Assembly: GCF_000379625.1 (NCBI RefSeq)
Contig: NZ_KB903229.1
Span: 166,247-230,246 of the forward strand
Origin: Actinomycetospora chiangmaiensis DSM 45062
GTDB lineage: Bacteria > Actinomycetota > Actinomycetes > Mycobacteriales > Pseudonocardiaceae
DNA length: 64,000 nucleotides
Direction of reading: 5' to 3'
Within the stretch, counting starts at the first letter, position 1. Each line of letters opens with the position of its first letter. This document shows positions 1 to 64,000 of this stretch, in pieces. Below the pieces are notes generated by a model. The model saw nothing but the letters and a program-made list of their open reading frames with translations, searched no databases and was not told where the DNA came from. The translations under genes were made by a program, and so were the position numbers.

Positions 1-2
1 AC

Positions 3-272
3 GACCTGCAGGCCTCCAACGTGCCCGGCATCCGCGAGGACGTGTTCCTCGCCGGGGCGAAGGTGGACCGGATGTTCCCCTACGCGCCCCGTCCGGGCTG
101 CGCCGCGATGATCACGATGCTGACGCACGGCGACACCTGCTGCCTCGGCGCCAACGTCGACCCGGCCGCGATCACCGACCGCGAGCTGTTCGGCCGGTGC
201 CTGGTGGAGGGCTTCGTCGAGGTGCTCGCCCTGGGACCGGACGGTCCCCCGGAGCCGGTGCTCCGCAGCTGA
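3..272 (+). CDS. Wax ester synthase/diacylglycerol acyltransferase, C-terminal fragment
   Basis: The gene enters from the left edge, so only about 89 C-terminal residues are present. The frame reads SNVPG, then a YAPRPGCAAMITMLTH stretch, then CLGANVDPAAI. This is the typical end of the bacterial WS/DGAT family (WES acyltransferase C-terminal domain), which makes triacylglycerol or wax esters from acyl-CoA. The HHxxxDG catalytic motif would lie upstream, outside the window. The tail EPVLRS is short, as is usual for the family. A convergent gene stops 6 bases further on. The family call is confident; substrate preference cannot be judged. Confidence 0.85.
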   Translation, partial: DLQASNVPGIREDVFLAGAKVDRMFPYAPRPGCAAMITMLTHGDTCCLGANVDPAAITDRELFGRCLVEGFVEVLALGPDGPPEPVLRS

Positions 273-277
273 GCCGC

Positions 278-544
278 TCAGCCCGCGCGCAGCCCGCGGA
301 GCCGGTCGAGCAGGGAGGGCCGACGGTCCGCGGGGTCGGCCTCCCCGGTCGCGGCGGCGCACTCGGGGCAGCGGGCGGCCGGCGGGCTGGCCAGCGAGGA
401 CGCCCAGACCGTCCGGGTGCAGGCCGCGCGGTGGGCGCCGGAGACCGGGTCGTGGTGCAGCACCGCGTGGTCGCGGCCGTCGACGGCGCAGGTGAGCCAG
501 TGCGCGCGACCGTGCAGCGCGCCGTGGTCGACGGGAGCGGCCAT
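278..544 (-). CDS. Small Cys/His-rich protein downstream of a DUF397 gene
   Basis: An 88-residue protein of unknown function. It has an HGRAHWLTCAVDGRDHAVLHHD segment (about residues 11-32), then a GAHRAACT stretch and a CPEC pair near residue 60. The spaced Cys/His residues look like a small zinc-ribbon or structural metal site. That is inference from residue spacing only. Its ATG overlaps the TGA of the DUF397 gene by one base (TGATG), so the two are translationally coupled. It is the third gene of the run DUF5753 regulator, DUF397 protein, this gene. No function is claimed. Confidence 0.7.
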   Translation of the reverse strand: MAAPVDHGALHGRAHWLTCAVDGRDHAVLHHDPVSGAHRAACTRTVWASSLASPPAARCPECAAATGEADPADRRPSLLDRLRGLRAG

Positions 545-768
545 CACGCGCCCTCGAGGAGGTCGTCGAACCGGCCCGCGCGGACGTCGGAGAGGAACGC
601 GCCGAGGTCGGCGCGGGTGAGCAGCAGCGCCGCGTCGTCCGGGTACCGGGAGTTGCGGACGGCGACCCGCCCGGCGACGGCGGCCAGCTCCACGCAGTTG
701 CCCTGCTTGCCGCTGTGCCGGCTGCGGCGCCAGGCCGCGCCGGCGAGGAGCGAGGCCGTGGTGTGCAT
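544..768 (-). CDS. DUF397 domain protein
   Basis: A 74-residue protein carrying the DUF397 pattern: WRRSRHSG near residue 13, GNCVELA near 23, VAVRNSRYPD near 35, and the LTRADLGAFLSDVRAGRFDDL end. DUF397 proteins nearly always sit beside a DUF5753 helix-turn-helix regulator in actinomycetes. That pair has been described as toxin/antitoxin-like (Scr1/Scr2) and as linked to development (WhiJ/BldB-type systems). Here the regulator lies 95 bases upstream on the same strand, as expected. It is tightly coupled to the small Cys/His protein downstream. The ATG at 768 gives the normal family length. Confidence 0.88.
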   Translation of the reverse strand: MHTTASLLAGAAWRRSRHSGKQGNCVELAAVAGRVAVRNSRYPDDAALLLTRADLGAFLSDVRAGRFDDLLEGA

Positions 769-863
769 CGGTCGTCCCGTCCGCCGTCGTTGAATCCCGG
801 ACGACGGTAGCACCCGCGCGAGCCGTCTGCATGTGCAGAAGCTCCCGTCGCGTGCCGGAGGCG

Positions 864-1760
864 TCAGCCCCGGTCCGCCCGCAGCTTCGCGAGCAGCGCC
901 CGGCTCTCCTCGGGGCTCAGCGCGTCGATGGTCAGCTCGTCCATCTGCCGCGAGTACTCCTCGACCTCGGCCCGGCGGTCGAGGTAGAGCGCGCCCGTGA
1001 GTCCCTCGATGTAGGTGATGTCGGGGACGTCGGACGCGGCGAAGCGCAGCATGGTGAAGGCGGTCTCGCTGCCGTAGCCCGACAGGTCCGAGGGCAGCAC
1101 CTGCAGCGTGACGTTCGGGCGCCGCGACATCTCCGCGAGGTGGTCGAGCTGGGCCGCCAGCACCGCGTGCCCGCCGATCGGCCGGTGCAGGACCGCCTCC
1201 TCGACGACCGCCCACAGCCGCGGGGCGTCGGGACGGTCGAGGACCCGCTGCCGCTTCATCCGGACCTCGACGCGCTCGCGCTCGGTCGGCGTGGCCCGCT
1301 CGGGGTGGCCGCGCGTGACGATGGCGAGGGCGTAGTCGGCGGTCTGCAGCAGCCCGGGCACGAACAGCAGCTCGTAGGTCTGGATGCGCACCGCCGCGGC
1401 CTCGAGGCCCACGTACTCGGAGAACCAGTCCGGCACGGCCTCACCGGGCCGCTGCCACCAGCCCGGCTCGTTGGCCTGCGTCGCGAGCTCGAGCAGCCGG
1501 GCGCGCCGTTCGGTCTCGCCCTCGCCGTAGAGGGTCAGCAGGTCGTGGACGTCACGGTGCTTGAAGCCGACCTTGCCCGACTCCATCCGGCTGATCTTCG
1601 ACTCGCTGCCGCGGATGTGGTAGCCGGCCGCGCCGCGCGTGACGCCCGCGTCCTCCCGGAGCCGCTTGAGCTGGGCGCCGACGATGATCCGTCGTGCGGT
1701 GGGGCCGGGATCGTCCGGTCCGCCGAAGCCGTCGGGTCCCTCGGCAGCGTTCTCGGCCAC
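864..1760 (-). CDS. XRE-type HTH regulator with DUF5753 (Scr1-like)
   Basis: A 298-residue protein. An N-terminal Xre helix-turn-helix (about residues 28-85: LKRLREDAGVTRGAAGYHI, then SESKISRMESGK) is followed by the DUF5753 sensor-like domain (residues about 110-290: LLFVPGLLQTADYA, GGHAVLAAQLDHLAEM, VTLQVLPSD). It is known as the regulator or antitoxin-like partner of DUF397 proteins, and a DUF397 gene follows directly. The first Met gives the usual family length. It is divergent from the MFS exporter gene, with 126 bases between the starts, so it may also regulate that gene. This last point is inference. Confidence 0.9.
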   Translation of the reverse strand: MAENAAEGPDGFGGPDDPGPTARRIIVGAQLKRLREDAGVTRGAAGYHIRGSESKISRMESGKVGFKHRDVHDLLTLYGEGETERRARLLELATQANEPGWWQRPGEAVPDWFSEYVGLEAAAVRIQTYELLFVPGLLQTADYALAIVTRGHPERATPTERERVEVRMKRQRVLDRPDAPRLWAVVEEAVLHRPIGGHAVLAAQLDHLAEMSRRPNVTLQVLPSDLSGYGSETAFTMLRFAASDVPDITYIEGLTGALYLDRRAEVEEYSRQMDELTIDALSPEESRALLAKLRADRG

Positions 1761-1886
1761 GCCGGTGTCCTCCGGTGTCGGTGACTCCTCGAACGCAGGA
1801 GACTACAGGCCGACGGGGGATTTCCGAACGTGTCGCGGCCGACCGGGCCGGGCATGCCCGCCCGGGTCGGCAGGTGCGGGAGGGTC

Positions 1887-3212
1887 ATGACGGCGGGGTG
1901 GGCCGCGATGCTCGCCCCCGGGCGCCGCGGGGCGGTCGGGGTGCTCTGCGGCGGCGTGCTGCTGTTCGCGATCGACACCTACGTGACGGCGAGCCTCCTG
2001 CCGTCCGCGATCGCCGAGATCGGCGGTGAGCGCTTCTACTCCTGGGTGGTCACGGTCTACCTGCTCCCGGCGACGGTGGCGTCCGCGCTCACCGGCCGCG
2101 CCCTCGCGGTCTGGTCGGACCGCCGGGCCTACGTGCTGGCCGCCGGCACCTTCGCGCTGGGCACAGCGATCGACGCCGTCGCACCGTCGATGGCGGTGCT
2201 GCTCGTCGGACGGGCGGTGCAGGGCGCGGGCGGTGGCCTGCTGGCGGGCCTGGCCTACGCCCTCCTGCGCACCGCGCTGCCCCGCGAACTGTGGACCCGC
2301 GGTAGCGCGGCGATCTCGGCGATGTGGGGGGTCGGGCTGCTCGTCGGTCCGCTGCTCGGAGGGGTGTTCGCCGAGGCGGGGCTGTGGCGGGGTGCCTTCG
2401 TGACGATGGTCGGGGTCAGCCTGCTCGTCGTCCTCGCGGTGCCGGCGGGCCTGCGTCGCGTCGCACCGCGCCCGCCCTCGGCGCGCACGCCCTTCCCGGT
2501 CGCCTCGGTCCTGCTCGTCGCCCTGGTGGTCCGCGAACGCCGACCAGGCGCCGTCCGCGTGCTCCCCCTGGCCACCTTCACCCGCCGCGGCCCGCTGGCG
2601 GCGGTCTACCTGACGGCGGCGGTGCTGATCGGGGTCTCGGCGGTGGAGGCCTTCGTGCCCCTGTTCGGGCAGTGGCTGGGCGGTCTCACGCCCGTCGGAG
2701 CCGGCTTCCTCGGCGTCGCGCTGGCCTGCGGCTGGGTGGTCGGCGAGATGACGAGCGCGTCGGTGGGCCGGGGCCGGTCCGCCGTCGGGATCGGGCCGCT
2801 GCTCGGCGTGGCCGGGTTCGCGCTGCTCACCGTGACCCAGCGCCCCGGAGCGGTCGGCTGGTGGGCCGCCGGGCTCGTCCTGGCCGGGCTCGGCGTCGGA
2901 GTCGCGTGGCCCCACCTCGCGGCCGGGGCGATGGCCGGCGGCTCGACGGATCCCGAGGCCGGCGGCTCCACGGAGCCCGAGGCCGGCGGCCCCACGGAGC
3001 CCGAGGGCGACGACGGCGAGGGCGACCGGGCGTCCGCGGCCATCACCATGATCCAGATGCTCGCGGTGGCGCTCGGGGCCGCCTTCGCCGGTGTCGCGGT
3101 CGCGCTGGGCGGTGACGACACCGCCACGTCGGCGGTCTACCTCTACGCCGGGATGGGGGTGGTCGCCGTGCTCGGGGCGCTCACCGCGCTCCGCGCGCGG
3201 GAGGCGGCCTAG
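1887..3212 (+). CDS. MFS transporter (DHA2-like), possibly shortened in the middle
   Basis: A 441-residue polytopic membrane protein. The TM1 motif FAIDTYVTASLLPS, the RAVQGAGGGLLAGLAYALLRTALP segment (motif C region) and LLVGPLLGGVFAEAGLWRGAF mark it as a drug-exporter-type MFS protein. The ATG at 1887 is preferred because GGGAGGG lies just upstream; upstream codons in frame look non-coding. Two oddities stand out. After about residue 205, ASVLLVALVVRERRPG joins directly, where relatives have one or two more helices. A cytoplasmic loop near residues 350-375 holds three imperfect copies of GGSTxPEA. Function may be altered. The substrate is unknown. Confidence 0.87.
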   Translation: MTAGWAAMLAPGRRGAVGVLCGGVLLFAIDTYVTASLLPSAIAEIGGERFYSWVVTVYLLPATVASALTGRALAVWSDRRAYVLAAGTFALGTAIDAVAPSMAVLLVGRAVQGAGGGLLAGLAYALLRTALPRELWTRGSAAISAMWGVGLLVGPLLGGVFAEAGLWRGAFVTMVGVSLLVVLAVPAGLRRVAPRPPSARTPFPVASVLLVALVVRERRPGAVRVLPLATFTRRGPLAAVYLTAAVLIGVSAVEAFVPLFGQWLGGLTPVGAGFLGVALACGWVVGEMTSASVGRGRSAVGIGPLLGVAGFALLTVTQRPGAVGWWAAGLVLAGLGVGVAWPHLAAGAMAGGSTDPEAGGSTEPEAGGPTEPEGDDGEGDRASAAITMIQMLAVALGAAFAGVAVALGGDDTATSAVYLYAGMGVVAVLGALTALRAREAA

Positions 3213-3640
3213 AAGTCGCCGTCGGCGACCTGCAGCACGGTCAGTCCGAGCGCCCGCCACATCCCGACCACCCGGTCGCGGTCGTCGAGCACCAGCCGCA
3301 CCGCGTACCGGCCGGCGACGTCCCGCTCGTAGAGCTCGCGCTTCACGACGTCGTCGGGCCGCGTGTCGCCCACCGCGCGCAGCGACAGCTCCGGCCACTC
3401 CCGCCCGCCCAGCACGTGCGCGTGCAGCCACCACTCCGTCGGCACCCGCGCGGCCTCGGTCCGGCCGGAGAGGAACACGACGTGCGGGGTCGAGCGGCGC
3501 AGGTCGTCGAGCACCCGGATCACGGGGACGTTCGGGCGGTCCTCCCCGGCCCGCAGCTCGCCGTGCGGGCCGGGGAAGGGGGAGCGGTCCGCGCGCAGGG
3601 CGACGGTGCCGTCGACGTCGCAGAGCAGCACCTCCTCCAT
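3209..3640 (-). CDS. HAD phosphatase of the polynucleotide kinase 3'-phosphatase type
   Basis: A 143-residue protein starting with the HAD motif LLCDVDGTVAL (residues 5-15). It continues with VVFLSGRTEA (motif II) and ends RLVLDDRDRVVGMWRALGL and QVADGDF. The DDRDRVVGMWR and QVA.GDF signatures are those of the C-terminal phosphatase domain of T4 polynucleotide kinase and of stand-alone HADs of that type. The substrate could be a nucleic acid end or a nucleotide; this is not decided by sequence. The ATG at 3640 places the catalytic Asp at the usual distance. The stop overlaps the end of the MFS gene by 4 bases (convergent). Confidence 0.8.
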   Translation of the reverse strand: MEEVLLCDVDGTVALRADRSPFPGPHGELRAGEDRPNVPVIRVLDDLRRSTPHVVFLSGRTEAARVPTEWWLHAHVLGGREWPELSLRAVGDTRPDDVVKRELYERDVAGRYAVRLVLDDRDRVVGMWRALGLTVLQVADGDF

Positions 3641-3702
3641 GGTGCGAATTCTGGTGCCGTGCTCCCGCCCGCGGCACACCCGGTGCGGCAGCATCGGGCG
3701 CC

Positions 3703-4485
3703 GTGTCGCGCGCCGTGCTGGTCACCGCCCTGGTCGTCGTGCTGGCCGCCTGCGCGGCGCCCGGCCGCGCGCCGGCCGCGCCCGCCCCGGTCGGCGTCCC
3801 GACGGCGGGTCCGGCCGCGCCGGCGCCCGCGCGGTCGGGCTACGCCGTCCCGCCGGGGGCGACGATCGTCATCGACCCCGGTCACGACGGCGGGAACGGG
3901 CGCGCCGCGGCCGCGATCGCCCGGCCGGTCCCGGACGGTCGGGGCGGGACCAAGCCGTGCAACACCACGGGCGCGGCGACCGCCGACGGCTACCCCGAGC
4001 ACGCCTTCACCTGGGCCGTGTCGCAGCGGCTCGCCGACCTGCTCCGCGGCCGCGGCTACCGGGTGGTGCTCACCCGGCCCGACGACACCGGGGTCGGGCC
4101 CTGCGTCGACGAGCGGGGGACGGCCGGGCAGCGGGCCGGTGCCGCCGCCGTCCTCTCCGTGCACGCCGACGGCGCGCCCGCGGCCGGCCACGGCTTCCAC
4201 GTCCTCTACTCCGCGCCACCGCTGAACCCGGCGCAACGGGGACCCGCCCGCGCCCTCGCGGACGCGGCCGTCGCGAGTCTGCGTGGCGCCGGGTTCACCC
4301 CCGCGACCTACATCGGCCGGGGCGGCCTCGACGCCCGCGACGACATCGCCGGGCTCAACCTCGCGACGGTGCCGACCGTGCTCGTCGAGTGCGCCAACCT
4401 CGGGAACCGCGACGACGCCGCGCTCGCCCGCTCCCCGGAGGGACAGCAGCGGTTCGCGGCCGCGCTCGCCGCGACGATCGGCTGA
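3703..4485 (+). CDS. N-acetylmuramoyl-L-alanine amidase, predicted lipoprotein
   Basis: A 260-residue protein. The N-terminus is a lipoprotein signal: SRAVLVTALVVVLAAC with lipobox LAAC at about residues 13-16, followed by an Ala/Pro linker. The catalytic amidase_3 domain starts with TIVIDPGHDGG (zinc His). It continues with the second zinc ligand region (DGYPEHAF), VLSVHADG (third His) and the catalytic Glu in VLVECANLGN. This is the Rv3717/CwlM-like zinc amidase fold that cleaves peptide stems from peptidoglycan. The GTG at 3703 gives a proper signal peptide. The gene is convergent with the HAD gene downstream, with 2 bases between the stops. Confidence 0.9.
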   Translation: MSRAVLVTALVVVLAACAAPGRAPAAPAPVGVPTAGPAAPAPARSGYAVPPGATIVIDPGHDGGNGRAAAAIARPVPDGRGGTKPCNTTGAATADGYPEHAFTWAVSQRLADLLRGRGYRVVLTRPDDTGVGPCVDERGTAGQRAGAAAVLSVHADGAPAAGHGFHVLYSAPPLNPAQRGPARALADAAVASLRGAGFTPATYIGRGGLDARDDIAGLNLATVPTVLVECANLGNRDDAALARSPEGQQRFAAALAATIG

Positions 4486-4487
4486 GC

Positions 4488-5204
4488 TCAGCCGAGCAGG
4501 GCCAGCACAGCGCCGAGCCCCCGCTCGCCGAGCCGGAACTCGCTCGGCAGGAGGAATGCCCGGCAGCCGACCGCCACGGCCCCGCCGTCGCGGGCCGGGT
4601 TGTCACCCACCATCAGGGTGGCGCGCGGGTCGACGTCGAGCGCGGTGCAGGCCGTGGTGAACATCGTCGGGTCCGGCTTCTCGACGCCGAGCTCGCAGGA
4701 CAGCACCCAGGTCCCGACGAGGTGCTCCACGCCCGCCGCCCGGGCGTGCACGCGGATGTCCCACCCGATGTCGGACACCACACCCACGCGCACCCCGCGG
4801 TCGGCGAGCGCCTGCAGCACGTCGGCGGTGTCGGGGTAGGGCACCCACGCGTCCGGGGCGCGGAGCAGGTCGATCGCGGTGTCCTCGACGCCGTGGAGCA
4901 CCGGGACCTGCGCGAACCAGGCCCGCATGGCGGCGCGGTGGGCGTCGTCGGAGAGGTCGCGCCCGTGCTGGGCGGCGGCGACGTCGGGCCGGGCGGCGGC
5001 CATCGCGAGGTCGTCGGCCGTGGCCTCCGACGGCACCTCCCGGCCGGTTGCGCGTCCGACCGACCGCAGCCAGTCGGCGGTGTCGACCATGTGGAAGAGC
5101 GTGTTGGAGAAGTCGAACAGCACGGCCTCGACCGGCGGCACGGCGTCCCGGCGCTGCTCGGGTGTGGGCTCGTAGGCAGCGGTCAGGTCGAACAGGGCGC
5201 GCAC
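4488..5204 (-). CDS. HAD-family hydrolase
   Basis: A 238-residue haloacid-dehalogenase-like protein. Motif I is AVLFDFSNTLF (about residue 28), so the position two after the nucleophile Asp is Ser instead of Asp. This is seen in an actinobacterial HAD subgroup. Motif II is VVSDIGWD, motif III the Lys in GVEKPDPTMF, and motif IV MVGDNPARD. The cap lies between residues about 45 and 120. It probably acts on a small phosphorylated metabolite, but the substrate is not predictable. The PP2C gene ends 15 bases upstream of its start region on the same strand, so the two are likely co-transcribed. Confidence 0.85.
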   Translation of the reverse strand: MRALFDLTAAYEPTPEQRRDAVPPVEAVLFDFSNTLFHMVDTADWLRSVGRATGREVPSEATADDLAMAAARPDVAAAQHGRDLSDDAHRAAMRAWFAQVPVLHGVEDTAIDLLRAPDAWVPYPDTADVLQALADRGVRVGVVSDIGWDIRVHARAAGVEHLVGTWVLSCELGVEKPDPTMFTTACTALDVDPRATLMVGDNPARDGGAVAVGCRAFLLPSEFRLGERGLGAVLALLG

Positions 5205-5219
5205 GCGGGCCAGTGTGGA

Positions 5220-5951
5220 TCAGCCCGCGGTGGCCACCACCAGGGCGGTGGCGTTGTCCCGGGTCCCGGCGGCGCCCGCGCCGTCGACGAGGGCCCGCGC
5301 CAGCTCGGGCGCGGACACCCGGGTGCACGTGGCGGCGAGCGTGTCGGGGGCGAGGACCCGGTGGACGCCGTCGGTGGCCAGCACGAGCGCGGCCGGCTCG
5401 GCGACCGCGGTCAGGCCCACCTCCACCGCGCCGCGCACCGTCCGCACGCTCGTCGTCAGGACGTGGTCCAGGTGGTCCGCGACGACCAGGCCGGCCGCGC
5501 GCATCTCCGCGCCCACCGTGTGTTCGCGGGTGAGGGCGTGGATCCGTCCGTCCGCCACGGCGTACGCGCGGACGTCCCCGACCCAGGCGACGGTCCAGGT
5601 CGCCTCGGCGAGCCGGGCGTCCGGGCCGAGGGCGACGGTGAGGGCCGCGTCGCCGGGGAGCCCGGCGCCGAGCAGCACGTCGCGGGCGGCGAGCACGGCC
5701 AGGTCGGCCCGGCCGTCGAGGACGGCCGTGCGCACGGCGTGGTCGACGGCGATCCGGGCGGCGTGGGCCGCGGCCGACGAGTCCCCGACCCCGTCGGCGA
5801 CCGCCACCGCACGCCGGTCCCGCCCGGCGAAGCCGCCCGCGGCGTCGGCCTGGTGCCGGCGCGGGCCCCGGGCGTCCGCCGCCCACCAGGACGGTGGGGT
5901 GGGCGCGGTCGTGGCCGCCCGCCGTCGGGTCCTCGCCGTCGTCACCGTCAT
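5220..5951 (-). CDS. PP2C-type serine/threonine phosphatase
   Basis: About 243 residues from the ATG at 5951, which has an AGGAGG 6-7 bases upstream; a Met ten codons earlier lacks this. PP2C metal and catalytic motifs are present in order: AVAVADGVGDSS (first Asp pair), VGDVRAYAVADGRI, LATDGVHRVL and the terminal DNATALVV. It lacks membrane segments and sensor domains, so it is a soluble phosphatase. It may act against Hanks-type kinases encoded elsewhere. It is transcribed just before the HAD hydrolase. Confidence 0.88.
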   Translation of the reverse strand: MTVTTARTRRRAATTAPTPPSWWAADARGPRRHQADAAGGFAGRDRRAVAVADGVGDSSAAAHAARIAVDHAVRTAVLDGRADLAVLAARDVLLGAGLPGDAALTVALGPDARLAEATWTVAWVGDVRAYAVADGRIHALTREHTVGAEMRAAGLVVADHLDHVLTTSVRTVRGAVEVGLTAVAEPAALVLATDGVHRVLAPDTLAATCTRVSAPELARALVDGAGAAGTRDNATALVVATAG

Positions 5952-6038
5952 CGCGGGCCTCCTCGCTGCGCGTCCTGCCACCCTCGACGGTGCGCGGGGG
6001 AGCTGTGCGGCGGCTGAGGGGTGGGTGAGACGCCGGGA

Positions 6039-6251
6039 TCAGCCGCCCAGGCTGCGGCGGATCTCCTCGAGCTTCGCCCGGGCCGCCGCCTCGCGGTCGG
6101 CCTCCTGCTGCGCGAGGTCGTGCGCCTCCGGCGTCGCGTCGTCGAGCTCCCCGGCGCCCTCGGCGGTCGCCGCCCGGCGCTCGATCCGGTCGCGCACGAA
6201 GTCGAAGGTCGGGACGCCGTCGGCGGTGTAGTCGGGTCCGGGCTCGCTCAT
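6039..6251 (-). CDS. Small acidic/alanine-rich protein of unknown function
   Basis: A 70-residue hypothetical protein: MSEPGPDYTADGVPTFDFVRDRIERR, then a helical Ala/Glu-rich half ending KLEEIRRSLGG. The C-terminal half is predicted to be a single amphipathic helix or short coiled coil. The start at 6251 is chosen because the longer frame runs through a regulatory region upstream. It is divergent from hsp20, and the HAIR-like operator at 6286-6306 lies only 35 bases upstream. It could therefore share heat-shock control; this is inference. Confidence 0.6.
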   Translation of the reverse strand: MSEPGPDYTADGVPTFDFVRDRIERRAATAEGAGELDDATPEAHDLAQQEADREAAARAKLEEIRRSLGG

Positions 6252-6285
6252 GCGGCCAGGGTCCCAGAATCCGATGCGGGCGGGA

Positions 6286-6306
6286 ATTGAGCCGACCCGA
6301 CTCATG
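6286..6306. promoter_or_regulatory. HAIR-like inverted repeat (HspR operator)
   Basis: ATTGAGC, seven bases, ACTCATG. The consensus HAIR element bound by HspR is CTTGAGT-N7-ACTCAAG. Eleven of fourteen arm positions match and the spacer length is exact. It lies 59 bases before the hsp20 ATG and 35 bases before the divergent small gene, a sensible place for a repressor site. Confidence 0.65.
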
Positions 6307-6364
6307 TTGCAGGAGTCAGCGGCCCGCAAGGTCGGGCCCCTTCCGTCGTCCGAGGAGGACCACC

Positions 6365-6877
6365 ATGACTGCACTGACCTTCCGGTACCCCCGCTTCGTC
6401 GGTCCGTTCGGCCCCTTCCGCGTGGCCGACGCCCTCGTCCGCGGCTCCTTCGCCGCGCCGCGCCCGTCCGAGTCGGCCTGGTACGTGCCGGCGGCCGACG
6501 TGGTCCGCGACGGTGACGACGCCGTCGTCCGCGTCGAGCTGCCCGGCGTCGACGTGGCCTCCGACGTCACCGTCGAGGTCGTCGACCACCGCCTCGTCGT
6601 CGCCGGCGAGCGTCGCGAGGAGCACGAGGGTGAGGGCTTCCGGGAGTCGCGGCGCGGCTCGTTCCGCCGCAGCTTCTCCCTGCCCCGCCACGTCGGGCCG
6701 GACGCGGTGAGCGCGTCCTACGACGCCGGGGTGCTCACCGTCCGGGTCGCGGGAGCGCACGTCGCCCCGCAGCCGGTCACCCCGGAGCCCCGTCGGATCG
6801 AGATCGCGGGCGTCACGCCGGCCACCCCGGCCGCCGACGACACCGCGACCGAGGCCCCCGGGGCCCCCGAGGCCTGA
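6365..6877 (+). CDS. Hsp20/alpha-crystallin family small heat shock protein
   Basis: A 170-residue small heat shock protein. The ATG at 6365 has GAGGAGG about 6 bases upstream. The alpha-crystallin domain spans about residues 45-135: VRDGDDAVVRVELPGVDV (beta strands), VEVVDHRLVVAGERREE, a RRGSFRRSFSLPRHV segment and the conserved ASYDAGVLTVRV end. It is an ATP-independent holdase, probably cytosolic. A HAIR-like operator upstream suggests HspR repression, as for Acr2 in mycobacteria. A clear hairpin follows the gene. The C-terminal tail is Pro/Ala-rich and lacks an obvious IxI motif. Confidence 0.92.
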   Translation: MTALTFRYPRFVGPFGPFRVADALVRGSFAAPRPSESAWYVPAADVVRDGDDAVVRVELPGVDVASDVTVEVVDHRLVVAGERREEHEGEGFRESRRGSFRRSFSLPRHVGPDAVSASYDAGVLTVRVAGAHVAPQPVTPEPRRIEIAGVTPATPAADDTATEAPGAPEA

Positions 6878-6887
6878 TCCCCACCGT

Positions 6888-6922
6888 CGACGCCCCGTCG
6901 GACCCCGTCCGGCGGGGCGTCG
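6888..6922 (+). terminator. Hairpin terminator after hsp20
   Basis: CGACGCCCCG pairs perfectly with CGGGGCGTCG 15 bases downstream, starting 10 bases after the hsp20 stop codon. There is no T-run, as is common in high-GC actinomycete terminators. Confidence 0.6.
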
Positions 6923-7063
6923 GCGTGTCCGGGGCCGTGTGCTCCGGGCCCGCGCGACCGGTGCCCGTCGTCGGGATCGGTCGCTACCATCCGGGCCGGG
7001 CGCACGTCCTCCCGCAACCCACGTCCGCCCGAATTCCGCCCGCCCGAGCCCCCGGAGACACCG

Positions 7064-7768
7064 ATGCCCCCGCAGGCCCCACCGCCCGGCCGACCCGGCC
7101 CCGGGTGGCAGCAGGGGCCCTACCCGGGAGGGCGTCCGCCGGGTCCGTCCGGCCCACCGGGTCCGCCGCGGCCGCCGACGGGTCCCTTCCCGGCGTCCGC
7201 CTCGGGAGGCCGCGGCGCACCGCCCCCGCGTCCGCCGGTGCAGTCCGTCTTCGGCCCGGGCGGGCCGACGCGCATGGCGGCGCCCGCCCCGGCCCGCCCC
7301 TCGCGGATGGCGATCGTGGCGCTGGTCCTCGCGGTGCTCGTCGCGCCCCTCGGCTTCGTGCTCGGCCTCGTCGCCCGCCGGCGCATCACCACCTCGGCCC
7401 GGCCGGCCTTCGATGCGCCGTTCGGCGAGCCCCCGGAGCGGCTCACGGGCCGGGGCCGGGCCACCGCCGCGATCGCCGTCGGCGCGGTGCTCACGCTGCT
7501 CGAGATCGGCCTGGTCGTGGCCCTGACGGTCGGCATCCCGACGAGCTGGCTGCCGTCCACCGACGTCTCGGCGGCCGAGGTGCAGACGCAGATCGAGCAG
7601 GCCGCGCGTCTGCCCGCGGGCAGCGTGCGGTGTCCCGGGTCGCTCCCCGCCACGGTCGGCGCGACCATCACGTGCACCGGCACGCAGAACAACCAGCCGG
7701 TCAACCTGAAGGCCACCGTCAGCAGCGTGCAGGGTCGCGACGTCCGCTTCTCCGTCACCCGCGCCTGA
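7064..7768 (+). CDS. Membrane protein with DUF4190-like and DUF4333-like domains
   Basis: A 234-residue protein. The first 75 residues are Pro/Gly-rich and disordered. Then come two membrane helices: MAIVALVLAVLVAPLGFVLGLVA (about 83-105) and ATAAIAVGAVLTLLEIGLVVAL (about 138-160). The C-terminal part (about 168-234) resembles DUF4333: VQTQIEQAA, SVRCPGSLPATVGATITCTGT with two Cys, then VNLKATVSSVQG. The Cys pair would lie outside the membrane and may form a disulfide. This architecture is common in actinomycete cell-envelope proteins of unknown role. It is convergent with the YciO-type gene, with 4 bases between the stops. Confidence 0.8.
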   Translation: MPPQAPPPGRPGPGWQQGPYPGGRPPGPSGPPGPPRPPTGPFPASASGGRGAPPPRPPVQSVFGPGGPTRMAAPAPARPSRMAIVALVLAVLVAPLGFVLGLVARRRITTSARPAFDAPFGEPPERLTGRGRATAAIAVGAVLTLLEIGLVVALTVGIPTSWLPSTDVSAAEVQTQIEQAARLPAGSVRCPGSLPATVGATITCTGTQNNQPVNLKATVSSVQGRDVRFSVTRA

Positions 7769-7772
7769 GGCG

Positions 7773-8396
7773 TCACCACCGCCAGACGCGCTCCTCGCCC
7801 GCTCCCTGTCGCACGATCTCCGGCTCCGGCCCGGAGAGGTCGACCACCGTCGTCGGCTCCTTGCCCTGGTCGCCCGAGTCGAGCACGGCGTCCACCTGGT
7901 GCTCCAACCGCTCCGCGATCTCCCAGCCCTCGGTGGGCGGCTCGCTCTCGCCGGGCAGGAGCAGGGTGCTGGACAGCAGGGGCTCACCCAGCTCGTCGAG
8001 CAGGTCCCGCGTGACGGCGTTGTCGGGGATGCGCACGCCCACCGTTCGCTTCTTCGGGTGCGACAGCCGCCGCGGCACCTCGCGGGAGGCGGGCAGGATG
8101 AAGGTGAACGGACCCGGGGTCGCGGCCTTGACCGCCCGGAACACCGGGTTGGACACCTCCACGAACTGCCCGAGCTGCGCGAAGTCCCGGCACACGAGGG
8201 TGAAGTGGTGCCGGTCGTCGAGGTGGCGGATCGCGCGGATCCGGTCGACCGCGTCCCGGGCGTCGATCCGGCAGCCCAGGGCGAACCCGGAGTCGGTCGG
8301 ATAGACGATCAAGCCGTCCTCGCGCAGCAGCGCGACCACCTGCGCGATGGTCCGACGCTGCGGGTTCTGGGGGTGCACGTCGTAGAACCTGGCCAC
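7773..8396 (-). CDS. YrdC/YciO-type L-threonylcarbamoyladenylate synthase-like protein
   Basis: A 207-residue Sua5/YciO/YrdC-fold protein. It has GLIVYPTDSGFALGC near residue 29, RIRAIRHLDDRHHFTLVC, the ATPGPFTFIL nucleotide-site strand near 90, and KRTVGVRIPDN followed by LLSSTLLLPGE. The RxIRHLDDRHHF sequence in place of the KxR...P segment, and its general length, fit the YciO branch better than true TsaC. A full role in tRNA t6A synthesis is therefore uncertain. Start choice: the ATG at 8396 opens MARFYDVHPQNPQRR, the normal beginning for this branch. Confidence 0.82.
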   Translation of the reverse strand: MARFYDVHPQNPQRRTIAQVVALLREDGLIVYPTDSGFALGCRIDARDAVDRIRAIRHLDDRHHFTLVCRDFAQLGQFVEVSNPVFRAVKAATPGPFTFILPASREVPRRLSHPKKRTVGVRIPDNAVTRDLLDELGEPLLSSTLLLPGESEPPTEGWEIAERLEHQVDAVLDSGDQGKEPTTVVDLSGPEPEIVRQGAGEERVWRW

Positions 8397-8494
8397 CTCC
8401 CGCAGCGTAGGCGCCGATGGAAGGACGTGTGCCCGTAGCCGTCCCGGGATACCTCCGTGATGCCACCGTGACCCGGGAGCAGGAGATCACCACC

Positions 8495-9049
8495 ATGGGA
8501 GCCCACGCGGCCCGCACGAGCCCGACCCGTCCGACCACCGTCGCCCGCGTGGCGACCACGACGCTGGCGGTCGCCGTGACCGGCGTCCTCGGGGCCGGGA
8601 CCGCGCTGGCCCACGACGGGACCGGGCACGACGGCCACGGTGGTCACCACGAGCAGGACGGGCACGCCGGACGGTCGATCGAGGGGGCCAGCGCCGAGGC
8701 GGCCCGGGCGCAGGCGCAGGCCGCGCAGACCGTGCAGGACGCGCTCGCCGACCTCGGGATGGGCCGGACCGACGCGGACCAGGTGTCCGACTCCGACTCC
8801 GGCTCCGACACCCACGACGGCGACTCCCGCGGCGACTCCGACGGTGCCACGAACGGTGCCACGGACGGGTGGTCCGGGTCCGACACCGGCGGGCACGCGG
8901 CGTCGTCGCCGACGCCCCCGGCCCCCGCGCCGAGCCACCCGTCGTCGGGACCCCGGACGACGACGCAGCCGATCGCGGCCACTCCCAACAGCACTGCGCC
9001 CTCCGACGTTCCCCCGGTGGGTGAGACCCGGACCATCCCCATCCGGTGA
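8495..9049 (+). CDS. Secreted His/Asp/Ser-rich low-complexity protein
   Basis: A 184-residue protein. The N-terminus has a signal peptide: positively charged to about residue 24, hydrophobic core TTLAVAVTGVLGAG, and cleavage probably after GTALA. The mature part starts with repeated HDGTGHDGHGGHH. A helical Ala/Gln patch (AEAARAQAQAAQTVQDALADLG) follows, then DSDSGSD and a Thr/Ser/Pro tail. The clustered histidines could bind metal. No family is recognised. The ATG at 8495 has AGGAG upstream. It resembles, in composition only, the tails of the IniB-like proteins further right. Confidence 0.65.
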   Translation: MGAHAARTSPTRPTTVARVATTTLAVAVTGVLGAGTALAHDGTGHDGHGGHHEQDGHAGRSIEGASAEAARAQAQAAQTVQDALADLGMGRTDADQVSDSDSGSDTHDGDSRGDSDGATNGATDGWSGSDTGGHAASSPTPPAPAPSHPSSGPRTTTQPIAATPNSTAPSDVPPVGETRTIPIR

Positions 9050-9133
9050 GATCGATTGCGCGCAACCGAGGTTTCGAGTCCTCGTGCGGTCGGCAAACCC
9101 GGCCGCGTCCGCAACACGAGGAGGTCGACACCC

Positions 9134-9973
9134 ATGGCACGCGTGCAGGTCGGAACCGAGAACGGCGCACCGATCGAACTGCACTACACCGACCAGGGCT
9201 CGGGCAGCCCGGTCGTCCTCATCCACGGCTGGCCGCTGTCGGGCCGCTCGTGGGAGAACCAGGTCCCGGCCCTCATCGAGGCGGGTCACCGCGTCATCAC
9301 CTACGACCGTCGCGGGTTCGGTGACTCCTCGCAGCCGTGGGACGGGTACGACTACGACACGTTCGCGGCCGACCTCGACGCGCTGCTGAGCACGCTCGAC
9401 GTCACCGGCGCCACGCTCGTCGGGTTCTCGATGGGCGGCGGCGAGGTCGCTCGCTACATCGGCCGGTACGGCACGCAGCGCGTGGCGAAGGCGGTCTTCG
9501 CCGGGGCGGTGCCGCCCTATCTCTACCGGTCGGACGACAACCCCGACGGCGGGCTCGACGACGCCACCATCGAGCAGTTCCAGGGCGGCGTGACGGGCGA
9601 CCGCATCGCGTTCCTCGAGGACTTCACGAAGAACTTCTTCGACGCCGGGAACGGCCCGCTGGTCTCCGAGCCCAACCGCGAGTACCACCGCCACATCGCC
9701 GAGTTCGCGTCGCCCAAGGGCACGCTGGACTGCATCGCGGCGTTCGGTCGCACCGACTTCCGCGAGGACCTCGCGGCGATCGACGAGGCCGGCATCCCGG
9801 TGCTCGTTATCCACGGCGACTCCGACGCGATCGTGCCGTTCGAGGTCTCCGGCAAGCGCACCGCCGAGGCGATCAAGAACTCCGAGACGGTGGTGGTCCA
9901 GGGCGGGCCGCACGGCTTCAACGCCACGCACGCGGACGAGTTCAACCGCGCGCTCGTGCAGTTCGTGAGCTAG
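9134..9973 (+). CDS. Alpha/beta hydrolase (non-heme chloroperoxidase/esterase type)
   Basis: A 279-residue alpha/beta hydrolase. The oxyanion region is VVLIHGWPLSGRSW (about 27-40). The nucleophile elbow is GFSMGGGE (Ser near residue 97), the acid is in VIHGDSDAIVPFE, and the His in QGGPHGFNATHADEFN. The GWPLS and FSMGGGE motifs are typical of cofactor-free haloperoxidases and aryl esterases. The physiological substrate is unknown. The ATG at 9134 follows an ACGAGGAGG region about 11-19 bases upstream. The codon run is uniform with neighbouring genes. Confidence 0.88.
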   Translation: MARVQVGTENGAPIELHYTDQGSGSPVVLIHGWPLSGRSWENQVPALIEAGHRVITYDRRGFGDSSQPWDGYDYDTFAADLDALLSTLDVTGATLVGFSMGGGEVARYIGRYGTQRVAKAVFAGAVPPYLYRSDDNPDGGLDDATIEQFQGGVTGDRIAFLEDFTKNFFDAGNGPLVSEPNREYHRHIAEFASPKGTLDCIAAFGRTDFREDLAAIDEAGIPVLVIHGDSDAIVPFEVSGKRTAEAIKNSETVVVQGGPHGFNATHADEFNRALVQFVS

Positions 9974-10056
9974 CCGAAGGATTTTTTTCCCGATGAGCAG
10001 GACAGCACGCCGATAGGGGGTCGGGTTCCGACCCGCCGTCGGGTACCTGCTCCCGC

Positions 10057-11097
10057 ATGAGCGTCGTCGACAACGCGGTGTACCGGGCCGGCCGCCGCGA
10101 GTCGGAGCCGGAGTCCCTCGACGGCACCCTCGCCGTCCTGCGCGACGAGGAGAGCCGGGACGGCCGCGGCGCGGCCGACTTCGCCTGGATCGGGTTGCTG
10201 TGCCCCGACGACGACGAGATCGCCCGCGTCGCCCGGGACTTCGCCCTGCCCGAGCTCGCCGTCGAGGACGCGGTGCACGCCCACCAGCGCCCCAAACTCG
10301 AGCGGTACGACGACGTGGAGTTCGTGGTGCTGCGCCCGGCCTGGTACGTCGACGCCGACGAGGACGTCCAGGTCGGCGAGGTGCACCTGTTCCTCGGCAC
10401 CGACTTCGTCGTCGCCGTGCGCCACGCCGAGACCCCCGACCTCGCGGACGTCCGGCGGCGGCTCGAGGACGACCCCGCCCTGCTGCGCCTGGGGCCGCGC
10501 GCCGTCCTCTACGGCATCCTCGACCGCATCGTCGACGACTACCGGCCGGTGGTGCACGAGCTGCGCCGTGACATCGACCAGATCGAGACCGAGGTGTTCG
10601 GCGGCGACCCGGACGTCTCGCGGCGCATCTACCACCTCTCCCGCGAGGTCATCGAGTTCCAGCGCGCCACCGATCCGCTGCGCGCGATCCTGCGCACCCT
10701 GCTCGCCGAGACCGGGGACGAGCCCGGGCTGGTGGTCCTGCACCGCGGGCTGCGCGACGTCGCCGACCACGTGGAGTCCTGCGTCGAGGCCGCCGACGGC
10801 TTCCGCCAGCTGCTCGAACGGCTGCTGACGGTGAACGCATCGCTCGTCGGACAGCGACAGAACGAGGAGATGCGGCGGCTCTCCGAGACCAGCCTCGCGC
10901 AGGGCGACGAGGTCAAGAAGATCTCCAGCTGGGCCGCCATCATCTTCACGCCGTCGGTGATCGCGGGCGTCTACGGCATGAACTTCGACGCCATGCCGGA
11001 GCTGCACTGGACCTTCGGCTACCCCTTCGCGATCGGCCTCATGATCGTCGCCGCCGTGGTGCTGTACCTGATCTTCAAGAACCGCGGCTGGCTGTAG
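10057..11097 (+). CDS. corA: CorA-family Mg2+/Co2+ transporter
   Basis: A 346-residue protein with a long soluble N-terminal domain and two C-terminal helices. The signature YGMNF is near residue 307, at the end of the first helix (WAAIIFTPSVIAGVYGMNF), followed by the loop DAMPELHWTFGYP. The last helix is FAIGLMIVAAVVLYLIF. The funnel domain contains ILDRIVDDYRPV and the basic tail ends FKNRGWL. It is a homopentameric divalent cation channel. A 7-bp hairpin (GGGTCGG/CCGACCC, 10018-10034) lies just before the start. No M-box riboswitch is apparent. Confidence 0.92.
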   Translation: MSVVDNAVYRAGRRESEPESLDGTLAVLRDEESRDGRGAADFAWIGLLCPDDDEIARVARDFALPELAVEDAVHAHQRPKLERYDDVEFVVLRPAWYVDADEDVQVGEVHLFLGTDFVVAVRHAETPDLADVRRRLEDDPALLRLGPRAVLYGILDRIVDDYRPVVHELRRDIDQIETEVFGGDPDVSRRIYHLSREVIEFQRATDPLRAILRTLLAETGDEPGLVVLHRGLRDVADHVESCVEAADGFRQLLERLLTVNASLVGQRQNEEMRRLSETSLAQGDEVKKISSWAAIIFTPSVIAGVYGMNFDAMPELHWTFGYPFAIGLMIVAAVVLYLIFKNRGWL

Positions 11098-11127
11098 GCC
11101 CCGGACGCCCGGGACGCCCCGGGCGCC

Positions 11128-12408
11128 TCAGGCGCCGGGCGCGCTCGGCACCGGCGTCTCGACCGGCAGGGCGTCCAGCCCGGCGCGGATCCCCTCGCCG
11201 AGGAGCCGGATCTCCTCGTCGGTGACGATCAGCGGGGGCGACACGGCCACGCCCTTGCCGAGTCCCCGCACCAGGAGCCCGGCCGCGCGTGCCCCGGCGA
11301 GCACCTTGTTCGGCGCGTCGGGCACCGAGGAGAGCACCTCCGGCGTCAGCTCGACGGCGCCGAGCAGACCGAACCCGGCGCGGACCTCGGCGACGTACGG
11401 GTGCTCGCGCAGCGGGGCCAGCGACGCCTCGAGCGCGGTCTCGAGCTCCTGCCCCCGCGGGATCAGCTGTTCCCGCTCGTAGACGTCCAGCGTGGCGAGC
11501 GCGGCCGCACAGCAGGTCGGGTGCCCGGAGTAGGTCGGGCCGTGGCGCAGCGTCCGCTCGCCCGGGGTGCTCCACCACGGCTCGGCGACGGCCGCGGAGA
11601 CGAGCACGCCCCCGAGCGGCAGGTAGCCCGACGTCACGCCCTTCGCGAAGGTGACGAGGTCCGGCGTCACGCCGAAGCGCTCGATGCCGAACCACGTACC
11701 CAGCCGGCCGAACCCGCAGATGACGCTGTCGATCACGAGCAGCACACCGTGGCGGCGGCACAGCTCGGCGACGCCCTCGACGTAGCCCGGCGGGGGGATG
11801 TGCACCCCACCTGCGCCGGTGACCGGCTCCATGACGAAGGCCGCGATCCGCTCCGGGCCGACGTCGGCGAAGACCTTCTCCACGCCGTCGAGGTCCTGCG
11901 GCGCCACCGTGTTCTCCCCCGCGAGCACACCCCAGCCCTCGCGGTTGGCCGGGATGCCGACGATCGAGGTCCCGTAGCCGTGGGTGCCGTGGTACCCGGT
12001 CTCCCGCGAGACGACGTGGACGCGCTGGTGCTCGCCGCGGGCCTGCCAGTAGCCGCGCGCGAGCTTGACCGCCGTGTCGATGGCGTCCGCGCCGCCCGAG
12101 CCGAGGAAGACCTTGCTGTCGGGGCCGGTCGGGGCCAGCGCGGCGAGCCGGTCGGCGAGCTCGAGGGCCGGGCGGTTCGCGATGTCGGCGAAGCACGAGT
12201 AGGCCTCGAGGCGGCTCATCTGCCGCATCGCCGCGTCGACGATCTCCTGCCGACCGTGCCCCACGTTGGCGTACCAGAGGCTGGCGCAGCCGTCGAGGTA
12301 GGCGCGGCCGGCCTCGTCGTAGACCCAGGCGCCGTCGGCGCGGTCGACGACGAACTCGTGCTCGCGGACGGCGGCCATGTCGGAGAACGGGTGCCACAGG
12401 GATCCCAT
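11128..12408 (-). CDS. Class III (omega) aminotransferase
   Basis: A 426-residue PLP enzyme. It begins WHPFSDMAAV and has the PLP phosphate site KVFLGSGGADAIDTAVKLAR. The aromatic stacking region is HVVSRETGYHGTHGYGTS, the cofactor Asp lies in VLLVIDSVICGFGR, and the Schiff-base Lys in LVTFAKGVTSGYLPLGG. It belongs to the aspartate aminotransferase-family/beta-Ala:pyruvate type aminotransferases. Where relatives have DEV.CGFGR this has DSVICGFGR, with Ser in place of Glu after the cofactor Asp, as in some subgroups. The amino donor is unknown. It is divergent from the GNAT gene, with 49 bases between the starts. Confidence 0.9.
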   Translation of the reverse strand: MGSLWHPFSDMAAVREHEFVVDRADGAWVYDEAGRAYLDGCASLWYANVGHGRQEIVDAAMRQMSRLEAYSCFADIANRPALELADRLAALAPTGPDSKVFLGSGGADAIDTAVKLARGYWQARGEHQRVHVVSRETGYHGTHGYGTSIVGIPANREGWGVLAGENTVAPQDLDGVEKVFADVGPERIAAFVMEPVTGAGGVHIPPPGYVEGVAELCRRHGVLLVIDSVICGFGRLGTWFGIERFGVTPDLVTFAKGVTSGYLPLGGVLVSAAVAEPWWSTPGERTLRHGPTYSGHPTCCAAALATLDVYEREQLIPRGQELETALEASLAPLREHPYVAEVRAGFGLLGAVELTPEVLSSVPDAPNKVLAGARAAGLLVRGLGKGVAVSPPLIVTDEEIRLLGEGIRAGLDALPVETPVPSAPGA

Positions 12409-12457
12409 GGGAGCGATTCTCGCGCTGCGGGCAAGCCCCCGACGACGTCGTCCTACG

Positions 12458-12934
12458 GTGACCCCCGTGGACGTCCGGCCGGTGACCGTCGAGGAGGCGG
12501 TGACGCTCGCGTTCGAGCCGGAGGCGTTCGTCGAGCGGTTCGGGCTCGCCCTCGTCGAGGGGTGGGACGAACCGGGTACGCTGGAACCGACGGTCGAGGC
12601 GCTCGAGGGCGGGGTCGACCCGCGGTGGCTGACGCACCTGCTCGTCGAGTGCGACGAGGTCGTCGGGATGGGCGGGTTCACCGGACCACCGCAGGACGGC
12701 GAGGTGGAGGTCGGCTACCACGTCGCCCCGGCGCGGCGGGGCCGCGGGCTGGCGACGGCCGCCGTCGACACCTGGGTGTCCCACGCCCGCCGGGCGGGAC
12801 TCGTCCGGGTGGTCGCGCGGACGGCGCCCGGGCCGAACGCCTCCACGACGGTGCTCGCGCGGTGCGGGTTCGTCCGGGACACGGCGCGCGAGGACGAGGC
12901 CGCGACCTGGTGGTGGGTGCGACCCCTGTCCTGA
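12458..12934 (+). CDS. GNAT-family N-acetyltransferase
   Basis: A 158-residue GNAT protein. Strand beta-4 carries GEVEVGYHVAPARRGRGLATAAVDTWV (acetyl-CoA site R-G-R-G-L-A). The C-terminal strand contains ASTTVLARCGFVRDT. It is closest to RimJ/RimL-like acetyltransferases. The start is a GTG at 12458, with another GTG three codons later also possible; an upstream ATG would overlap the divergent aminotransferase gene. Its target is unknown. Confidence 0.82.
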   Translation: MTPVDVRPVTVEEAVTLAFEPEAFVERFGLALVEGWDEPGTLEPTVEALEGGVDPRWLTHLLVECDEVVGMGGFTGPPQDGEVEVGYHVAPARRGRGLATAAVDTWVSHARRAGLVRVVARTAPGPNASTTVLARCGFVRDTAREDEAATWWWVRPLS

Positions 12935-13064
12935 GACGTGAGACGCACGCCCCAGCGACGGGTCGGGTCGCGGGGTGTGGCGGTGCACCCGATCGGCTAA
13001 TCCGGTCGGCGATGCTCGACACCCCGCGTCCACCGGATGCGGCCGATGGAGGACAGTGGAGGAT

Positions 13065-14195
13065 GTGACGGTGACGACGGGCGAGGTGATCGGCCGGGTC
13101 CGACGGATCGCGTCCGCCCGCACCACGCGCGTCCTCGTAGGGCTCCTCGTGGTCGCCGGACTCGTCACCGGGGGCGTCCTCATCCGGCCCACCATCGAGG
13201 CGGCCGGCGCGGCCCTCGGCGACGCCGACGTCATGTGGGTGTCGCTGGCCGTCGTCTGCGAGGCCGGCTCGATCCTGGCGTTCTCCCTGCTGCACCATCG
13301 GCTGCTGCGGGCGGCCGCGGTCCGCGTGCGGTTCCGCGCCGTCGTCATGGTCACCCTGGCCGCGAACGCGCTGCACCTGACGGTGCCGGGCGGTGCCGCC
13401 CTCTCGACCGCCTACACGTTCCGCAAGCGCCGCGCCTGGGGCGCGTCCGGCCCGGTCACGACGTGGACGATGGTCGCCGGTGGCGTCGCCGCGAGCCTGG
13501 CGCTGGCCGGGATCGCGGTCGGGTCGGCGCTGGTGGTCAACGGCCGGGCCACCACGCTCGGGCCACAGCTGCTCCAGCTCGCCGGGGTGGTCGCGCTCGG
13601 CGGGGTCATCGTCGTCGTCAGCCGCCGCCCCGGGTTCATCACCACGGCCGCCTCGGCGGGCCTGCGACTGGTCAACCGCGTGCGCCGGCGGCCGCGCGAG
13701 ACCGGGGTGGCGGAGCTCGTCACCCAGATCGAGAACCTGGCGCTCATCGAGCTCGACGGTCGCGGCCGCGTGGTCGTCGGGCTCTCCGCGCTGTCGAACT
13801 GGCTGCTCGACATCGCCTGCCTCGCGGCCTGCTGTGTCGCCGTCGGTGCGAACGGGATGACCATCTCGCTGGTCCTCGTCGCCTACGCCGCGGCCACCGC
13901 AGCCTCGAGCCTCGCGTTCCTGCCCGGCGGTCTCGGCCTCGTCGACGGTGCGCTGCTCGCGGCCCTCGTCGCGGGCGGCGTCCCCTCGCACCCCGCCCTC
14001 GCCGCGGTCCTGCTCTACCGGCTCGTCAGCTTCGTCGGCGTCGCGGCCGCGGGCTGGGGCGCCTGGCTGTGGGTGCAGACCCGTGGCAGCGTCGACGAGC
14101 GGCCCCTCGACGACCAGGTCGGTGACGACGGCGAGGTGCACACGCTGCCGTTCCCGTCCTCGCGGACCCGCGGCGACGTGGTGGGGCCCCGCTAG
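13065..14195 (+). CDS. Lysylphosphatidylglycerol synthase-like (UPF0104) membrane protein
   Basis: About 376 residues with about eight membrane helices, no soluble catalytic domain, and the LPG_synthase_TM pattern. There is a first helix VLVGLLVVAGLVTGGVLI, the conserved HLTVPGGAALSTAYTFR segment (PGG..S motif), and ASSLAFLPGGLGLVDGALLAALVAGG with LLYRLVSF. Such proteins are lipid flippase-like or linked to aminoacyl-phospholipids. The true substrate is not predictable. The GTG at 13065 or at 13071 follows GGAGG. The stop lies in a CTAG shared with the stop of the opposing Hsp70-like gene. Confidence 0.85.
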   Translation: MTVTTGEVIGRVRRIASARTTRVLVGLLVVAGLVTGGVLIRPTIEAAGAALGDADVMWVSLAVVCEAGSILAFSLLHHRLLRAAAVRVRFRAVVMVTLAANALHLTVPGGAALSTAYTFRKRRAWGASGPVTTWTMVAGGVAASLALAGIAVGSALVVNGRATTLGPQLLQLAGVVALGGVIVVVSRRPGFITTAASAGLRLVNRVRRRPRETGVAELVTQIENLALIELDGRGRVVVGLSALSNWLLDIACLAACCVAVGANGMTISLVLVAYAAATAASSLAFLPGGLGLVDGALLAALVAGGVPSHPALAAVLLYRLVSFVGVAAAGWGAWLWVQTRGSVDERPLDDQVGDDGEVHTLPFPSSRTRGDVVGPR

Positions 14196-16231
14196 TTCGA
14201 CGCCTGCCCGGAGGGCTCGCTCGCGGGCGTCGTCGCGACCTTCCTCGAGGTCGTCGTGGTGGTCGTGGTGGTCGTCGTCGTGGGGTGGTGCCCGCTCGAC
14301 GACCCGCCCCAGCTGCCGCCGGACGACGACGATCCCCCCGACCCCGAGCCGCCCGTGTTGCCCCCGGTGCCGGCGTCCACGACGCCGGCGGGCGCGGGGT
14401 TCCCGACGGCGGCCTCGGTCGGCGACGGCGTGACGGGCGGCGGGACGGACGTGCTGCTGGGTGGGGCCACGGTGGCCGACACCGTCGCGCTGCGGGCGTA
14501 GACCACCCCGCCCGTGGTGAGGGCCGCGACGAGGGCCACCGCGGCGGCCACCATCACCACCAGGCGCGTGCGCGACCGGACCGGCGTGGGTGGCAACTCG
14601 GCTCCGTACCCCGGATAGGCGCCGCCGGACGAGACCGGCGGACGGGCCGGGACGCCACCGACGTGGTGGCGTACCGTCCGGGTCTCGTCCTCCGTCGGGG
14701 CAGCCGGACCGGCACCCGCAGCGCCGTACTGCGCGGCGAACCGGCCCGACGGGTCGACCGGCAGGCGCCCCGACCGCGGTCCGGGGACGAAGCCGCCGGA
14801 GGGCGGTCCGATCACCGGACCACGGCCCGAGGGCGGCCCGAGGGCGGGGAGGCGGCCCGAGGGCGGACCGACGGCGGGCAGCGGGCCCGACGGCGGACCG
14901 GTCCGGACGACCCCGGGCGGCGTAGCCGGCGCCGCGGGCAGGGCCTGGCCGCGCAGGTCGAGCAGCCCCGAGTCGGTGTCCCCGCGGGCGGCGGCTCCGG
15001 CCGCGACGCCGGCCGCGGCGGCCGCAGCGGCCGCGCCGCGGGCGAGGGTGGAGGTCGCGGCGGCGGCGTCGGCCGCATTGGCGAGCGGCTCGACGGCCGC
15101 GCGTGACGTCGCGGCCCGGCGGACCGGCTCCGGGCGCGGCGCGATCGTCAGGACGGCACCGACCGCGATCGCGGTCTTCGGGTCGGTGTCGACCGCGACG
15201 GGGCGCCCGAGGTCCTCGGACACCATCTGGGCCACCAGCGGGATCCGCGAGGACCCGCCCACGAGCAGCACGGCCTGCAGGTCCTCGGGGGTGAGCGAGG
15301 CGGACTCGACGGTGCGGCGCAGCGCGGCGACGGTGTGGTCGAGCGAGGACCGGATCATCGCCTCGAACTCGTGGCGGGTGAGCCGCACGGTGGTGCGCAG
15401 CGACGGCAGCATCACCGGGATCGAGACCGCCGTGTCCGCGGAGAGCGCCTCCTTCGCCTCGACGCACTCCCGACGCAGCCGGGTCACCGCGGACACGACG
15501 TCCGGGTCCTCGGGGTCGATGTCGTCGAACGCGGCCCCGAGGCCGGTGAGGACGTGGGAGAACACCCGGTCGTCGAAGTCGACGCCCCCGAGCTGCTCGA
15601 TGCCCTCGGGACGGCCCGGGAGCTCGAAGCCGGCGGCGGTCCGGCGCACCACCGCGGAGTCGAACGTGCCGCCGCCGAGGTCGTAGACCGCCACCGTCCC
15701 GCCGACCTCGACCCGCTCCTTCGCCGCGTACGCGACCGCCGCCGCCTGCGGCTCGGGCAGGAAGGTGATCGAGGTCAGCCCCGCGTCGCGCAGCGCGCCC
15801 GCGAGCAGCTCCCGCTTGTGGTCCCCCCAGCTCGCCGGGTGCGTGATCGCGACGAGGTCGGCGGGACCGCCCTCCCGTGCCGCGACCTTGTCGACGACCC
15901 AGCGGGCCATCCGCGCGGCCAGGTCCTGGGCGGTGTGCACCGCGTCCCCGACGACCAGCGGCACGTCGTCGCCGACGCGGCGCTTGAACTGACGCACCAC
16001 GCGATCGGGCTCGGCGTGGGCCCGGCGTTCGGCGGCCTCACCGACCAGGAACGGCTCCGAGCCGTCCTGCTCCGGGGCGCCGAGGTACAGGACGGAAGCG
16101 ACCGAGGCGGACTGGCTGCCCAACGCCACGATCTCGGGCTCGCTCCAGTCGCGGCCGTGGGCACGGCTGAGCGCGGCCGCGGTGTAGGTGGTGCCCAGGT
16201 CGATGCCGAGCCTGTAGCGCGCGGTGTTCAC
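14192..16231 (-). CDS. Membrane-anchored Hsp70-like protein with long disordered tail
   Basis: A 679-residue protein. Residues 1 to about 375 are a complete actin-fold ATPase: RLGIDLGTTYTAAAL (phosphate 1), AVYDLGGGTFDSAVV (phosphate 2) and AVLLVGGSSRIPLVAQMV (adenosine region). Residues 376-550 are Ala-rich, then Pro/Gly-rich with repeated GPPSGR units. One membrane helix (VVMVAAAVALVAALTTGGVVYA, about 554-576) follows. A Ser/Thr/Gly-rich tail ends with eleven consecutive Thr. There is no canonical DnaK substrate-binding domain. The ATPase is probably cytoplasmic and the tail outside. It is divergent from the IniB-like operon, so joint function is plausible. The GTG at 16231 has GAGAGGA upstream. 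Confidence 0.88.
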   Translation of the reverse strand: MNTARYRLGIDLGTTYTAAALSRAHGRDWSEPEIVALGSQSASVASVLYLGAPEQDGSEPFLVGEAAERRAHAEPDRVVRQFKRRVGDDVPLVVGDAVHTAQDLAARMARWVVDKVAAREGGPADLVAITHPASWGDHKRELLAGALRDAGLTSITFLPEPQAAAVAYAAKERVEVGGTVAVYDLGGGTFDSAVVRRTAAGFELPGRPEGIEQLGGVDFDDRVFSHVLTGLGAAFDDIDPEDPDVVSAVTRLRRECVEAKEALSADTAVSIPVMLPSLRTTVRLTRHEFEAMIRSSLDHTVAALRRTVESASLTPEDLQAVLLVGGSSRIPLVAQMVSEDLGRPVAVDTDPKTAIAVGAVLTIAPRPEPVRRAATSRAAVEPLANAADAAAATSTLARGAAAAAAAAGVAAGAAARGDTDSGLLDLRGQALPAAPATPPGVVRTGPPSGPLPAVGPPSGRLPALGPPSGRGPVIGPPSGGFVPGPRSGRLPVDPSGRFAAQYGAAGAGPAAPTEDETRTVRHHVGGVPARPPVSSGGAYPGYGAELPPTPVRSRTRLVVMVAAAVALVAALTTGGVVYARSATVSATVAPPSSTSVPPPVTPSPTEAAVGNPAPAGVVDAGTGGNTGGSGSGGSSSSGGSWGGSSSGHHPTTTTTTTTTTTSRKVATTPASEPSGQASN

Positions 16232-16535
16232 GACGGCCGTCCTCTCTCGTGCGCCTGGATGCAGCGCGCCGAGTATCGCGGGCGCAGCGGGCACGGAGTG
16301 GCACACGACGAGGGTCTAGGGCCGATCCCCGCATCCATTCGGGTGACGATCCCCCTGTCACCCAACACCGGCGGTCACCAGACTCCGGAGTCGGTCCCCC
16401 TCGAGCGACGGAATCGCCCCGATGGCCCCCGGGCCGTCGCTTCCTAACGTTCTCCCCATCGCCGCACCGGCCGGACCGGGACGGCACGAACGACCCGCAC
16501 CGCACGCCTCGACGACATCACCAGGAGTGATTCCG
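16232..16535. promoter_or_regulatory. Divergent promoter region of the Hsp70-like gene and the IniB-like operon
   Basis: 304 bases without a gene. It holds an inverted repeat GGGTGAC-N9-GTCACCC (16341-16363) and a perfect 12-bp palindrome GACTCCGGAGTC (16381-16392), both about midway between the two starts. These are candidate operators, for example for the IniR-like regulator encoded at 25236-27854. No confident -35/-10 pair is assigned. AGGAG at 16523-16527 is the ribosome binding site of the next gene. Confidence 0.5.
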
Positions 16536-17588
16536 ATGACCTCTCCGACCGCCAACCCCGCCGGCGTCGACCTCTCCAGCGCCTGGGACCGGCTCGTCCA
16601 GTACCTGATGGGCCTCTCGCCGGAGGCGCAGGCCGACGCCCTGGCGCACCCCGGCGACACCCTCGACGCCGCCGGCCTCGGTGACGTCGACGCCCCCACG
16701 CTGAACCACGCCATCGTCAACTCGGGGAGCTTCAACCGCGAGTACAACATCGGCAACCAGAGCAACTCCGGCGAGTCCGGGCACGGCGCGGTCGCCTCGC
16801 CCCCGCCCCCGCCGGACTGCTCGACCCACCCCGGCGAGTCGCACCACGCCGCCGCCGAGCGGGTCATGAACTACTACATCAACAACACCTACAGCGAGGT
16901 CATCGACCAGTCCACCAACATCGGCGGCAGCAACTTCGGGACCATCGCGAACACCAACGTCCACGGCGACGGCAACCAGACCGTCGGGGGCGTCGGCAAC
17001 ACGGTCGGCGACCTGACCCACGGCGACGGCAACATCCACGGCGACGGCAACGTGGTGGGCGACCACAACGCGACCGGCGGCGGGACCGTGCTCGACCACA
17101 GCGCCGTCGGCGAGGGCAACACGGTCCTCGACCACAGCGACGGCAACGCGACCGGCGCCGGCTCGGTGGCCCTCGGCGGCGGCACGGTCGGCGGCAACCT
17201 CAACACCGGGGCCGGCGCGCAGGTCGGCGACGGCTCGGCCTTCGGTACCGGTTCGGCCGCCGGTGGCGGCCACGTGACCAACACCGGGGTGCAGGGCAAC
17301 GGCAACACCACCGGCTTCGGTGCGGGCTCGGTGAACAGCGGCACGCAGGACGCCTCCCACGGCGGCGCGATCAGCACCGGCTCGGGCTCCGCGTCGTCGG
17401 GTGACTTCGAGAATCACTCGACCCACGACTCGCACGACGACAACTCGACGCACGACACCCACGACCACCAGACCAACGACTCGAACAACGACAGCTCGAC
17501 CCACGACCACCAGACCAACAACTCGGACAACTCGGACGACCACTCCGCCCACACCGACACCCACGTCGACACGGGCATCCACCTCTGA
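16536..17588 (+). CDS. IniB-like protein with Gly/Asn repeat body and His/Asp-rich tail
   Basis: A 350-residue protein. Residues 10-65 resemble the IniB N-terminal domain (WDRLVQYLMGLSPEAQADALAHP, then AAGLGDVDAPTLNHAI). After a Pro run and the segment AERVMNYYINNTYSEV, residues about 120-285 are a Gly/Asn/Thr-rich body with irregular GDGN, GNT and GGGTV units. These could fold as a beta-solenoid or stay disordered. The last 60 residues are nearly all His, Asp, Ser, Thr and Asn (THDSHDDNSTHDTHDHQ). No signal peptide or membrane helix is seen. It has AGGAG eight bases before the ATG. It is the first gene of the iniBAC-like operon. Confidence 0.8.
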   Translation: MTSPTANPAGVDLSSAWDRLVQYLMGLSPEAQADALAHPGDTLDAAGLGDVDAPTLNHAIVNSGSFNREYNIGNQSNSGESGHGAVASPPPPPDCSTHPGESHHAAAERVMNYYINNTYSEVIDQSTNIGGSNFGTIANTNVHGDGNQTVGGVGNTVGDLTHGDGNIHGDGNVVGDHNATGGGTVLDHSAVGEGNTVLDHSDGNATGAGSVALGGGTVGGNLNTGAGAQVGDGSAFGTGSAAGGGHVTNTGVQGNGNTTGFGAGSVNSGTQDASHGGAISTGSGSASSGDFENHSTHDSHDDNSTHDTHDHQTNDSNNDSSTHDHQTNNSDNSDDHSAHTDTHVDTGIHL

Positions 17589-17595
17589 GTCGGTC

Positions 17596-17626
17596 GGCGG
17601 ACCCCGGAGCTCCTCCGGGGTCCGCC
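17596..17626 (+). terminator. Perfect 14-bp hairpin between two IniB-like genes
   Basis: GGCGGACCCCGGAG (17596-17609) pairs completely with CTCCGGGGTCCGCC (17613-17626) over a three-base loop. It lies 8 bases after the first IniB-like stop and 35 bases before the next ribosome binding site. It may act as a partial terminator or an mRNA-stabilising processing boundary. It has no T-run. Confidence 0.6.
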
Positions 17627-17675
17627 CCGTCCTGCCTGCACGTCCCCGCCCGACGCTCCGAGGAGGTGACCGCCG

Positions 17676-18470
17676 ATGACCGACGTCGCTCCGGGTGCCA
17701 GCCTGCTGGACTGGGTCACCGGCCTCGTCTCCGATCCGGCCACCCGGGCCCGCTTCGCCGCGGACCCCCACCGCGTGCTCGGGGAGGCCGGGCTGGCCGA
17801 CCTCGACCCGGCCGACCTCCACCATGCGATCCCGCTGGTGACCGACACCGTCGCCGCCCGGCTCGACGCCGTCGCCGACGGCTCGACCCCGATCCCCGGT
17901 CCGCTCGCCGGGGAGTCCGGACTCGAGGCGACGGTGCGCCAGCTCGGCGCCATCTCCGACCGCATCGTCCCGCTGTCCGAGGCGGACCCGGGGGTGCGCC
18001 ACGACGCGGTGCACGATCTCGATCACCCCGGCGCCCACGCCGGGCACGCGGTGCCGCACGACGTCCCCGACTGGTTCGACGACGCGCCGCACGACGGCAC
18101 GGGCGACCTCCGGGACTCCCACGACCTCGACGACCGGGCGCCCCACGCCTGGTCGGCCGGCTCCCACCACGCGCTCGTCGCGCCCGACCACGCACGGCCG
18201 GCCCCGGCCTTCGCGACCGGTCACGCCGGGCACCTCGGGGTGGTCGGGCCCGACCACCCCGACTCCGGCCCCGCCCCTGCCCATGACGACCCCTGGCACG
18301 TCGACCGGCCCGAGGACACCGCGCACGAGCCCCCGGACGAGGGCGACCACCACCTCGACGAGGACGCGCCGCACCACGACCACGGCGATCACGCCGGGCA
18401 CGTCGACGACACCGACCACGCACACCACCCCGACCACCCCGACCCGGGCGCCGCGCTCGGCGCGAGCTGA
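17676..18470 (+). CDS. IniB N-terminal domain protein with His/Asp-rich tail
   Basis: A 264-residue protein. Residues 8-60 are a clear IniB N-terminal domain: SLLDWVTGLVSDPATRARFAADP, LGEAGLADLDPADLHHAIPLV. A short linker (about 60-105) follows. The remaining 160 residues are low complexity and dominated by His, Asp, Ala and Pro (DAPHHDHGDHAGHVDDTDHAHHPDH and similar). Histidine content is extreme. Zinc, copper or nickel binding is possible, but this is inference. GAGGAGG lies about 9 bases before the ATG. It is followed 30 bases on by the next operon gene. Confidence 0.82.
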   Translation: MTDVAPGASLLDWVTGLVSDPATRARFAADPHRVLGEAGLADLDPADLHHAIPLVTDTVAARLDAVADGSTPIPGPLAGESGLEATVRQLGAISDRIVPLSEADPGVRHDAVHDLDHPGAHAGHAVPHDVPDWFDDAPHDGTGDLRDSHDLDDRAPHAWSAGSHHALVAPDHARPAPAFATGHAGHLGVVGPDHPDSGPAPAHDDPWHVDRPEDTAHEPPDEGDHHLDEDAPHHDHGDHAGHVDDTDHAHHPDHPDPGAALGAS

Positions 18471-18500
18471 CCGGACCGGACGCCGCAGGAGGCGAGTCCC

Positions 18501-19811
18501 GTGACCATCCCCGTCGAACCGACCGACACGTTGCCCGACCCGGGCACCGACGCCGGCTGGGTGGCCCTCGAACGCGAGGCCCACGCCCACGGCTACGTGA
18601 ACGCCCAGGCCTACGTGGCCGCCTACGAGCAGGGCGGGATGAACGTCGGGATCGCCGGCTACCAGCCCGGGAACGCCCATACCGGGTTCGGCCAGATCCA
18701 GGCCTATGAGCGGGCCGCCGGACAGTCGGGCGAGACCCTGCACGACTTCGCCGCGCAGCACACCCCGGAGGCGCTGGCGGCCGACCGCGGCGAACTCCCC
18801 GACCAGGACCCGGGCGGGCCGGGCTTCGACCGGCACGCGCTGCGCGACGAGGCCCACCTGCACGGCTACCGGTCGGTGGGCGACTACGTCCGGGCCTTCC
18901 AGCACGGCGACCTCGACACGTCGGGCGTCGTCGCGGGCACCCCCAACGGCTTCCGCCAGGTCGAGGCGCTCGCCCGGGCCGCCGACGGCCACGGGGAGGA
19001 CCCGGACCGCTACTTCCACGAGCACCGGCAGGATCACGACGGACACCACCCCGATCCCTCGGGCGGCGGCGTCACCGACGGCAACCCGCCGCTGCACGAC
19101 GAGGACTGGTGGAAGCAGCCCCAGTCGCAGGCCCAGGGCGACCCCGACCCCGGTCAGATCGACCACACCGCGGGTTATCCCGGTGCCTACGTCGGCCCCG
19201 TGACCGTGGGCCCCGACGGGACCCGCACCCTCCCGGACGGCAGCCACCTCGGGGGGGAGGGCGCCGACACCCTGCGCATCTACCCGAACGGGAACGTCCA
19301 GGACCCCAGCGGCCGCTACCTGGGCGACTACCACGGCGAGTGGCGACCGGGATCGGAGATCGATCCGTCGTCGAACCGGCCCGGCCTCGGAGCCACGGTC
19401 GGCCCGGATCACGGCATGGACGGCACCGACGCCGGCGCGGCGTCCGCCGGCGGACCGCCCGCGCAGCAGGCGTCCGGCGGCGACGGTCGGCTGGTGCACG
19501 AGACCGTCCACTTCGGTGGCGGTGACACGCCGCAGGCCACCGGGTCCGACCCGGGGTTCGGCGGCGGCGCCCACACGCACCCCGGGCAGGCCCACGGGCA
19601 GGCCGCCCCCGAGGACGCCGTGCGTCACGGTGACCCGGGCGGCGGGGCCGACGACACCGACCACGACCTCCACCACGACGTGCACCTCGAGCCGCCCCAC
19701 GGGTCGCCGGAGTCGGGCCACGAGTCGGACTCCCACGGCTCCGCGGGACACCACGACGACGGCGGGCACGAGAACAGCCACGACGCCGGCCTGGACCACC
19801 ACGTCGGATGA
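18501..19811 (+). CDS. Operon protein with two internal repeats and a His/Asp-rich tail
   Basis: A 436-residue protein of unrecognised family. Residues 24-88 and 114-176 are two copies of one module: EREAHAHGYVNAQAYVAAY...GFGQIQAYERAAG and LRDEAHLHGYRSVGDYVRAF...GFRQVEALARAADG, each ending near F/Y-H/A-E/Q-H. Residues about 232-285 look like a small beta domain (VTVGPDGTRTLPDG, YPNGNVQDPSGRYLG). The last 130 residues are Gly/His/Asp-rich like the two proteins upstream. GTG start with AGGAGG eight bases before. It lies between IniB-like and dynamin-like genes, so a structural role in the same complex is likely but unproven. Confidence 0.78.
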   Translation: MTIPVEPTDTLPDPGTDAGWVALEREAHAHGYVNAQAYVAAYEQGGMNVGIAGYQPGNAHTGFGQIQAYERAAGQSGETLHDFAAQHTPEALAADRGELPDQDPGGPGFDRHALRDEAHLHGYRSVGDYVRAFQHGDLDTSGVVAGTPNGFRQVEALARAADGHGEDPDRYFHEHRQDHDGHHPDPSGGGVTDGNPPLHDEDWWKQPQSQAQGDPDPGQIDHTAGYPGAYVGPVTVGPDGTRTLPDGSHLGGEGADTLRIYPNGNVQDPSGRYLGDYHGEWRPGSEIDPSSNRPGLGATVGPDHGMDGTDAGAASAGGPPAQQASGGDGRLVHETVHFGGGDTPQATGSDPGFGGGAHTHPGQAHGQAAPEDAVRHGDPGGGADDTDHDLHHDVHLEPPHGSPESGHESDSHGSAGHHDDGGHENSHDAGLDHHVG

Positions 19812-19843
19812 CCCGTGACACCTGACCCGGGAAGGGGCCCGAG

Positions 19844-21670
19844 GTGACCTCACAGCCGGCACTGGACCTGCTCGACCTCGCGATGCAGGCCACCGCGGCC
19901 TACGGCAGGCCGGACCTCACGGCGCGCCTGACGGCGACCCGTGCCCGGGTCGCCGACCCGGACGTCCGGGTGCTCGTCGTCGGGGAGTTCAAGCAGGGCA
20001 AGAGCGCCCTGGTGAACGCCCTGGTGGCGGCCGACATCTGCCCGGTGGACGACGACATCTCGACCTCCGTGACGACGGTGGTGAAGTACACCGAGGGAGC
20101 GCCCTCCGTGACGGTGGTGCGGGAGCGCTCGGCGGCCGGCGACGGCGAGACCCGCGAGGAACGCACCGACGTGCCGCTCGAGGAGCTGCGCCGCTACGTC
20201 TCCGAGGCCGGCAACCCCGGCAACCGGGAGAACGTGAGCTACGTCGAGGTCACGGTGTCCCGGCGGGTGCTCGCGAGCGGTCTCGTCGTCGTCGACACGC
20301 CGGGCGTCGGCGGCCTCGGATCGGCCCACGGGCAGATGACGATGGGGGCGTTGCCGACCGCGGACGCCGTCCTGCTCGTCTCGGACGCCGCGCAGGAGTA
20401 CACCCAGCCCGAGATCCGGTTCCTGACCCAGGCGATGGCCCTCTGTCCCAACGTGGCCTGCGTCCTCACCAAGACCGACCTGTACCCGGAGTGGCGGCGG
20501 ATCGCCGAGCTCGACCGCGGACACCTGATGCGGGCGGGGGTGGCGGCCGAGCTGCTGCCGACGTCGTCGGTGCTGCGCCGCGCGGCCACGACGTCCAACG
20601 ACCCGGCCCTCAACGAGGAGTCCGGCTTCAAGTCCCTCGTGACCTTCCTGCGCGACCGGGTGTCGGCGCAGGCCGAGGTGCTCGACCGCCGCTCCGCGGC
20701 ACAGGACGTGATCTCCGCCGTCGAGCAGATGGCGCAGAAGATGCGGACCGAGCTCGAGGCCCAGAAGGACCCGGGCAACGCCGAGGAGCTGATCGCCGCG
20801 CTGGAGCGCGCGCAGGGGAGGGCGGAGGAGCTCAAGAAGCGGTCGGCGCGCTGGCAGACGACGCTGAACGACGGCTACGGCGACCTGCAGTCCGACATCG
20901 ACTACGACCTGCGCGACCGGATGCGCACACTGCAGAAGGAGGCCGAGGAACGGCTCGACGCGGAGGACCCGGCCGACATCTGGGACCAGTTCGCCGAGTG
21001 GGTCCACACCCAGGTCGCGGCGGCCGCGTCGACCAACTTCGTCTGGGCCAGCCAGCGCGCGCGGCATCTCGCCGGACAGGTCGCGGAGCACTTCACGGCG
21101 GGCGGGCAGGCCGTCCTGCCCGACATCGGCCGGATCGGGCCGTCCGGGCTCGGTGGCCACGTCAACCCGATGATCCGTCCGGACATGGAGCGCTACCGGC
21201 TCGGCGCGAAGCTCTTCACCGGCATGCGGGGCGGCTACAGCGGCATGCTGATGATCGGGATGATGACGAGCCTCGCCGGCATGTCGTTGATCAACCCGAT
21301 CTCCGGGGCCGGGCTGCTGCTCTTCGGCGGCAAGCAGATCAAGGACGAGAAGAACCGGCTGAAGGCCAAGCGGCGCAGCGACGCCAAGATGGCCGTGCGC
21401 AAGCACATCGACGACGTGACGTTCCAGGTCGGGAAGGACTCCCGGGACATGCTGCGCATGGTCCAGCGCACGTTGCGCGACCACTTCCAGGACCTCGCCC
21501 AGGAGCTGACGACCTCCATGTCCGAGTCGGTCGCCTCGGCCCAGGCCGCGGTGCGGACGGCCACGACCGACCGCGAGCAACGCGTGCGCGACCTCGAGGC
21601 CGAGCTCGGTCGGCTCGCGGCCGTCGCCGAGCAGGCGCAGGCCCTCGTCGCGAACGACCCCCGGCGCTGA
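19844..21670 (+). CDS. iniA: IniA-like bacterial dynamin GTPase
   Basis: A 608-residue dynamin-like protein. The GTPase domain has G1 GEFKQGKS (47-54), a Thr-rich switch (DISTSVTTVV), G3 DTPG (151-154) and G4 TKTD (209-212). A helical bundle follows: AEELIAALERAQGRAEELKK and later stretches, about 285-445. A hydrophobic segment near residues 465-497 (GMLMIGMMTSLAGMSLINP) would touch or insert in the membrane. A second helical region ends the protein. In mycobacteria IniA mediates GTP-dependent membrane fission and is induced by cell-wall inhibitors. GTG start. It is followed 26 bases later by the IniC-like gene. The symbol reflects homology, not proof. Confidence 0.85.
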   Translation: MTSQPALDLLDLAMQATAAYGRPDLTARLTATRARVADPDVRVLVVGEFKQGKSALVNALVAADICPVDDDISTSVTTVVKYTEGAPSVTVVRERSAAGDGETREERTDVPLEELRRYVSEAGNPGNRENVSYVEVTVSRRVLASGLVVVDTPGVGGLGSAHGQMTMGALPTADAVLLVSDAAQEYTQPEIRFLTQAMALCPNVACVLTKTDLYPEWRRIAELDRGHLMRAGVAAELLPTSSVLRRAATTSNDPALNEESGFKSLVTFLRDRVSAQAEVLDRRSAAQDVISAVEQMAQKMRTELEAQKDPGNAEELIAALERAQGRAEELKKRSARWQTTLNDGYGDLQSDIDYDLRDRMRTLQKEAEERLDAEDPADIWDQFAEWVHTQVAAAASTNFVWASQRARHLAGQVAEHFTAGGQAVLPDIGRIGPSGLGGHVNPMIRPDMERYRLGAKLFTGMRGGYSGMLMIGMMTSLAGMSLINPISGAGLLLFGGKQIKDEKNRLKAKRRSDAKMAVRKHIDDVTFQVGKDSRDMLRMVQRTLRDHFQDLAQELTTSMSESVASAQAAVRTATTDREQRVRDLEAELGRLAAVAEQAQALVANDPRR

Positions 21671-21696
21671 GCACCCCGACGACGAGGCAGGAGCCG

Positions 21697-23211
21697 ATGA
21701 CGACGACCGACACCTCCCGTCGCCCCGGGCTCGGCGCCCGCGCGCGCTCGTTGCTGCGCGCGACCCTCGACGAGTACTCCGACAGTCCGCAGGCGGCCGC
21801 CTGGCTGCGCCACCACCTCGAGCGGTTCGACGAGCCGCTGCGCCTCGCGATCGCCGGGAAGGTCAAGGCCGGCAAGTCCACCCTGCTCAACGCGCTCGTC
21901 GGCGAGGAGATCGCGGCGACCGACGCGGGGGAGTGCACGCGGGTCGTCACCTGGTACGCGGACGGTCCGACTCCCCGGATCGTGCTCCACCCGCGCGTCG
22001 GGGAGCCGCGCCAGCTCCGGACCCGGCGCGGTGAGCACGGCGGGCTGGTCGTCGACCTCGACGGGGCCGACCCCGAGACGGTCGACCGGCTGGTCGTCGA
22101 CTGGCCCTCGTCGGGGCTCCGGACCACGTCGCTCATCGACACCCCCGGGATCGCCTCCCTCACCGCCGACGCGGCGAGCCGGGCCGGCGCCTTCCTCACC
22201 CCCGACGAGGCCCCGAGCCAGGCGGACGCCGTGCTCTACCTGATGCGCCACCTGCACTCGGCGGACGCCCGGTTCCTCGAGTCGTTCCACGACCGCCACG
22301 TCGCTCGCGCGACCCCGGTCTCGACGGTGGCAGTCCTCTCCCGCGCCGACGAGATCGGTGTGGGGCGCCTCGACGCCGTCACCTCGGCGCAGCGGATCGC
22401 GGAGCGTTACCGCACCGACGAGAAGCTCTCCACGCTCTGCCAGACGGTCGTGGCGGTCGCGGGGCTCGTCGCGCTCACCGGCCGGACGCTGCGGCAGGAC
22501 GAGTTCCTCGCGCTGCGCGCGCTGGCGGCGCTCGACGGCGCGACGACCGACGCGCTGCTGCTCTCGGCCGATCGCTTCGTGACCCCACCGGACTCCCTGC
22601 GCGACCGCCTCCCCACCGACGTCGACGCAGCACGGCGGGCCGGCCTGCTCGCCCGCTTCGGGGTGTTCGGGGTGCGGCTCTCCCTCGCCCTCATCCGGTC
22701 GGAGGACGCGGACGCGAACCGCCTCGCGACCGAACTCGTGCGTCGCAGCGGGCTCGACGACCTGCGGGAGGTCCTCGACTCGCAGTTCTCCGAGCGGCGC
22801 GATCTGCTCAAGGCGCGGTCGGCCCTGCTGGCCGTCGAGCTGGTCCTCGCGCGGGAGCCGCGGCCCGCCGTGCGGGCGCTCGCCGTCGAGGTGGAGCGGG
22901 TGTTCGCGAGCGCCCACGAGTTCGCCGAGCTGCGCCTGCTCGCCGCGCTGCGGGCCCGGTCGGTCCGGCTGCCCACGGAGGCCCGCGACGAGGCCGAGCG
23001 GCTGGTGGGCGGCTCGGGCTCGCGCGCGGCGGTGCGTCTCGGGCTCGACCCGGACGCCGACGACGCGGCCTGCCGGGCGGCCGCCGTCGAGGCGCTCGGG
23101 CGGTGGCGGCGCCGGGGGTCGTCACCGCTCTCCGATCGCGCGACCGTCGATGCCTGCTCCGTGGTCATCCGGAGCTGCGAGGGCATGCTCGCGTCCCTCA
23201 CCCGGTCGTGA
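21697..23211 (+). CDS. iniC: IniC-like bacterial dynamin GTPase
   Basis: A 504-residue dynamin-family protein. G1 is GKVKAGKS (54-61), G3 DTPG (148-151), and G4 is SRAD (215-218) in place of the usual NKxD or TKxD, as is common in IniC-type proteins. The C-terminal half is helical and rich in Arg and Leu, without the hydrophobic membrane paddle seen in the partner. Paired dynamin-like proteins often act as heteromers, so it probably works with the upstream IniA-like protein. The ATG at 21697 is preceded by AGGCAGGAG. It is the last gene of the tight operon. The symbol is by homology and position. Confidence 0.82.
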   Translation: MTTTDTSRRPGLGARARSLLRATLDEYSDSPQAAAWLRHHLERFDEPLRLAIAGKVKAGKSTLLNALVGEEIAATDAGECTRVVTWYADGPTPRIVLHPRVGEPRQLRTRRGEHGGLVVDLDGADPETVDRLVVDWPSSGLRTTSLIDTPGIASLTADAASRAGAFLTPDEAPSQADAVLYLMRHLHSADARFLESFHDRHVARATPVSTVAVLSRADEIGVGRLDAVTSAQRIAERYRTDEKLSTLCQTVVAVAGLVALTGRTLRQDEFLALRALAALDGATTDALLLSADRFVTPPDSLRDRLPTDVDAARRAGLLARFGVFGVRLSLALIRSEDADANRLATELVRRSGLDDLREVLDSQFSERRDLLKARSALLAVELVLAREPRPAVRALAVEVERVFASAHEFAELRLLAALRARSVRLPTEARDEAERLVGGSGSRAAVRLGLDPDADDAACRAAAVEALGRWRRRGSSPLSDRATVDACSVVIRSCEGMLASLTRS

Positions 23212-23361
23212 TCCTCGAACGAGTGGTGCTGTTGGACGCAGGGTCAGTGCACCTTTCGGAGTATCAGGAGAGCCATACGGACGCGCCGTTGTCGGAGATG
23301 GACATCGTCCGGTCGGGCTCCTCCTGACGACCGGACGCCCCCCCGACAGACGGAGGCGTGT

Positions 23362-24213
23362 GTGGGCTCGGCAGGCAGCGGATTGGCGGATCCGGATTTC
23401 GTGCGGCTCGGTGAGGCCCTGCAGCAGCGGCACCGGGTGCAGGGCCGGGTGCGGCGTACGGCCGTCACCGTGGCGTGCGCGGTCCCGGCGGTGCGCGAGC
23501 GGATGCCGGCCCTGGCCGACCTGCCGCAGCTGACGGTGACCTGCTCCGACACGGCGGCCGGCGACCGGATGGTCGCGAAGTACGACGGCGCCCGCTCCGG
23601 CGTCCCGCGGCGCCTCGCGGTGTCGGTGCTGACGCTGCCCGACTCGCTCGAGGACTACCTGCGCGGCCGCTCGAAGCAGGCCCTGCGCACCAACAGCCGC
23701 CGGGCGCGGGAAGCGGGCGTGACCTGCCGTCGGATGGGCCGCGTCGAGGCCGAGGTCCGCATCACGGCGTTGCTGCGGGCCCGGGACGAGGAGGAGCTGC
23801 TCCCGGGCGTGCGGGCGGACCTGCTCGACGGCGTGGTGCAGGCCTGGGTGGCCCGCGACGCCGACGACGCGACCGAGGTCATCGCCCTCACCTCCGTCGA
23901 CGGCGCCTTCGCGCGCCTCGACCTCATGCTCTCGGCGCCCGACCGCGAGGCCGGGCCCGCCCGCTACCTGCTCTCGTCCCACCTCGTCGGCGAGCTGATC
24001 CAGCGCGGCGTGCGCCACCTCGCCGTCGACACCGCGCTCTGGCTCGACGCCGGGCTGCGCCACTTCCAGCGCCTGCTCGGATTCGAGCCGACGACGCTGG
24101 AGTTCACCCGCGGCGGCGCCGGGGACGTCCCTCCCGACGACGGCCCGTTCCCCACCCCGCGGATCTCCTCCGGTCCGCTGCCGGTGCCGGCGGCGGTGGG
24201 CTCGGCCTCCTGA
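23362..24213 (+). CDS. FemAB/GNAT-like acyltransferase-fold protein
   Basis: A 283-residue protein. The middle segment SLEDYLRGRSKQALRTNSRRAREAGVTC (about 95-125) is the feature seen in FemAB-like and BioF2-like acetyltransferases. The end YLLSSHLVGELIQRGVRHLAVDT...LDAGLRHFQRLLGFEP has the GNAT C-terminal pattern. The first 60 residues are variable. GTG at 23362 follows GGAGG. It is separated from the IniC-like gene by 150 bases, so it may have its own promoter. Its location inside the locus suggests an envelope-related role; this is inference. Confidence 0.7.
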   Translation: MGSAGSGLADPDFVRLGEALQQRHRVQGRVRRTAVTVACAVPAVRERMPALADLPQLTVTCSDTAAGDRMVAKYDGARSGVPRRLAVSVLTLPDSLEDYLRGRSKQALRTNSRRAREAGVTCRRMGRVEAEVRITALLRARDEEELLPGVRADLLDGVVQAWVARDADDATEVIALTSVDGAFARLDLMLSAPDREAGPARYLLSSHLVGELIQRGVRHLAVDTALWLDAGLRHFQRLLGFEPTTLEFTRGGAGDVPPDDGPFPTPRISSGPLPVPAAVGSAS

Positions 24214-24217
24214 TCCT

Positions 24218-24255
24218 CGCGTCCCGGGCCTGACGGGGGTCGGGCCCGGGACGCG
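24218..24255 (+). terminator. Hairpin terminator between convergent genes
   Basis: CGCGTCCCGGGCC pairs perfectly with GGCCCGGGACGCG twelve bases later, directly after the FemAB-like stop codon and just before the stop of the opposing metallophosphoesterase gene. It probably serves the plus-strand operon. Confidence 0.6.
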
Positions 24256-24260
24256 TCCCC

Positions 24261-24995
24261 TCACGGCGCGAGCACGCGGACGTGGGTCGTGAGGTCTCCG
24301 GTGTCCTCGTCGAGCACGTGCAGCGCGAGTCCGGGCGGGGCCGCGCGGTCGGTGCTGTCGGGGTGCGGTTCGCAAGGCAGACGCAGCGTGGACACCACGC
24401 CCTGCGCGATCCGCACCGCGACGCCGTCGATGGTGGTCGCGAGCGGGGTGTGGGCGTGGCCGCAGAGCACGATCGAGGGGTAGGCGCGGCTCCGCAGGGG
24501 TCCGAGCAGCGGCTCGGCGTCGAGCAGCCGGATGGGGTCGAGCAGGCCGCTCCCGATCCGCATCGGCGGGTGGTGCAGCGCGACCACCAGCACCCCGGGC
24601 CGCCGTGCCGCCCGGTCGATCTCCGCCCGGCTCTCGGGTGCGAGGTCCCCGTGGTCGTGCCCCGGGACGTGGGTGTCCGCGAGGACGACGGTGACCTTCC
24701 CGACGGTGACCGTCGAGGTGATCGGCCCCTCGGTCCGCGGCAGGCCGAGCATCGCCCGCATCGTCGGCCGCCGGTCATGGTTGCCCGGCACCAGGTGGGC
24801 GTCCAGCCCGTCGAGCAGTTCGGCCGCCCGGGCGTACTCCTCGTCGGTGCCGTGGTCGGCGACGTCCCCCGTGACGAGGACGAGGTCCGGCCCCGGGTCG
24901 AGCGCGCGGACGTGGTCGACGACCCGTGCCGCTCGCTGGAGGGTATCCGGACGATCGACGTCCAGGTGCAGGTCCGACAGGTGCGCGACGAGCAT
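24261..24995 (-). CDS. Calcineurin-like metallophosphoesterase (CpdA-type)
   Basis: A 244-residue enzyme with all five metallophosphoesterase blocks in order: HLSDLHLD (6-13), LVTGDVADHG, VPGNHDRRP, VALHHPPM and LCGHAHTPL. Its length and the DLHLD and HAHTPL motifs fit class III cyclic-nucleotide phosphodiesterases (CpdA/Rv0805-like), which bind two metals. A cAMP role is possible but not shown. The window also encodes two adenylyl cyclases 27 kb away. Soluble; no signal peptide. It is transcribed toward the FemAB-like gene. Confidence 0.87.
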   Translation of the reverse strand: MLVAHLSDLHLDVDRPDTLQRAARVVDHVRALDPGPDLVLVTGDVADHGTDEEYARAAELLDGLDAHLVPGNHDRRPTMRAMLGLPRTEGPITSTVTVGKVTVVLADTHVPGHDHGDLAPESRAEIDRAARRPGVLVVALHHPPMRIGSGLLDPIRLLDAEPLLGPLRSRAYPSIVLCGHAHTPLATTIDGVAVRIAQGVVSTLRLPCEPHPDSTDRAAPPGLALHVLDEDTGDLTTHVRVLAP

Positions 24996-25027
24996 GCCCG
25001 CACCCTGCTGTCTTCCCGCCGTTCCCG

Positions 25028-25222
25028 CTAGAAGGGCGGGTCGTCGTCGTGCCGGTCCGGGGGCTGGTGCTCCTTCAGTCGTCGGCGGCGGTCGAGGTCG
25101 TGCAGGGTGGCTCGTTGCGGCTCGGTGAGGTGGCCGTGGCGGTCGGTTCTGGGTCGCCAGGGGCGTGGGGTGCGGGGTTCGCCGCGGGTGTCGGTGATGC
25201 CGTGGTCCGTCGAGTCGTCCAC
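25028..25222 (-). CDS. Small basic/charged hypothetical protein
   Basis: A 64-residue frame from a GTG at 25222 to TAG: VDDSTDHGITDTRGEPRTPRP, then HLTEPQRATLHDLDRRRRLKEHQPPDRHDDDPPF. Third codon positions are mostly G or C, which supports coding. The residues LTEPQRATLHDLDRRRRLKEH are predicted to be helical. There is no clear ribosome binding site, but it begins 13 bases after the stop of the large LuxR-type gene, so it may be translated from the same mRNA. No homologous family is recognised. Confidence 0.45.
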   Translation of the reverse strand: MDDSTDHGITDTRGEPRTPRPWRPRTDRHGHLTEPQRATLHDLDRRRRLKEHQPPDRHDDDPPF

Positions 25223-25235
25223 TCGTCGAAGACCG

Positions 25236-27854
25236 CTACCCCGGGCCGCCCACCAGCTCCCGCAACTGGGCGAACAGCTCGCCCCGGCTCGACGAACCGA
25301 GCCGCTGCCGGATGCGCGCGACATGGTGCTCGACGGTCTTGGCCGAGATGTAGAGCTGCGCACCGATCTGCTTGTGGGTGAGCCCGGCCAGCACGAGCCG
25401 CGCGACCTCGGCCTCCCGCTCCGAGAGCGCGACCTTCCCGGTGTCGCCGAGCAGCCCCGACGTCGGGATCGCCTCCGCGCCGTCGGGCGCCGGCCGTCCC
25501 GTGTCCGCCATCGAGCGGGCGCAGGCGAGCAGCGTGGCCATCACCCGGCGGTCCGGGGTACGGATGGCCGCCTCCCCGGCGAGCCGCGCGCCGTCCCAGG
25601 TCCAGCCCAGCCGGTGCAGGCCGCGGGCCGCGTGTTCCACGACGACCGGGTCCACGTCCCCGGCCAGCGCGGCCAGCCACGCCCGGGCCGCGGCGTCCAG
25701 CGCGGTGGCCAGCGGGAAGCGGTCCGCGAGGGAGGAGAGGACCTCCAGGTGCCGCTCGGCGTCGGGCACGTCCTCGGCGGTGACGGCGGCTGCGAGGCCG
25801 TACCAACTGGTCGCCACGCGCCACAGCGGCGGATCGCCCAGGTCGCACAGGAGGGCGTCGGCCGCCTCCCACGCGGACCGGATCGCGGCCCGGTCCCGCA
25901 GCCGGGCCGCCCCGACGGCGAGCTCGCCGAGCGGGAGCAGGACGAAGAGGTCGACCGGGTGTCGGACGAGTGCCTCCCGGGCCCGGCCCCACGCGGCGCG
26001 CAGGGCCGTCGAGTCACCGGTCCGTCGGGCGGCCCCCACCTCGATCGCCGCCGCCGGCAGCTCGTCGCGGGGTTCGAGCGCGAGCCGCGACCCCCGGGCG
26101 GCCGCGACCTGCTCCGTCAGCCCGGGGAGGTCCCCGCGCACCATCGCGACCCAGGCGCGCAACAGGTGGTGGCGGGGCGCCAGCGCCGGACCGCCCGGAC
26201 CGGTGTCGCACGCCCGCCGCAGCACCGAGTCGGCCACGTCGACCTCACCGGCGTGCAGGGCGACCAGGGCCGCCAGGGCCGAGGGCGAGTCGGGCAGGAG
26301 CACGCCGCCGCCGAGCGGCTCGACCAGCGACGCCGCCCGCGTCAGCTCGGACAGGGCCGTCGCGCCGGCACCGGGTTCCGGGCCCAGGGAGGTCAGGACG
26401 CCGCCCGCCGCGAGCGCGATCGCCGAGCGCACGGTGGTCGATCCGGGGCCGCTCCCGCTCGCGCGGTGGACCGACACCGCGACGTCGTGGTCGCCGGCCG
26501 CGACCAGCCCGGGGACGGCGAGGTCCTGCAGGGCGGGGACCTGCGCGAGCATCGTTGCCGCGGCGTGGCCCATGCCGCGGTGCGTCATCACGGTCGCGAC
26601 GACGGTGACCGCGCGGGCCCGTTCGCCCGGGTCCTCCCGGGTGGTGACGGGGTCGGCGAGGCGCAGGGCGGTGTCCAGGTCGCCCGAGAGCGCGGCCGCC
26701 TCGGCCCGTCGGAGCACGACCGACTCCGGCGCCGCGCCGGCGGCCACGGCGTCCGCGTACAACGCGCCCGCGAGGTGCGGGGCGGACGCGATCGCCTCGT
26801 CCCCGGCGGCGGTGAAGACCCGGGGCAGCTCGCCGCCGCGCAGGCCGGAGCCGAGCAGCCGACGGGCCGGACCCAGCACGGACGCGCCCCGGGCGAGGGC
26901 CTGCTCGGCGATCCGTCGCTCCAGGTCGAGCCGCTCGTCCGCCGCCCCCAGTCGGATCACCGTGCGCCCCGCCAGCGGGGGGACCTGCTCGGCGGGGGCG
27001 CCGAGCTCGTCGCCGGGCCCGCTCCCCGTCGGGAGGAGGAGCCCGGCGGCGCGGGCACGCTCGAGCAGGTCCTCGAGGGACGTCCGGTCGACGTCGAGGA
27101 CGTCCGCGAGCGCCGCCGGGACCCGCGGCGCGCCGACGGCGAGGGCCAGCAGCAGCCGCCGCGTCCCGACGTCGAGCCCGCCCACCTCGTGCCGGAGCAG
27201 GTCGAGCACGCCCGGGGGGACCTCCTGCGACCCGCGTTCGGCCGCCGCCGCGACCGCGCGGGGGCCGGCGTCGCGAATCTGGGTGACGAGACGGTCGACG
27301 ACGGCCGGAGAACCACCCGAGAGACGTCGGAGCGTGCCCGCCAGGCCCGGCGGGCACCGGGACCCGAGCAGCGCCGACGCCCGGTCGGCGGTCCCCTCCG
27401 GCGTCAGGGGCTCGAGCGTCACCGGGGCACGGTCCCGGCCGAGCGCGAGCCACAACGTCGACAGCGCCCGCGGGCAGGGCCACGGGCGGGCGGTGACGAC
27501 GAGCCGGACGTCGGGATCGTCGGCGACGTCGGTGAGTTCGGCGAGCGTGGCCTCGTCGAGGGTGTGCGCGTCGTCGACGAGCAGCAGCGCGTCCTCGTCG
27601 GACGGGAACGGCACGGTGTCGCCGGAGCGGATGCGCCGGGTGCTGATCCCGCGTCGTCGGGCCGAGCGGACGAGCGCCGAGATCAGGGCGCTCTTCCCCG
27701 CCCCGCCCGGCCCGACGACGGCGGCCGCGAGCGGCGCGCCGGGGTCGGCGCGGTGGGCCGCCAGCAGCGCCACCGCACCCGGCAGACCCGCGACCATCGG
27801 GTCGCGGGCCGCCTCGACCTCGTCGCCCCCCGCGGCTCGCAGCCGCCCCGCCAT
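25236..27854 (-). CDS. Large P-loop/LuxR-type regulator, IniR-like
   Basis: An 872-residue regulator. Near the N-terminus is a STAND-type ATPase with Walker A GPGGAGKS (48-55) and Walker B LLLVDDAHTLD (91-100). A long Ala/Leu-rich helical repeat section follows (about 330-790). The C-terminal LuxR helix-turn-helix reads LSEREAEVARLVLAGLTHKQ, then KTVEHHVARIRQRLG (about 805-865). Architecture and HTH resemble M. tuberculosis IniR (Rv0339c), which controls iniBAC next to it. Here it lies 2 kb beyond the dynamin genes and on the other strand. IniR identity is inference. It could be a generic LuxR/MalT-type activator. Confidence 0.83.
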   Translation of the reverse strand: MAGRLRAAGGDEVEAARDPMVAGLPGAVALLAAHRADPGAPLAAAVVGPGGAGKSALISALVRSARRRGISTRRIRSGDTVPFPSDEDALLLVDDAHTLDEATLAELTDVADDPDVRLVVTARPWPCPRALSTLWLALGRDRAPVTLEPLTPEGTADRASALLGSRCPPGLAGTLRRLSGGSPAVVDRLVTQIRDAGPRAVAAAAERGSQEVPPGVLDLLRHEVGGLDVGTRRLLLALAVGAPRVPAALADVLDVDRTSLEDLLERARAAGLLLPTGSGPGDELGAPAEQVPPLAGRTVIRLGAADERLDLERRIAEQALARGASVLGPARRLLGSGLRGGELPRVFTAAGDEAIASAPHLAGALYADAVAAGAAPESVVLRRAEAAALSGDLDTALRLADPVTTREDPGERARAVTVVATVMTHRGMGHAAATMLAQVPALQDLAVPGLVAAGDHDVAVSVHRASGSGPGSTTVRSAIALAAGGVLTSLGPEPGAGATALSELTRAASLVEPLGGGVLLPDSPSALAALVALHAGEVDVADSVLRRACDTGPGGPALAPRHHLLRAWVAMVRGDLPGLTEQVAAARGSRLALEPRDELPAAAIEVGAARRTGDSTALRAAWGRAREALVRHPVDLFVLLPLGELAVGAARLRDRAAIRSAWEAADALLCDLGDPPLWRVATSWYGLAAAVTAEDVPDAERHLEVLSSLADRFPLATALDAAARAWLAALAGDVDPVVVEHAARGLHRLGWTWDGARLAGEAAIRTPDRRVMATLLACARSMADTGRPAPDGAEAIPTSGLLGDTGKVALSEREAEVARLVLAGLTHKQIGAQLYISAKTVEHHVARIRQRLGSSSRGELFAQLRELVGGPG

Positions 27855-27931
27855 CGTCAGGTGGCCCGACGACGGGTGGCGCGACCCCGCCGCGCGCCAC
27901 TGGGGAGGACCGGGACCATGCTCCGGATTGT

Positions 27932-27955
27932 TGACGACGGAAAGTGACGACGGAA
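27932..27955. repeat. Two direct repeats upstream of the LuxR-type gene
   Basis: TGACGACGGAA occurs at 27932-27942 and 27945-27955 with a 13-base period, in the divergent region between the large regulator and lutA. It may be a tandem half-site for a regulator. Confidence 0.4.
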
Positions 27956-27970
27956 CCGATCGCCGCAGAG

Positions 27971-27997
27971 TGCAGTAGTCGGAGCCCGACTACTGCA
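27971..27997. promoter_or_regulatory. Perfect 27-bp inverted repeat, operator candidate
   Basis: TGCAGTAGTCGG (27971-27982), a three-base spacer AGC, then CCGACTACTGCA (27986-27997). The arms match completely. It lies between divergent promoters, 94 bases before the lutA start and 117 bases before the large regulator. Length and symmetry suit a dimeric regulator (for example a GntR/LutR type for lactate). A transcript hairpin is the alternative. Confidence 0.6.
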
Positions 27998-28090
27998 TTG
28001 CGGAGAGTGACGAGATCACCACGGTGTGAGCGCCGGACCGGCGAACCGGGCAGACTCGGGGACCACCACCGTCGTCGGGAAGGACCGCCC

Positions 28091-28942
28091 ATGCGGATCG
28101 CGGTCGTCGCGACGTGTCTCGGGGACGCGATATTCCCGCAGGCCCCCATCGCGACCGTGCAGCTGCTCGAACGGCTCGGGCACGACGTCGTCTTCCCGGC
28201 CGACCAGACCTGCTGCGGGCAGATGCACGTGAACACCGGCTACCTGGACACGGCGCTGCCGGTGGTGCGCCACCACGTCGAGGTGTTCCGGAAGGCCCTC
28301 GACGACGGGGTGGACGCGATCGTCGCGCCGTCCGGCTCGTGCGTGGGGTGCGTGCGCCACCAGCACGCGATGGTCGCCCGCCGGGCCGGCGACGAGGGCC
28401 TCGCGGTGGCGGCCGAGGAGGGTGCCGCCCGCACCTACGAGCTCTCCGAGCTGCTCGTCGACGTGCTCGGCGTGACCGACGTCGGCGCCTACTACCCGCA
28501 CCGCGTGACCTACCACCCGACGTGCCACTCGTTGCGGATGCTGCGGGTCGGCGACAAGCCGCTGCAGTTGCTGCGCGCGGTGCGCGGCCTGCAGCTCCAG
28601 GAGCTTCCCGACGCCGAGGTCTGCTGCGGCTTCGGCGGGACGTTCGCGGTGAAGAACGCGGAGACCTCGACGGCGATGCTCGCGGACAAGATGGCGAACG
28701 TGCTCTCGTCGAGGGCGGAGATCTGCACCGCGGGCGACTCGTCGTGCCTCATGCACATCGGCGGGGGGCTCTCGCGGCTGCGCTCGGGGGTCCGCACGGT
28801 GCACCTGGCGGAGATCCTCGCCAGCACCGACCGCGGCGACGCCACCGCGGACGTCGTGGTCGGCGGCGTCACGGGGAGCCGGTCGACGCAGCGGACGGGC
28901 GAGGCCGCCGGAGCGGCCCACGGACACGGGGTGGCGCGATGA
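28091..28942 (+). CDS. lutA: L-lactate utilisation Fe-S protein LutA
   Basis: A 283-residue protein with two cysteine-rich domains of the heterodisulfide-reductase/LutA type: PADQTCCGQMHVNTGY (about residue 36) and TYHPTCHSLR...VCCGFGGTFAVKN (about 140-195), plus a third CLMHIGGGL region. It forms the LutABC complex that oxidises L-lactate to pyruvate at the membrane. The ATG at 28091 opens MRIAVVATCLGD, the normal family start. Its stop overlaps the next start (ATGA). Confidence 0.93.
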   Translation: MRIAVVATCLGDAIFPQAPIATVQLLERLGHDVVFPADQTCCGQMHVNTGYLDTALPVVRHHVEVFRKALDDGVDAIVAPSGSCVGCVRHQHAMVARRAGDEGLAVAAEEGAARTYELSELLVDVLGVTDVGAYYPHRVTYHPTCHSLRMLRVGDKPLQLLRAVRGLQLQELPDAEVCCGFGGTFAVKNAETSTAMLADKMANVLSSRAEICTAGDSSCLMHIGGGLSRLRSGVRTVHLAEILASTDRGDATADVVVGGVTGSRSTQRTGEAAGAAHGHGVAR

Positions 28943-30450
28943 GTACCGACCTGGGACGCGCAGCGCAGCGGAGCCGGACCGTCGAACTGGGCATGCCGAC
29001 CGTCGCGGCGGACCCGCACGGGCACCTGCGCGGCATTGAGTCGTTCCCGGCGGCCGCGCACAAGGCTCTCGCCGACACCCAGCTGCGGCGCAACCTCGGC
29101 CACGCCACCCGCACGATCCGCGCGAAGCGGGCCGCCGTCGTCTCCGAGGTCGACGACTGGGAGGAGCTGCGCCGCGCCGGGGAGTCGATCAAGGCCGACA
29201 CCATGGCGCGCCTGCCCGAGCTGCTGCTACAGCTCGAGGAGCAGGTCACCGCGCGCGGGGGCACCGTGCACTGGGCGCGCGACGCCGAGGAGGCCAACCG
29301 GATCGTCGTCGACCTCGTGCGGGGCACCGGCGCCGACGAGGTCGTCAAGGTCAAGTCCATGGCCACCCAGGAGACGGGGCTCAACGAGGCCCTGGAGGCG
29401 GCAGGGGTCGCGGCGTTCGAGACCGACCTCGCCGAGCTCATCGTGCAGCTCTCGCACGACCGGCCCTCGCACTTTCTCGTCCCCGCGATCCACCGCAACC
29501 GCGCGGAGATCCGTGAGATCTTCCTGCGCGAGATGCCGGACGTGGACCCCGCGCTCACCGACGAGCCGCGCCGGCTCGCGATGGCCGCGCGGGCGCACCT
29601 GCGTCGCAAGTTCCTGACGGCGAGGGTGGGCATCTCGGGCGTCAATTTCGCCGTCGCCGAGACCGGCACGCTGTCGGTGGTGGAGTCCGAGGGCAACGGG
29701 CGGATGTGTCTGACACTGCCGGACACGCTGATCACGGTGATGGGCGTGGAGAAGGTGGTGCCGACCTGGCGCGACCTCGAGGTGTTCCTGCAGCTGCTCC
29801 CGCGGTCCTCGACCGGCGAGCGGATGAACCCCTACACCTCGACCTGGACCGGCGTGACCCCCGGCGACGGCCCGCAGACCTTCCACCTCGTGCTGCTCGA
29901 CAACGGCCGCTCGAACGTCCTCGCCTCGCCCGACGGCCGCCAGGCGCTGCACTGCATCCGCTGCTCGGCCTGCCTGAACGTCTGTCCGGTCTACGAGCGC
30001 ACCGGTGGTCACGCGTACGGCTCGATCTACCCGGGGCCGATCGGTGCCGTGCTCTCCCCGCAGCTCACCGGCATCTCCGGTCCCGACGACGTCAACGCCT
30101 CGCTGCCCTACGCCTCCTCGCTCTGCGGGGCGTGCTTCGACGCCTGCCCGGTCCGCATCGACATCCCGCACCTGCTCGTCCAGCAGCGCGCCGCGGCGGT
30201 CGCGGCACACACGCGGCCCACGGGTCAGGACCTGACGATGCAGGCCGCCGCGATCGCGATGACGACGCCGGCCCGGTTCAAGCTCGCGGAGAAGGCCCTC
30301 GGGATCGGCCGGGTCCTGGCCGGCCGGAAGGGCCGGATCACCGGGCTGCCGTGGCCGATGTCGGGGTGGACGAACGCCCGCGACCTCCCGGCGCCGCCGG
30401 CCGAGACGTTCCGGCAGTGGTGGTCGCGCACCCACGGGGAGGACGCGTGA
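28939..30450 (+). CDS. lutB: L-lactate utilisation iron-sulfur protein LutB
   Basis: A 503-residue LutB homologue. An N-terminal LUD domain (about 60-300: RAKRAAVVSEVDDWEELR, ...SMATQETGLNEALE, ...GVNFAVAETGTLSVVESEGN) is followed by two 4Fe-4S ligand sets: CIRCSACLNVCP (about 339-350) and CGACFDACPVRI (about 396-407). The C-terminal region contains ALGIGRVLAGRKGRITGLPWPMSGWTNARDLPAPP, typical of the family. It transfers electrons from lactate oxidation. Start and stop overlap both neighbours by four bases (ATGA, GTGA), so the three genes are translationally coupled. Confidence 0.94.
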   Translation: MSTDLGRAAQRSRTVELGMPTVAADPHGHLRGIESFPAAAHKALADTQLRRNLGHATRTIRAKRAAVVSEVDDWEELRRAGESIKADTMARLPELLLQLEEQVTARGGTVHWARDAEEANRIVVDLVRGTGADEVVKVKSMATQETGLNEALEAAGVAAFETDLAELIVQLSHDRPSHFLVPAIHRNRAEIREIFLREMPDVDPALTDEPRRLAMAARAHLRRKFLTARVGISGVNFAVAETGTLSVVESEGNGRMCLTLPDTLITVMGVEKVVPTWRDLEVFLQLLPRSSTGERMNPYTSTWTGVTPGDGPQTFHLVLLDNGRSNVLASPDGRQALHCIRCSACLNVCPVYERTGGHAYGSIYPGPIGAVLSPQLTGISGPDDVNASLPYASSLCGACFDACPVRIDIPHLLVQQRAAAVAAHTRPTGQDLTMQAAAIAMTTPARFKLAEKALGIGRVLAGRKGRITGLPWPMSGWTNARDLPAPPAETFRQWWSRTHGEDA

Positions 30451-31118
30451 GCGCCCGCGACTCGGGAGACGCAGCGGAGCGGAGCTCGACCCGGGAGATC
30501 GTCCTCGCCCGGCTGCGCACCGCGCGGGATGCCGGCAACCCGGCCACACCCGTCGTCGTGACCCGGGAGTTCGCGACGACGGGTCGGCTCGCCCCGGGGA
30601 GCGCGGCGGTGCTCGAACGGCTCGACGAGACGCTCACCGACTACAGGGCGACGGTGTACCGGGTCGGGTCCGAGGCCGGGGTGGCCGATGCCGTCGCCGG
30701 CGTGCTGGCGCAGGCCGGCAGCATCGTCGTGCCACCGGGGCTGCCGGGGGAGTGGCTGACCGGCTACCGCGGCGACGTCCGGCGGGACGGCCCGCCGCTG
30801 TCGGTGGACGAGCTCGACGCGGTGGACGCCGTCGTCACCGGGGCGGCCGTCGCGATCGCGGACACCGGGACGTTCGTGCTGTCGTCCGCGGCCTCCGACC
30901 AGGGGCGACGCGCCATCACGCTCGTGCCCGACCACCACGTGTGCGTCATCCACGCGGCGGACGTCGTGTGCTCGGTGCCGGAGGCGATCGCGCGCCTCGA
31001 CCCGTCGTCGCCGCTGACGTTCGTCTCCGGCCCCTCGGCGACGTCGGACATCGAGCTCGACCGGGTCGAGGGCGTGCACGGCCCGCGGCGGCTCGACGTC
31101 GTGCTGGTCGGTCCCTGA
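30447..31118 (+). CDS. lutC: L-lactate utilisation protein LutC
   Basis: A 223-residue LUD-domain protein. The GTG start overlaps the lutB stop (GTGA). It has VYRVGSEAGVADAVAGVLAQAG, then IVVPPGLPGEWL, and the core DAVVTGAAVAIADTGTFVLSSAASDQGRRAITLVPDHHVCVI (about 130-175). The DTGTFVL and PDHHVCV motifs are the LutC hallmark. It is the third subunit of the lactate oxidation complex. Beyond its stop the sequence changes to lower-GC accessory DNA. Confidence 0.92.
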   Translation: MSARDSGDAAERSSTREIVLARLRTARDAGNPATPVVVTREFATTGRLAPGSAAVLERLDETLTDYRATVYRVGSEAGVADAVAGVLAQAGSIVVPPGLPGEWLTGYRGDVRRDGPPLSVDELDAVDAVVTGAAVAIADTGTFVLSSAASDQGRRAITLVPDHHVCVIHAADVVCSVPEAIARLDPSSPLTFVSGPSATSDIELDRVEGVHGPRRLDVVLVGP

Positions 31119-31164
31119 CCGACGCGACGGAGCCGGACTCTCCCGGGACGCTCGGCGGTCGCCG

Positions 31165-31413
31165 TCAGACCCAGGAGAGCTGGAGCAGCGAGACGAGTCG
31201 ATCGCGGTCGACGACGCCGTAGACGAGTTGGGCCCGTTCGCGCTCGCCGAACCCGACCACACGTAGACCGTTCGCGTTGCTGGGGACCAAGGGCGACCCG
31301 ACGGACCAGGGTGCGAGCTCAAGGGCAGCACGCAGCTCCGCCATCCGAGGAAGGAGTTCCGCTGGCAGCGCGGCGACTGCCTCTCGTACGGCATCGTCGG
31401 CGACGACGTACAC
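31165..31413 (-). CDS. Small toxin-like partner of a DUF6247 protein
   Basis: An 82-residue protein from a GTG at 31413: VYVVADDAVREAVAALPAELLP, then LRVVGFGERERAQLVYGVVDRDRLVSLLQLSW. The end (ERAQLVYGVVDRDRLVSLLQ) has the alternating strand pattern of RelE/ParE-like toxins, but catalytic residues cannot be assigned. It starts directly after the stop of the DUF6247 gene (TAG then GTG, no gap). Two-gene order and sizes suggest a toxin-antitoxin-like module. It sits at the left edge of an accessory patch. Function is inferred, not shown. Confidence 0.65.
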   Translation of the reverse strand: MYVVADDAVREAVAALPAELLPRMAELRAALELAPWSVGSPLVPSNANGLRVVGFGERERAQLVYGVVDRDRLVSLLQLSWV

Positions 31414-31734
31414 CTACAGGCCGGCTTTGTTCAGGGTCGTCTGCCAGGGCTCGTCCTCAGGCGAGGGCTCGCCTGTGGCCAGCTCGGCCGCAGCTCGCAT
31501 AGTGCGGCGGAACGCGGCGGGGTCGGTCTCCAGGATGGCGATCCGACGGAAGTCCTCGACGACCGCGTTGACCGGCTCGAGCTCGAAGGTGCTCCGAGCG
31601 GTGTCGATCGCAGCGCGGTAGGCGTCGTCGAAGCGCTGTGCGAGCTCGGGGGAGAGCCACTCGCGAACCGTGCGCGGTGAAGCTCCCTGCAGGAGAGGGT
31701 GCGGCTCTGGCACCGGGCTCGCGACAGCGCTCAT
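31414..31734 (-). CDS. DUF6247 family protein (putative antitoxin)
   Basis: A 106-residue protein with the DUF6247 pattern: HPLLQGASPRTVREWLSPELAQRFDDAYRAAIDTARSTFELEPVNAVVEDFRRIAI, then ETDPAAFRRTMRAAAELATGE. The family is widespread in actinomycetes, usually before a small gene like the one here. A role as antitoxin is a hypothesis. It is translationally linked to the downstream small gene. The ATG at 31734 gives the usual length. No HTH or AbrB fold is recognisable. Confidence 0.75.
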   Translation of the reverse strand: MSAVASPVPEPHPLLQGASPRTVREWLSPELAQRFDDAYRAAIDTARSTFELEPVNAVVEDFRRIAILETDPAAFRRTMRAAAELATGEPSPEDEPWQTTLNKAGL

Positions 31735-32047
31735 GTGAGCACCGTAGCGGCAGCCGCCCGGCGAGCCGGCCCTTCGCGCATCATCCGAGGGGCAAGGCGC
31801 GACGATGTGCCCGCGAAGTGGCTAGGGCACGCGTCGTTGGTGGTGACGCTGACGGCGCGCACCCAGAATCGAGGACTACGAGGAGTCGACGCGCGGCATC
31901 GGCGCCCCACTCCCTCCGTAGCAAGCGCTCAGCTAGCGCGTGGCAATGCTGCTAATCGGTCCGATCACGACAATGTCATTCCGCCTCTCGCGGCTCGATA
32001 GAATCGTCGGCGGAGAGCCACGAGGGGTTGGAACGGAGAAACAGGAA
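31735..32047 (+). pseudogene. Accessory gap with tyrosine recombinase remnant
   Basis: 313 bases without an intact gene. Around 31795-31869 the plus strand reads RRDDVPAKWLGHASLVVTL, then TARTQN. This matches the C-terminal WLGHxSxxxTLxxYxH signature of phage-type integrases, but the catalytic Tyr position is changed and the rest of the gene is missing. It is a decayed integrase tail. From about 31900 to 32040 the sequence is AT-richer than its surroundings and probably carries the promoter of the next small gene (AGGAAA lies before its ATG). Confidence 0.55.
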
Positions 32048-32266
32048 ATGTCGATGATCCCGCAGGTGACGCTGAATGGTGCGCCGGTTCCGGTCGAACG
32101 CACGGCCGCGTTCACGCCGCACAAGCAGCACTACAAGACGGTGAAGAACGAGCAGGGCGAGGACGCGCCCATGCTCGACCTCGACCCGGTCGTGGCGCGG
32201 ACGGACACCCCGGCCGCGATCGAGGCACGGACCGTCCTGGCCCGGAGGTCCCGCGCCCGGCTGTAG
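32048..32266 (+). CDS. Small hypothetical protein in accessory patch
   Basis: A 72-residue protein: MSMIPQVTLNGAPVPVERT, then AFTPHKQHYKTVKNEQGEDAP and a basic end ARRSRARL. ACAGGAA precedes the ATG; a second ATG two codons later is also possible. Codon use is mixed. No family is recognised. A strong hairpin follows. It lies next to an integrase remnant and may have arrived with it. Confidence 0.5.
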   Translation: MSMIPQVTLNGAPVPVERTAAFTPHKQHYKTVKNEQGEDAPMLDLDPVVARTDTPAAIEARTVLARRSRARL

Positions 32267-32307
32267 TCCTCGTCCGGCGCCGGGTGGCCAACCGCGCCGG
32301 ACCTACT

Positions 32308-32353
32308 GACACCCCCGACTCCCCGTCACCTTCTTGCGGGGATCGGGGGTGTC
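32308..32353. terminator. Long bidirectional hairpin terminator
   Basis: GACACCCCCGA (32308-32318) pairs with TCGGGGGTGTC (32343-32353), and inside it CCCCG (32321-32325) pairs with CGGGG (32337-32341). It lies between the convergent small gene and the DUF4145 gene, so it can serve both. Confidence 0.7.
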
Positions 32354-32361
32354 GTGCGCCT

Positions 32362-33036
32362 CTAGGGCTGTTGGCCGGCGCTTCGGGTTGCGCGTCGGCT
32401 CTGCGCCTCTCGTACGCGCCCGGGACTCTCGTACACCTCGACGAGCACCTCATGCATCAGCGTGAGCACCATCTGCGCGTCCTCGTCCGTGACCGGCTCC
32501 GTGAAGTCGCCATGCGCCATGTCGTTTCCTAGGTGCCGGACCTCGTGCGCACCGTCGCGGATGTGCTCGCGGATCAGCCGCTGATTGAACATCTCGTTGA
32601 TCTTCGGTGCGATGTTGTGGACCGTGATCCCCTTGTCCTTCGCCGTCGCCTCCACAACGGAGCGCGCTAGCTGCACGGAGGCCCGCCGGTAGCCAGCATT
32701 GAGGCACGCGCGGGCTTCCTTCGCGGCGTCCGCGATCTCTTCCGGCGTGTGGTTCAGCTCTAGATTGGCGCCGCTATGAGGAAGCCACATTAGTCCGGCA
32801 GTGTTGTCCTCGATCTCTAGGGCGATCTCGAAGGTGACTGACGCGCCGTAGCCGAGAAGGTCGCGTACATCCCTCATTGAGACTCTCGCGTACCCAAGCG
32901 AAGATGCCGTGCAGTGGTCGCACTTATAGAGGCCAAATAGCTGACCAACTTCATCCTCGTCGAACGGTCCGGCCTCGACCATCTTCACTGACATGTTCGA
33001 GTGCACGCCGCACCAACCGCAGACCGCGCTAGGCAT
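32362..33036 (-). CDS. DUF4145 domain protein with N-terminal Cys-rich ribbon
   Basis: A 224-residue protein. The N-terminus has CGWCGVHSN and later YKCDHCTAS, a likely four-Cys zinc ribbon. Residues about 100-210 form DUF4145: GYRRASVQLARSVVEATAKDKGIT, LIREHIRDGAHEVRHLGNDMAHGDF, and a helical end. DUF4145 occurs beside restriction and other defence genes and as stand-alone HEPN-like proteins; the RHLGNDMAH segment resembles a HEPN-type R-x4-6-H motif. The codon bias is less GC-rich than in flanking genes, a sign of transfer. No strong ribosome binding site precedes the ATG. Function unknown. Confidence 0.75.
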   Translation of the reverse strand: MPSAVCGWCGVHSNMSVKMVEAGPFDEDEVGQLFGLYKCDHCTASSLGYARVSMRDVRDLLGYGASVTFEIALEIEDNTAGLMWLPHSGANLELNHTPEEIADAAKEARACLNAGYRRASVQLARSVVEATAKDKGITVHNIAPKINEMFNQRLIREHIRDGAHEVRHLGNDMAHGDFTEPVTDEDAQMVLTLMHEVLVEVYESPGRVREAQSRRATRSAGQQP

Positions 33037-33094
33037 GGCGAGGAGCGTACGCACGGGGTCCGACGGTCTATGACATCTCGCGGGCGCTCGCGCC

Positions 33095-33398
33095 CTGAGG
33101 GGGTGGGGGCTACTCGAACCTGGCCCGGCCCCTCCGGCAAGCGGCTCGGTGCGTCCCACTCGACGACGGTGCCCTCGACCGACCAGCTCCCGAGCGAGGG
33201 ATGCTGGTTGTGTCCGACGAAGCGCGCGCCCGGGCCGGGGCCGTCGGAGAGCCACGTCAGCGCCTCGAGCTCGGTGCTGCGGGCCGGCATCCGCTCGAGC
33301 TCGCTGACGAGCGGCCACACCCGCTCGGGCGGTGCGGCGATCCAGGTGTCGGCCGTGACCTCGGGCTCGTCGGCGTAGCGCGCTCCGGTCCACTCCAC
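33095..33398 (-). pseudogene. Truncated SRPBCC (polyketide cyclase-like) gene
   Basis: From a GTG at 33398 the minus strand encodes VEWTGARYADEPEVTADTWIAAPPERVWPLVSELERMP and continues GARFVGHNQHP, SWSVEGTVVEWDAPSRL. This is a normal start of an SRPBCC/START-type ligand-binding protein of about 150 residues. After about 33150 similarity ends and the frame runs into the accessory patch, overlapping the DUF4145 gene start. The C-terminal strands and long helix are missing. It was probably broken when the patch arrived. It begins 34 bases after the phosphotriesterase-family gene and was likely its operon partner. Confidence 0.65.
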
Positions 33399-33432
33399 GG
33401 CGCGGAGCCTAGAGGCGCTGGGTTGCAGCACG

Positions 33433-34416
33433 CTACCCAGTGGTGAAGTAGCGCCGCGGGTTGTCGACCATCATCGTCGTGATCTGCTCGGCGGTGACCC
33501 CGGCGTCGCGCAGGGCGGGCAGCACGTCGCGGCTGATGTGCTCGTAGTGCCAGTTCGGGGCCGACTCCCGCAGGGCCCGCTGCGCGTCCTCGCCCGCGTA
33601 GAAGTCGATGTAGCAGGACGCGTCGTGGGAGAGCGCGATGCGGTCGGCGTAACCCTCGGCGCACAGCGCGGCGACCGTGGCCACCCGCCGGCCGGTGGTG
33701 TTGTACCGGTCGAGCCCGAAGCGGTCGCAGCCCAGCGTGGCGCCGCGGTCGGCCAGCGAGCGCAGGTAGTCGAGGTCGTTCGAGTCGCCCGCGTGCCCGA
33801 CGACGACCTTGGTGAGGTCGACGCCGTGCGCCGCGTAGAAGTCCAGGGCGAGCGTGCCGGTGCGGAGCTCGGCGTTGGTGTGCACGGTGATCGGGACGCC
33901 GGTCTCCCGGTGGGTGAGCGCGATCGCGCGGTGGATGCGCGCCTGGTCGGGCGTCAGCCCCGCCGCCTCGACGACGCCCTTGAGCAGGGCTGCCTTCACG
34001 TCGGTCCCGCCGATGCCCTCGCGGACGTCGCGCAGGAACATCGTCGTGAGGGGTTCCGGGCCGCCGAGCAACGTCCCGGGGCCGCGGTTCTGCAGGGACC
34101 GGGGGAGCTCGGCGAACGTGTAGAGCCCCGTCGCGACGACGATGTTGAGGTCGACCTCGGCGTTCACCCGCGCCACCCGCGGGACGTACCGGCCGAGCCC
34201 GACGACCGTCGGGTCGACGATGGTCTCGACGCCGAGCTCCCGCAGCCGGCGCAGCTTCGTGATCGCGTCCGCGACGCGGAGCTCCTCGTCCCAGTAGTCC
34301 GCCCCGTAGTTCGCCAGCAGGTCCGGGGTGAGGACGAAGACGTGCTCGTGCATGAGGGTCGTGCCGAGGTCCGCCGCGTCGACGGGGCCGCGCACCGTGT
34401 CCACCATGGCGGCCAT
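33433..34416 (-). CDS. Phosphotriesterase-family (amidohydrolase) hydrolase
   Basis: A 327-residue TIM-barrel metallohydrolase. The first metal pair is in TLMHEHVFV (near residue 22). The bridging Lys is probably in VKAALLKGVVEAAG. Further ligands lie in VPITVHTNAE, KVVVGHAGDSND and the Asp in IALSHDASCYIDF. It ends with ITTMMVDNPRRYF, as in the family. Members include phosphotriesterases, lactonases (also quorum-quenching ones) and sugar-lactone hydrolases, so the substrate is open. An in-frame ATG three codons later is an equally possible start. The truncated SRPBCC gene follows on the same strand. Confidence 0.9.
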   Translation of the reverse strand: MAAMVDTVRGPVDAADLGTTLMHEHVFVLTPDLLANYGADYWDEELRVADAITKLRRLRELGVETIVDPTVVGLGRYVPRVARVNAEVDLNIVVATGLYTFAELPRSLQNRGPGTLLGGPEPLTTMFLRDVREGIGGTDVKAALLKGVVEAAGLTPDQARIHRAIALTHRETGVPITVHTNAELRTGTLALDFYAAHGVDLTKVVVGHAGDSNDLDYLRSLADRGATLGCDRFGLDRYNTTGRRVATVAALCAEGYADRIALSHDASCYIDFYAGEDAQRALRESAPNWHYEHISRDVLPALRDAGVTAEQITTMMVDNPRRYFTTG

Positions 34417-34485
34417 CGTGACGCGCGCGGACCGGGGTCGCTCGGAGGTGCCGGCAGACTCGCTCGGCGGTGCCCGGCGGGCCGC

Positions 34486-35412
34486 TCAGCGGTGCCGGGC
34501 GGCGAGCGTGAGGAGCCGGCGGAGCCGCCCGGCGAGCGCGTCCTTCGACATCGGCGGCGCGGCACGGGCGGCGAGCTCGGGGAGCCCCAGGTGGGGGTGG
34601 GCCAGTCGCAGCCGGCCCGCCGCGGCGCGGGCGTCGGGGACCTCGACCCCGGCCCGCTCCAGCGTCGCGAACGCCTCCGCGACGGCGGCGGCCGCGCGCG
34701 ACGCGGCGACCGTGGCCCGGGCGTCGTTGGCCGACCCGGGAGCGGCCGCGTCCGTCGCGTCGGCGAGGCCCGCGGCGGCGGCGGTGACGCGGCCGCCGCA
34801 GGTGGTGAGCAGGAGCGCTGCCTCGGCGGGGTCGGTCACGGTGAGCCGCGAACCGGAGCCCGGACGCCGGGCCCGGACGCCGAGCCGCAGCCCCAGCTCG
34901 GTGAGCACCCGTGCCGCCCCCGGGGCGGGACAGTCCAGCGTCACGGCGCCGTCGACCACCTCACCGCGTGCGAGCAGGGCGCCGCGCCAGGTCGCGATCG
35001 CGCCCGGGAGGGAGCCGCCGGTGAGCCAGTCGGGCGGCGCGGCGAGCGGCCGCCCGCGGTTGTCGACCACGCCGAGCCGGACGGCCAGGGAGTCGCCCGA
35101 GTCGGTGTCCGGCCCGACCTCCACCCGCCAGCGACCGCGGGCGGAGTCGCCCGCCACGGTGCCGTCGTCGGCGCCGAGCCGGGTCAGCAGCGACACCAGG
35201 CGGGAGGCAGCCTCCGGGGTGTCGAGGTCCGCCGCCAACGCCCCGTGCCGGTGCCGGACCCCGGCCCAGCGCACGATGGCGGCCGCCTCGGCCCCCGCGT
35301 CGCGGTCCCGGGCCGGCGGGGCCACCCCGGCGAGCGCCGTCACGACCGCGCGCGTGGCCGTCGAACGGGCGGGCGCAGGGGCGGAGAGGTCGTGTCGTCC
35401 GACCGTGCTCAT
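34486..35412 (-). CDS. WhiA-like protein (divergent paralogue)
   Basis: A 308-residue protein that aligns along its length with the sporulation regulator WhiA. AEAAAIVRWAGVRHRHG and LDTPEAASRLVSLLTRLG are the first homing-endonuclease-like half. GGSLPGAIATWRGALLARGEVVDG...LDCPAPGAARVLTELGLRLG is the second half. The C-terminal helix-turn-helix ends AAGRLRLAHPHLGLPELAARAAPPMSKDALAGRLRRLLTLA. The usual neighbours (uvrC, rapZ, yvcK) are absent, and the segment linking the two domains is shortened and altered. It may be a specialised paralogue. Whether the genome has another whiA cannot be seen here. Confidence 0.75.
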   Translation of the reverse strand: MSTVGRHDLSAPAPARSTATRAVVTALAGVAPPARDRDAGAEAAAIVRWAGVRHRHGALAADLDTPEAASRLVSLLTRLGADDGTVAGDSARGRWRVEVGPDTDSGDSLAVRLGVVDNRGRPLAAPPDWLTGGSLPGAIATWRGALLARGEVVDGAVTLDCPAPGAARVLTELGLRLGVRARRPGSGSRLTVTDPAEAALLLTTCGGRVTAAAAGLADATDAAAPGSANDARATVAASRAAAAVAEAFATLERAGVEVPDARAAAGRLRLAHPHLGLPELAARAAPPMSKDALAGRLRRLLTLAARHR

Positions 35413-35783
35413 CCGTCGCCTCCTCCGCCGTCGCGCCGCCGGGACTCACAGCAGCGTCACACACGAGAACGCGCGACGGCCGAGGGGGCTGCTGCTGACG
35501 CGACGCCGTCGAGGTCCACCCGATGGGGGCTCCGGAGCCGGGCGCAGCACCCGGCGGGGTGATCTCCGGCGTCCCGGGGCGACGACGCTGGGCCGACCGG
35601 GCGGTGCCGCGCCCGGGCTGCCGTCCCCCGTTCCGGGTGCCGTCGTCACGGCGAGCCCTCGGATCACTCGATCGATGGATCACCCTGCCGTGCCGGACGT
35701 CCGCCGGGGTCCCCGATCCACGTCGTCGACCCGCCTATACCTGGACCGTCCGTGACCGATCGACCCCGGGGAGACCGCCGCCC
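35413..35783. promoter_or_regulatory. Divergent intergenic region, no gene seen
   Basis: 371 bases between the WhiA-like gene and the Clp-N gene. A direct repeat GGATCAC occurs at 35661 and 35677, with the palindrome TCGATCGA between the copies. TATACC at 35736 could be a -10 box for the Clp-N gene, 43 bases before its GTG. I see no coding frame with a convincing start or composition. Confidence 0.4.
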
Positions 35784-36605
35784 GTGACCGTCACGCCGAT
35801 CTTCGACGACCTCGCCGCGAGCTGGGTGCCGACGCCGGAGCCGGCCGCCGCCGCGCCCGTGCGCGTGGCCGCCGACCCGCGTCGCCGGCCGTCGCCGCGA
35901 CCGCGGTCCGCGGGGTCGACGTCGGTCGTCGGCACCGCCGCCTTCGGCCGCGGGTGCCTGGAGGCCGCGGTCGAGGAGCACGGCGCGGACGACGACGAGG
36001 TGACCCGCCTGCTCGAGGGCGCGCGGCGGGAGGCGGTCGCGCTCGGGCGGCGCTGGGTCGACAGCGTGCACCTGCTGCTCGCCGCGATCCGGGCGGGCGG
36101 CGACGTCGGCCGCGCCTTCGGCCTGCGCGGGGCGGGGCCGGCGGTGCTGCTGGCCGCGCTCGACGACGACCGGTCCGACGTCCCCGACGAGCTGGCCGGC
36201 GGCGACCCCGTGCGGCCCGCACTGAGTTCGGTCGCCCGCACGGTGCTGCACCGGGTCGCCCACCGGGCCGCCCGCGCCGACCGGGCGGTGACCGCGGCCG
36301 AGCTGGCCGTCGCGGTGGTCCGGACGGGCCGGGTCGCCGATCTGCTCGGCCGGCTGGGGGTCGACGTCGACGACCTCGTCGACGCGCTCGAGGTCAGTGC
36401 TCTCGAGAGCAGTGCGCGCGCCGACACGGCGCCGGCCGGCACGCGCGCCGACAGGGCGGGGTGGACCGCCGCGCCGGTCGCGCCGACCGTCGTGGACGGC
36501 CCCCGCCGGCGGGTGTCGCTCCCGGTCGGCGTCCTCGCGCCGTTGACCGTGATGCTGCCCGCGGCACCGGTCGAGGACGACCGGGCCGCGGACGTCCCGG
36601 CCTGA
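35784..36605 (+). CDS. Clp N-terminal repeat domain protein
   Basis: A 273-residue protein. After a variable Pro/Ala-rich start (1-50), residues 65-200 hold two Clp-N-type repeats: VTRLLEGARREAVALGRRWVDSVHLLLAAIRAGG and, after a linker, SSVARTVLHRVAHRAARADRAVTAAELAVAVVRTG. There is no AAA+ module, so it is a stand-alone adaptor-like protein. Such proteins may compete with ClpC for substrates or adaptors. The tail (about 215-273) is low complexity. GTG at 35784 with GGGGAG about ten bases before. Confidence 0.78.
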   Translation: MTVTPIFDDLAASWVPTPEPAAAAPVRVAADPRRRPSPRPRSAGSTSVVGTAAFGRGCLEAAVEEHGADDDEVTRLLEGARREAVALGRRWVDSVHLLLAAIRAGGDVGRAFGLRGAGPAVLLAALDDDRSDVPDELAGGDPVRPALSSVARTVLHRVAHRAARADRAVTAAELAVAVVRTGRVADLLGRLGVDVDDLVDALEVSALESSARADTAPAGTRADRAGWTAAPVAPTVVDGPRRRVSLPVGVLAPLTVMLPAAPVEDDRAADVPA

Positions 36606-36609
36606 CGGT

Positions 36610-36810
36610 TCAGGCGCGGTAGGCGAGCAGCCGGACGCCGAGGGCGGACTCGACGCGCCGGACCTCGGCGAGCTGGTCGTCGGACAGTTCGGCGTACGGG
36701 CTCTCGGGCTCGTAGGCCACGACCGGGGTCCCGAGGCTCTCCTCGAGACGACGGATGTCGGCCAGGGCGGTCTCGTCGAGCGCGGCGGGACGGAGTTCAG
36801 GGCTGGACAT
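36610..36810 (-). CDS. Tiny protein with an internal duplication
   Basis: A 66-residue protein. Two copies of one 20-residue helix-strand unit are visible: LADIRRLEESLGTPVVAYEP (residues 16-35) and LAEVRRVESALGVRLLAYRA (47-66). AGGAGG lies seven bases before the ATG at 36810. No family name is known to me. The symmetry suggests a compact two-fold unit. It ends four bases after the Clp-N gene on the other strand. Confidence 0.7.
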   Translation of the reverse strand: MSSPELRPAALDETALADIRRLEESLGTPVVAYEPESPYAELSDDQLAEVRRVESALGVRLLAYRA

Positions 36811-36888
36811 ACGGTCCTCCTCGGATGCACCTGACGCTGCGATACCCCGGAACCGCACACGTGACGCGGATGACACCTCCGGGTCCGC

Positions 36889-37365
36889 CTAACGGCGTGT
36901 CGTGCGCGGCAGGGCGCGCACCAGCGGCAGCACGCGGGCCGGGACGCGCTCGGTCAGCGAGATCTCCGACTGCGTCCGTTCGACGCCGGGCGAGGCCAGC
37001 ACGCCCTGGATCACCTGCTCGAGGTGCGCGTTGTCGCGGGCCACCACGCGGCACCACAGGTCGCCGTCGCCGGTGATCGAGTGCGCCTCGACGACCTCGG
37101 GGATCGACGCGAGGTGCTCGGCCACCGCGTTCAGACGTCCCTGCGCGATGTGCAGCGTGACGAACGCGAGGACGCCGTAGCCGAGCGCCGCGGGCGCCAC
37201 GCGCGGGGCGAAGCCGGTGATCACGCCGGCCTCCTGCAGCCGCTCGAAGCGCGCCTGCACCGTGCCGCGGGCGACGCCGAGGGTGCGGGCGTGCTCCCGC
37301 AGGCCCACCCGGGGCCGTTCGAGCAGGGCGAGCAGCAGGGAGCGGTCGAGGTCGTCGAGGGTCAT
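36889..37365 (-). CDS. Lrp/AsnC-family transcriptional regulator
   Basis: A 158-residue Lrp-type regulator. The helix-turn-helix is at 3-55 (LDDLDRSLLLALLERPRVGLREHARTLGVARGTVQARFERL). The ligand-binding RAM domain contains ALGYGVLAFVTLHIAQG and VVEAHSITGDGDLWCRVVARDNAHLEQVI. The ATG at 37365 has GGAGG six bases upstream. It is divergent from the indolepyruvate oxidoreductase gene, which fits an aromatic or branched amino-acid-responsive switch for that gene. Confidence 0.9.
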   Translation of the reverse strand: MTLDDLDRSLLLALLERPRVGLREHARTLGVARGTVQARFERLQEAGVITGFAPRVAPAALGYGVLAFVTLHIAQGRLNAVAEHLASIPEVVEAHSITGDGDLWCRVVARDNAHLEQVIQGVLASPGVERTQSEISLTERVPARVLPLVRALPRTTRR

Positions 37366-37373
37366 CCGGGCCT

Positions 37374-37463
37374 CCACTGGTCCAACGGCCCGCTCGTGGC
37401 CGTCGTCGATCACGGTCGACCGTACCAACGGCCCAGTTTCCGACGCATAGCTTGGACCACTGG
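37374..37463. promoter_or_regulatory. Lrp operator candidates in the divergent region
   Basis: CCACTGGTCCAA at 37374-37385 is, apart from one base, the reverse complement of TTGGACCACTGG at 37452-37463, giving two opposed sites. CCAACGGCCC occurs twice (37382 and 37425). Lrp proteins bind spaced, repeated, imperfect sites like these, so autoregulation and control of the oxidoreductase are likely. Confidence 0.55.
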
Positions 37464-37570
37464 CGAGTAGGTGGCTAACTTCATCGTCCATCCGAGCACG
37501 AACGCTCGGGCGGGACGACGTCGGTGATCCCGACGGCGGGCCCGCCCCGGTCCCATCGGAGGTCGCCACC

Positions 37571-40500
37571 ATGACCCTCGACCTTCCGGCCCGCCCCGCA
37601 CGCCGCGTGGCGCCCCCGGCCCCCGCCGCACGACCGTTCGCGCTGCGCGACCGCTACACCGAGACCGACGGCACGGTGGCGCTCACCGGGGTGCAGGCCC
37701 TCGTCCGGCTGCCGATCGACCAGCGCCGGGCGGATGCCGCCGCCGGGCTGCGCACCGGGGCCTACGTCTCGGGCTACGAGGGCTCGCCCCTCGCGGGCTA
37801 CGACCTCGAACTCGCCCGGCAGCGCGACCTGCTCGACGCGCACCGCGTCGTCTTCGCGCCGGGTCTCAACGAGGAGATCGCCCTCACCGCCGTGCAGGGC
37901 GGCCAGCTCGCCCCCGCGACCGGGTCGCTGCGCGAGGACGTGGCCGACGGGATCACCGGCTACTGGTACGGCAAGGCCCCCGGCCTCGACCGGGCCACCG
38001 ACGCGCTGCGCCACGCCAACCTCTCCGGCACCTCCCGGTACGGCGGGGCGCTCGCGATCGTGGGTGACGACCCGGCCGCGAAGTCGTCGAGCGTCCCGTG
38101 CGCCTCGGAGGCCGCGCTGGCCGACATGGCGCTGCCGGTGCTCTACCCCGCCGACGTGCAGGACGTCCTCGACCTCGGCCGGCACGCGGTGGAGCTCTCC
38201 CGCGTGTCCGGGCTGTGGGTCGGGCTCAAGATGGTCACGGCCGTCGCCGACGGCTCCGGCACCGCGGTCGTCGCGCCGGACCGGGTCGTCCCGGTGGTCC
38301 CCGACGTGACCTTCGACGGGCGGCCCTTCCGTCACGAGCCGCACGCGAAGCTGCTCGGCGCGCGCCTCGCCCCGCTCGAGCGGGACCTGCACGCGCGCCG
38401 GCTCGTCCTGGCCCGGCGCTACGCCGCCGCCAACGGCCTGAACCGCATCGTCGGCACCGGCCCGGCCCGGATCGGGATCGTCGCGGCCGGCAAGACGTGG
38501 CTCGACCTCCGCCAGGCGCTCACCACGCTCGGGCTCGACGACGCCGAGCTCGGGCGCCGCGGGATCCGCCTGCTGCGCGTCGGCATGCCCTGGCCGCTGG
38601 AGGGCGGGATCGTCGACCGCTTCGCCGACGGGCTCGACGAGATCGTCGTGGTCGAGGAGAAGCGGGCGTTCCTGGAGACCCAGATCCAGGTCCGGCTCTA
38701 CGGCCGGACCGGGGCGCCGGCAGTGCACGGCAAGCGCGGCCCGGACGGACGTCCGCTGTTCGCCGAGCACGGGGACCTGGACCCGGACGCGGTGGCGCTC
38801 GGGCTGGCGTCCCGGCTGGCCGGCATCCCGGGTGTGGAGGCCTGGGAGCGACGACGGAGCCGGGGCCGGACCCGCATCGACCTCCCGCTCGCGGGAGCGA
38901 CGCGGCACCCGTACTTCTGCTCCGGCTGCCCGCACAACACCTCGACGACGACGGCGCCGGAGGGCTCGCTCGTCGGTGCCGGCATCGGCTGCCACACGAT
39001 GGTGATGCTGATGCCGGAGACCCAGGTCGGGCCGGTCACCGGTCTCACGCAGATGGGCGGGGAGGGCGCGCACTGGCTCGGCACGGAGCCGTTCGCCGAC
39101 CCGGCGAAGGCCTCGCACTGGGTGCAGAACATGGGCGACGGCACCTTCCACCACTCCGGCAGCCTGATGGTCCGCGCGGCCGTCGCGGCGGGCGCGCACG
39201 TCACGTTCCGGCTGCTGCGCAACGGCGCCGCGGCGATGACCGGCGGGCAGGACGCCGTCGGGGAGCTGTCGATGCCGCAGCTGGTGCGGGTGCTGCTCGA
39301 CGAGGGGGTCGCGCGGGTCATCGTCACGACGGAGGACGTGTCCCGCTACCGCCGGGTGAGGCTCGCGAAGGGCGTGCAGGTCTGGGACCGCTCGCGCATC
39401 GACGAGGCGCAGGAGCTGCTGGCGGCCACGCCCGGTGTCACGGTGCTGATCCACGACCAGGAGTGCGCGGCCCAGAAGCGGCGCAAGCGCAAGCGCGGGA
39501 CGCTGGCCGACCCGACCACCCGCGTCGTCATCAACGAGCGGGTCTGCGAGGGCTGCGGCGACTGCGGGCAGACCTCGAACTGCCTCTCGGTCACCCCGGT
39601 CGACACCGAGTTCGGGCGCAAGACCCGCATCCACCAGGCGTCGTGCAACAAGGACTACTCCTGCCTCGACGGCGACTGCCCCGCCTTCACCGTCGTCGAG
39701 CCCGGCGGCGAGCGGCCGACGGCGGGCGTGGCGCCGCTGGCCGCGGACGTCCTGCCCGAGCCGCGACGGACGGTTCCCGACGATGCCGTGGTCCGGCTGG
39801 CGGGCATCGGCGGCACCGGGGTCACGACGATCGCGCAGGTCCTCGCCGCCGCCGCGCGGATCGCGGGCCGGCCGACGCGCGGGCTCGACCAGACCGGGCT
39901 CGCACAGAAGGGCGGCGCGGTCGTCTCCGACGTCAAGCTCGGCGAGGGCGAGCTGGCCGGGCGCGCGGCCGAGGGGGAGTGCGACCTGTACCTGGGCGCC
40001 GATCTGCTCGTGGCCGCCGACCCGACGCACCTGGCGGCCGCCTCGCCGTCGCGCACGGTCGGCGTGGTGTCGAGCGCGAAGATCCCGACCGGCGACCAGG
40101 TGGTCGACCCGAGCGTGACCTACCCGCCGGTGGACGCGGTGCTCGGCCGGATCCGGCGTGCGGTGCGGGCCGACGTCGGGGCGGTGCTCGACGCCCGGGC
40201 GCTGGCCGAGTCGCTGTTCGGCGACGACCAGTTCGCGCTGTCGGTCCTGCTCGGGGCCGCGTACCAACTCGGGGCGCTGCCGTTGCCGGGCGCCGCGGTG
40301 GAGGCGGCGTTCGAGCTGAACGGGGCCGCCGTCGAGCAGAACGTCCAGGCGTTCCGTCGCGGCCGGCAGTCGGTGGCCGACCCGGAGGCGTTCGCGGCGG
40401 TCGTGGCGGCGGTGGCCCGTCCGGCGGTGGACGGTGTGCCCGGGTTGACGACGGCGGGTGCCCGCGCGGCGGCGGAGATCGTCGCCGCCGTCGGCGCTCC

Positions 40501-41092
40501 GGCCGGCTCGGAGCTGGAGCGGCTGGTGGCGGTCCGCGTCCCGGAGCTGGTGGCCTACCAGGACGCCGCGTACGCCCGGTCCTACGCCGAGGTGGTCCGC
40601 GGGCTGGTCGACGGGCCGCTCGAGCTGGCGGAGGCGGTCGCCGTCGGGCTGCACAAGCTGATGGCCTACAAGGACGAGTACGAGGTCGCCCGGCTCTCGC
40701 TGGACCCGGCGTTCGGCGCCTCGGTCCGGGCGGAGTTCGGCGCCGACGCCCGCATCTCGTGGAAGCTGCACCCGCCGTCGCTGCGGGCGATGGGGCTGCG
40801 TCACAAGCTGACGCTCGGCCCGTGGTTCCGGCCGGCCTACTCCTCGCTGCGGGCGATGCGCCGGCTGCGGGGCACCGCGCTCGACCCGTTCGGGCGCGCC
40901 GAGGTCCGCCGGGTCGAGCGGGAGCTCGTGGCGGAGTACCGGACCCTCGTCCCCCGCCTCGCGGAGATGGCGGCGGGGGGCGAGGTGGACCGGGCCGTGG
41001 CGATCGCGTCGCTGCCCGACATGGTCCGCGGCTACGAGGACGTGAAGCTGGCGAACGTCGCCCGCTACCGGGAGGCGCTGGCCGCCTCCTGA
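37571..41092 (+). CDS. Indolepyruvate:ferredoxin oxidoreductase, fused (large single chain)
   Basis: An 1173-residue fused 2-oxoacid:ferredoxin oxidoreductase. The N-terminal part (about 20-340) is the pyrimidine-binding half: TGVQALVRLPIDQRR, GAYVSGYEGSPLAGYD. The TPP-binding half contains YFCSGCPHNTSTT and GIGCHTMVMLMPE. A ferredoxin-like region has CEGCGDCGQTSNCLSVTP and CNKDYSCLDGDCP. The C-terminal gamma domain has RLAGIGGTGVTTIAQVL and DQTGLAQKGGAVVSDVKL. It decarboxylates aryl or branched 2-oxoacids to acyl-CoA, reducing ferredoxin. An Lrp regulator is divergent. Its 3' end overlaps the opposing esterase gene by 28 bases. Confidence 0.92.
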   Translation: MTLDLPARPARRVAPPAPAARPFALRDRYTETDGTVALTGVQALVRLPIDQRRADAAAGLRTGAYVSGYEGSPLAGYDLELARQRDLLDAHRVVFAPGLNEEIALTAVQGGQLAPATGSLREDVADGITGYWYGKAPGLDRATDALRHANLSGTSRYGGALAIVGDDPAAKSSSVPCASEAALADMALPVLYPADVQDVLDLGRHAVELSRVSGLWVGLKMVTAVADGSGTAVVAPDRVVPVVPDVTFDGRPFRHEPHAKLLGARLAPLERDLHARRLVLARRYAAANGLNRIVGTGPARIGIVAAGKTWLDLRQALTTLGLDDAELGRRGIRLLRVGMPWPLEGGIVDRFADGLDEIVVVEEKRAFLETQIQVRLYGRTGAPAVHGKRGPDGRPLFAEHGDLDPDAVALGLASRLAGIPGVEAWERRRSRGRTRIDLPLAGATRHPYFCSGCPHNTSTTTAPEGSLVGAGIGCHTMVMLMPETQVGPVTGLTQMGGEGAHWLGTEPFADPAKASHWVQNMGDGTFHHSGSLMVRAAVAAGAHVTFRLLRNGAAAMTGGQDAVGELSMPQLVRVLLDEGVARVIVTTEDVSRYRRVRLAKGVQVWDRSRIDEAQELLAATPGVTVLIHDQECAAQKRRKRKRGTLADPTTRVVINERVCEGCGDCGQTSNCLSVTPVDTEFGRKTRIHQASCNKDYSCLDGDCPAFTVVEPGGERPTAGVAPLAADVLPEPRRTVPDDAVVRLAGIGGTGVTTIAQVLAAAARIAGRPTRGLDQTGLAQKGGAVVSDVKLGEGELAGRAAEGECDLYLGADLLVAADPTHLAAASPSRTVGVVSSAKIPTGDQVVDPSVTYPPVDAVLGRIRRAVRADVGAVLDARALAESLFGDDQFALSVLLGAAYQLGALPLPGAAVEAAFELNGAAVEQNVQAFRRGRQSVADPEAFAAVVAAVARPAVDGVPGLTTAGARAAAEIVAAVGAPAGSELERLVAVRVPELVAYQDAAYARSYAEVVRGLVDGPLELAEAVAVGLHKLMAYKDEYEVARLSLDPAFGASVRAEFGADARISWKLHPPSLRAMGLRHKLTLGPWFRPAYSSLRAMRRLRGTALDPFGRAEVRRVERELVAEYRTLVPRLAEMAAGGEVDRAVAIASLPDMVRGYEDVKLANVARYREALAAS

Positions 41093-42387
41093 GCGAAGCG
41101 GCACCACCACGCCCGCAGCGCGCGGCCCAGCGGCTCGATGTCGTCGTCCCAGGACGCCCCGGCCAGCATCGGGGCGTCCTGCCACGCCGCGCGGCCGCCG
41201 AAGAGGAACGGCAGCTCGATCGCGTGGCACGCGCCGAGCCCGGAGTCCGGGGCCGACCACGTGAACCGGTAGGTGCTCACGGTGGTGCCGGCCGCGGCCG
41301 CGCGGACCGCGAGTTCCCGGGCGGGTGCGGTGAAGACGCGGTGCGTGGCCACGCGGGAGCCGAGGTCGACCAGCGTCGGGGCCCGTCGCGCGAGGCGGCG
41401 GAGCCCGGGGGCGATCCGGACGAAGGTGTTCGCCTCGTCGGCGGTCGTCCCGATGATCATCGGGTGGCCGGAGTGGGCGGCCGCGACCCACGGGTCGGCC
41501 GCGGCCACCCCCACCAGCGGCTCGACCCCGGCGACCGGGGTGAAGGCGGGCGCGGAGTTGATCCCGCCGGGGCCCGCGTGCCGGATCATCGTCCGGCGCT
41601 GGGCGTCGAGGAGATCGTCGATCCCGACGGTCCGCGGGTCGGCCCCGTCGAGCGCGTCGCGGACGTACCCGGCGACTCGGGCCGCCGTGCGCGCCGTGCC
41701 GAGGCCGAGCCCGAGCTGGCCGCTCTGCAGGATCACCCGGTGGAACAGGTCGCGCAGCGACGGCGCGCTCATGAGGCACGCGATGGCGTGCGCGCCGGCC
41801 GACTCGCCGACGAGCGTGACCGCGCCCGGGTCGCCGCCGAACGCGCCGATGTGGTCGCGGACCCACCGGAGCGCGACCGTGAGGTCGGCGAGGCCGAGGT
41901 TGCCGGGCGACACCCCGGGCATGCGCAGCCAGCCGAGGACGCCGAGCCGGTAGCCGACGCTCACCGTGACGACGCGGCCCTCCCGCACGAGGCGGGTGGT
42001 GTCGTACCAGGCGAGGTCCACCCCGCCGATCACGTAGGCGCCCCCGTGGATCCACACCATCACCGGGAGCCGCTCGCCGGGGGCGAGGTCGTCGGGGGCG
42101 CGGACGGACAGGCGCAGGCAGTCCTCGTCCTGGCCGAGCTCGTCGGCGTTCGACGGGCCGGCGATGGCGTCCATGCGCGACGCGAGCTGCGGGCACTGCG
42201 GGCCCGGCGTGCGGGCCTCACGGGTCCCGGTCCACGCCGGCTCCGGCTCGGGCGCACCGAAGCGCTCCGCGCGGGCGAAGCGCAGCCCCAGGAACTCGAC
42301 GACCCCGCCGTCGGGATGCGTCCCGCCCCGCACCGTTCCGGAGGGGGTCACGACGACGGGCGCGTCGGCCCCGGTCGTGACCGTCAC
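41065..42387 (-). CDS. Type B carboxylesterase
   Basis: A 440-residue carboxylesterase/lipase of the cholinesterase fold. The oxyanion region is VMVWIHGGAYVIGG. The nucleophile is in VTLVGESAGAHA (Ser near residue 190). The acid lies in GTTADEANTF and the His in GACHAIELPFLFGG. DEDCLRLSV is the conserved early motif. No signal peptide. GTG at 42387 overlaps the stop of the upstream membrane protein gene (GTGA), so it is the last gene of the ppa operon. Ester substrate unknown. Confidence 0.9.
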   Translation of the reverse strand: MTVTTGADAPVVVTPSGTVRGGTHPDGGVVEFLGLRFARAERFGAPEPEPAWTGTREARTPGPQCPQLASRMDAIAGPSNADELGQDEDCLRLSVRAPDDLAPGERLPVMVWIHGGAYVIGGVDLAWYDTTRLVREGRVVTVSVGYRLGVLGWLRMPGVSPGNLGLADLTVALRWVRDHIGAFGGDPGAVTLVGESAGAHAIACLMSAPSLRDLFHRVILQSGQLGLGLGTARTAARVAGYVRDALDGADPRTVGIDDLLDAQRRTMIRHAGPGGINSAPAFTPVAGVEPLVGVAAADPWVAAAHSGHPMIIGTTADEANTFVRIAPGLRRLARRAPTLVDLGSRVATHRVFTAPARELAVRAAAAGTTVSTYRFTWSAPDSGLGACHAIELPFLFGGRAAWQDAPMLAGASWDDDIEPLGRALRAWWCRFAQEAASASR

Positions 42388-43121
42388 CGCGGGGCGTCCG
42401 GCGTCGTCCCGCCCGGGGTGCCGTCGTGGGCGCCGGCGTGGGTGCCGTGCCCGTCGTGGGTGCTGTCGGCGGTGTCGTCCGCCCGGTCGGCGGTGGTCTC
42501 GTGCGCGGTGTGGTCCGCGGTGTCGTCCGCGGTGTCGTCGTCGGCCTCGATCACCCGGGTGTCGTCCTCCCGGGCGCGGGACTCCCGCGCCCACTCGTCC
42601 TCCCGGCGTCGCCGGTAGGCGGTCTCCTCGTCGTCGTAGCCCGTGCCGTCGTCCTGCTCGGACGGGGAGGGCTCGTAGTACTCCGTGTACTCGGCGTCGA
42701 CGATGTCGTCGTGGCCGTGACCCTCGCGGCCGTGACCGTCGTGCGACGACCTCGACATGACGCGGGTGGCGTGCTGCGGGTCGTCCTCGTCGTCGGCGGG
42801 CCCGTCGGGGGCGTCGTCCGGTTCCGGCCCGAGGTCGTCGTCGAGGTCGTCGTCGAGGTCGTCGTCGAGGTACCCGCCGGGGTCGGAGCGCCAGCTCCGC
42901 TCGTCCTCCTCGAGCCGCTCGCGGGCGCGCTGACCCAGGTAGAGCCCGCCGCCCGCGAGGAAGCAGAGCACGCCGAACACCGCGATCCCGACGGAGCGCA
43001 TGAGGACCGCGGTGATCAGGGCGACGACCCCGAAGGCCGCCCAGGCGACCCCGATGACGACCAGCTTGGGCGTCGGCCCTTCGCGGCGCGGGGCCCCGAA
43101 CAGCCCGCCGTCGGTCGTCAC
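42384..43121 (-). CDS. Membrane protein with long acidic, His-rich tail
   Basis: A 245-residue protein. Two adjacent helices ([22 protein letters not shown] and [19 protein letters not shown], about 20-65) are followed by a cytoplasmic-type linker, a perfect DDDL repeat ([12 protein letters not shown], 12-bp unit, near residue 85), and a long Asp/Glu/His/Thr-rich tail. The last third repeats DDTAD and H-T/D units. Function unknown. Start and stop are both coupled to neighbours by GTGA overlaps: ppa upstream, esterase downstream. Confidence 0.75.
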
Positions 43122-43612
43122 GTGGTGAAGCCCTCCGCGGTCGCCCGCTCGACGGAGGCCTGGACCTCCTTCTCGGCCGCGGCGCGGCCCACCCACTCGT
43201 GGCCCTCGACCTTCTTGTCGGGCTCGAGTGCCTTGTAGACCTCGAAGAAGTGCTGGATCTCCATGCGGTGGTACTGGTCGAGGTGGTGGATGTCGCGCAG
43301 GTGCTCCAGGCGCGGGTCGTCCACCGGCACGCACAGGACCTTGTCGTCGCCGCCTGCCTCGTCGGTCATGCGGAACATGCCGATGGCGCGGCTGCGGACG
43401 AGGCAGCCCGGGAAGGTCGGCTCCTGGACGAGGACGAGCGCGTCGAGCGGGTCGCCGTCCTGGCCGAGGGTGTTCTCGATGAAGCCGTAGTCCGCCGGGT
43501 ACTGCGTGGCGGTGAAGAGCGTCCGGTCGAGCCGGAGCTTGCCGGACTCGTGGTCCAGCTCGTACTTGTTGCGGCTGCCCCGAGGTACCTCGACGAAGAC
43601 GTCGAAATCCAC
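43118..43612 (-). CDS. ppa: Inorganic pyrophosphatase
   Basis: A 164-residue soluble family I pyrophosphatase. It starts [24 protein letters not shown] (GTG start) and has [11 protein letters not shown]. The metal signature [11 protein letters not shown] is near residue 52 and [13 protein letters not shown] near 88. It hydrolyses PPi to 2 Pi with Mg2+ and drives biosynthesis. It is complete and of normal length. It is the first gene of an operon with a membrane protein and a carboxylesterase. The esterase linkage is unusual. Confidence 0.96.
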
Positions 43613-43687
43613 GACCTACCCCTCTCGGTCACCGAATGTGGGTGGTCAGTGTGGCGCGTGTGACCCCGCCGGGCCACCCCGGACGGA

Positions 43688-44560
43688 TCAGGAGTGGTCC
43701 TCCCCGATCGACCGGCCGAACCGGTACCCCAGATCGGCCGCCGCCGGTCGACCGGCGGGGTCGAGGGCGGTCTGCCCGGGCCCGGCGAGGTAGTCGGCGT
43801 CGGGGCCGATGACGACGAGCTCGGCGCCGCCCGCGCGCAGCTCCGCGAGCTCGTCGTCGAGCGGTCGGCTCCCGCCTCCACCGGTCGCGGGGAACGGGAC
43901 GAGCACGACGACGCGGTCGTGTCCGGCCGCCAGCGTGGCGTGGCACATCGAGGCCACCCCGCCGTCCATGAGGAGCCGGTCGCCGATCGGGACCACCGGC
44001 CACACCCCCGGGACGGCGCAGCTCGCGGCGACCGCGTCGTCGAGAGATGCTCCCGCGGCGGCGTCGAACACCACGAGCTCCCCGGAGTCCGCGTCGACCG
44101 CGGTGACCCGCAGGGGTGTCGCAGGCCAGTCGTGGACCGGGAGTCGCGCGGAGATCGAGGCGCGGCGGTCGTCCGACACCGAACAGTCGACGCCGAGCGC
44201 GAGCTCGCCCACGCCCCGTCGGGCCTCGACCGGGTCGGCGTCCGCGGTGGCGCTCATGCGCTCGAACAGCGCGTCGAGGTCGACCTCGCGCGGGATCTCG
44301 GTGGTCGAGGGCGCGTGCTGGGTGGCGAGGGCGTCGGCGAGGTCCCAGTCGGGGCCCGCATCTGCGGCCGCGGCGACGAGGGTGCCGACGACCGAGCCCG
44401 CCGAGGTGCCGACGACGAGGGCCGGGGCGTCGAGCGCGGCGGCCAGCCGGCCCCCGGCAGCACGCAGCCCGGCCAGGACGCCGATCTCCCAGGCGATACC
44501 GGTGACTCCACCGCCGCCGAGGACCAGGGCCGTCCGGCCGGGCTGCTGTGCCGCACTCAT
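43688..44560 (-). CDS. Patatin-like phospholipase
   Basis: A 290-residue patatin-family hydrolase. The oxyanion loop is ALVLGGGGVTGIAWEIGVL, the catalytic Ser is in VVGTSAGSVVGT (GxSxG, near residue 53), and the catalytic Asp in RLLMDGGVASM (DGG, near 202). It resembles RssA/Rv-type soluble patatins rather than secreted ones; there is no signal peptide. It probably hydrolyses phospholipid or lysophospholipid acyl chains. It ends 75 bases before the ppa start on the same strand. Confidence 0.88.
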   Translation of the reverse strand: MSAAQQPGRTALVLGGGGVTGIAWEIGVLAGLRAAGGRLAAALDAPALVVGTSAGSVVGTLVAAAADAGPDWDLADALATQHAPSTTEIPREVDLDALFERMSATADADPVEARRGVGELALGVDCSVSDDRRASISARLPVHDWPATPLRVTAVDADSGELVVFDAAAGASLDDAVAASCAVPGVWPVVPIGDRLLMDGGVASMCHATLAAGHDRVVVLVPFPATGGGGSRPLDDELAELRAGGAELVVIGPDADYLAGPGQTALDPAGRPAAADLGYRFGRSIGEDHS

Positions 44561-44573
44561 ACGGGCGTGTCTA

Positions 44574-45134
44574 TCAGGCCTGCTTGATCGCGGAGATGTC
44601 GAACTCCAGGCCGATCTTGTCGCTCACCAGCACGCCGCCGGTCTCCAGCGCGGCGTTGAAGGTGATGCCGTAGTCCTTGCGGTTGATCGTGGTCGAGCCC
44701 TCGAAGCCGGCGCGCTCGTTCCCGAACGGGTCCTTGGCCACACCGTTCTGCTCGAAGTCGATGGTGATCGAGTTGGTGACGTCGCGGATCGTCAGGTCGC
44801 CGGTGATGCGCCAGACGTCGTCGCCGACCTTCTCGACGGCCGTCGAGCGGAAGGTGATCTCCGGGTAGACCTCGACGTTGAGGAAGTCGCCGCTCTTGAC
44901 GTGGCCGTCGCGCTGCTCCTGGCTGGAGTCGAAGCTCGCGGCGGAGATGACGATCTCGGTGGAGGACGCGGCGGGGTTCGCCTCGTCGATCACGGCGGTG
45001 CCGCGGAACTCCCCGAACGAACCCCGCACCTTCGTCACCATCGCGTGGCGGGCGGTGAAGCCGATCCGGCTGTGGGCCGGGTCGATCTGGTAGGAGCCGG
45101 CCAGGGTCAGCTGCGGGGCGGTGGTCTCGGTCAT
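44574..45134 (-). CDS. YceI-family lipid-binding-like protein
   Basis: A 186-residue lipocalin-like protein: YQIDPAHSRIGFTARHAMVTKVRGSFGEFRGTAVID, FDSSQEQRDGHVKSGDFLNVEVYPEITF, and the end INRKDYGITFNAALETGGVLVSDKIGLEFDISA. These are all YceI hallmarks. It binds long isoprenoid-like molecules in known members. It lacks a signal peptide, so it is cytosolic. Two MarR-type palindromes lie just upstream, suggesting stress or quinone-type regulation. It is 13 bases upstream of the patatin gene and likely co-transcribed with it. Confidence 0.93.
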   Translation of the reverse strand: MTETTAPQLTLAGSYQIDPAHSRIGFTARHAMVTKVRGSFGEFRGTAVIDEANPAASSTEIVISAASFDSSQEQRDGHVKSGDFLNVEVYPEITFRSTAVEKVGDDVWRITGDLTIRDVTNSITIDFEQNGVAKDPFGNERAGFEGSTTINRKDYGITFNAALETGGVLVSDKIGLEFDISAIKQA

Positions 45135-45148
45135 GGTGTTCTCCAGAC

Positions 45149-45205
45149 GCTTGAAGCATCAACTGATAGGGCTGAGCCTAGCACGTACGCTTCAAGCTTC
45201 AAGTG
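45149..45205. promoter_or_regulatory. Two related MarR-type operator candidates before yceI
   Basis: GCTTGAAGCATCAACT (45149-45164) and GCTTCAAGCTTCAAGTG (45189-45205) each show the CTTGAA/TTCAAG half-sites and lie 40 bases apart, immediately upstream of the YceI start at 45134. Similar CTTGAAG boxes occur before yceI genes under MarR control. No MarR gene is in the window. Confidence 0.55.
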
Positions 45206-45243
45206 TTGGGTGTGTGGCATGGGCCTCGCGGTCCACGCAGGGA

Positions 45244-45681
45244 TCAGGCGGCGGCGGACTCGGAGGCCGCGACCTCGACCGGCCCGGCCCAGCGGGCCCG
45301 CAGTCGGGTCGCGAAGGCCGGAGCGCCGACGCCGAGCACGCGCACCACGAGGCGGTCGCCGGCGAGCCCGCTCGCGCTGGCGGCGAAGCGGGCGACGGCC
45401 TCGACCTCCCAGGCGCGTGCCCGGATCGGCACGATCACCCGGACCCGGGTGGTCGCGAGCAGGACGGCGAGCGCCTGCGCGGTGGCCGGCCAGTGGCGCT
45501 GCGCCGGTGCCCCCGCGCCCGCGGCGGGCACGAGCACGGCGGTGGCGCCGGCCCGCTCGGCCTCGCGGGCCTCGTCGAGCATGGCGTCGAGATCGCGGCT
45601 GCCGCCCGCGGGATCGACGAGGCCGTGGTGGACCGGGTCGAGGGCGACGACGGCGGGGGTGGGCACGCTGACGGTGGTCAT
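45244..45681 (-). CDS. Short luciferase-like (LLM) domain protein
   Basis: A 145-residue protein that matches only the first third of flavin-dependent luciferase-like monooxygenases: DLDAMLDEAREAERAGATAVLVP, WPATAQALAVLLATTRVRVIVPIRARAWEVEAVARFAASASGLAGDRLVVRVLG. Intact enzymes have about 330-380 residues and continue with substrate and FMN-binding loops that are absent here. It ends normally at a stop, and codon use is ordinary. It may be a shortened gene with a new role or a decaying remnant. ATG at 45681. Confidence 0.6.
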   Translation of the reverse strand: MTTVSVPTPAVVALDPVHHGLVDPAGGSRDLDAMLDEAREAERAGATAVLVPAAGAGAPAQRHWPATAQALAVLLATTRVRVIVPIRARAWEVEAVARFAASASGLAGDRLVVRVLGVGAPAFATRLRARWAGPVEVAASESAAA

Positions 45682-45874
45682 GGCGGAGGAGGTCCTTCGA
45701 ACGAGTGGTCGCGGAGCGGAGCTTCGGCGACGTCCGGACAGGGACGTCAGGCGCTCGGGCGACAGAACTCGTCGAAGGCGTCGAGGCGGCGGCTCGGCCA
45801 GAACCGCTCCAGATCCTCGGTGCCCACACGCAGTTCCTACACCGCCGACCGCCTCCGGTGCCACCCTTGGTGGA

Positions 45875-46375
45875 GTGATCCACCACGCCCCGCTCGACCG
45901 CATGTCCCCGCGCGACCTGCACGACGTGCTCGCCCTGCGCGTCGCGGTCTTCGTGGTGGAGCAGCAGTGCGCCTACCCCGAGATCGACGGACGGGACCCC
46001 GAGGCGGAGCACTGGTGGTCCCGCGGGCCCGACGGTGCGTTGACCGCCTGCCTGCGGGTCCTCGCCGAGCCCGACGGGACGACCCGCATCGGCCGGGTCG
46101 TCTCGGCTCCGGCCGCGCGGGGGACCGGGGCGGGGGCCGCGCTGTTCGGGGCCGCGCTCGCGACGCTGTCCGGACCGGTGGTGCTCGGGGCGCAGGTCCG
46201 CTCCCGGGGGTTCTACGAGCGGTTCGGCTTCGTCGTCGCCGGGCCGGGCTACGACGAGGACGGCATCCCGCACGTGCCGATGCTCAGGGACGTCTCAGCG
46301 GAGCCTCAGCCGTCGGGCGGATCGTCGGTGACGTGCTCGCCCTCCTGGTCGTCCTCCTCGTCGTCGGCGGACTGA
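45875..46375 (+). CDS. ElaA-like GNAT acetyltransferase
   Basis: A 166-residue GNAT of the ElaA type: LHDVLALRVAVFVVEQQCAYPEIDGRDPEAEHWW, TRIGRVVSAPAARGTGAGAALFGAAL (acetyl-CoA site) and RSRGFYERFGFVVAGPGYDEDGIPHVPM. The GTG at 45875 has GGAG close by; the ATG at 45902 is an alternative start. The last 25 residues (Ser-rich) overlap the start of the next gene in another frame and are probably not part of the fold. Substrate unknown. Confidence 0.82.
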   Translation: MIHHAPLDRMSPRDLHDVLALRVAVFVVEQQCAYPEIDGRDPEAEHWWSRGPDGALTACLRVLAEPDGTTRIGRVVSAPAARGTGAGAALFGAALATLSGPVVLGAQVRSRGFYERFGFVVAGPGYDEDGIPHVPMLRDVSAEPQPSGGSSVTCSPSWSSSSSSAD

Positions 46376-47118
46376 TCGCGCTCGCCGTCGGACGCCGCCC
46401 CGGCCGTGCGGGGCTCGCCGATCCGCGCGGTGCCGCCGACGCCGAGGCCGAGGCCCGCCGCTGGTACGACCGCCTCGGCGGGCAGGTCCTCGCGCTCTCC
46501 GGCACCGACGAGCCCTCGCGGCAGGCGCTCGCCGACGCCGCCGAGCGCTACACCGCGGCGGGCTCGCAGCTCGCGACGGCCGCGACGCCCGCGCAGTGGC
46601 GCCTCGTCACCGACACCGCCCTCGAGGGGCTGCATTTCGTCCGCGCGGCCCGGACGGCCCTGGGCATGGACCCGGGCCCCGACCTGCCGTCGAACACGGA
46701 CCGCGCCCGCGCCGGCGAGCTCTCCGGCGACCGCACCGTCGACGTCGGCGGCCGCACCGTGACCGGCTCGCCCGACCCGTCCGCCCGCAACGCGCACTAC
46801 TACCCCGGCGGGACGGTCGCCGGGCGACCGGTCGCCGCGGGCTGGTACTCCGAGCCGTGGTGGAAGCCGATGCTGCTCGGGGGCGTGGGTGCGGTCGGTG
46901 GTCTGCTGCTCGCCGACGCGCTCTTCTCGGGGTTCGGCGGAGGAGGCTTCGCCGGCGGCCTTCCCGACGGCGGGTGGGGCGGCCCGGGCTTCGACGGCGG
47001 GTGGGATGCGGGTGGCTTCGGGGACGGGGGCTTCGGGGGCGGGTTCGGTGACCGCGGGTTCGATGGCGGAAGCTTCGGTGACGGCGGCTTCGGTGACGGC
47101 GGCTTCGGCAGCTGGTGA
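46333..47118 (+). CDS. Membrane protein with Gly/Phe-rich tail
   Basis: About 261 residues from a GTG at 46333. It has an N-terminal helix (LALLVVLLVVGGLIALAVG), a middle soluble part with ARRWYDRLGGQVLALSGTDEPSRQALADAAERYTAAGSQL and QWRLVTDTALEGLHFVRAARTALGMDPGP, and a second hydrophobic stretch (MLLGGVGAVGGLLLADALFSGF). It ends with an about 60-residue tail of Gly-Phe-Gly-Asp repeats (GFGDGGFGGGFGDRGF). It overlaps the end of the GNAT gene by 43 bases, in another frame. The start is uncertain. Similar proteins are common in actinomycetes, without known function. Confidence 0.7.
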   Translation: MLALLVVLLVVGGLIALAVGRRPGRAGLADPRGAADAEAEARRWYDRLGGQVLALSGTDEPSRQALADAAERYTAAGSQLATAATPAQWRLVTDTALEGLHFVRAARTALGMDPGPDLPSNTDRARAGELSGDRTVDVGGRTVTGSPDPSARNAHYYPGGTVAGRPVAAGWYSEPWWKPMLLGGVGAVGGLLLADALFSGFGGGGFAGGLPDGGWGGPGFDGGWDAGGFGDGGFGGGFGDRGFDGGSFGDGGFGDGGFGSW

Positions 47119-47270
47119 ACCCGCTGCTGGCGATCCGCTGACCTGCCCTTGACCCGACGTGGGGCCGGTGCGGAGGCTCCGGGTGGCTGACTTCGGACAG
47201 TGATTAAGCCGCTACCGTCCGCGTTCGTCCGGACGGGCTGGCCGTCCGGCGTCGGGGAGAGGAGCTCGTC

Positions 47271-47666
47271 ATGGCGAGCATGTTCCGCAGGATCACCGTC
47301 GCGGCCGGCCTCGTGGCCGCCGCCTCCGTCGGGGCCGTCGGCGTCGCGAACGCCGCACCGGTCGCGCCCACGCCGAACGGCGGCACCGCGACCGCGCCGA
47401 CCGCGCCGACCGCGCCGACCGCGCCGACCGCGCACGTCGCGAAGCCCGCCACGAAGGGCGCGGCGGCCCACACGACGAAGGCCCACGCCACCAAGGCGAC
47501 CGCGATCAAGGCTCCCGTGACGAAGGCCGGCACCACGAAGGCGGGCGCCACGAAGGCGGGCGCCACGAAGGCGGGCGCCACGAAGGCCGGCGCCACGAAG
47601 GCCGGCGCCACGAAGGCCGGCGCGGCGACGCCGGCGGTGCACCACGGGGTCACCACCCGCCCCTGA
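47271..47666 (+). CDS. Secreted repeat protein with TAP and TKAGA tandem repeats
   Basis: A 131-residue protein. Signal peptide: MFRRITVAAGLVAAASVGAVGVANA, with cleavage probably after ANA. The mature protein is Ala/Thr/Lys-rich. A TAP run (four 9-bp units, 47391-47426) is followed by a Lys-rich segment and seven TKAGA units (15-bp units, 47520-47624). It ends HHGVTTRP. It has no cysteines. The lysine spacing suggests a cell-wall, DNA or polyanion-binding surface; this is inference. Expect length variation between strains. Confidence 0.7.
   Translation: MASMFRRITVAAGLVAAASVGAVGVANAAPVAPTPNGGTATAPTAPTAPTAPTAHVAKPATKGAAAHTTKAHATKATAIKAPVTKAGTTKAGATKAGATKAGATKAGATKAGATKAGAATPAVHHGVTTRP
47520..47624 (+). 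repeat. 15-bp tandem repeat, seven copies
   Basis: The unit ACGAAGGCSGGCGCC encodes T-K-A-G-A. The copies are near identical: the first has GGCACC and the codon for the first Ala alternates GCC/GCG in blocks, suggesting recent expansion. It lies inside the secreted-protein gene. Confidence 0.85.
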
Positions 47667-47894
47667 GTCCGGGCGCACCACCCGTCTGCTCGGTGCCTCG
47701 TCGCGGTGATCCACGGCGACGAGGTGCCGAGGACGAGACGGTCGATGCTCGGGTCCGACGCGTGGATGGCGCCTCCCGCGCGTCTGGTGACGGCAATGCG
47801 CCACTCATGTCCCTCGTGGGACATCGAGGCCACGCGCGGTACCGCGGGTAACACGAACCGCCCGGCCCGCTCCGGGGCCGTAGCGTGGGATCAC

Positions 47895-48644
47895 GTGGTG
47901 GCCTCTCCGGCCGACTGGACGATCGACCGTCTGGCGGCGCACGCCGGGATGACGGTGCGGAACGTCCGCGCGCACGCCGCCCGTGGCCTGCTGCCCCCGC
48001 CGCGGATGCAGGGCCGCACCGGGTTCTACGGCTCGGAGCACCTGGCGCGCCTCGACCTCATCACCCACCTGCAGGCCGAGGGCTTCTCCCTCGCCGCGAT
48101 CGAGCGGCTCGTCGAGTCGGCCCCCAACCAGTCCGCGGAGCGGGCGCTCTCGCAGTACCTGGAGATGCTCACGCCGTGGCGGGCCGAGCCGCCGGTGGAG
48201 ATGACCCGCGAGGAGTTCACCTCCTGGCTCGGCGAGGAGCCCGCGTCCTTCACCGCACTGGTCGGCGCCGGGATGGTCGAGGAGATCGACGGCGATCGCA
48301 TCCGGGTGCACAGCCCGGAGATGGTGCGCGCCGGCGTGGAGGCGGCGGCGCTCGGGCTGCCGGTCGAGGCGCTGCTGCGGACGCGGGAGACGGTGCTCGC
48401 CCACCTCGACGAGGTCGCCTCCGACTTCGTCGACCTCTTCCGTCGCACCGTCTGGCAGGAGTTCGTCGACGCCGGCCTGCCGACCGAGCGGCTCGAGGAC
48501 GTCCGCCACGCCGTGGCCGCCCTCCAGCCCATCGCGGCCCGTACCGTGATGTCGGCGTTCCGCGAGACGATGCCGCGCGCGGTCGGCGAACTCGTCCGGG
48601 AGGCCTCCAAGGTCATCGAGGACGGCGGCGGCGACCCCATGTGA
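47895..48644 (+). CDS. MerR-family regulator upstream of the desaturase genes
   Basis: About 249 residues from GTG at 47895 or 47898. The winged helix-turn-helix of MerR type comes first: DWTIDRLAAHAGMTVRNVRAHAARGLLPPP, GRTGFYGSEHLARLDLITHLQAEGFSLAAIERL. A longer effector-type domain follows (about 80-249), with no conserved Cys, so it is not a metal sensor. It is 130 bases before the reductase gene, and a clean dyad overlaps its own stop codon. A role in controlling the desaturase operon, perhaps by sensing acyl-CoA, is an inference from position. Confidence 0.85.
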   Translation: MVASPADWTIDRLAAHAGMTVRNVRAHAARGLLPPPRMQGRTGFYGSEHLARLDLITHLQAEGFSLAAIERLVESAPNQSAERALSQYLEMLTPWRAEPPVEMTREEFTSWLGEEPASFTALVGAGMVEEIDGDRIRVHSPEMVRAGVEAAALGLPVEALLRTRETVLAHLDEVASDFVDLFRRTVWQEFVDAGLPTERLEDVRHAVAALQPIAARTVMSAFRETMPRAVGELVREASKVIEDGGGDPM

Positions 48645-48659
48645 CATCTCGTGATGTCA
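48642..48659. promoter_or_regulatory. Inverted repeat upstream of the reductase/desaturase operon
   Basis: TGACATC (48642-48648), spacer TCGT, then GATGTCA (48653-48659). It begins in the TGA stop codon of the MerR gene. TGACA recurs at 48663. It is a candidate operator for the MerR-type regulator or a fatty-acid-responsive repressor. Confidence 0.55.
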
Positions 48660-48774
48660 TATGACACGCGAGCATGTTTTGATCTGGCTCACAGCGGACA
48701 TCCCGGCGCCAGGCTTCCCGCTCACCCGCAGGGACGCATCGCGAGGGCCGGTCAGTGGCGATACGGAGGCGATC

Positions 48775-49887
48775 GTGAACGAGACGTCGGCGAAGCTCCC
48801 CCGACCGGTCGAACGGTTGCGTGCGGCCGCGTCGCGCTTCACCACCCCGTTGTTACCGGACGACTACCTGACCCTGCTCAACCCGCTGTGGTCGGCGCGG
48901 GAACTGCGGGGCAAGGTCGTCAAGGTCGTGCAGGAGACCGACGACGCCGCGACGCTCGTGATCAAGCCCGGCTGGGGCTGGTCGTTCGACCACCAGGCCG
49001 GCCAGTACGTCGGCATCGCCGTCCAGGTCGACGGCCGCTTCCACTGGCGCTCGTACTCGCTCACCTCGCCGCCCAAGCGCGACGCCGGCCACCTCTCGGT
49101 CACCGTGAAGGCCCAGCCCGAGGGGTTCCTGTCCCAGCACCTCGTGCGCGGTGTCGCCCCCGGCACCATCGTCCGGCTCGCGCCGCCGCAGGGCGACTTC
49201 GTCCTCCCCGACCCGCCGCCGAAGAAGATCCTCTTCCTGACGGCGGGTTCGGGCATCACCCCGATCATGGCCTTCCTCCGCACGCTCGACCGGCGCTCGA
49301 CGATGCCCGACGTCGTCGTGGTGCACTCCGCGCCCGACCCCGAGCACTTCCTGTTCTCCGACGAGCTCGAGGACCTGGAGTCGCGGCACGAGACGCTGCA
49401 CGTGGTCCGGCGGCACACCCGCGACGACGGCCACCTCGACCTCGACGCGCTGCACGAGGTGTGTGCGGACTGGGCCGAGCGCGCCGCCTGGGTCTGCGGG
49501 CCGAACGAGATGCTCGACGACGCCGAGCGGGTGTGGTCGGAGGCCGGGCTCGACGAGCAGCTGCACATCGAGCGGTTCTCGGCGAACCTCGCGGGCGGCG
49601 AGGCCGAGGGCGGCACCGTCACGTTCTCGAACTCCGACGCCGAGATCGAGATCGACGGTGCGACGACGCTGCTGGAGGCCGGCGAGCAGGCCGGGCTGCA
49701 GCTGCCCTTCGGCTGCCGGATGGGCATCTGCCACACCTGCGTGGTCCCGCTGCGCTCCGGCGTGGTGCGCGACCTGCGCGACGGCACCGAGCACCGTGCC
49801 GACGGCTCCGGCGGCCAGAGCTGGGACGCCGTGAAGATCCAGACCTGTGTGACCGCGGCGGCCGGCGACTGCGTCGTCGATGCCTGA
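48775..49887 (+). CDS. Ferredoxin reductase with 2Fe-2S domain (Rv3230c-like)
   Basis: A 370-residue oxidoreductase. FAD-binding: FHWRSYSLTSPP (RxYS/T motif). NAD(P)H site: ILFLTAGSGITPIMAFLR and VVVHSAPD. The C-terminal plant-type ferredoxin domain has FGCRMGICHTCVVPLRSG and later QTCVTAAAGDC as 2Fe-2S ligands. It starts LPRPVERLRAAASRFTTPLLPDDYLTLLNPLWS, as in Rv3230c, the electron donor of DesA3. The GTG at 48775 is chosen because GGAGG precedes it. The desaturase follows 42 bases later. Confidence 0.92.
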   Translation: MNETSAKLPRPVERLRAAASRFTTPLLPDDYLTLLNPLWSARELRGKVVKVVQETDDAATLVIKPGWGWSFDHQAGQYVGIAVQVDGRFHWRSYSLTSPPKRDAGHLSVTVKAQPEGFLSQHLVRGVAPGTIVRLAPPQGDFVLPDPPPKKILFLTAGSGITPIMAFLRTLDRRSTMPDVVVVHSAPDPEHFLFSDELEDLESRHETLHVVRRHTRDDGHLDLDALHEVCADWAERAAWVCGPNEMLDDAERVWSEAGLDEQLHIERFSANLAGGEAEGGTVTFSNSDAEIEIDGATTLLEAGEQAGLQLPFGCRMGICHTCVVPLRSGVVRDLRDGTEHRADGSGGQSWDAVKIQTCVTAAAGDCVVDA

Positions 49888-49929
49888 CCCTGCCTGACGA
49901 GTACGACCCATCGAGAAGGAGAGACCGTC

Positions 49930-51159
49930 GTGGCCATCCGGGACGTCAAGGAGTTCGCGCACCTCACCGAGGCCGACGTCGAGGCGTTGGGTCGGGAGTT
50001 CGACCAGATTCGTGCCGACATCGAGGAGTCGCGCGGCGACAAGGACGCCGCCTACATCCGGCGCCTGATCACCGTGCAGCGCCGGCTGAACGTCGCGGCG
50101 CGCGTGATGATGTTCGGCAGCAACCGCCGTGAGCTGTGGTGGGCCGGTGCGCTCACCCTCGGCGTGGCCAAGATTCTCGAGAACATGGAGATCGGCCACA
50201 ACGTCATGCACGGCGAGTGGGACTGGATGAACGATCCGGAGATCCACTCGTCGACGTGGGAGTGGGACAACGTCTGCCCCGCCGACCAGTGGAAGCACTC
50301 CCACAACTACCTGCACCACACGTACACGAACGTCATCGGCAAGGACAAGGACGTGGGGTACGAGATCCTCCGCGTCCGCTCCGACCAGCCGTGGCACCCG
50401 TACTACCTGACGCAGCCCGTGGTGAACGCGCTGCTCATGACGTTCTTCGAGTACGGCGTCTCGCTGCACGACCTCGACATCGACGGCCTCGTCAAGCAGC
50501 GGATCGAGGACCCCGAGGAGTTCAAGCAGAAGTTCCTGGCCATCCTGCGCAAGCAGGCCCGCCAGGCCGGCAAGGACTACGTGCTCTTCCCGGCGCTGAC
50601 GGGGCCGAACTTCGCCTCCACGGCGTCCGCGAACTTCGCCGCGAACATCATCCGCAACGTGTGGTCCTACGCGATCATCTTCTGCGGCCACTTCCCCGAC
50701 GGTGCCGAGGTGTTCACCGAGGAGGAGCTGGAGAACGAGACGCAGGGCGAGTGGTACCTGCGCCAGCTGCTCGGCTCGGCCAACTTCACCGGCAACCGGC
50801 TCATGCACATCATGTCGGGCTCGCTCGGCTACCAGATCGAGCACCACCTCTTCCCCGACCTGCCCTCGAACCGCTACCCGGAGATCGCCGAGCGGGTGAC
50901 GGCGCTGTGCGAGAAGTACGAGCTGCCCTACACCACCGGCTCGTTCCCGAAGCAGTTCTGGCAGGCCACCCGCTCGATCTGGCGGCTCTCGCTGCCGGCG
51001 AAGAAGCTGCGCGAGGCCAACCAGAGGCGGCTCGAGGCCGGGCTCCCGCGCCAGCGTGGCAAGGTCTCGCCCGGCGGCGCGGAGAACTCCTCGGTCGCGC
51101 CGGCGCCGTCGTCGACGCCCGGTCACCCGACCTCGGTCTCGCCGGCCAGCCAGACGTGA
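49930..51159 (+). CDS. desA3: Acyl-CoA desaturase, DesA3-type
   Basis: A 409-residue membrane-bound fatty acid desaturase. All three His boxes are present: HNVMHGEW (HxxxH, near residue 95), HSHNYLHHTYTN (HxxxHH) and QIEHHLFPDLP (QxxHH). It makes delta-9 unsaturated fatty acids (oleate-type) from acyl-CoA, with electrons from the upstream reductase, in the membrane. Its TM pattern is ordinary and the C-terminus ends with a Ser/Pro-rich tail after residue 380. Start GTG at 49930 with AAGGAGAG before. It continues directly into two cyclase genes. Function is confident; the exact position of the double bond is not. Confidence 0.93.
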   Translation: MAIRDVKEFAHLTEADVEALGREFDQIRADIEESRGDKDAAYIRRLITVQRRLNVAARVMMFGSNRRELWWAGALTLGVAKILENMEIGHNVMHGEWDWMNDPEIHSSTWEWDNVCPADQWKHSHNYLHHTYTNVIGKDKDVGYEILRVRSDQPWHPYYLTQPVVNALLMTFFEYGVSLHDLDIDGLVKQRIEDPEEFKQKFLAILRKQARQAGKDYVLFPALTGPNFASTASANFAANIIRNVWSYAIIFCGHFPDGAEVFTEEELENETQGEWYLRQLLGSANFTGNRLMHIMSGSLGYQIEHHLFPDLPSNRYPEIAERVTALCEKYELPYTTGSFPKQFWQATRSIWRLSLPAKKLREANQRRLEAGLPRQRGKVSPGGAENSSVAPAPSSTPGHPTSVSPASQT

Positions 51160-51169
51160 GCACCCGGAC

Positions 51170-52780
51170 GTGAGTACCGCCGGGCCCGGCCCGGCACACC
51201 GCGACCTGCAACGACGCACCAAGGTCGTCCTCGGTGTGTTCGTCGTGGTCGCCAACGTCGTGGGAGCGGCGGTGGTGCTCGCCCTCGCAGGGTGGGTGCT
51301 GCCGACGCGCTCGCTCGTCACGGACGTGGCGGGCGCCGTCACCGCCAACGTGATGCTCTTCGCGGCCTACCTCGCGGTCGCCGTGGCCGTGGGGGTGGTG
51401 TGGGGCGTCTCCTGGAGCCGCGTCCCGCGCCCTCCCGACGGCGGGGCGTCCCCGACCGGGTGGATCCGGCACCGCCGCGCCACCCGGCGGGTCGTGCTGC
51501 GGGTCCCGACCCGGCTCGCCGTCGTGCAGGCGGTGCCCTGGCTGCTCGCGGTCCCGCTGTTCGCGGGGATGAACGCGATGTGGTCGCTGCGGCTCGCGCT
51601 CGTCGTGGCGTGCGTCGTCGCCCTCGGCGGCCTCGCCACGGTCGCGGTGGCGTACCGGCTCTCCGAGCTCGCCCTGCGTCGTGAGGTCGCCCGGGTGCTC
51701 GCCCACGAGCCGCCCAGCGGCTACCGGCTCTCCGGGGTCGGCGTGCGCTCGGTCGGCGGGTGGGTGCTGGGCACCGGGGTCCCGGTGCTCGGCGTCGCGC
51801 TCGTCGCGGCCACGAGCCTGCTCGTCCCCGAGCAGTACACCGTGCGCGCGCTCGGTCTCGCCGTGCTCGTGCTCTCGCTCATCGCGCTGGTCGTCGGGTT
51901 CGGGCTCAACGCCCTGACGGCCGCCTCGATCGCCGGGCCGGTGGTCGCGGTCCGCCGTGCCCTGGGCCGGGTGGAGGGTGGCGACCTCGACGTGACCGTC
52001 CCCGTCACGGACGCCACCGAGCTCGGCCTGTTGCAGGCCGGGTTCAACACGATGGCCGGGGGGCTGCGCGAGCGCGACCGGATCCGCGCGCTGTTCGGCC
52101 GGCACGTTGGGGAGGACGTCGCCCGGGCGGCGATGGACGGCGAGCTCGAGCTCGGCGGGGAGGTGCGGGAGGTCGCGGTGCTCTTCGTCGACCTCGTCGG
52201 GTCGACCCGCATGGCCGTCGATCGCCCGCCGACGGAGGTCGTCGAGCTGCTCAACAGGTTCTTCGCCGAGGTGGTCGACGTCGTCGAGGCCCACCGCGGC
52301 TGGATCAACAAGTTCGAGGGCGACGCCGCGCTCGCGGTGTTCGGTACGCCCGGCGACCTCGACGACCCGGCGGGCTGCGCGCTCGCCGCGGCCCGGCACC
52401 TCGCCGCGCGGCTGGACACGCTGGACGGGGTGTCGGCGGGCATCGGGGTGTCGGCGGGGCCCGCGGTCGCGGGCAACATCGGCGACGCCCGCCGCTACGA
52501 GTACACCGTCATCGGCGACCCCGTGAACGAGGCCGCCCGGCTCACCGACCTGGCCAAGACCGTGCCCGGCTGTGTCGCCGCGTCCGGGGCGGCCCTGGCC
52601 CGGGCGGACGACGAGGAGCGCGCCCACTGGCAGGTCGTGGGTCTGCGTCAGCTGCGCGGCCGGCACGAGGAGACCGAGTACTCCGCGCCCGCCGACCGCC
52701 TCGCGGCGCACGACCCCTGCGAGCCCGCGGCGACCCGCTCGGGCGTCGGGACCGGCCAGGACATCGCCGCCCAGGCCTGA
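51170..52780 (+). CDS. Membrane adenylyl cyclase (class III) with HAMP domain, copy 1
   Basis: A 536-residue protein. Six hydrophobic helices in the first 260 residues are followed by a HAMP region (VVAVRRALGRVEGGDLDVTVPV...ELGLLQAGFNTMAGGL). The cyclase domain spans about 325-510: metal Asp in VAVLFVDLVGSTRMA, WINKFEGDAALAVFG (Lys for adenine, second metal Asp), and YTVIGDPVNEAARL (Asp for adenine; Asn/Arg transition-state residues). It makes cAMP from ATP. The architecture is that of Rv1318c-1320c/Rv3645. GTG at 51170 follows the desaturase stop by ten bases. It shares high identity with the next gene. Confidence 0.9.
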   Translation: MSTAGPGPAHRDLQRRTKVVLGVFVVVANVVGAAVVLALAGWVLPTRSLVTDVAGAVTANVMLFAAYLAVAVAVGVVWGVSWSRVPRPPDGGASPTGWIRHRRATRRVVLRVPTRLAVVQAVPWLLAVPLFAGMNAMWSLRLALVVACVVALGGLATVAVAYRLSELALRREVARVLAHEPPSGYRLSGVGVRSVGGWVLGTGVPVLGVALVAATSLLVPEQYTVRALGLAVLVLSLIALVVGFGLNALTAASIAGPVVAVRRALGRVEGGDLDVTVPVTDATELGLLQAGFNTMAGGLRERDRIRALFGRHVGEDVARAAMDGELELGGEVREVAVLFVDLVGSTRMAVDRPPTEVVELLNRFFAEVVDVVEAHRGWINKFEGDAALAVFGTPGDLDDPAGCALAAARHLAARLDTLDGVSAGIGVSAGPAVAGNIGDARRYEYTVIGDPVNEAARLTDLAKTVPGCVAASGAALARADDEERAHWQVVGLRQLRGRHEETEYSAPADRLAAHDPCEPAATRSGVGTGQDIAAQA

Positions 52781-52846
52781 CCCCGTCGGGTCGATCCGGA
52801 CACAGATCGCCCCCGAACGGCCCTCGGTGTTACTACGTTCGGTGAT

Positions 52847-54475
52847 ATGCCGGACGAGACGTCGGAGACCCCGCACCAGGTCGCGCTGTCGACCAAGGTG
52901 CTGGTCGGTGCTCTGATCGTCGTGTCCAACGTGGTCGGCGCCGCCATCCTCGTCGGTCTGGGCGCGTGGGTCCTGCCCTTCCGGGCCCTCGTGAGCGACG
53001 AGACGGCCGCCCTGCGCACCAACCTCCTGCTCCTCGGCGGCTACGCCCCGCTGGCCGGTCTCGCCGCCTTCGCGTTCGGCTGGGCCTGGCTGCGGGTGCC
53101 GGAACCACCGGGCCCGGCGCCCACCGCGGCGGAGCTGGCGTGCCACCGGCAGCGGGCGCGGCGCGTGGTGCTCCGGGCGCCGGTGCGGCTCGCCGTGGTG
53201 CAGGCCGTGCCGTGGACGATCGGCGTGGCGCTGTTCGCGGTCGTCGACGCCTCCTGGTCCCGGACCCTCGCGGGTGCCGTGGCCTGCATGATCGCGCTCG
53301 GCGGCATCGCGACCGTGACCGTGGCCTACCGCTTCTCCGAGCTGGTCATGCGGCGCGAGGTCGCTCGGGTGTTCGTCCAGGAGCCGCCGACCGAGAAGGG
53401 CCTGCCCGGGGTGGCGGTGCGCTCGCTCGGGGCGTGGGTGATGGGCACGGGGGTGCCGTTGCTCGGTGTCGTGCTCACGGCCGGCACCTCGCTGATCTAC
53501 GCCGACTACTTCACGGTGCAACGCCTCGGTCTGGTCGTCCTCGTGCTGGCGCTGGTCTCGCTCTCCGTCGGCTTCCTCGTGACCGTCCTGTCGTCGACCT
53601 CGATCGTGGCGTCGGTGACCGCGGTGCGTCGCGCGCTGCGGCGGGTCGAGCAGGGCGACCTCGCGACCCGGGTGCGGGTCTCCGACACCACCGAGCTGGG
53701 ACTGCTGCAGTCGGGCTTCAACACGATGGTCGCGGGCCTGCGCGAGCGGGACCGGGTGCGCGAGCTGTTCGGCCGACAGGTCGGCGAGGCCGTGGCCGAG
53801 GCCGCGCTGGCGGGCGACGTCGAGCTCGGTGGGGAGGTCCGCGAGGTCGCGGTGCTCTTCGTCGACCTCGTCGGGTCCACCGCCCTGGCCGCGACCCGGC
53901 CGCCGACGGAGGTCGTCGCCCGGCTCAACGTGTTCTTCACCGAGGTGGTCGATGCGGTGGAACGCCACGGCGGCTGGGTCAACAAGTTCGAGGGCGACGC
54001 CGCGCTCGCCGTGTTCGGCGCCCCGCAGCACGTCGACGGCCCGGCGACCCGGGCCCTCGCGACCGCCCGCGAGCTGGCCGACCGGCTGGAGCGCCGCGGC
54101 GCGCACGCCGGGATCGGGGTGTCGGCCGGGGAGGCGGTGGCGGGGCACGTCGGGGACGCCCGCCGCTACGAGTACACCGTGATCGGCGACCCGGTGAACG
54201 AGGCGGCGCGGCTGTGCGACCTCGCCAAGCGCAGCCGCCGCTGGGGCGAGAGCGGCGACGCGGCCTGGCGGGGCGTCGCCGCGTCGGGTGCCGCGCTGGA
54301 ACGGGCCGACCGCGACGAGGCGCGGCGGTGGCTCGTCATCGGCGCGGAACGGCTGCGGGGCCGGACCGCGGACACCCGGGTGGCCGTCCCCCGCGACCGG
54401 CACGTCACGACGTCCCTCGACGTCACGGCCGCCGCGACCCTCGACGAGGCCACGAACGGGGTCACCCGCCGTTAG
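52847..54475 (+). CDS. Membrane adenylyl cyclase (class III) with HAMP domain, copy 2
   Basis: A 542-residue paralogue of the upstream cyclase with the same layout: six helices (LVGALIVVSNVVGAAILVGLGAWVLP is the first), HAMP (RRALRRVEQGDLATRVRVSDT) and cyclase domain. Catalytic residues are intact: FVDLVGSTALA, WVNKFEGDAALAVFG and YTVIGDPVNEAARL. Sequence drift is greatest in the loops and C-terminal tail. ATG at 52847. Tandem copies suggest a duplication. They may form homodimers, or heterodimers with each other. The TAG stop overlaps a possible start of the next gene. Confidence 0.9.
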   Translation: MPDETSETPHQVALSTKVLVGALIVVSNVVGAAILVGLGAWVLPFRALVSDETAALRTNLLLLGGYAPLAGLAAFAFGWAWLRVPEPPGPAPTAAELACHRQRARRVVLRAPVRLAVVQAVPWTIGVALFAVVDASWSRTLAGAVACMIALGGIATVTVAYRFSELVMRREVARVFVQEPPTEKGLPGVAVRSLGAWVMGTGVPLLGVVLTAGTSLIYADYFTVQRLGLVVLVLALVSLSVGFLVTVLSSTSIVASVTAVRRALRRVEQGDLATRVRVSDTTELGLLQSGFNTMVAGLRERDRVRELFGRQVGEAVAEAALAGDVELGGEVREVAVLFVDLVGSTALAATRPPTEVVARLNVFFTEVVDAVERHGGWVNKFEGDAALAVFGAPQHVDGPATRALATARELADRLERRGAHAGIGVSAGEAVAGHVGDARRYEYTVIGDPVNEAARLCDLAKRSRRWGESGDAAWRGVAASGAALERADRDEARRWLVIGAERLRGRTADTRVAVPRDRHVTTSLDVTAAATLDEATNGVTRR

Positions 54476-56235
54476 TGTCACCGCTCGTGACGATGGCGGG
54501 GGCGGCACCGTCCGGGCGAACGCGGCCCGGCACACGGACGGAACGCTTCGTCATCTGCGGGGAGAACCTGCTCACCCTCCGGATCGTGGAGGCGCTGCGC
54601 CGGCAGCGGGGTGACGGCACCGAGATCGTCGTCGTGGTCGCCGACCGCAGCGGCCGGTACGTGGACGCCATCGCGGCCGCCCCCGGGGTCCGCGTGGTCG
54701 AGGGCGGCCACTCCGACGACGACCGCACGCTGCTCGCGGCGGGCGTCCGCGGCGCGACGGCGGTCGCGCTGGTCGACCGCGAGGACGTCACCAACATCCA
54801 CCGGGCGCTGCGGGTGCAGGAGATCGACCCCGCCGTCCGCCTCGTGGTGCGCCTGTTCAACACCCGCCTCGGCGCCCGCATCGAGGGCATCCTCCCGACG
54901 GCGACGGTGCTGTCGGTCTCCGAGACCGCCGCGCCCTCGTTCGTGGCGCAGGCGATCGGGCGGAACACCCGGCAGCACGTGCGCGTGGCCGACCGGACCT
55001 TCGTGGTGGCCGGGCGGCGCGAGGTCCGCGACGCGGCGGTGGTCTGCGGGCTGGCCGCCAACTCGCAGACCGGCGCCGCGGGCGGACCGAGGCTGCTGCC
55101 GGACGGGACCGGTGAGCGGGCCGACCCCGCCGACTCCGTCCTGGCGCTCGCCGAGTCCCGCGCCCGGGTCACCGACCAGCTCCACCGACCCCGCACCGAG
55201 TGGGTCCGCAACGCGCTCGACCGGGCCGCCCTGCGGGTCCGCGGCACCCTCACCCGGCGACTGGCACGGGCCACGCTCGCCCTGATCCTGCTCTTCGTCG
55301 CCGGCACCATCGCCTTCGCGACGGCGGGCGGCTACTCCCTCGGCGACGCGATCTACCTCGCGGTGCTCGACTCGGCGGGGGCGGCGCAGCCCGACACGTC
55401 GGCCAGCCTCGCCGTCCGCGTCATCCAGGCCTTCGTCACCGTCGTCGGGATCGCGATCATCCCGCTCGTGACGGCGGTGGTGGTCGAGAGCGCCGTGAGC
55501 GCGCGGACCACCGGTGGCCGGGTCCGGCGGATGCCGCGGCGCGACCACGTGGTGGTCGTGGGGCTGGGGAACGTGGGCCAGCGGATCGTCACGACGCTGC
55601 GCGAGCGCGGGGTGCCCGTCGTCGGGGTGGAGCGGGAGGAGGGCACCGCCGGGGCGGCCGCCGCGGCCCGGGCGGGCGTGCCGGTGGTGTTCGGCGACGC
55701 CACCCGGGAGCGGGTGCTGCGGGAGGCCGGGGCCCAGGACGCCCGGGCGCTGGTGGCCGTGACGAGCGACGACGCCACCAACCTGCAGGCCGCGCTGGTG
55801 GCCCGCGGGGTGCAGCGGGCGGTCCGCGTGGTGCTGCGGCTGCGCGACGACGACCTCGCCGCGCGGGTCGAGCGGAGCATGAACGCGATCTCGCGCAGCG
55901 TCTCCTACGTCGCCGCGCCGGTGTTCGCCGCGGCCCTGCGCGACGGTCAGGTCCTCGCCACCATCCCCGTCGGCCGCCGCATCCTGCTCATGGCCGAGGT
56001 GACGGTGGGACGGGCGTCGCTGATGGCGGGGCTGCCGGTCGCGGTCCTCGTCGAGCGCGGGCAGGTCCGGGTGGTCGGGGTCTTCCGCGGGGCCGGCCCG
56101 GACGCCGTGCTGGAGATGCCGCCGCGACCGCACCGGGGACTCAAGGTCGGCGACCGGCTGCTCGTCGTCGCCACCCGCGGCGGGCTCGGGACGGTGCTGG
56201 AGCGCTGCGCGTCCCGGTCGGTCGTCGCAGGATGA
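54475..56235 (+). CDS. Two-RCK/TrkA-N channel-like protein with unusual pore
   Basis: About 586 residues. An N-terminal Rossmann TrkA-N domain (RFVICGENLLTLRIVEALRRQ, VVVADRSGRYVD, RLVVRLFNTRLGARIE) is followed by two membrane helices (ATLALILLFVAGTIAFATAGG and FVTVVGIAIIPLVTAVVVES). Between them the pore region is SLGDAIYLAVLDSAGAAQPD, without the TVGYG filter. A second TrkA-N/TrkA-C pair ends the protein (DHVVVVGLGNVGQRIVTTLRE, VVFGDATRERVLREAG). Such proteins are called NAD-binding ion channel/transporter-like, and ion choice is unclear. Start could be GTG at 54475, GTG at 54487 or ATG at 54493. Confidence 0.8.
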   Translation: MSPLVTMAGAAPSGRTRPGTRTERFVICGENLLTLRIVEALRRQRGDGTEIVVVVADRSGRYVDAIAAAPGVRVVEGGHSDDDRTLLAAGVRGATAVALVDREDVTNIHRALRVQEIDPAVRLVVRLFNTRLGARIEGILPTATVLSVSETAAPSFVAQAIGRNTRQHVRVADRTFVVAGRREVRDAAVVCGLAANSQTGAAGGPRLLPDGTGERADPADSVLALAESRARVTDQLHRPRTEWVRNALDRAALRVRGTLTRRLARATLALILLFVAGTIAFATAGGYSLGDAIYLAVLDSAGAAQPDTSASLAVRVIQAFVTVVGIAIIPLVTAVVVESAVSARTTGGRVRRMPRRDHVVVVGLGNVGQRIVTTLRERGVPVVGVEREEGTAGAAAAARAGVPVVFGDATRERVLREAGAQDARALVAVTSDDATNLQAALVARGVQRAVRVVLRLRDDDLAARVERSMNAISRSVSYVAAPVFAAALRDGQVLATIPVGRRILLMAEVTVGRASLMAGLPVAVLVERGQVRVVGVFRGAGPDAVLEMPPRPHRGLKVGDRLLVVATRGGLGTVLERCASRSVVAG

Positions 56236-56240
56236 GGACC

Positions 56241-56546
56241 ATGATCCGCAACGTGGTGGTCGGTGTGGTGTCCGACGGCGTGACCGCCGAGCAGGTCGAG
56301 GAGGCGCTGCAGGCGCTGCGCGACCTCCGCGTCGAGGGCCTCGAGTTCGACCTGCTCGCCGGGCAGGACCGCGGGCTGCGCGAGGGCAACGCGTCCTACT
56401 GCCTCACCGTCGACTTCCCCGACGACGAGGCCTACCGCGTCTACGACGCCGACGAGGAGCACAACCGCATCCGGCGGGAGCTGTTCGCGCCGATGTCGAC
56501 GGAGATCCGGCGCATCCAGTTCGCGCTCCCGGGTCACGACGCCTGA
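56241..56546 (+). CDS. Dabb (stress-responsive A/B barrel) domain protein
   Basis: A 101-residue protein: MIRNVVVGVVSDGVTAEQVEEALQALRDLR, GLEFDLLAGQDRGLREGNASYCLTVDFPDDEAYRVYDADEEHN. This is a Dabb alpha/beta-barrel dimer fold. Family members are stress proteins or small cyclases. The ATG at 56241 matches the usual family start; an ATG at 56232 overlaps the preceding stop (ATGA) and would add three residues. The function is unknown. Confidence 0.82.
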   Translation: MIRNVVVGVVSDGVTAEQVEEALQALRDLRVEGLEFDLLAGQDRGLREGNASYCLTVDFPDDEAYRVYDADEEHNRIRRELFAPMSTEIRRIQFALPGHDA

Positions 56547-56549
56547 CGC

Positions 56550-56596
56550 GTGAGGGGAACCCTCGAGCGCCTTAGTGGCTCGAAGGTTCCCCTCAC
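56550..56596. repeat. 47-bp palindromic repeat between convergent genes
   Basis: GTGAGGGGAACC (56550-56561) pairs with GGTTCCCCTCAC (56585-56596). Inside, TCGAGC pairs with GCTCGA, leaving the loop GCCTTAGTG. It is followed by the end of the opposing aldo/keto reductase gene. It probably works as a two-way terminator. A chromosomal REP-like element is the alternative. Confidence 0.75.
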
Positions 56597-56613
56597 GCAG
56601 CGGTGGTGGTGCG

Positions 56614-57588
56614 TCAGGCCACGCCCTCGGGGGACGCCCCGGAGACCTGCACGCCGTCGGCGGTGATCTTCTCGATCTCCGCCACGTCCTCGGCCGAGAG
56701 CTCGACGTCGACCGCGGCGAGCGAGCGCTCGATGTTGCGGTCGGAGCGGGCGCCGACGATGGCCACGTCGATGCCGTCCTGCGCGAGCACCCACGCGATC
56801 GCGAGCTGCGAGACCTCGATGCCCTTGTCGGCGGCGAACGACTTGAGCCGCTCGATCACCTCGAGGTTCTTCTCGAACTTCTCGCCCTGGAAGGCCGAGG
56901 CCTGCGAGCGCCAGTCCGAGTCCTCGAACGTCGTCGACGAGTCCATCGTGCCGGTCAGCAGGCCGGAGCCGAGCGGCGAGTACACGAGCGTGCCGATGTC
57001 GTTCTCGCGGACGTAGGGGAGGATCTTCTCCTCGATGCCGCGGCGGAACAGGTGGTACGGCGGCTGCAGGGTCTCGACGGGCCGGCGACGGTCGAACGCG
57101 GCCATCTGCTGCTCGTCGAAGTTCGACACGCCGACGTGGCGGATCTTGCCCTCGTCGACCAGTTCCTGCAGGTAGCCGGCGGTGTCCTCGAACGGCGTGT
57201 CGTTGTCCGGCCAGTGGATCTGGTAGAGGTCGATGTAATCGATCTTCATCGCCTTGAGGCTCGACTCGACACCGGAGCGCAGGTACTCGCGGCTGGAGTC
57301 GCGGGGCTTGTCGCCGCCCGGGTTGATCCCGCCCTTGGTGGCGATGACGACCGAGTCGCGGTTCGAGTCGAGCTCGCTGCGCAGCGCGTTCGCGAGCACC
57401 TCCTCGGCCTCGCCGAACCCGTAGGCCTGCGCGGTGTCGAAGAAGTTCACGCCGAGATCGAGGGCGTGGCGGATCGCGCGCTGTGCCTGGTCCGCGTCGT
57501 AGGAGCCCCACTCCCCGGACACCTGCCACGTCCCGAACGCGATCCGGGACACCTCGAGCTCCGTCTTGCCGAGCCTGGTCGTCTTCAT
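56614..57588 (-). CDS. Aldo/keto reductase
   Basis: A 324-residue NADPH-dependent AKR. Start MKTTRLGKTELEVSRIAFGTWQ at 57588. The catalytic tetrad is Asp/Tyr in NFFDTAQAYGFGEAE, Lys in VVIATKGG, and His in YQIHWPD. Cofactor site: VYSPLGSGLLTGT and IAIVGARSDRNIERSL. It resembles AKR11/12-type general stress or sugar-aldehyde reductases. The substrate is unknown. It is divergent from the glycosyltransferase gene. Confidence 0.92.
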   Translation of the reverse strand: MKTTRLGKTELEVSRIAFGTWQVSGEWGSYDADQAQRAIRHALDLGVNFFDTAQAYGFGEAEEVLANALRSELDSNRDSVVIATKGGINPGGDKPRDSSREYLRSGVESSLKAMKIDYIDLYQIHWPDNDTPFEDTAGYLQELVDEGKIRHVGVSNFDEQQMAAFDRRRPVETLQPPYHLFRRGIEEKILPYVRENDIGTLVYSPLGSGLLTGTMDSSTTFEDSDWRSQASAFQGEKFEKNLEVIERLKSFAADKGIEVSQLAIAWVLAQDGIDVAIVGARSDRNIERSLAAVDVELSAEDVAEIEKITADGVQVSGASPEGVA

Positions 57589-57680
57589 ACCGACGGCTAC
57601 CCCGGTGCCGGTGCCGTGATTCGGGGACGTTTCGGGCAGGGCCTCCCCGGCCCCGGCGATCTTCGGCACAGTGTCGGGAC

Positions 57681-58886
57681 GTGCGCATCCTCGTGGCCGC
57701 CCTGGGCTCGCCCGGGCACGCCTTCCCGCTCGTCCCGCTGTCGGTCGCGCTGCACGACGCCGGCCACGACGTCACCGTCGCCACGGGCCCGGACGTCGAG
57801 CCGACGATCGCGACGACGGGGCTCGCCACCCTCGCCGTCGGCCGTCCGATGTTCGAGGTCTTCCGCGAGGTCATGGTCGCCCACGGGTTGACCGGCCGGC
57901 CGACCTCGACGCAGGGCACCCGCGAGGTCGCCGGGGAGGTGTTCGGGGCCGCGATGCCGCGGCTCTTCGCCCCGGCGCTGCGCGACCACCTCGGCGAGCA
58001 CCCCGCGGACCTGGTGATCGCCGAGACCGGCGCCCCGGGTGCCGCGCTCGCGGCCGCGGCGACCGGCACGCCGTGCGTGCTGCACTCCTTCGGCCGGCGC
58101 CCGATGCCCATGGCGCCGTTCGCGGTGCGGGTGCGGGAGCCACTGGCCCGCGTGGCGGCGGAGGTCGGCATCGACGTCCGCGTCGGCGACCCGCTCGGCC
58201 ACGCCTACCTCGACGTCTGCCCGCCCTCGCTGCAGGAGCCGGAGACGGCCGACGTGCTCGCCGGGCTCACCGAGCTCCCGCTGCGGCCCACCGGCTGGAA
58301 CCCGCCGACGCCCGGCTTCACCGCCCGCCGCCGGCCCGGCACCCGCTGGGTGCTGCTGACGCTCGGCACCGCGTTCGGCGACGCGGGCGTGCTGCGCGCC
58401 GCGGTCGAGGGACTCGCGGCACCCGACCTCGACGTGCTCGTCGCGACCGGCTCGGTCGACGCCGGCGAGCTCGCCGACCTCGACCGCGACGGCGTCCAGG
58501 TGGAGCCCTTCGTGCCGCAGGCCGACCTGCTGCGCTCCGACGACCCGCCCGCCGTCGTGGTCCACCACGGCGGCAGCGGGACCACGCTCTCGTGCTCCGG
58601 GGCGGGGATGCCGCAGCTCTTCCTGCCGCAGGGCGCCGACCAGTTCTTCAACGCCGCGGCCGTCGTCCGGACCGGTGCCGGGCGCCAGCTCGTCGGCCCC
58701 GACGCGACCCCACCCGCCGTCGGGAAGGCCGTGCGGGAACTGCTCGACGACGGCCCGGAGCGGGCCGCCGCCCGGGCGCTCGCGGCGGAGGTCGCCGCGA
58801 TCCCGTCGCCGGCCGACGTCGCCGCCCGCGTCACGGAATGGGCCCGACCGACTCGGCCGACCCGGCCGACTCAGCCGGAGATGTAG
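57681..58886 (+). CDS. GT1-type (UGT/MGT-like) glycosyltransferase
   Basis: A 401-residue GT-B glycosyltransferase. N-terminal: ILVAALGSPGHAFPLVPLSVALHDAGHDVTVATG. C-terminal nucleotide-sugar site: VVVHHGGSGTTLSCSGAGMPQLFLPQGADQFFNAAAVVRTGAG. It is of the kind that decorates natural products, glycolipids or sterols, and no biosynthetic gene cluster surrounds it. The end (PTRPTRPTQPEM) is a short repeat tail that overlaps the opposing CBS gene by 16 bases. GTG at 57681. Confidence 0.88.
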   Translation: MRILVAALGSPGHAFPLVPLSVALHDAGHDVTVATGPDVEPTIATTGLATLAVGRPMFEVFREVMVAHGLTGRPTSTQGTREVAGEVFGAAMPRLFAPALRDHLGEHPADLVIAETGAPGAALAAAATGTPCVLHSFGRRPMPMAPFAVRVREPLARVAAEVGIDVRVGDPLGHAYLDVCPPSLQEPETADVLAGLTELPLRPTGWNPPTPGFTARRRPGTRWVLLTLGTAFGDAGVLRAAVEGLAAPDLDVLVATGSVDAGELADLDRDGVQVEPFVPQADLLRSDDPPAVVVHHGGSGTTLSCSGAGMPQLFLPQGADQFFNAAAVVRTGAGRQLVGPDATPPAVGKAVRELLDDGPERAAARALAAEVAAIPSPADVAARVTEWARPTRPTRPTQPEM

Positions 58887-59299
58887 GCCTCGAGCTGGCG
58901 GCGGTGGGCCTCGAGCATGTCGAGGCGGGTCTTCACGACGTCGCCGATGCTGACGATGCCCGTCAGCGTCCCGTCCTCGAGGACCGGGAGGTGGCGGATA
59001 CGGCGTTCGGTCATGACGGCACCGAGCGAGTCGACCTCGTCGTCGGGGCCGCAGGTGGTCACCGGGGCGGTCATGATCGAGCCGACGACGTCGGTGAGCA
59101 CGGCCCGGCCGCGGTGGTGGAGGTGGCGGACGACGTCGCGCTCGGAAACCATCCCGACGACGCCGCCGGCCTCGTCGACGACCACCGCGGCGCCCACCCC
59201 GCGGGCGGCCAACGCGGCGAGCAGGCTCGGCACCGGGGTGGTCGGTCCGACCGTCAGGACCCCCGCCGGCTTGGCGTTCAGTACGTCCCGGATGCGCAT
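58871..59299 (-). CDS. Tandem CBS-domain protein
   Basis: A 142-residue protein with two CBS motifs (about 8-60 and 72-125): GAAVVVDEAGGVVGMVSERDVVRHL and RIRHLPVLEDGTLTGIVSIGDVVK. There is no other domain. It is expected to bind adenosine nucleotides as a dimer and may regulate a partner. Its partner is unknown. The end reads RRQLEAYISG, typical of actinomycete CBS proteins. The C-terminal stop lies in the 3' end of the opposing glycosyltransferase gene. Confidence 0.9.
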   Translation of the reverse strand: MRIRDVLNAKPAGVLTVGPTTPVPSLLAALAARGVGAAVVVDEAGGVVGMVSERDVVRHLHHRGRAVLTDVVGSIMTAPVTTCGPDDEVDSLGAVMTERRIRHLPVLEDGTLTGIVSIGDVVKTRLDMLEAHRRQLEAYISG

Positions 59300-59454
59300 C
59301 GTCGACTCCTTCGTCCCGACCCGTCAGTGTGATGACGATCGCATGTCGGGGTGGCGTCGGAAAGGCTCCTGACGGGGGTTCGTGGACGATCTCCCGGCCA
59401 CCCCGCAGGGTTAGGGTCGAGCCGTCGGCCGAGGACCAGGAGGGACATCGCGAC

Positions 59455-60339
59455 ATGGTCGGGATCGTGGAGGTCAGCCCGCGCGACGGGCTGCAGAACG
59501 AGAAGACCCTGCTCGAGACCGACGCCAAGGTCGAGCTGATCACCCAGGCGATCGCAGCGGGCGCCACCCGCATCGAGTCGTGCTCGTTCGTGCACCCGAA
59601 GCTGGTGCCGGCGATGGCCGACGCGGAGGCGGTGATGGAGCGCGTGCCGCGCGAGGGCGTGTCGCACATCGGGCTCGTGCTGAACCGGCGCGGGTTCGAC
59701 CGGGCGGTCTCGGCGGGCGTCGACGAGATCAACGTCGTGGTGCCGGCCTCCGACACCTTCTCGAAGCGCAACCAGAACTCGACCACCGATGCGCTCACCG
59801 CCGTGGCCGAGGAGGTCTGCGCCGAGGCGGCCTCGACCGGGCTGTTCGCGACGGTCACGATCGCCACCGCGTTCGGCTGCCCCTTCGAGGGCGAGGTCGA
59901 CCCCGACCGTGTGGTGGAGGTCGCCCGGCGCTCCGCGGCGGCCGGGGCGAAGGAGATCGCGATCGCCGACACCATCGGCGTCGGCGTGCCCACGCAGGTG
60001 CGGACCCTGCTCGACGGCGTGCGCTCCGTCGCACCCGACGTCATCACCCGCGCGCACTTCCACAACACCCGCAACACCGGCTTCGCCAACGCCGTCGCCG
60101 CGCACGAGTGGGGCGTGGACTGGCTGGACTCGTCCAACGGCGGCATCGGCGGCTGCCCGTTCGCGCCCGCCGCGACGGGCAACATCGCCACGGAGGACCT
60201 CGTCTACCTGCTCGAGCGCATGGGCGTGCCGACCGGGCTCGACCTCGAGAAGCTCCTGCCGATCGCCGGCTTCCTCTCCGACCAGCTCGGCTACCGCGTC
60301 CCCGCGCTGCTGCCGCGGGCGGGGACGTTCCCCGGGTAG
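59455..60339 (+). CDS. Hydroxymethylglutaryl-CoA lyase
   Basis: A 294-residue HMGL-like TIM-barrel enzyme: IVEVSPRDGLQNEKTLL (start and metal/substrate residues), SCSFVHPKLVPAMADAE, AFGCPFEGEVDPDR, HFHNTRNTGFANA and the signature SSNGGIGGCPFAPAATGNIATEDLVY (catalytic Cys). It cleaves HMG-CoA to acetoacetate and acetyl-CoA in leucine breakdown. A related 2-hydroxy-acyl-CoA lyase role is possible. AGGAGGG lies about ten bases before the ATG at 59455. There are no leucine-pathway neighbours here. Confidence 0.9.
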   Translation: MVGIVEVSPRDGLQNEKTLLETDAKVELITQAIAAGATRIESCSFVHPKLVPAMADAEAVMERVPREGVSHIGLVLNRRGFDRAVSAGVDEINVVVPASDTFSKRNQNSTTDALTAVAEEVCAEAASTGLFATVTIATAFGCPFEGEVDPDRVVEVARRSAAAGAKEIAIADTIGVGVPTQVRTLLDGVRSVAPDVITRAHFHNTRNTGFANAVAAHEWGVDWLDSSNGGIGGCPFAPAATGNIATEDLVYLLERMGVPTGLDLEKLLPIAGFLSDQLGYRVPALLPRAGTFPG

Positions 60340-60401
60340 TGACGTGCCGGCAGGGACGAGCAGAAGCGACGGGGACACGATCCGTCGGGAAGGATGGGCG
60401 C

Positions 60402-61070
60402 ATGGCCGACACCGCAGCCGCCGCCGCGCCCGATCCGCTCGACACCAACACCGCCGGCAGCGTCTGGCTGCAGCGGGCCTACACGCTCACCGGTCCCGAC
60501 GACGCCCGCGACCTCTACGACGAGTGGGCCGCGAGCTACGACGAGGAGCTCACGGGCGAGGCCCAGGGCTACGTCGGCCCGGAACTCGCCGCGCAGGCCG
60601 TCGTGTCGGCGGCCGGGGTCGAGGGCGAGATCCTCGACGCGGGCTGCGGGACCGGCCTCGTCGGGGTGGCGCTCGCCGCGGCGGGCGCCCGGCAGATCGA
60701 CGGGGTCGACCTGTCCCCGGGCATGCTGGAGCGCGCCAAGACGACCGGCGTGTACCGGCGGCTCGCCCCGGCCGACCTGTCGCGGCCGCTCCCGAGCCCG
60801 GCGGACTCCTACGACGTGGTGGTCTGCGTCGGCACCCTCACCCACGGCCACGTCGGGCCGGGGGCGTTCGGCGAGTTCGTGCGGCTGACGCGCCCGGGCG
60901 GGACGATCGTCGCGACGGTGCTCGACGACATCTGGGACTCGGGCGGCTACCGCGCCGAGGTCGACCGGCTCTCGCAGATGGCCATGGTCGAGGTCGTGTC
61001 GACCGACCTGGTCGACTACCGCCGGGCCGCCGCCGTGGGCGCGCGGATGGTGGTCCTGCGGGTGGCGTAG
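60402..61070 (+). CDS. Class I SAM-dependent methyltransferase
   Basis: A 222-residue methyltransferase: LYDEWAASYDEEL (start of the fold), motif I ILDAGCGTGLVGVALAAAGA, DGVDLSPGMLERAK (motif II region) and YDVVVCVGTLTHGHVGPGAFGEFVRLTRPGG (motif IV/post). It is of the Williams-Beuren/UbiE-like small-molecule type. Substrate unknown. GGAAGG lies upstream of the ATG at 60402. A very strong palindrome follows its stop. Confidence 0.87.
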   Translation: MADTAAAAAPDPLDTNTAGSVWLQRAYTLTGPDDARDLYDEWAASYDEELTGEAQGYVGPELAAQAVVSAAGVEGEILDAGCGTGLVGVALAAAGARQIDGVDLSPGMLERAKTTGVYRRLAPADLSRPLPSPADSYDVVVCVGTLTHGHVGPGAFGEFVRLTRPGGTIVATVLDDIWDSGGYRAEVDRLSQMAMVEVVSTDLVDYRRAAAVGARMVVLRVA

Positions 61071-61088
61071 CCGTGACCCGCCCCGTTC

Positions 61089-61141
61089 CTGACGAACGGG
61101 TCGTTCGTGGCGCTAGAAGCCACGAACGACCCGTTCGTCAG
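61089..61141. repeat. Perfect 23-bp inverted repeat between convergent genes
   Basis: The left arm 61089-61111 and the right arm 61119-61141 are exact reverse complements over 23 bases, separated by GCTAGAA. The left arm begins CTGACGAACGGG and ends TTCGTGGC. Each arm also contains a smaller dyad (ACGAAC/GTTCGT), giving a nested structure. It lies between the methyltransferase and CoA-transferase B stops and is probably a bidirectional terminator or a dispersed palindrome. Confidence 0.8.
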
Positions 61142-61165
61142 GTCGGGGAGGGGTCCCGACGGCGA

Positions 61166-61804
61166 TCAGTCGAGGGCGCTCGTCAGATCGGCGCCGGTCT
61201 TCTCGCGGACCTCGTCCTCGGTGACGCCCTCGGCGAGCTCGCGGAGCACGAGGCCGGAGTCGGTGACGTCGATGACCGCGATGTCGGTGATGATGCGCTG
61301 GACGACGCCCTCACCGGTCAGCGGCAGGTCGCACTTCTCGACGATCTTGTGCGAGCCGTCCTTCGCCACGTGCTCCATGAGCACGATGACGGTCTTGGCG
61401 CCGTGGACGAGGTCCATCGCGCCGCCCATGCCCTTGACCATCTTGCCGGGGATCATCCAGTTGGCGATGTCGCCGGTCTGGGAGACCTGCATGGCGCCGA
61501 GGATGGCGGTGTCGACCTTGCCGCCGCGGATCATCCCGAAGCTCAGCGCCGAGTCGAAGAACGAGGCGCCGGGCAGCGTCGTCACCGTCTCCTTGCCGGC
61601 GTTGATGAGGTCCGGGTCGACGTCGGCGTCGTAGGGGTACGGGCCGACGCCGAGCAGGCCGTTCTCGGAGTGCAGCGAGATGCCGACGCCGTCGGGCACG
61701 TAGTTCGGCACGAGGGTCGGCAGGCCGATGCCGAGGTTGACGTAGGAACCGTCGTGGAGCTCCTGGGCCGCCCGGGCGGCCATCTGCTCACGGGTGAGGC
61801 TCAT
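61166..61804 (-). CDS. pcaJ: 3-oxoacid/3-oxoadipate CoA-transferase subunit B
   Basis: A 212-residue beta subunit: [44 protein letters not shown] (catalytic Glu in SENG), [19 protein letters not shown] and [19 protein letters not shown]. It makes 3-oxoadipyl-CoA from succinyl-CoA with subunit A. Context (enol-lactonase, muconolactone isomerase) favours the PcaJ role over SCOT. The ATG at 61804 overlaps the stop of subunit A (ATGA). It is the last gene of the operon. Confidence 0.9.
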
Positions 61805-62604
61805 CGGTTCATCGTCTCCTGGGTCGTGCGCTTCTCGATGTGCTTGCGGCCGACCTCGTCGGGGGTCAGCTCGACGACGCGGTGGACGAAGATGCCGGGC
61901 AGGTGGACCGCGTCGGGGTCGATCTCGCCGGGCTCGACGAGCTGCTCGACCTCGGCGATCGCCACGCGGCCGGCCATCGCGCACAGCGGGTTGAAGTTGC
62001 GCGCGGACTTGTTGAACACGAGGTTGCCGTGCCGGTCGCCCTTCGCGGCGCGCACGATGCCGTAGTCGATGTCCAGCGCGGTCTCGAGCACGTGGGCCTT
62101 GCGCCGGCGGGTGCCGTCGGCCTCGGTGACCTCGAACTCGCGGACCTCCTTGGCCGGGGAGGTCAGGACGATGTTCCCGTCGGCGTCGTAGCGCCAGGGC
62201 AGGCCGCCCTCCGCGATCATCGTGCCGACGCCGGCCGGAGTGTAGAAGGCGGGGACGCCGGTGCCCGCGGCGCGCAGCCGCTCGGCCAGGGTGCCCTGCG
62301 GGTTGAGCTCGACCTCGATCTCGCCGCCGAGGTACTGACGCGCGAACTCCTTGTTCTCGCCGATGTAGGAGGCGACGACCCGGGAGATGCGGTGCTGCTC
62401 GAGCAGGACGCCCAGACCCCAGCCGTCGACGCCGCAGTTGTTCGAGGCGACCTTCAGGTCGGTCGCGTCGGTGCGGTTGAGGGCGTCGATCAGCACGATC
62501 GGCACCCCGGACAGGCCGAAGCCGCCGACCGCCAACGAGGAGCCGCTCGCGATGTCGGCCACCGCCTCGTCGGCGCTCGCGACCACCTTGTCGATCTCGC
62601 TCAT
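61801..62604 (-). CDS. pcaI: 3-oxoacid/3-oxoadipate CoA-transferase subunit A
   Basis: A 267-residue alpha subunit: [23 protein letters not shown] (CoA glycine loop), [41 protein letters not shown], and [34 protein letters not shown]. Together with subunit B it activates 3-oxoadipate in the beta-ketoadipate pathway. Subunit B follows with a four-base overlap. The lactonase gene ends 15 bases upstream on the same strand. The beta-ketothiolase (pcaF) is not in the window. Confidence 0.9.
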
Positions 62605-62619
62605 GCAGATCCTTCCGAT

Positions 62620-63420
62620 TCAGCTCGAGCCCTTCACGTGCTCGGCGAGCAGCGGGGTGACGATCTCGGGGCGTTGGTAGGACGCCAGGTGGGCCGCGTC
62701 GGCCACGACCTCGAAGCGGGCGCCGGGGATGCCGTCGGCGAGCACCTGACCGTGCTCAGGCGGCGTCGCGGGGTCGTGCTCCCCGGAGATCACGAGGGTC
62801 GGGGCGGCGATGTCCGCGAGGCGCGACCGGGAGTCCCAGCCCGCGATCGCGTCGCAGCACGCGGCGTAGCCCTCGGCCGGCGTCGCGGCGATCATGTCGC
62901 GCATCGCGTTCCGGACGGCGGGTGCGGCCTCGGCGTAGGCCTCGGTGAACCACCGGGCCACCACGGCGTCGGCGATCGCGCCGGTCCCGTCCGCGCGGAC
63001 GGTGGCGGCGCGCTCCTGCCACGGCTGCGGGTCGCCGAAGCGGGCCGAGGTGCACACCAGCGCGAGGCTCGCGACCCGCTCGGGCGCGCCCAGGGCGATG
63101 GCCTGGCCGATCGCGCCGCCGAGGGAGACCCCGGCGAACGAGGCACGGGCGACGTCGAACCCGTCGAGGGTCTCCAGCACGTCGTCGGCGAGCTCCGCTA
63201 CGGAGTACGGCCCGTCGGGGACGGGGGAGGCCCCGTGGCCGCGGGTGTCGACCGTGATGACCCGGTGCTCGACCGCCAGGTCCCGCCGCTGCGGGGCCCA
63301 CATGTCGACGGTGGAGCCGAGCGAGCACAGCAGCACGAGCGCGGGCGCGTCGCGCGGCCCTTCGTCGGTCACGTGGAGACGCACTCGGACACCCTCCCGT
63401 ATCGGGCGATGTGTGCCCAT
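62620..63420 (-). CDS. pcaD: 3-oxoadipate enol-lactonase
   Basis: A 266-residue alpha/beta hydrolase. It begins [34 protein letters not shown], where the LLxSLGSTxxMW oxyanion pattern is typical of PcaD. Nucleophile: [15 protein letters not shown]. Acid: [15 protein letters not shown]. His: [13 protein letters not shown]. It hydrolyses the enol-lactone made by the isomerase to 3-oxoadipate. The ATG at 63420 has GGAAG upstream; a GTG five codons earlier is also possible. It lies between catC and the CoA-transferase genes. Confidence 0.9.
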
Positions 63421-63451
63421 GGGACTTCCGGCCACCGGCAGTGTGCGCCGC

Positions 63452-63733
63452 TCACACGTCCAGCTTCGAGGGGTGCCGCGTCAGGGCGGTCACCTCGATC
63501 TCCATGTACGGGAACAGCGGCAGGCTCGAGAGCAGCTCGTGGAGCTCGTCGCCGGAGTCCACGTCGAACCGGCTGACGTTCGCGTACCGCCCGACCACGC
63601 GCCACAACTCCGGCCACTTCCCGGACCGCTGGATCTCGTGCGCCCGCTCCCGCTCCCGGGCGCGCAGGTCGTCGGCGACCTCCGGCGGCATGTCGTGGGG
63701 CAGGCGGACGTCCATGCGGACGAGGAACTGCAC
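63452..63733 (-). CDS. catC: Muconolactone delta-isomerase
   Basis: A 93-residue protein of exactly the expected size: VQFLVRMDVRLPHDMPPEVADDLRARERERAHEIQRSGKWPELWRVVGRYANVSRFDVDSGDELHELLSSLPLFPYMEIEVTALTRHPS. This is a textbook CatC sequence. It isomerises muconolactone to the enol-lactone as a decamer. GTG start with GGGAG six bases upstream. It follows the cycloisomerase gene by 78 bases. Confidence 0.95.
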   Translation of the reverse strand: MQFLVRMDVRLPHDMPPEVADDLRARERERAHEIQRSGKWPELWRVVGRYANVSRFDVDSGDELHELLSSLPLFPYMEIEVTALTRHPSKLDV

Positions 63734-63811
63734 GGGTGGCTCCCAGTTCGACGGTGTGGCTTTCCTGCCACTGGATGACAGCAACGACGCTTCGCTGCCG
63801 AGAGGGGTGGG

Positions 63812-64000
63812 CTACTGGTCGACGCGGTAGTGGGCGAGCTTGTCGGGGTCGATCGTCGCGCCCAGGCCCGGGACCTGCCGGGCGGCGAGGCGGCCGCCGG
63901 TGATCACCGGGGGCTCGGCGAGGACGTCGTCGGTCATGAGCAGGAAGTTGGTGACCTCGACGGGGTGGCGGGCCAGGGCGGCGAGGCCGCAGCCGAGCGC
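63812..64000 (-). CDS. catB: Muconate cycloisomerase-type enzyme, C-terminal fragment
   Basis: Only the last 62 residues are in the window: ALGCGLAALARHPVEVTNFLLMTDDVLAEPP, then GRLAARQVPGLGATIDPDKLAHYRVDQ. The end matches the mandelate racemase/muconate lactonizing enzyme superfamily (VPGLGxxxDPDKL). Together with catC next to it, this is very likely muconate or chloromuconate cycloisomerase. The catalytic Lys and metal sites lie outside the window. Confidence 0.75.
   Translation of the reverse strand, partial: ALGCGLAALARHPVEVTNFLLMTDDVLAEPPVITGGRLAARQVPGLGATIDPDKLAHYRVDQ

Follow-up and report, generated by a model that had tools for sequence, protein, structure and literature searches.

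A predicted membrane-anchored Hsp70-type ATPase encoded beside the iniB-iniA-iniC genes of Actinomycetospora chiangmaiensis

Genes and features of the locus

The window, a stretch of 64,000 nucleotides from the genome of Actinomycetospora chiangmaiensis DSM 45062, carries on its reverse strand (14192-16231) a gene for a protein of 679 residues, here called Hsp70-TM, for which the ORF list, Pfam, a structure search and AlphaFold2 indicate an ATPase of the Hsp70 type, a single predicted helix in the membrane and a Thr/Ser/Gly tail. Its start codon is the GTG at 16231; a longer open reading frame in the ORF list extends to 16306. The gene is divergent from an iniB-iniA-iniC row on the forward strand, and an IniR-like gene lies nearby. 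The first IniB-like gene (16536-17588; 16536 is its presumed start within an ORF that the list opens at 16422) gives a weak match to IniB_NTERM (16.9 bits, cut-off 40), and the second (17676-18470) reaches 60.9 bits with the same model (NF038175). An unassigned His/Asp-rich gene (18501-19811) separates iniB from iniA (19844-21670), whose product is a dynamin-like GTPase matching M. smegmatis IniA (6j72) with E 8.3e-136. A second dynamin-like GTPase is encoded at the position of iniC (21676-23211; Dynamin_N 42.5 bits, cut-off 27); its match to the IniA structure is weak (E 2.3e-5), and it is assigned to IniC by position and the Dynamin_N domain. On the reverse strand, 25236-27854 encodes an IniR-like ATPase/LuxR-type regulator that scores 405 bits over nearly the whole model, below the equivalog cut-off of NF038181 (750 bits), a threshold that Mycobacterium-like IniR proteins exceed in 78 of 118 genomes.

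Judged by its gene content, the locus corresponds to the isoniazid-inducible envelope-stress (Ini) module; the Ini system of mycobacteria is induced by front-line cell-wall drugs. The window cluster shares with the mycobacterial IniB/IniA/IniC/IniR system IniA, a second dynamin, an IniB_NTERM protein and an IniR-like regulator, but differs from it by the added Hsp70-TM gene, by more than one IniB-like gene and by an IniR-like gene under the curated cut-off. This setting is an addition to the preliminary description of this DNA.

A scan of 14000-17800 for sigma-70 promoters and terminators found nothing. Sequence conservation points to a promoter-like element, CCGATGGC-N16-CCTAACGTT, on the forward strand of the divergent region between the Hsp70-TM gene and iniB (16419-16451). 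Genome-wide there are two copies of this form, each of which separates an Hsp70-TM gene from an iniB gene, and the element is conserved before iniB in part of the loci.

Architecture of the Hsp70-TM protein

The nucleotide-binding domain (NBD) spans residues 1 to about 370 (15122-16231, reverse strand, as are all parts of the gene), as seen from AlphaFold2, fold comparison and catalytic residues. PF00012 matches with 160.7 bits (cut-off 20.6), and the model, with pLDDT mostly above 90 in this part, superimposes on the NBD of DnaK (4b9q_A) with Z 39.0 and an rmsd of 2.6 over 349 aligned residues. D8, K70, E171, D194, T199 and D201, which we take to be the catalytic positions in E. coli DnaK numbering, are all present. 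The nucleotide-binding fold is thus intact, as the preliminary description had proposed. The same description noted the lack of a DnaK substrate domain, and rightly so: the Pfam match stops at residue 361, the alignment to the best solved relative is confined to residues 8-362, and neither Pfam nor AlphaFold2 reveals a substrate-binding domain or C-terminal lid. At the position of that domain lies a linker, residues 371-553 (14573-15121), that is disordered by sequence and AlphaFold2 and carries GPPSG-type repeats; GPPSG is present four times, but the exact GPPSGR reported earlier only twice.

A membrane helix is predicted by hydropathy and AlphaFold2 for residues 554-582 (14486-14572), where a single helix had been suspected near residue 554. 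Its Kyte-Doolittle peak (residues 559-577) has a value of 2.28, and block means of pLDDT are 65-84. The same two methods predict a disordered outer tail rich in Thr, Ser, Gly, Pro and Ala, residues 583-679 (14195-14485). In linker and tail pLDDT is mostly below 50, and likewise from residue 393 onward except for the helix. Eleven consecutive Thr codons, mixed ACC and ACG, encode residues 651-661 (14249-14281); the run is real, but it does not end the protein as had been stated, since 18 further residues follow. Three Lys/Arg residues lie in the 12 positions before the hydropathy peak and one in the 12 after it, and hydropathy, this positive-inside pattern and the AlphaFold helix agree in predicting an inserted helix with the NBD inside and the tail outside.

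Recurrence across iniA loci

Three samples of iniA loci were compared. Set A holds the best 80 of at least 423 confirmed loci from other genomes; set B holds 40 further loci, the stronger matches among 55 non-own places, of which 15 with E values from 2.5e-51 upward were left out; the own set consists of the three loci of the Actinomycetospora genome. Since the IniR model matches 8 of 14 control genomes at E 0.001, and none of the 14 at 1e-60, only strong IniR matches were used. Hsp70-TM, IniB, IniA, IniC and an IniR-like gene are all present in each of the three own loci. This genome has three strong IniR-like matches, with E values of 1e-90 or below against 1e-9 for the one that follows, and they coincide with the three IniA loci and the three Hsp70-TM genes.

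At least 6 kb of sequence on either side was available for 83 loci (49 of set A, 31 of set B, 3 own), while 31 of 80 loci of set A and 9 of 40 of set B fell short on one side and were left out of this count. With set A drawn from the best 80 of at least 423, Hsp70 and IniR occurred together in 73 of these loci, Hsp70 without IniR in five, IniR without Hsp70 in none and neither gene in five (Fisher p 8.7e-6, loci counted regardless of kinship). An Hsp70 gene was present in 49/49 full loci of set A (from the same best 80) and 26/31 of set B; one locus of set A, L041, lacks the gene in the roughly 9 kb upstream. Hsp70 diverges from iniB or iniA in 62 of 70 set A loci (best 80 of at least 423), 21 of 40 in set B and all three own loci, and a same-strand iniR follows Hsp70 within 1.5 kb in 18/70, 17/40 and 2/3, respectively. 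Hsp70 and iniR overlap by four bases in L008, and by match position in L138. In a Mycobacterium-like genus, Hsp70 stands immediately upstream of iniR on the same strand in at least 53 of 81 IniR-bearing genomes; 16 of the 81 have no Hsp70 within 15 kb among the matches listed, several of them at contig ends. As far as gene neighbourhoods tell, Hsp70-TM belongs regularly to the Ini module of actinobacteria.

Conservation of helix, tail and ATPase site

A protein was counted as having a helix if its hydrophobicity beyond the ATPase domain peaked at 1.5 or more; proteins cut at the 3' end (13 in set A, 1 in set B), short NBD hits (3 and 1) and proteins with a DnaK linker were left out. Peak and tail were found in 52 of 53 complete proteins of set A (best 80 of at least 423), 31 of 38 of set B and 3 of 3 own proteins. 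Lys and Arg are more frequent before than after the peak in 51 of the 52 set A proteins, so that this helix layout is more than chance, and the bias is consistent with the orientation put forward earlier, in which the ATPase would be inside and the tail outside. Six proteins of set A (again of the best 80) and four of set B have two or more hydrophobic stretches instead of one. The peak of L133 is borderline (1.45), that counted for L169 probably lies within its propeller, and in L137 and L158 of set B no helix was found after the ATPase domain.

Linkers and tails are long, repetitive and disordered. The tails are alike in composition, not in sequence, and specific ligand binding is therefore doubtful. 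The longest Thr run ranges between 1 and 10 residues among relatives whose tail could be read, for which reason poly-Thr was rejected as a conserved signal. Several residues of the ATPase site have degenerated in the Mycobacterium-like group (K70V, E171D, T199G; the trimmed matches exclude the N-terminal motif) and in L009, a paralogue in the own genome (K70S, T199R, D201R), hence hydrolysis cannot be essential everywhere. In a tree of the NBDs the ini-linked Hsp70s stand apart from two DnaKs and group with T7SS and tail-anchored copies; because support for the deep branches is poor, the ini-linked set is not established as monophyletic.

The own genome encodes another Hsp70 protein, L013 (9232-11100), whose C-terminal region likewise has a hydrophobic helix followed by an outer part; it adjoins WXG100-like and EccC-like genes as read from the sequence. 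It has the domain of the type VII secretion-associated Rv3446c family (TIGR03931, 62.8 bits, cut-off 47.6). This family is absent from the 14 that match the window protein with E values no higher than 0.1, and membership of the window protein was rejected on this ground.

Possible functions of Hsp70-TM

IniA deforms and cuts membranes with GTP according to passages of PMC6715688, and IniR drives iniBAC upon envelope stress, with trehalose as a signal, according to passages of PMC5760070. In those same passages Boot et al. mention, next to iniR, a 'dnaK-like gene' for M. smegmatis only and describe IniR at work in M. marinum; Hsp70-TM is thus probably not indispensable for IniR signalling. PMC5760070 was the only open-licence paper found with both 'dnaK-like' and 'iniA', as a passing mention, and 'dnaK' or 'Hsp70' was found in the main text of neither PMC13413693 nor PMC6715688.

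As a regular member of Ini clusters Hsp70-TM may transmit a signal or a force through the membrane, and the transducer idea of the preliminary description gains a concrete system. The most likely role of Hsp70-TM is that of an ATPase that spans the membrane and serves the Ini module as a switch or an anchor. The ATPase domain would reside in the cytosol, the single helix would cross the membrane and the tail would extend into the cell wall, where it may report on, or anchor to, the condition of the wall; depending on its nucleotide state, the inner domain could then gate a cytosolic partner, presumably IniR or the assembly of the dynamins IniA/IniC on the membrane. We assign a probability of about one half to this reading of a membrane-anchored Hsp70-fold ATPase that is no folding chaperone. 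Its bolder version, a single-pass receptor whose outer tail (or, in a relative, outer propeller) senses wall damage and thereby switches an Hsp70 domain controlling IniR transcription and the membrane-cutting dynamins, is less likely than not. If true, such a receptor would form a class of signal transducers separate from sensor kinases and anti-sigma factors and would supply the upstream part still missing from the Ini response. Hsp70-TM is a testable candidate for the step from wall damage to IniR or for steering of the dynamins, present in many Mycobacterium-like genomes.

We consider it possible, to the same limited degree as the receptor, that the protein is an effector scaffold and no sensor: Hsp70 domain and linker would hold IniB and the dynamins at the membrane, the tail would tie them to the wall, and the ATP state would only regulate assembly. 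The long repetitive disordered segments and the degenerate ATPase sites of one large group fit this proposal, as do the full loci L094, L155 and L167-L169, in which Hsp70 accompanies IniA/IniC and IniR was not detected; yet L167-L169 have distant dynamins and Hsp70s with WD40 or PQQ propellers and may be unrelated neighbours. The frequent same-strand iniR just downstream, overlapping in two loci, and Hsp70 in all 73 full loci with IniR (set A from the best 80 of at least 423) argue against a scaffold.

A specialised chaperone or co-chaperone that recruits DnaK, or helps to fold or disassemble IniB or the dynamins at the membrane, is rather improbable. It would agree with the true Hsp70 fold, with the catalytic residues kept in the window protein and with a dnaK about 4-8 kb from iniA in six loci of set B. 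DnaK, however, combines the same NBD fold (PF00012, TIGR02350) with a substrate-binding domain and interdomain linker, both absent here, where membrane helix and tail take their place, and the window protein scores 143 bits against the DnaK equivalog cut-off of 822.55 (TIGR02350). A DnaK-type chaperone was rejected for the missing substrate-binding domain, in line with the earlier view that this is no folding chaperone. Also R167, which we take to be the J-domain contact Arg of DnaK, is mostly replaced (Thr 36, Arg 4 of 61 in set A, the best 80 of at least 423; Thr 13, Arg 8 of 39 in set B). That Hsp70-TM simply travels with the locus as a neighbour and has no functional tie to it appears very unlikely. 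Conserved order alone is no proof of function, the sampled loci are related, and the gene is missing from L041 and from the 16 IniR genomes mentioned above; against this stand its near-constant presence in full loci, its retention despite altered gene order and orientation, and its occurrence in three loci of one genome.

A loss of IniR's own ATPase domain in operons shared with Hsp70 was considered and left as too weak an idea: the domain is lacking in 13 of 34 unambiguous operonic and 8 of 51 non-operonic cases (three operonic ones intermediate, 11 contig-edge genes left out), and 10 of the 13 come from Lentzea.

The predicted layout of Hsp70-TM, with an enzyme inside, one helix and an outer part, resembles receptor Ser/Thr kinases that have an outer beta-propeller, such as PknD. 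A counterpart is L142 (5157-7619), in which a beta-propeller follows the membrane helix. Compared to PknD, an Hsp70 ATPase replaces the kinase, and the tail of the window protein is disordered. Hsp70-TM exemplifies the reuse of Hsp70 domains outside protein folding.

Fold and conservation of the Hsp70-type protein

The gene at 14192-16231 lies on the minus strand, starts with GTG at 16231 and encodes 679 amino acids; it is convergent with, and overlaps by 4 bases, a gene for a lysylphosphatidylglycerol-synthase-like membrane protein (12975-14195). Residues 1 to ~370 represent the nucleotide-binding domain of an Hsp70 (160.7 bits to Pfam HSP70); it was modelled by AlphaFold2 mostly with pLDDT >90 and aligned to DnaK (4b9q_A) with Z 39.0 over 349 residues at 2.6 A; the best Foldseek match was 4ani_C (E 7.2e-29). 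The catalytic positions, which we take to be D8, K70, E171, D194, T199 and D201 in E. coli DnaK numbering, are all retained. Neither a substrate-binding domain (Pfam) nor an LLLDVTPL-type linker was found in this protein. The ATPase domain is followed by a disordered linker with four GPPSG motifs, a single predicted helix (residues 554-582) and a disordered C-terminal tail. The preliminary description of coordinates, intact nucleotide-binding fold and missing DnaK substrate domain is confirmed as a whole; the repeats it had given as GPPSGR are counted here as GPPSG, and the run of eleven threonines is present but not terminal, as 18 residues follow.

Relatives were sought with an IniA alignment, the Hsp70 not being used as bait, and the best 80 of 423 confirmed loci, mostly of Pseudonocardiales, were compared. 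A hydrophobic peak was present in 52 of the 53 complete Hsp70 proteins of these 80 loci, and in 51 of the 52 the segment preceding the peak is more positively charged than the one following it; at a stricter threshold 42 proteins have exactly one hydrophobic stretch and 6 have two or more. Their tails span 36-271 residues with a median of 72% T/S/G/P/A. Most Pseudonocardiales copies of this set have an intact ATPase site (of 61 copies, 52 keep K70, 53 E171, 54 T199 and 50 D201); the site is degenerate in Mycobacterium-like copies and in the paralogue L009 of the A. chiangmaiensis genome. In a class-wide sample the peak was detected in 31 of 38 proteins, that of L169 probably lying inside a propeller; of the seven others, L137 and L158 lack a helix, L133 is a borderline case, and four from L167 and L168 are of the propeller type; among these four, one per locus is assigned by Pfam (WD40 in L167, PQQ in L168, 1709-4036) and two were read from sequence only. 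The fusions of Hsp70 with a WD40 or PQQ beta-propeller in L167, L168 and L169 are found near distant dynamin pairs. L142 (5157-7619) has the order Hsp70, helix, Vgb-like beta-propeller, and since helix-tail and helix-propeller versions both occur, the outer part of these single-helix proteins (Hsp70-TM) looks replaceable.

Association with the Ini module

The Hsp70-TM gene is divergent from a series of genes whose start is probably at 16536. The genes in its neighbourhood resemble the Ini module: IniB-like genes at 16536-17588 (weak IniB_NTERM match) and 17676-18470 (over the cut-off), an IniA gene (E 8.3e-136 against the M. smegmatis IniA structure), a second dynamin gene in the place of IniC and an IniR-like regulator (25236-27854; 405 bits across nearly the full model, the equivalog cut-off of 750 not being reached). 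Among the best 80 of 423 loci, the nearest named relatives are the Actinomycetospora loci L020-L022 (70-79% IniA identity), which are also the only ones with the gene at 23362-24213, for which no Pfam or NCBIfam match was obtained. The product of 17676-18470 gave weak, possibly chance matches to NHLP-type RiPP precursors (TIGR04509, E 0.024; NF038399, E 0.083).

An Hsp70 match was present in 66 of these best 80 of 423 loci; in 13 of the remaining 14 the sequence before iniA is shorter than 3.4 kb, and in L041 none was found within ~9 kb upstream of iniA. In L021 (Actinomycetospora termitidis, 3032-6648) two Hsp70-TM genes form a tandem pair, one with a tail of just 36 residues. Of 296 genomes sampled from the class, 51 had an IniA-like match (E 1e-20), and all 27 with an IniR match (E 1e-60) were among them; 40 of the 55 IniA places outside the own genome were taken for locus analysis. 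Among the 83 loci in which iniA has at least 6 kb of flanking DNA on both sides, Hsp70 and IniR are both present in 73, Hsp70 alone in 5, neither in 5 and IniR alone in none (p 8.7e-6, only a guide as kinship is ignored). In a genus that we infer to be Mycobacterium-like, since IniR exceeds its curated threshold in 78 of the 118 genomes, Hsp70 lies directly upstream of IniR on the same strand in 53 of 81 genomes with IniR and ~7-10 kb away in 12; 16, several at contig ends, lack it among the matches listed. Second Hsp70-TM genes follow iniR in the Mycobacterium-like loci L149 (17561-19153), L150, L152, L153 and L154, and iniC in L143 and L148. A DnaK-type gene with interdomain linker lies ~4-8 kb from iniA in L138, L139, L141, L147, L149 and L150, all except L139 also having an Hsp70-TM gene.

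The A. chiangmaiensis genome has seven Hsp70 matches: three Hsp70-TM proteins with tails (window, L008, L009), two DnaK-like proteins (L011, L012), a type VII secretion Hsp70 (L013, TIGR03931 above cut-off) and a protein terminating in its membrane helix (L010, 9151-10677, tail-anchored type), on whose contig no IniA match was found. Its three IniA genes and three strong IniR-like genes coincide with the three Hsp70-TM loci; in L008 the Hsp70 gene shares 4 bases with the IniR-like gene. The IniR variants of L008 (5630-7177), L009 and Lentzea loci lack the N-terminal ATPase half and retain the DNA-binding part.

Proposed function

An Hsp70 without substrate domain, predicted to be anchored in the membrane, thus belongs regularly to Ini modules. 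We assign a probability of roughly 0.5 to the broad statement that such an Hsp70-fold ATPase is a regular component of the module and that its nucleotide state gates IniR or the dynamins. The Hsp70 domain would act as a switch on the cytosolic side of a protein that spans the membrane once, the outer tail would be located in the cell wall, and the nucleotide state may gate either IniR or dynamin assembly. IniR is favoured as partner because the Hsp70 gene and iniR often sit together on one strand; the dynamins are favoured because some loci have Hsp70 and dynamins without IniR. IniA is described as binding, deforming and cutting membranes with GTP (PMC6715688). According to PMC5760070, envelope stress induces iniBAC through IniR, trehalose being one signal, and a dnaK-like gene lies next to iniR in M. 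smegmatis. A role as signal or force transducer instead of folding chaperone, as initially suggested, is partly supported by the absence of a substrate-binding domain, and the Ini module now supplies its system. That the single-pass Hsp70 is a receptor signalling wall damage to IniR and IniA/IniC we consider rather doubtful.

A promoter-like element upstream of iniB

The region between the Hsp70-TM gene and iniB contains a promoter-like CCGATGGC-N16-CCTAACGTT. With spacers of 11-20 this pair occurs twice in the whole genome, both times between Hsp70-TM and iniB (window, L009), and not in the reversed control; L008 has a more diverged version. As it faces iniB, the predicted element argues for shared control of ini operons, not directly for control of the Hsp70 gene. 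A looser form, GATGG-N12-22-[CT]C[CT]TAA, matched 21 times in 123 loci (6 in a single shuffle of the same DNA), and 20 matches (19 loci) lie upstream of iniB or iniA and face them; 16 of these 20 have a spacer of exactly 16. Among 81 intergenic regions, ATCCCCTA is present in 39 and CCGATGGC in 35, versus 0.1 and 1.4 expected from shuffles, counts that ignore kinship.
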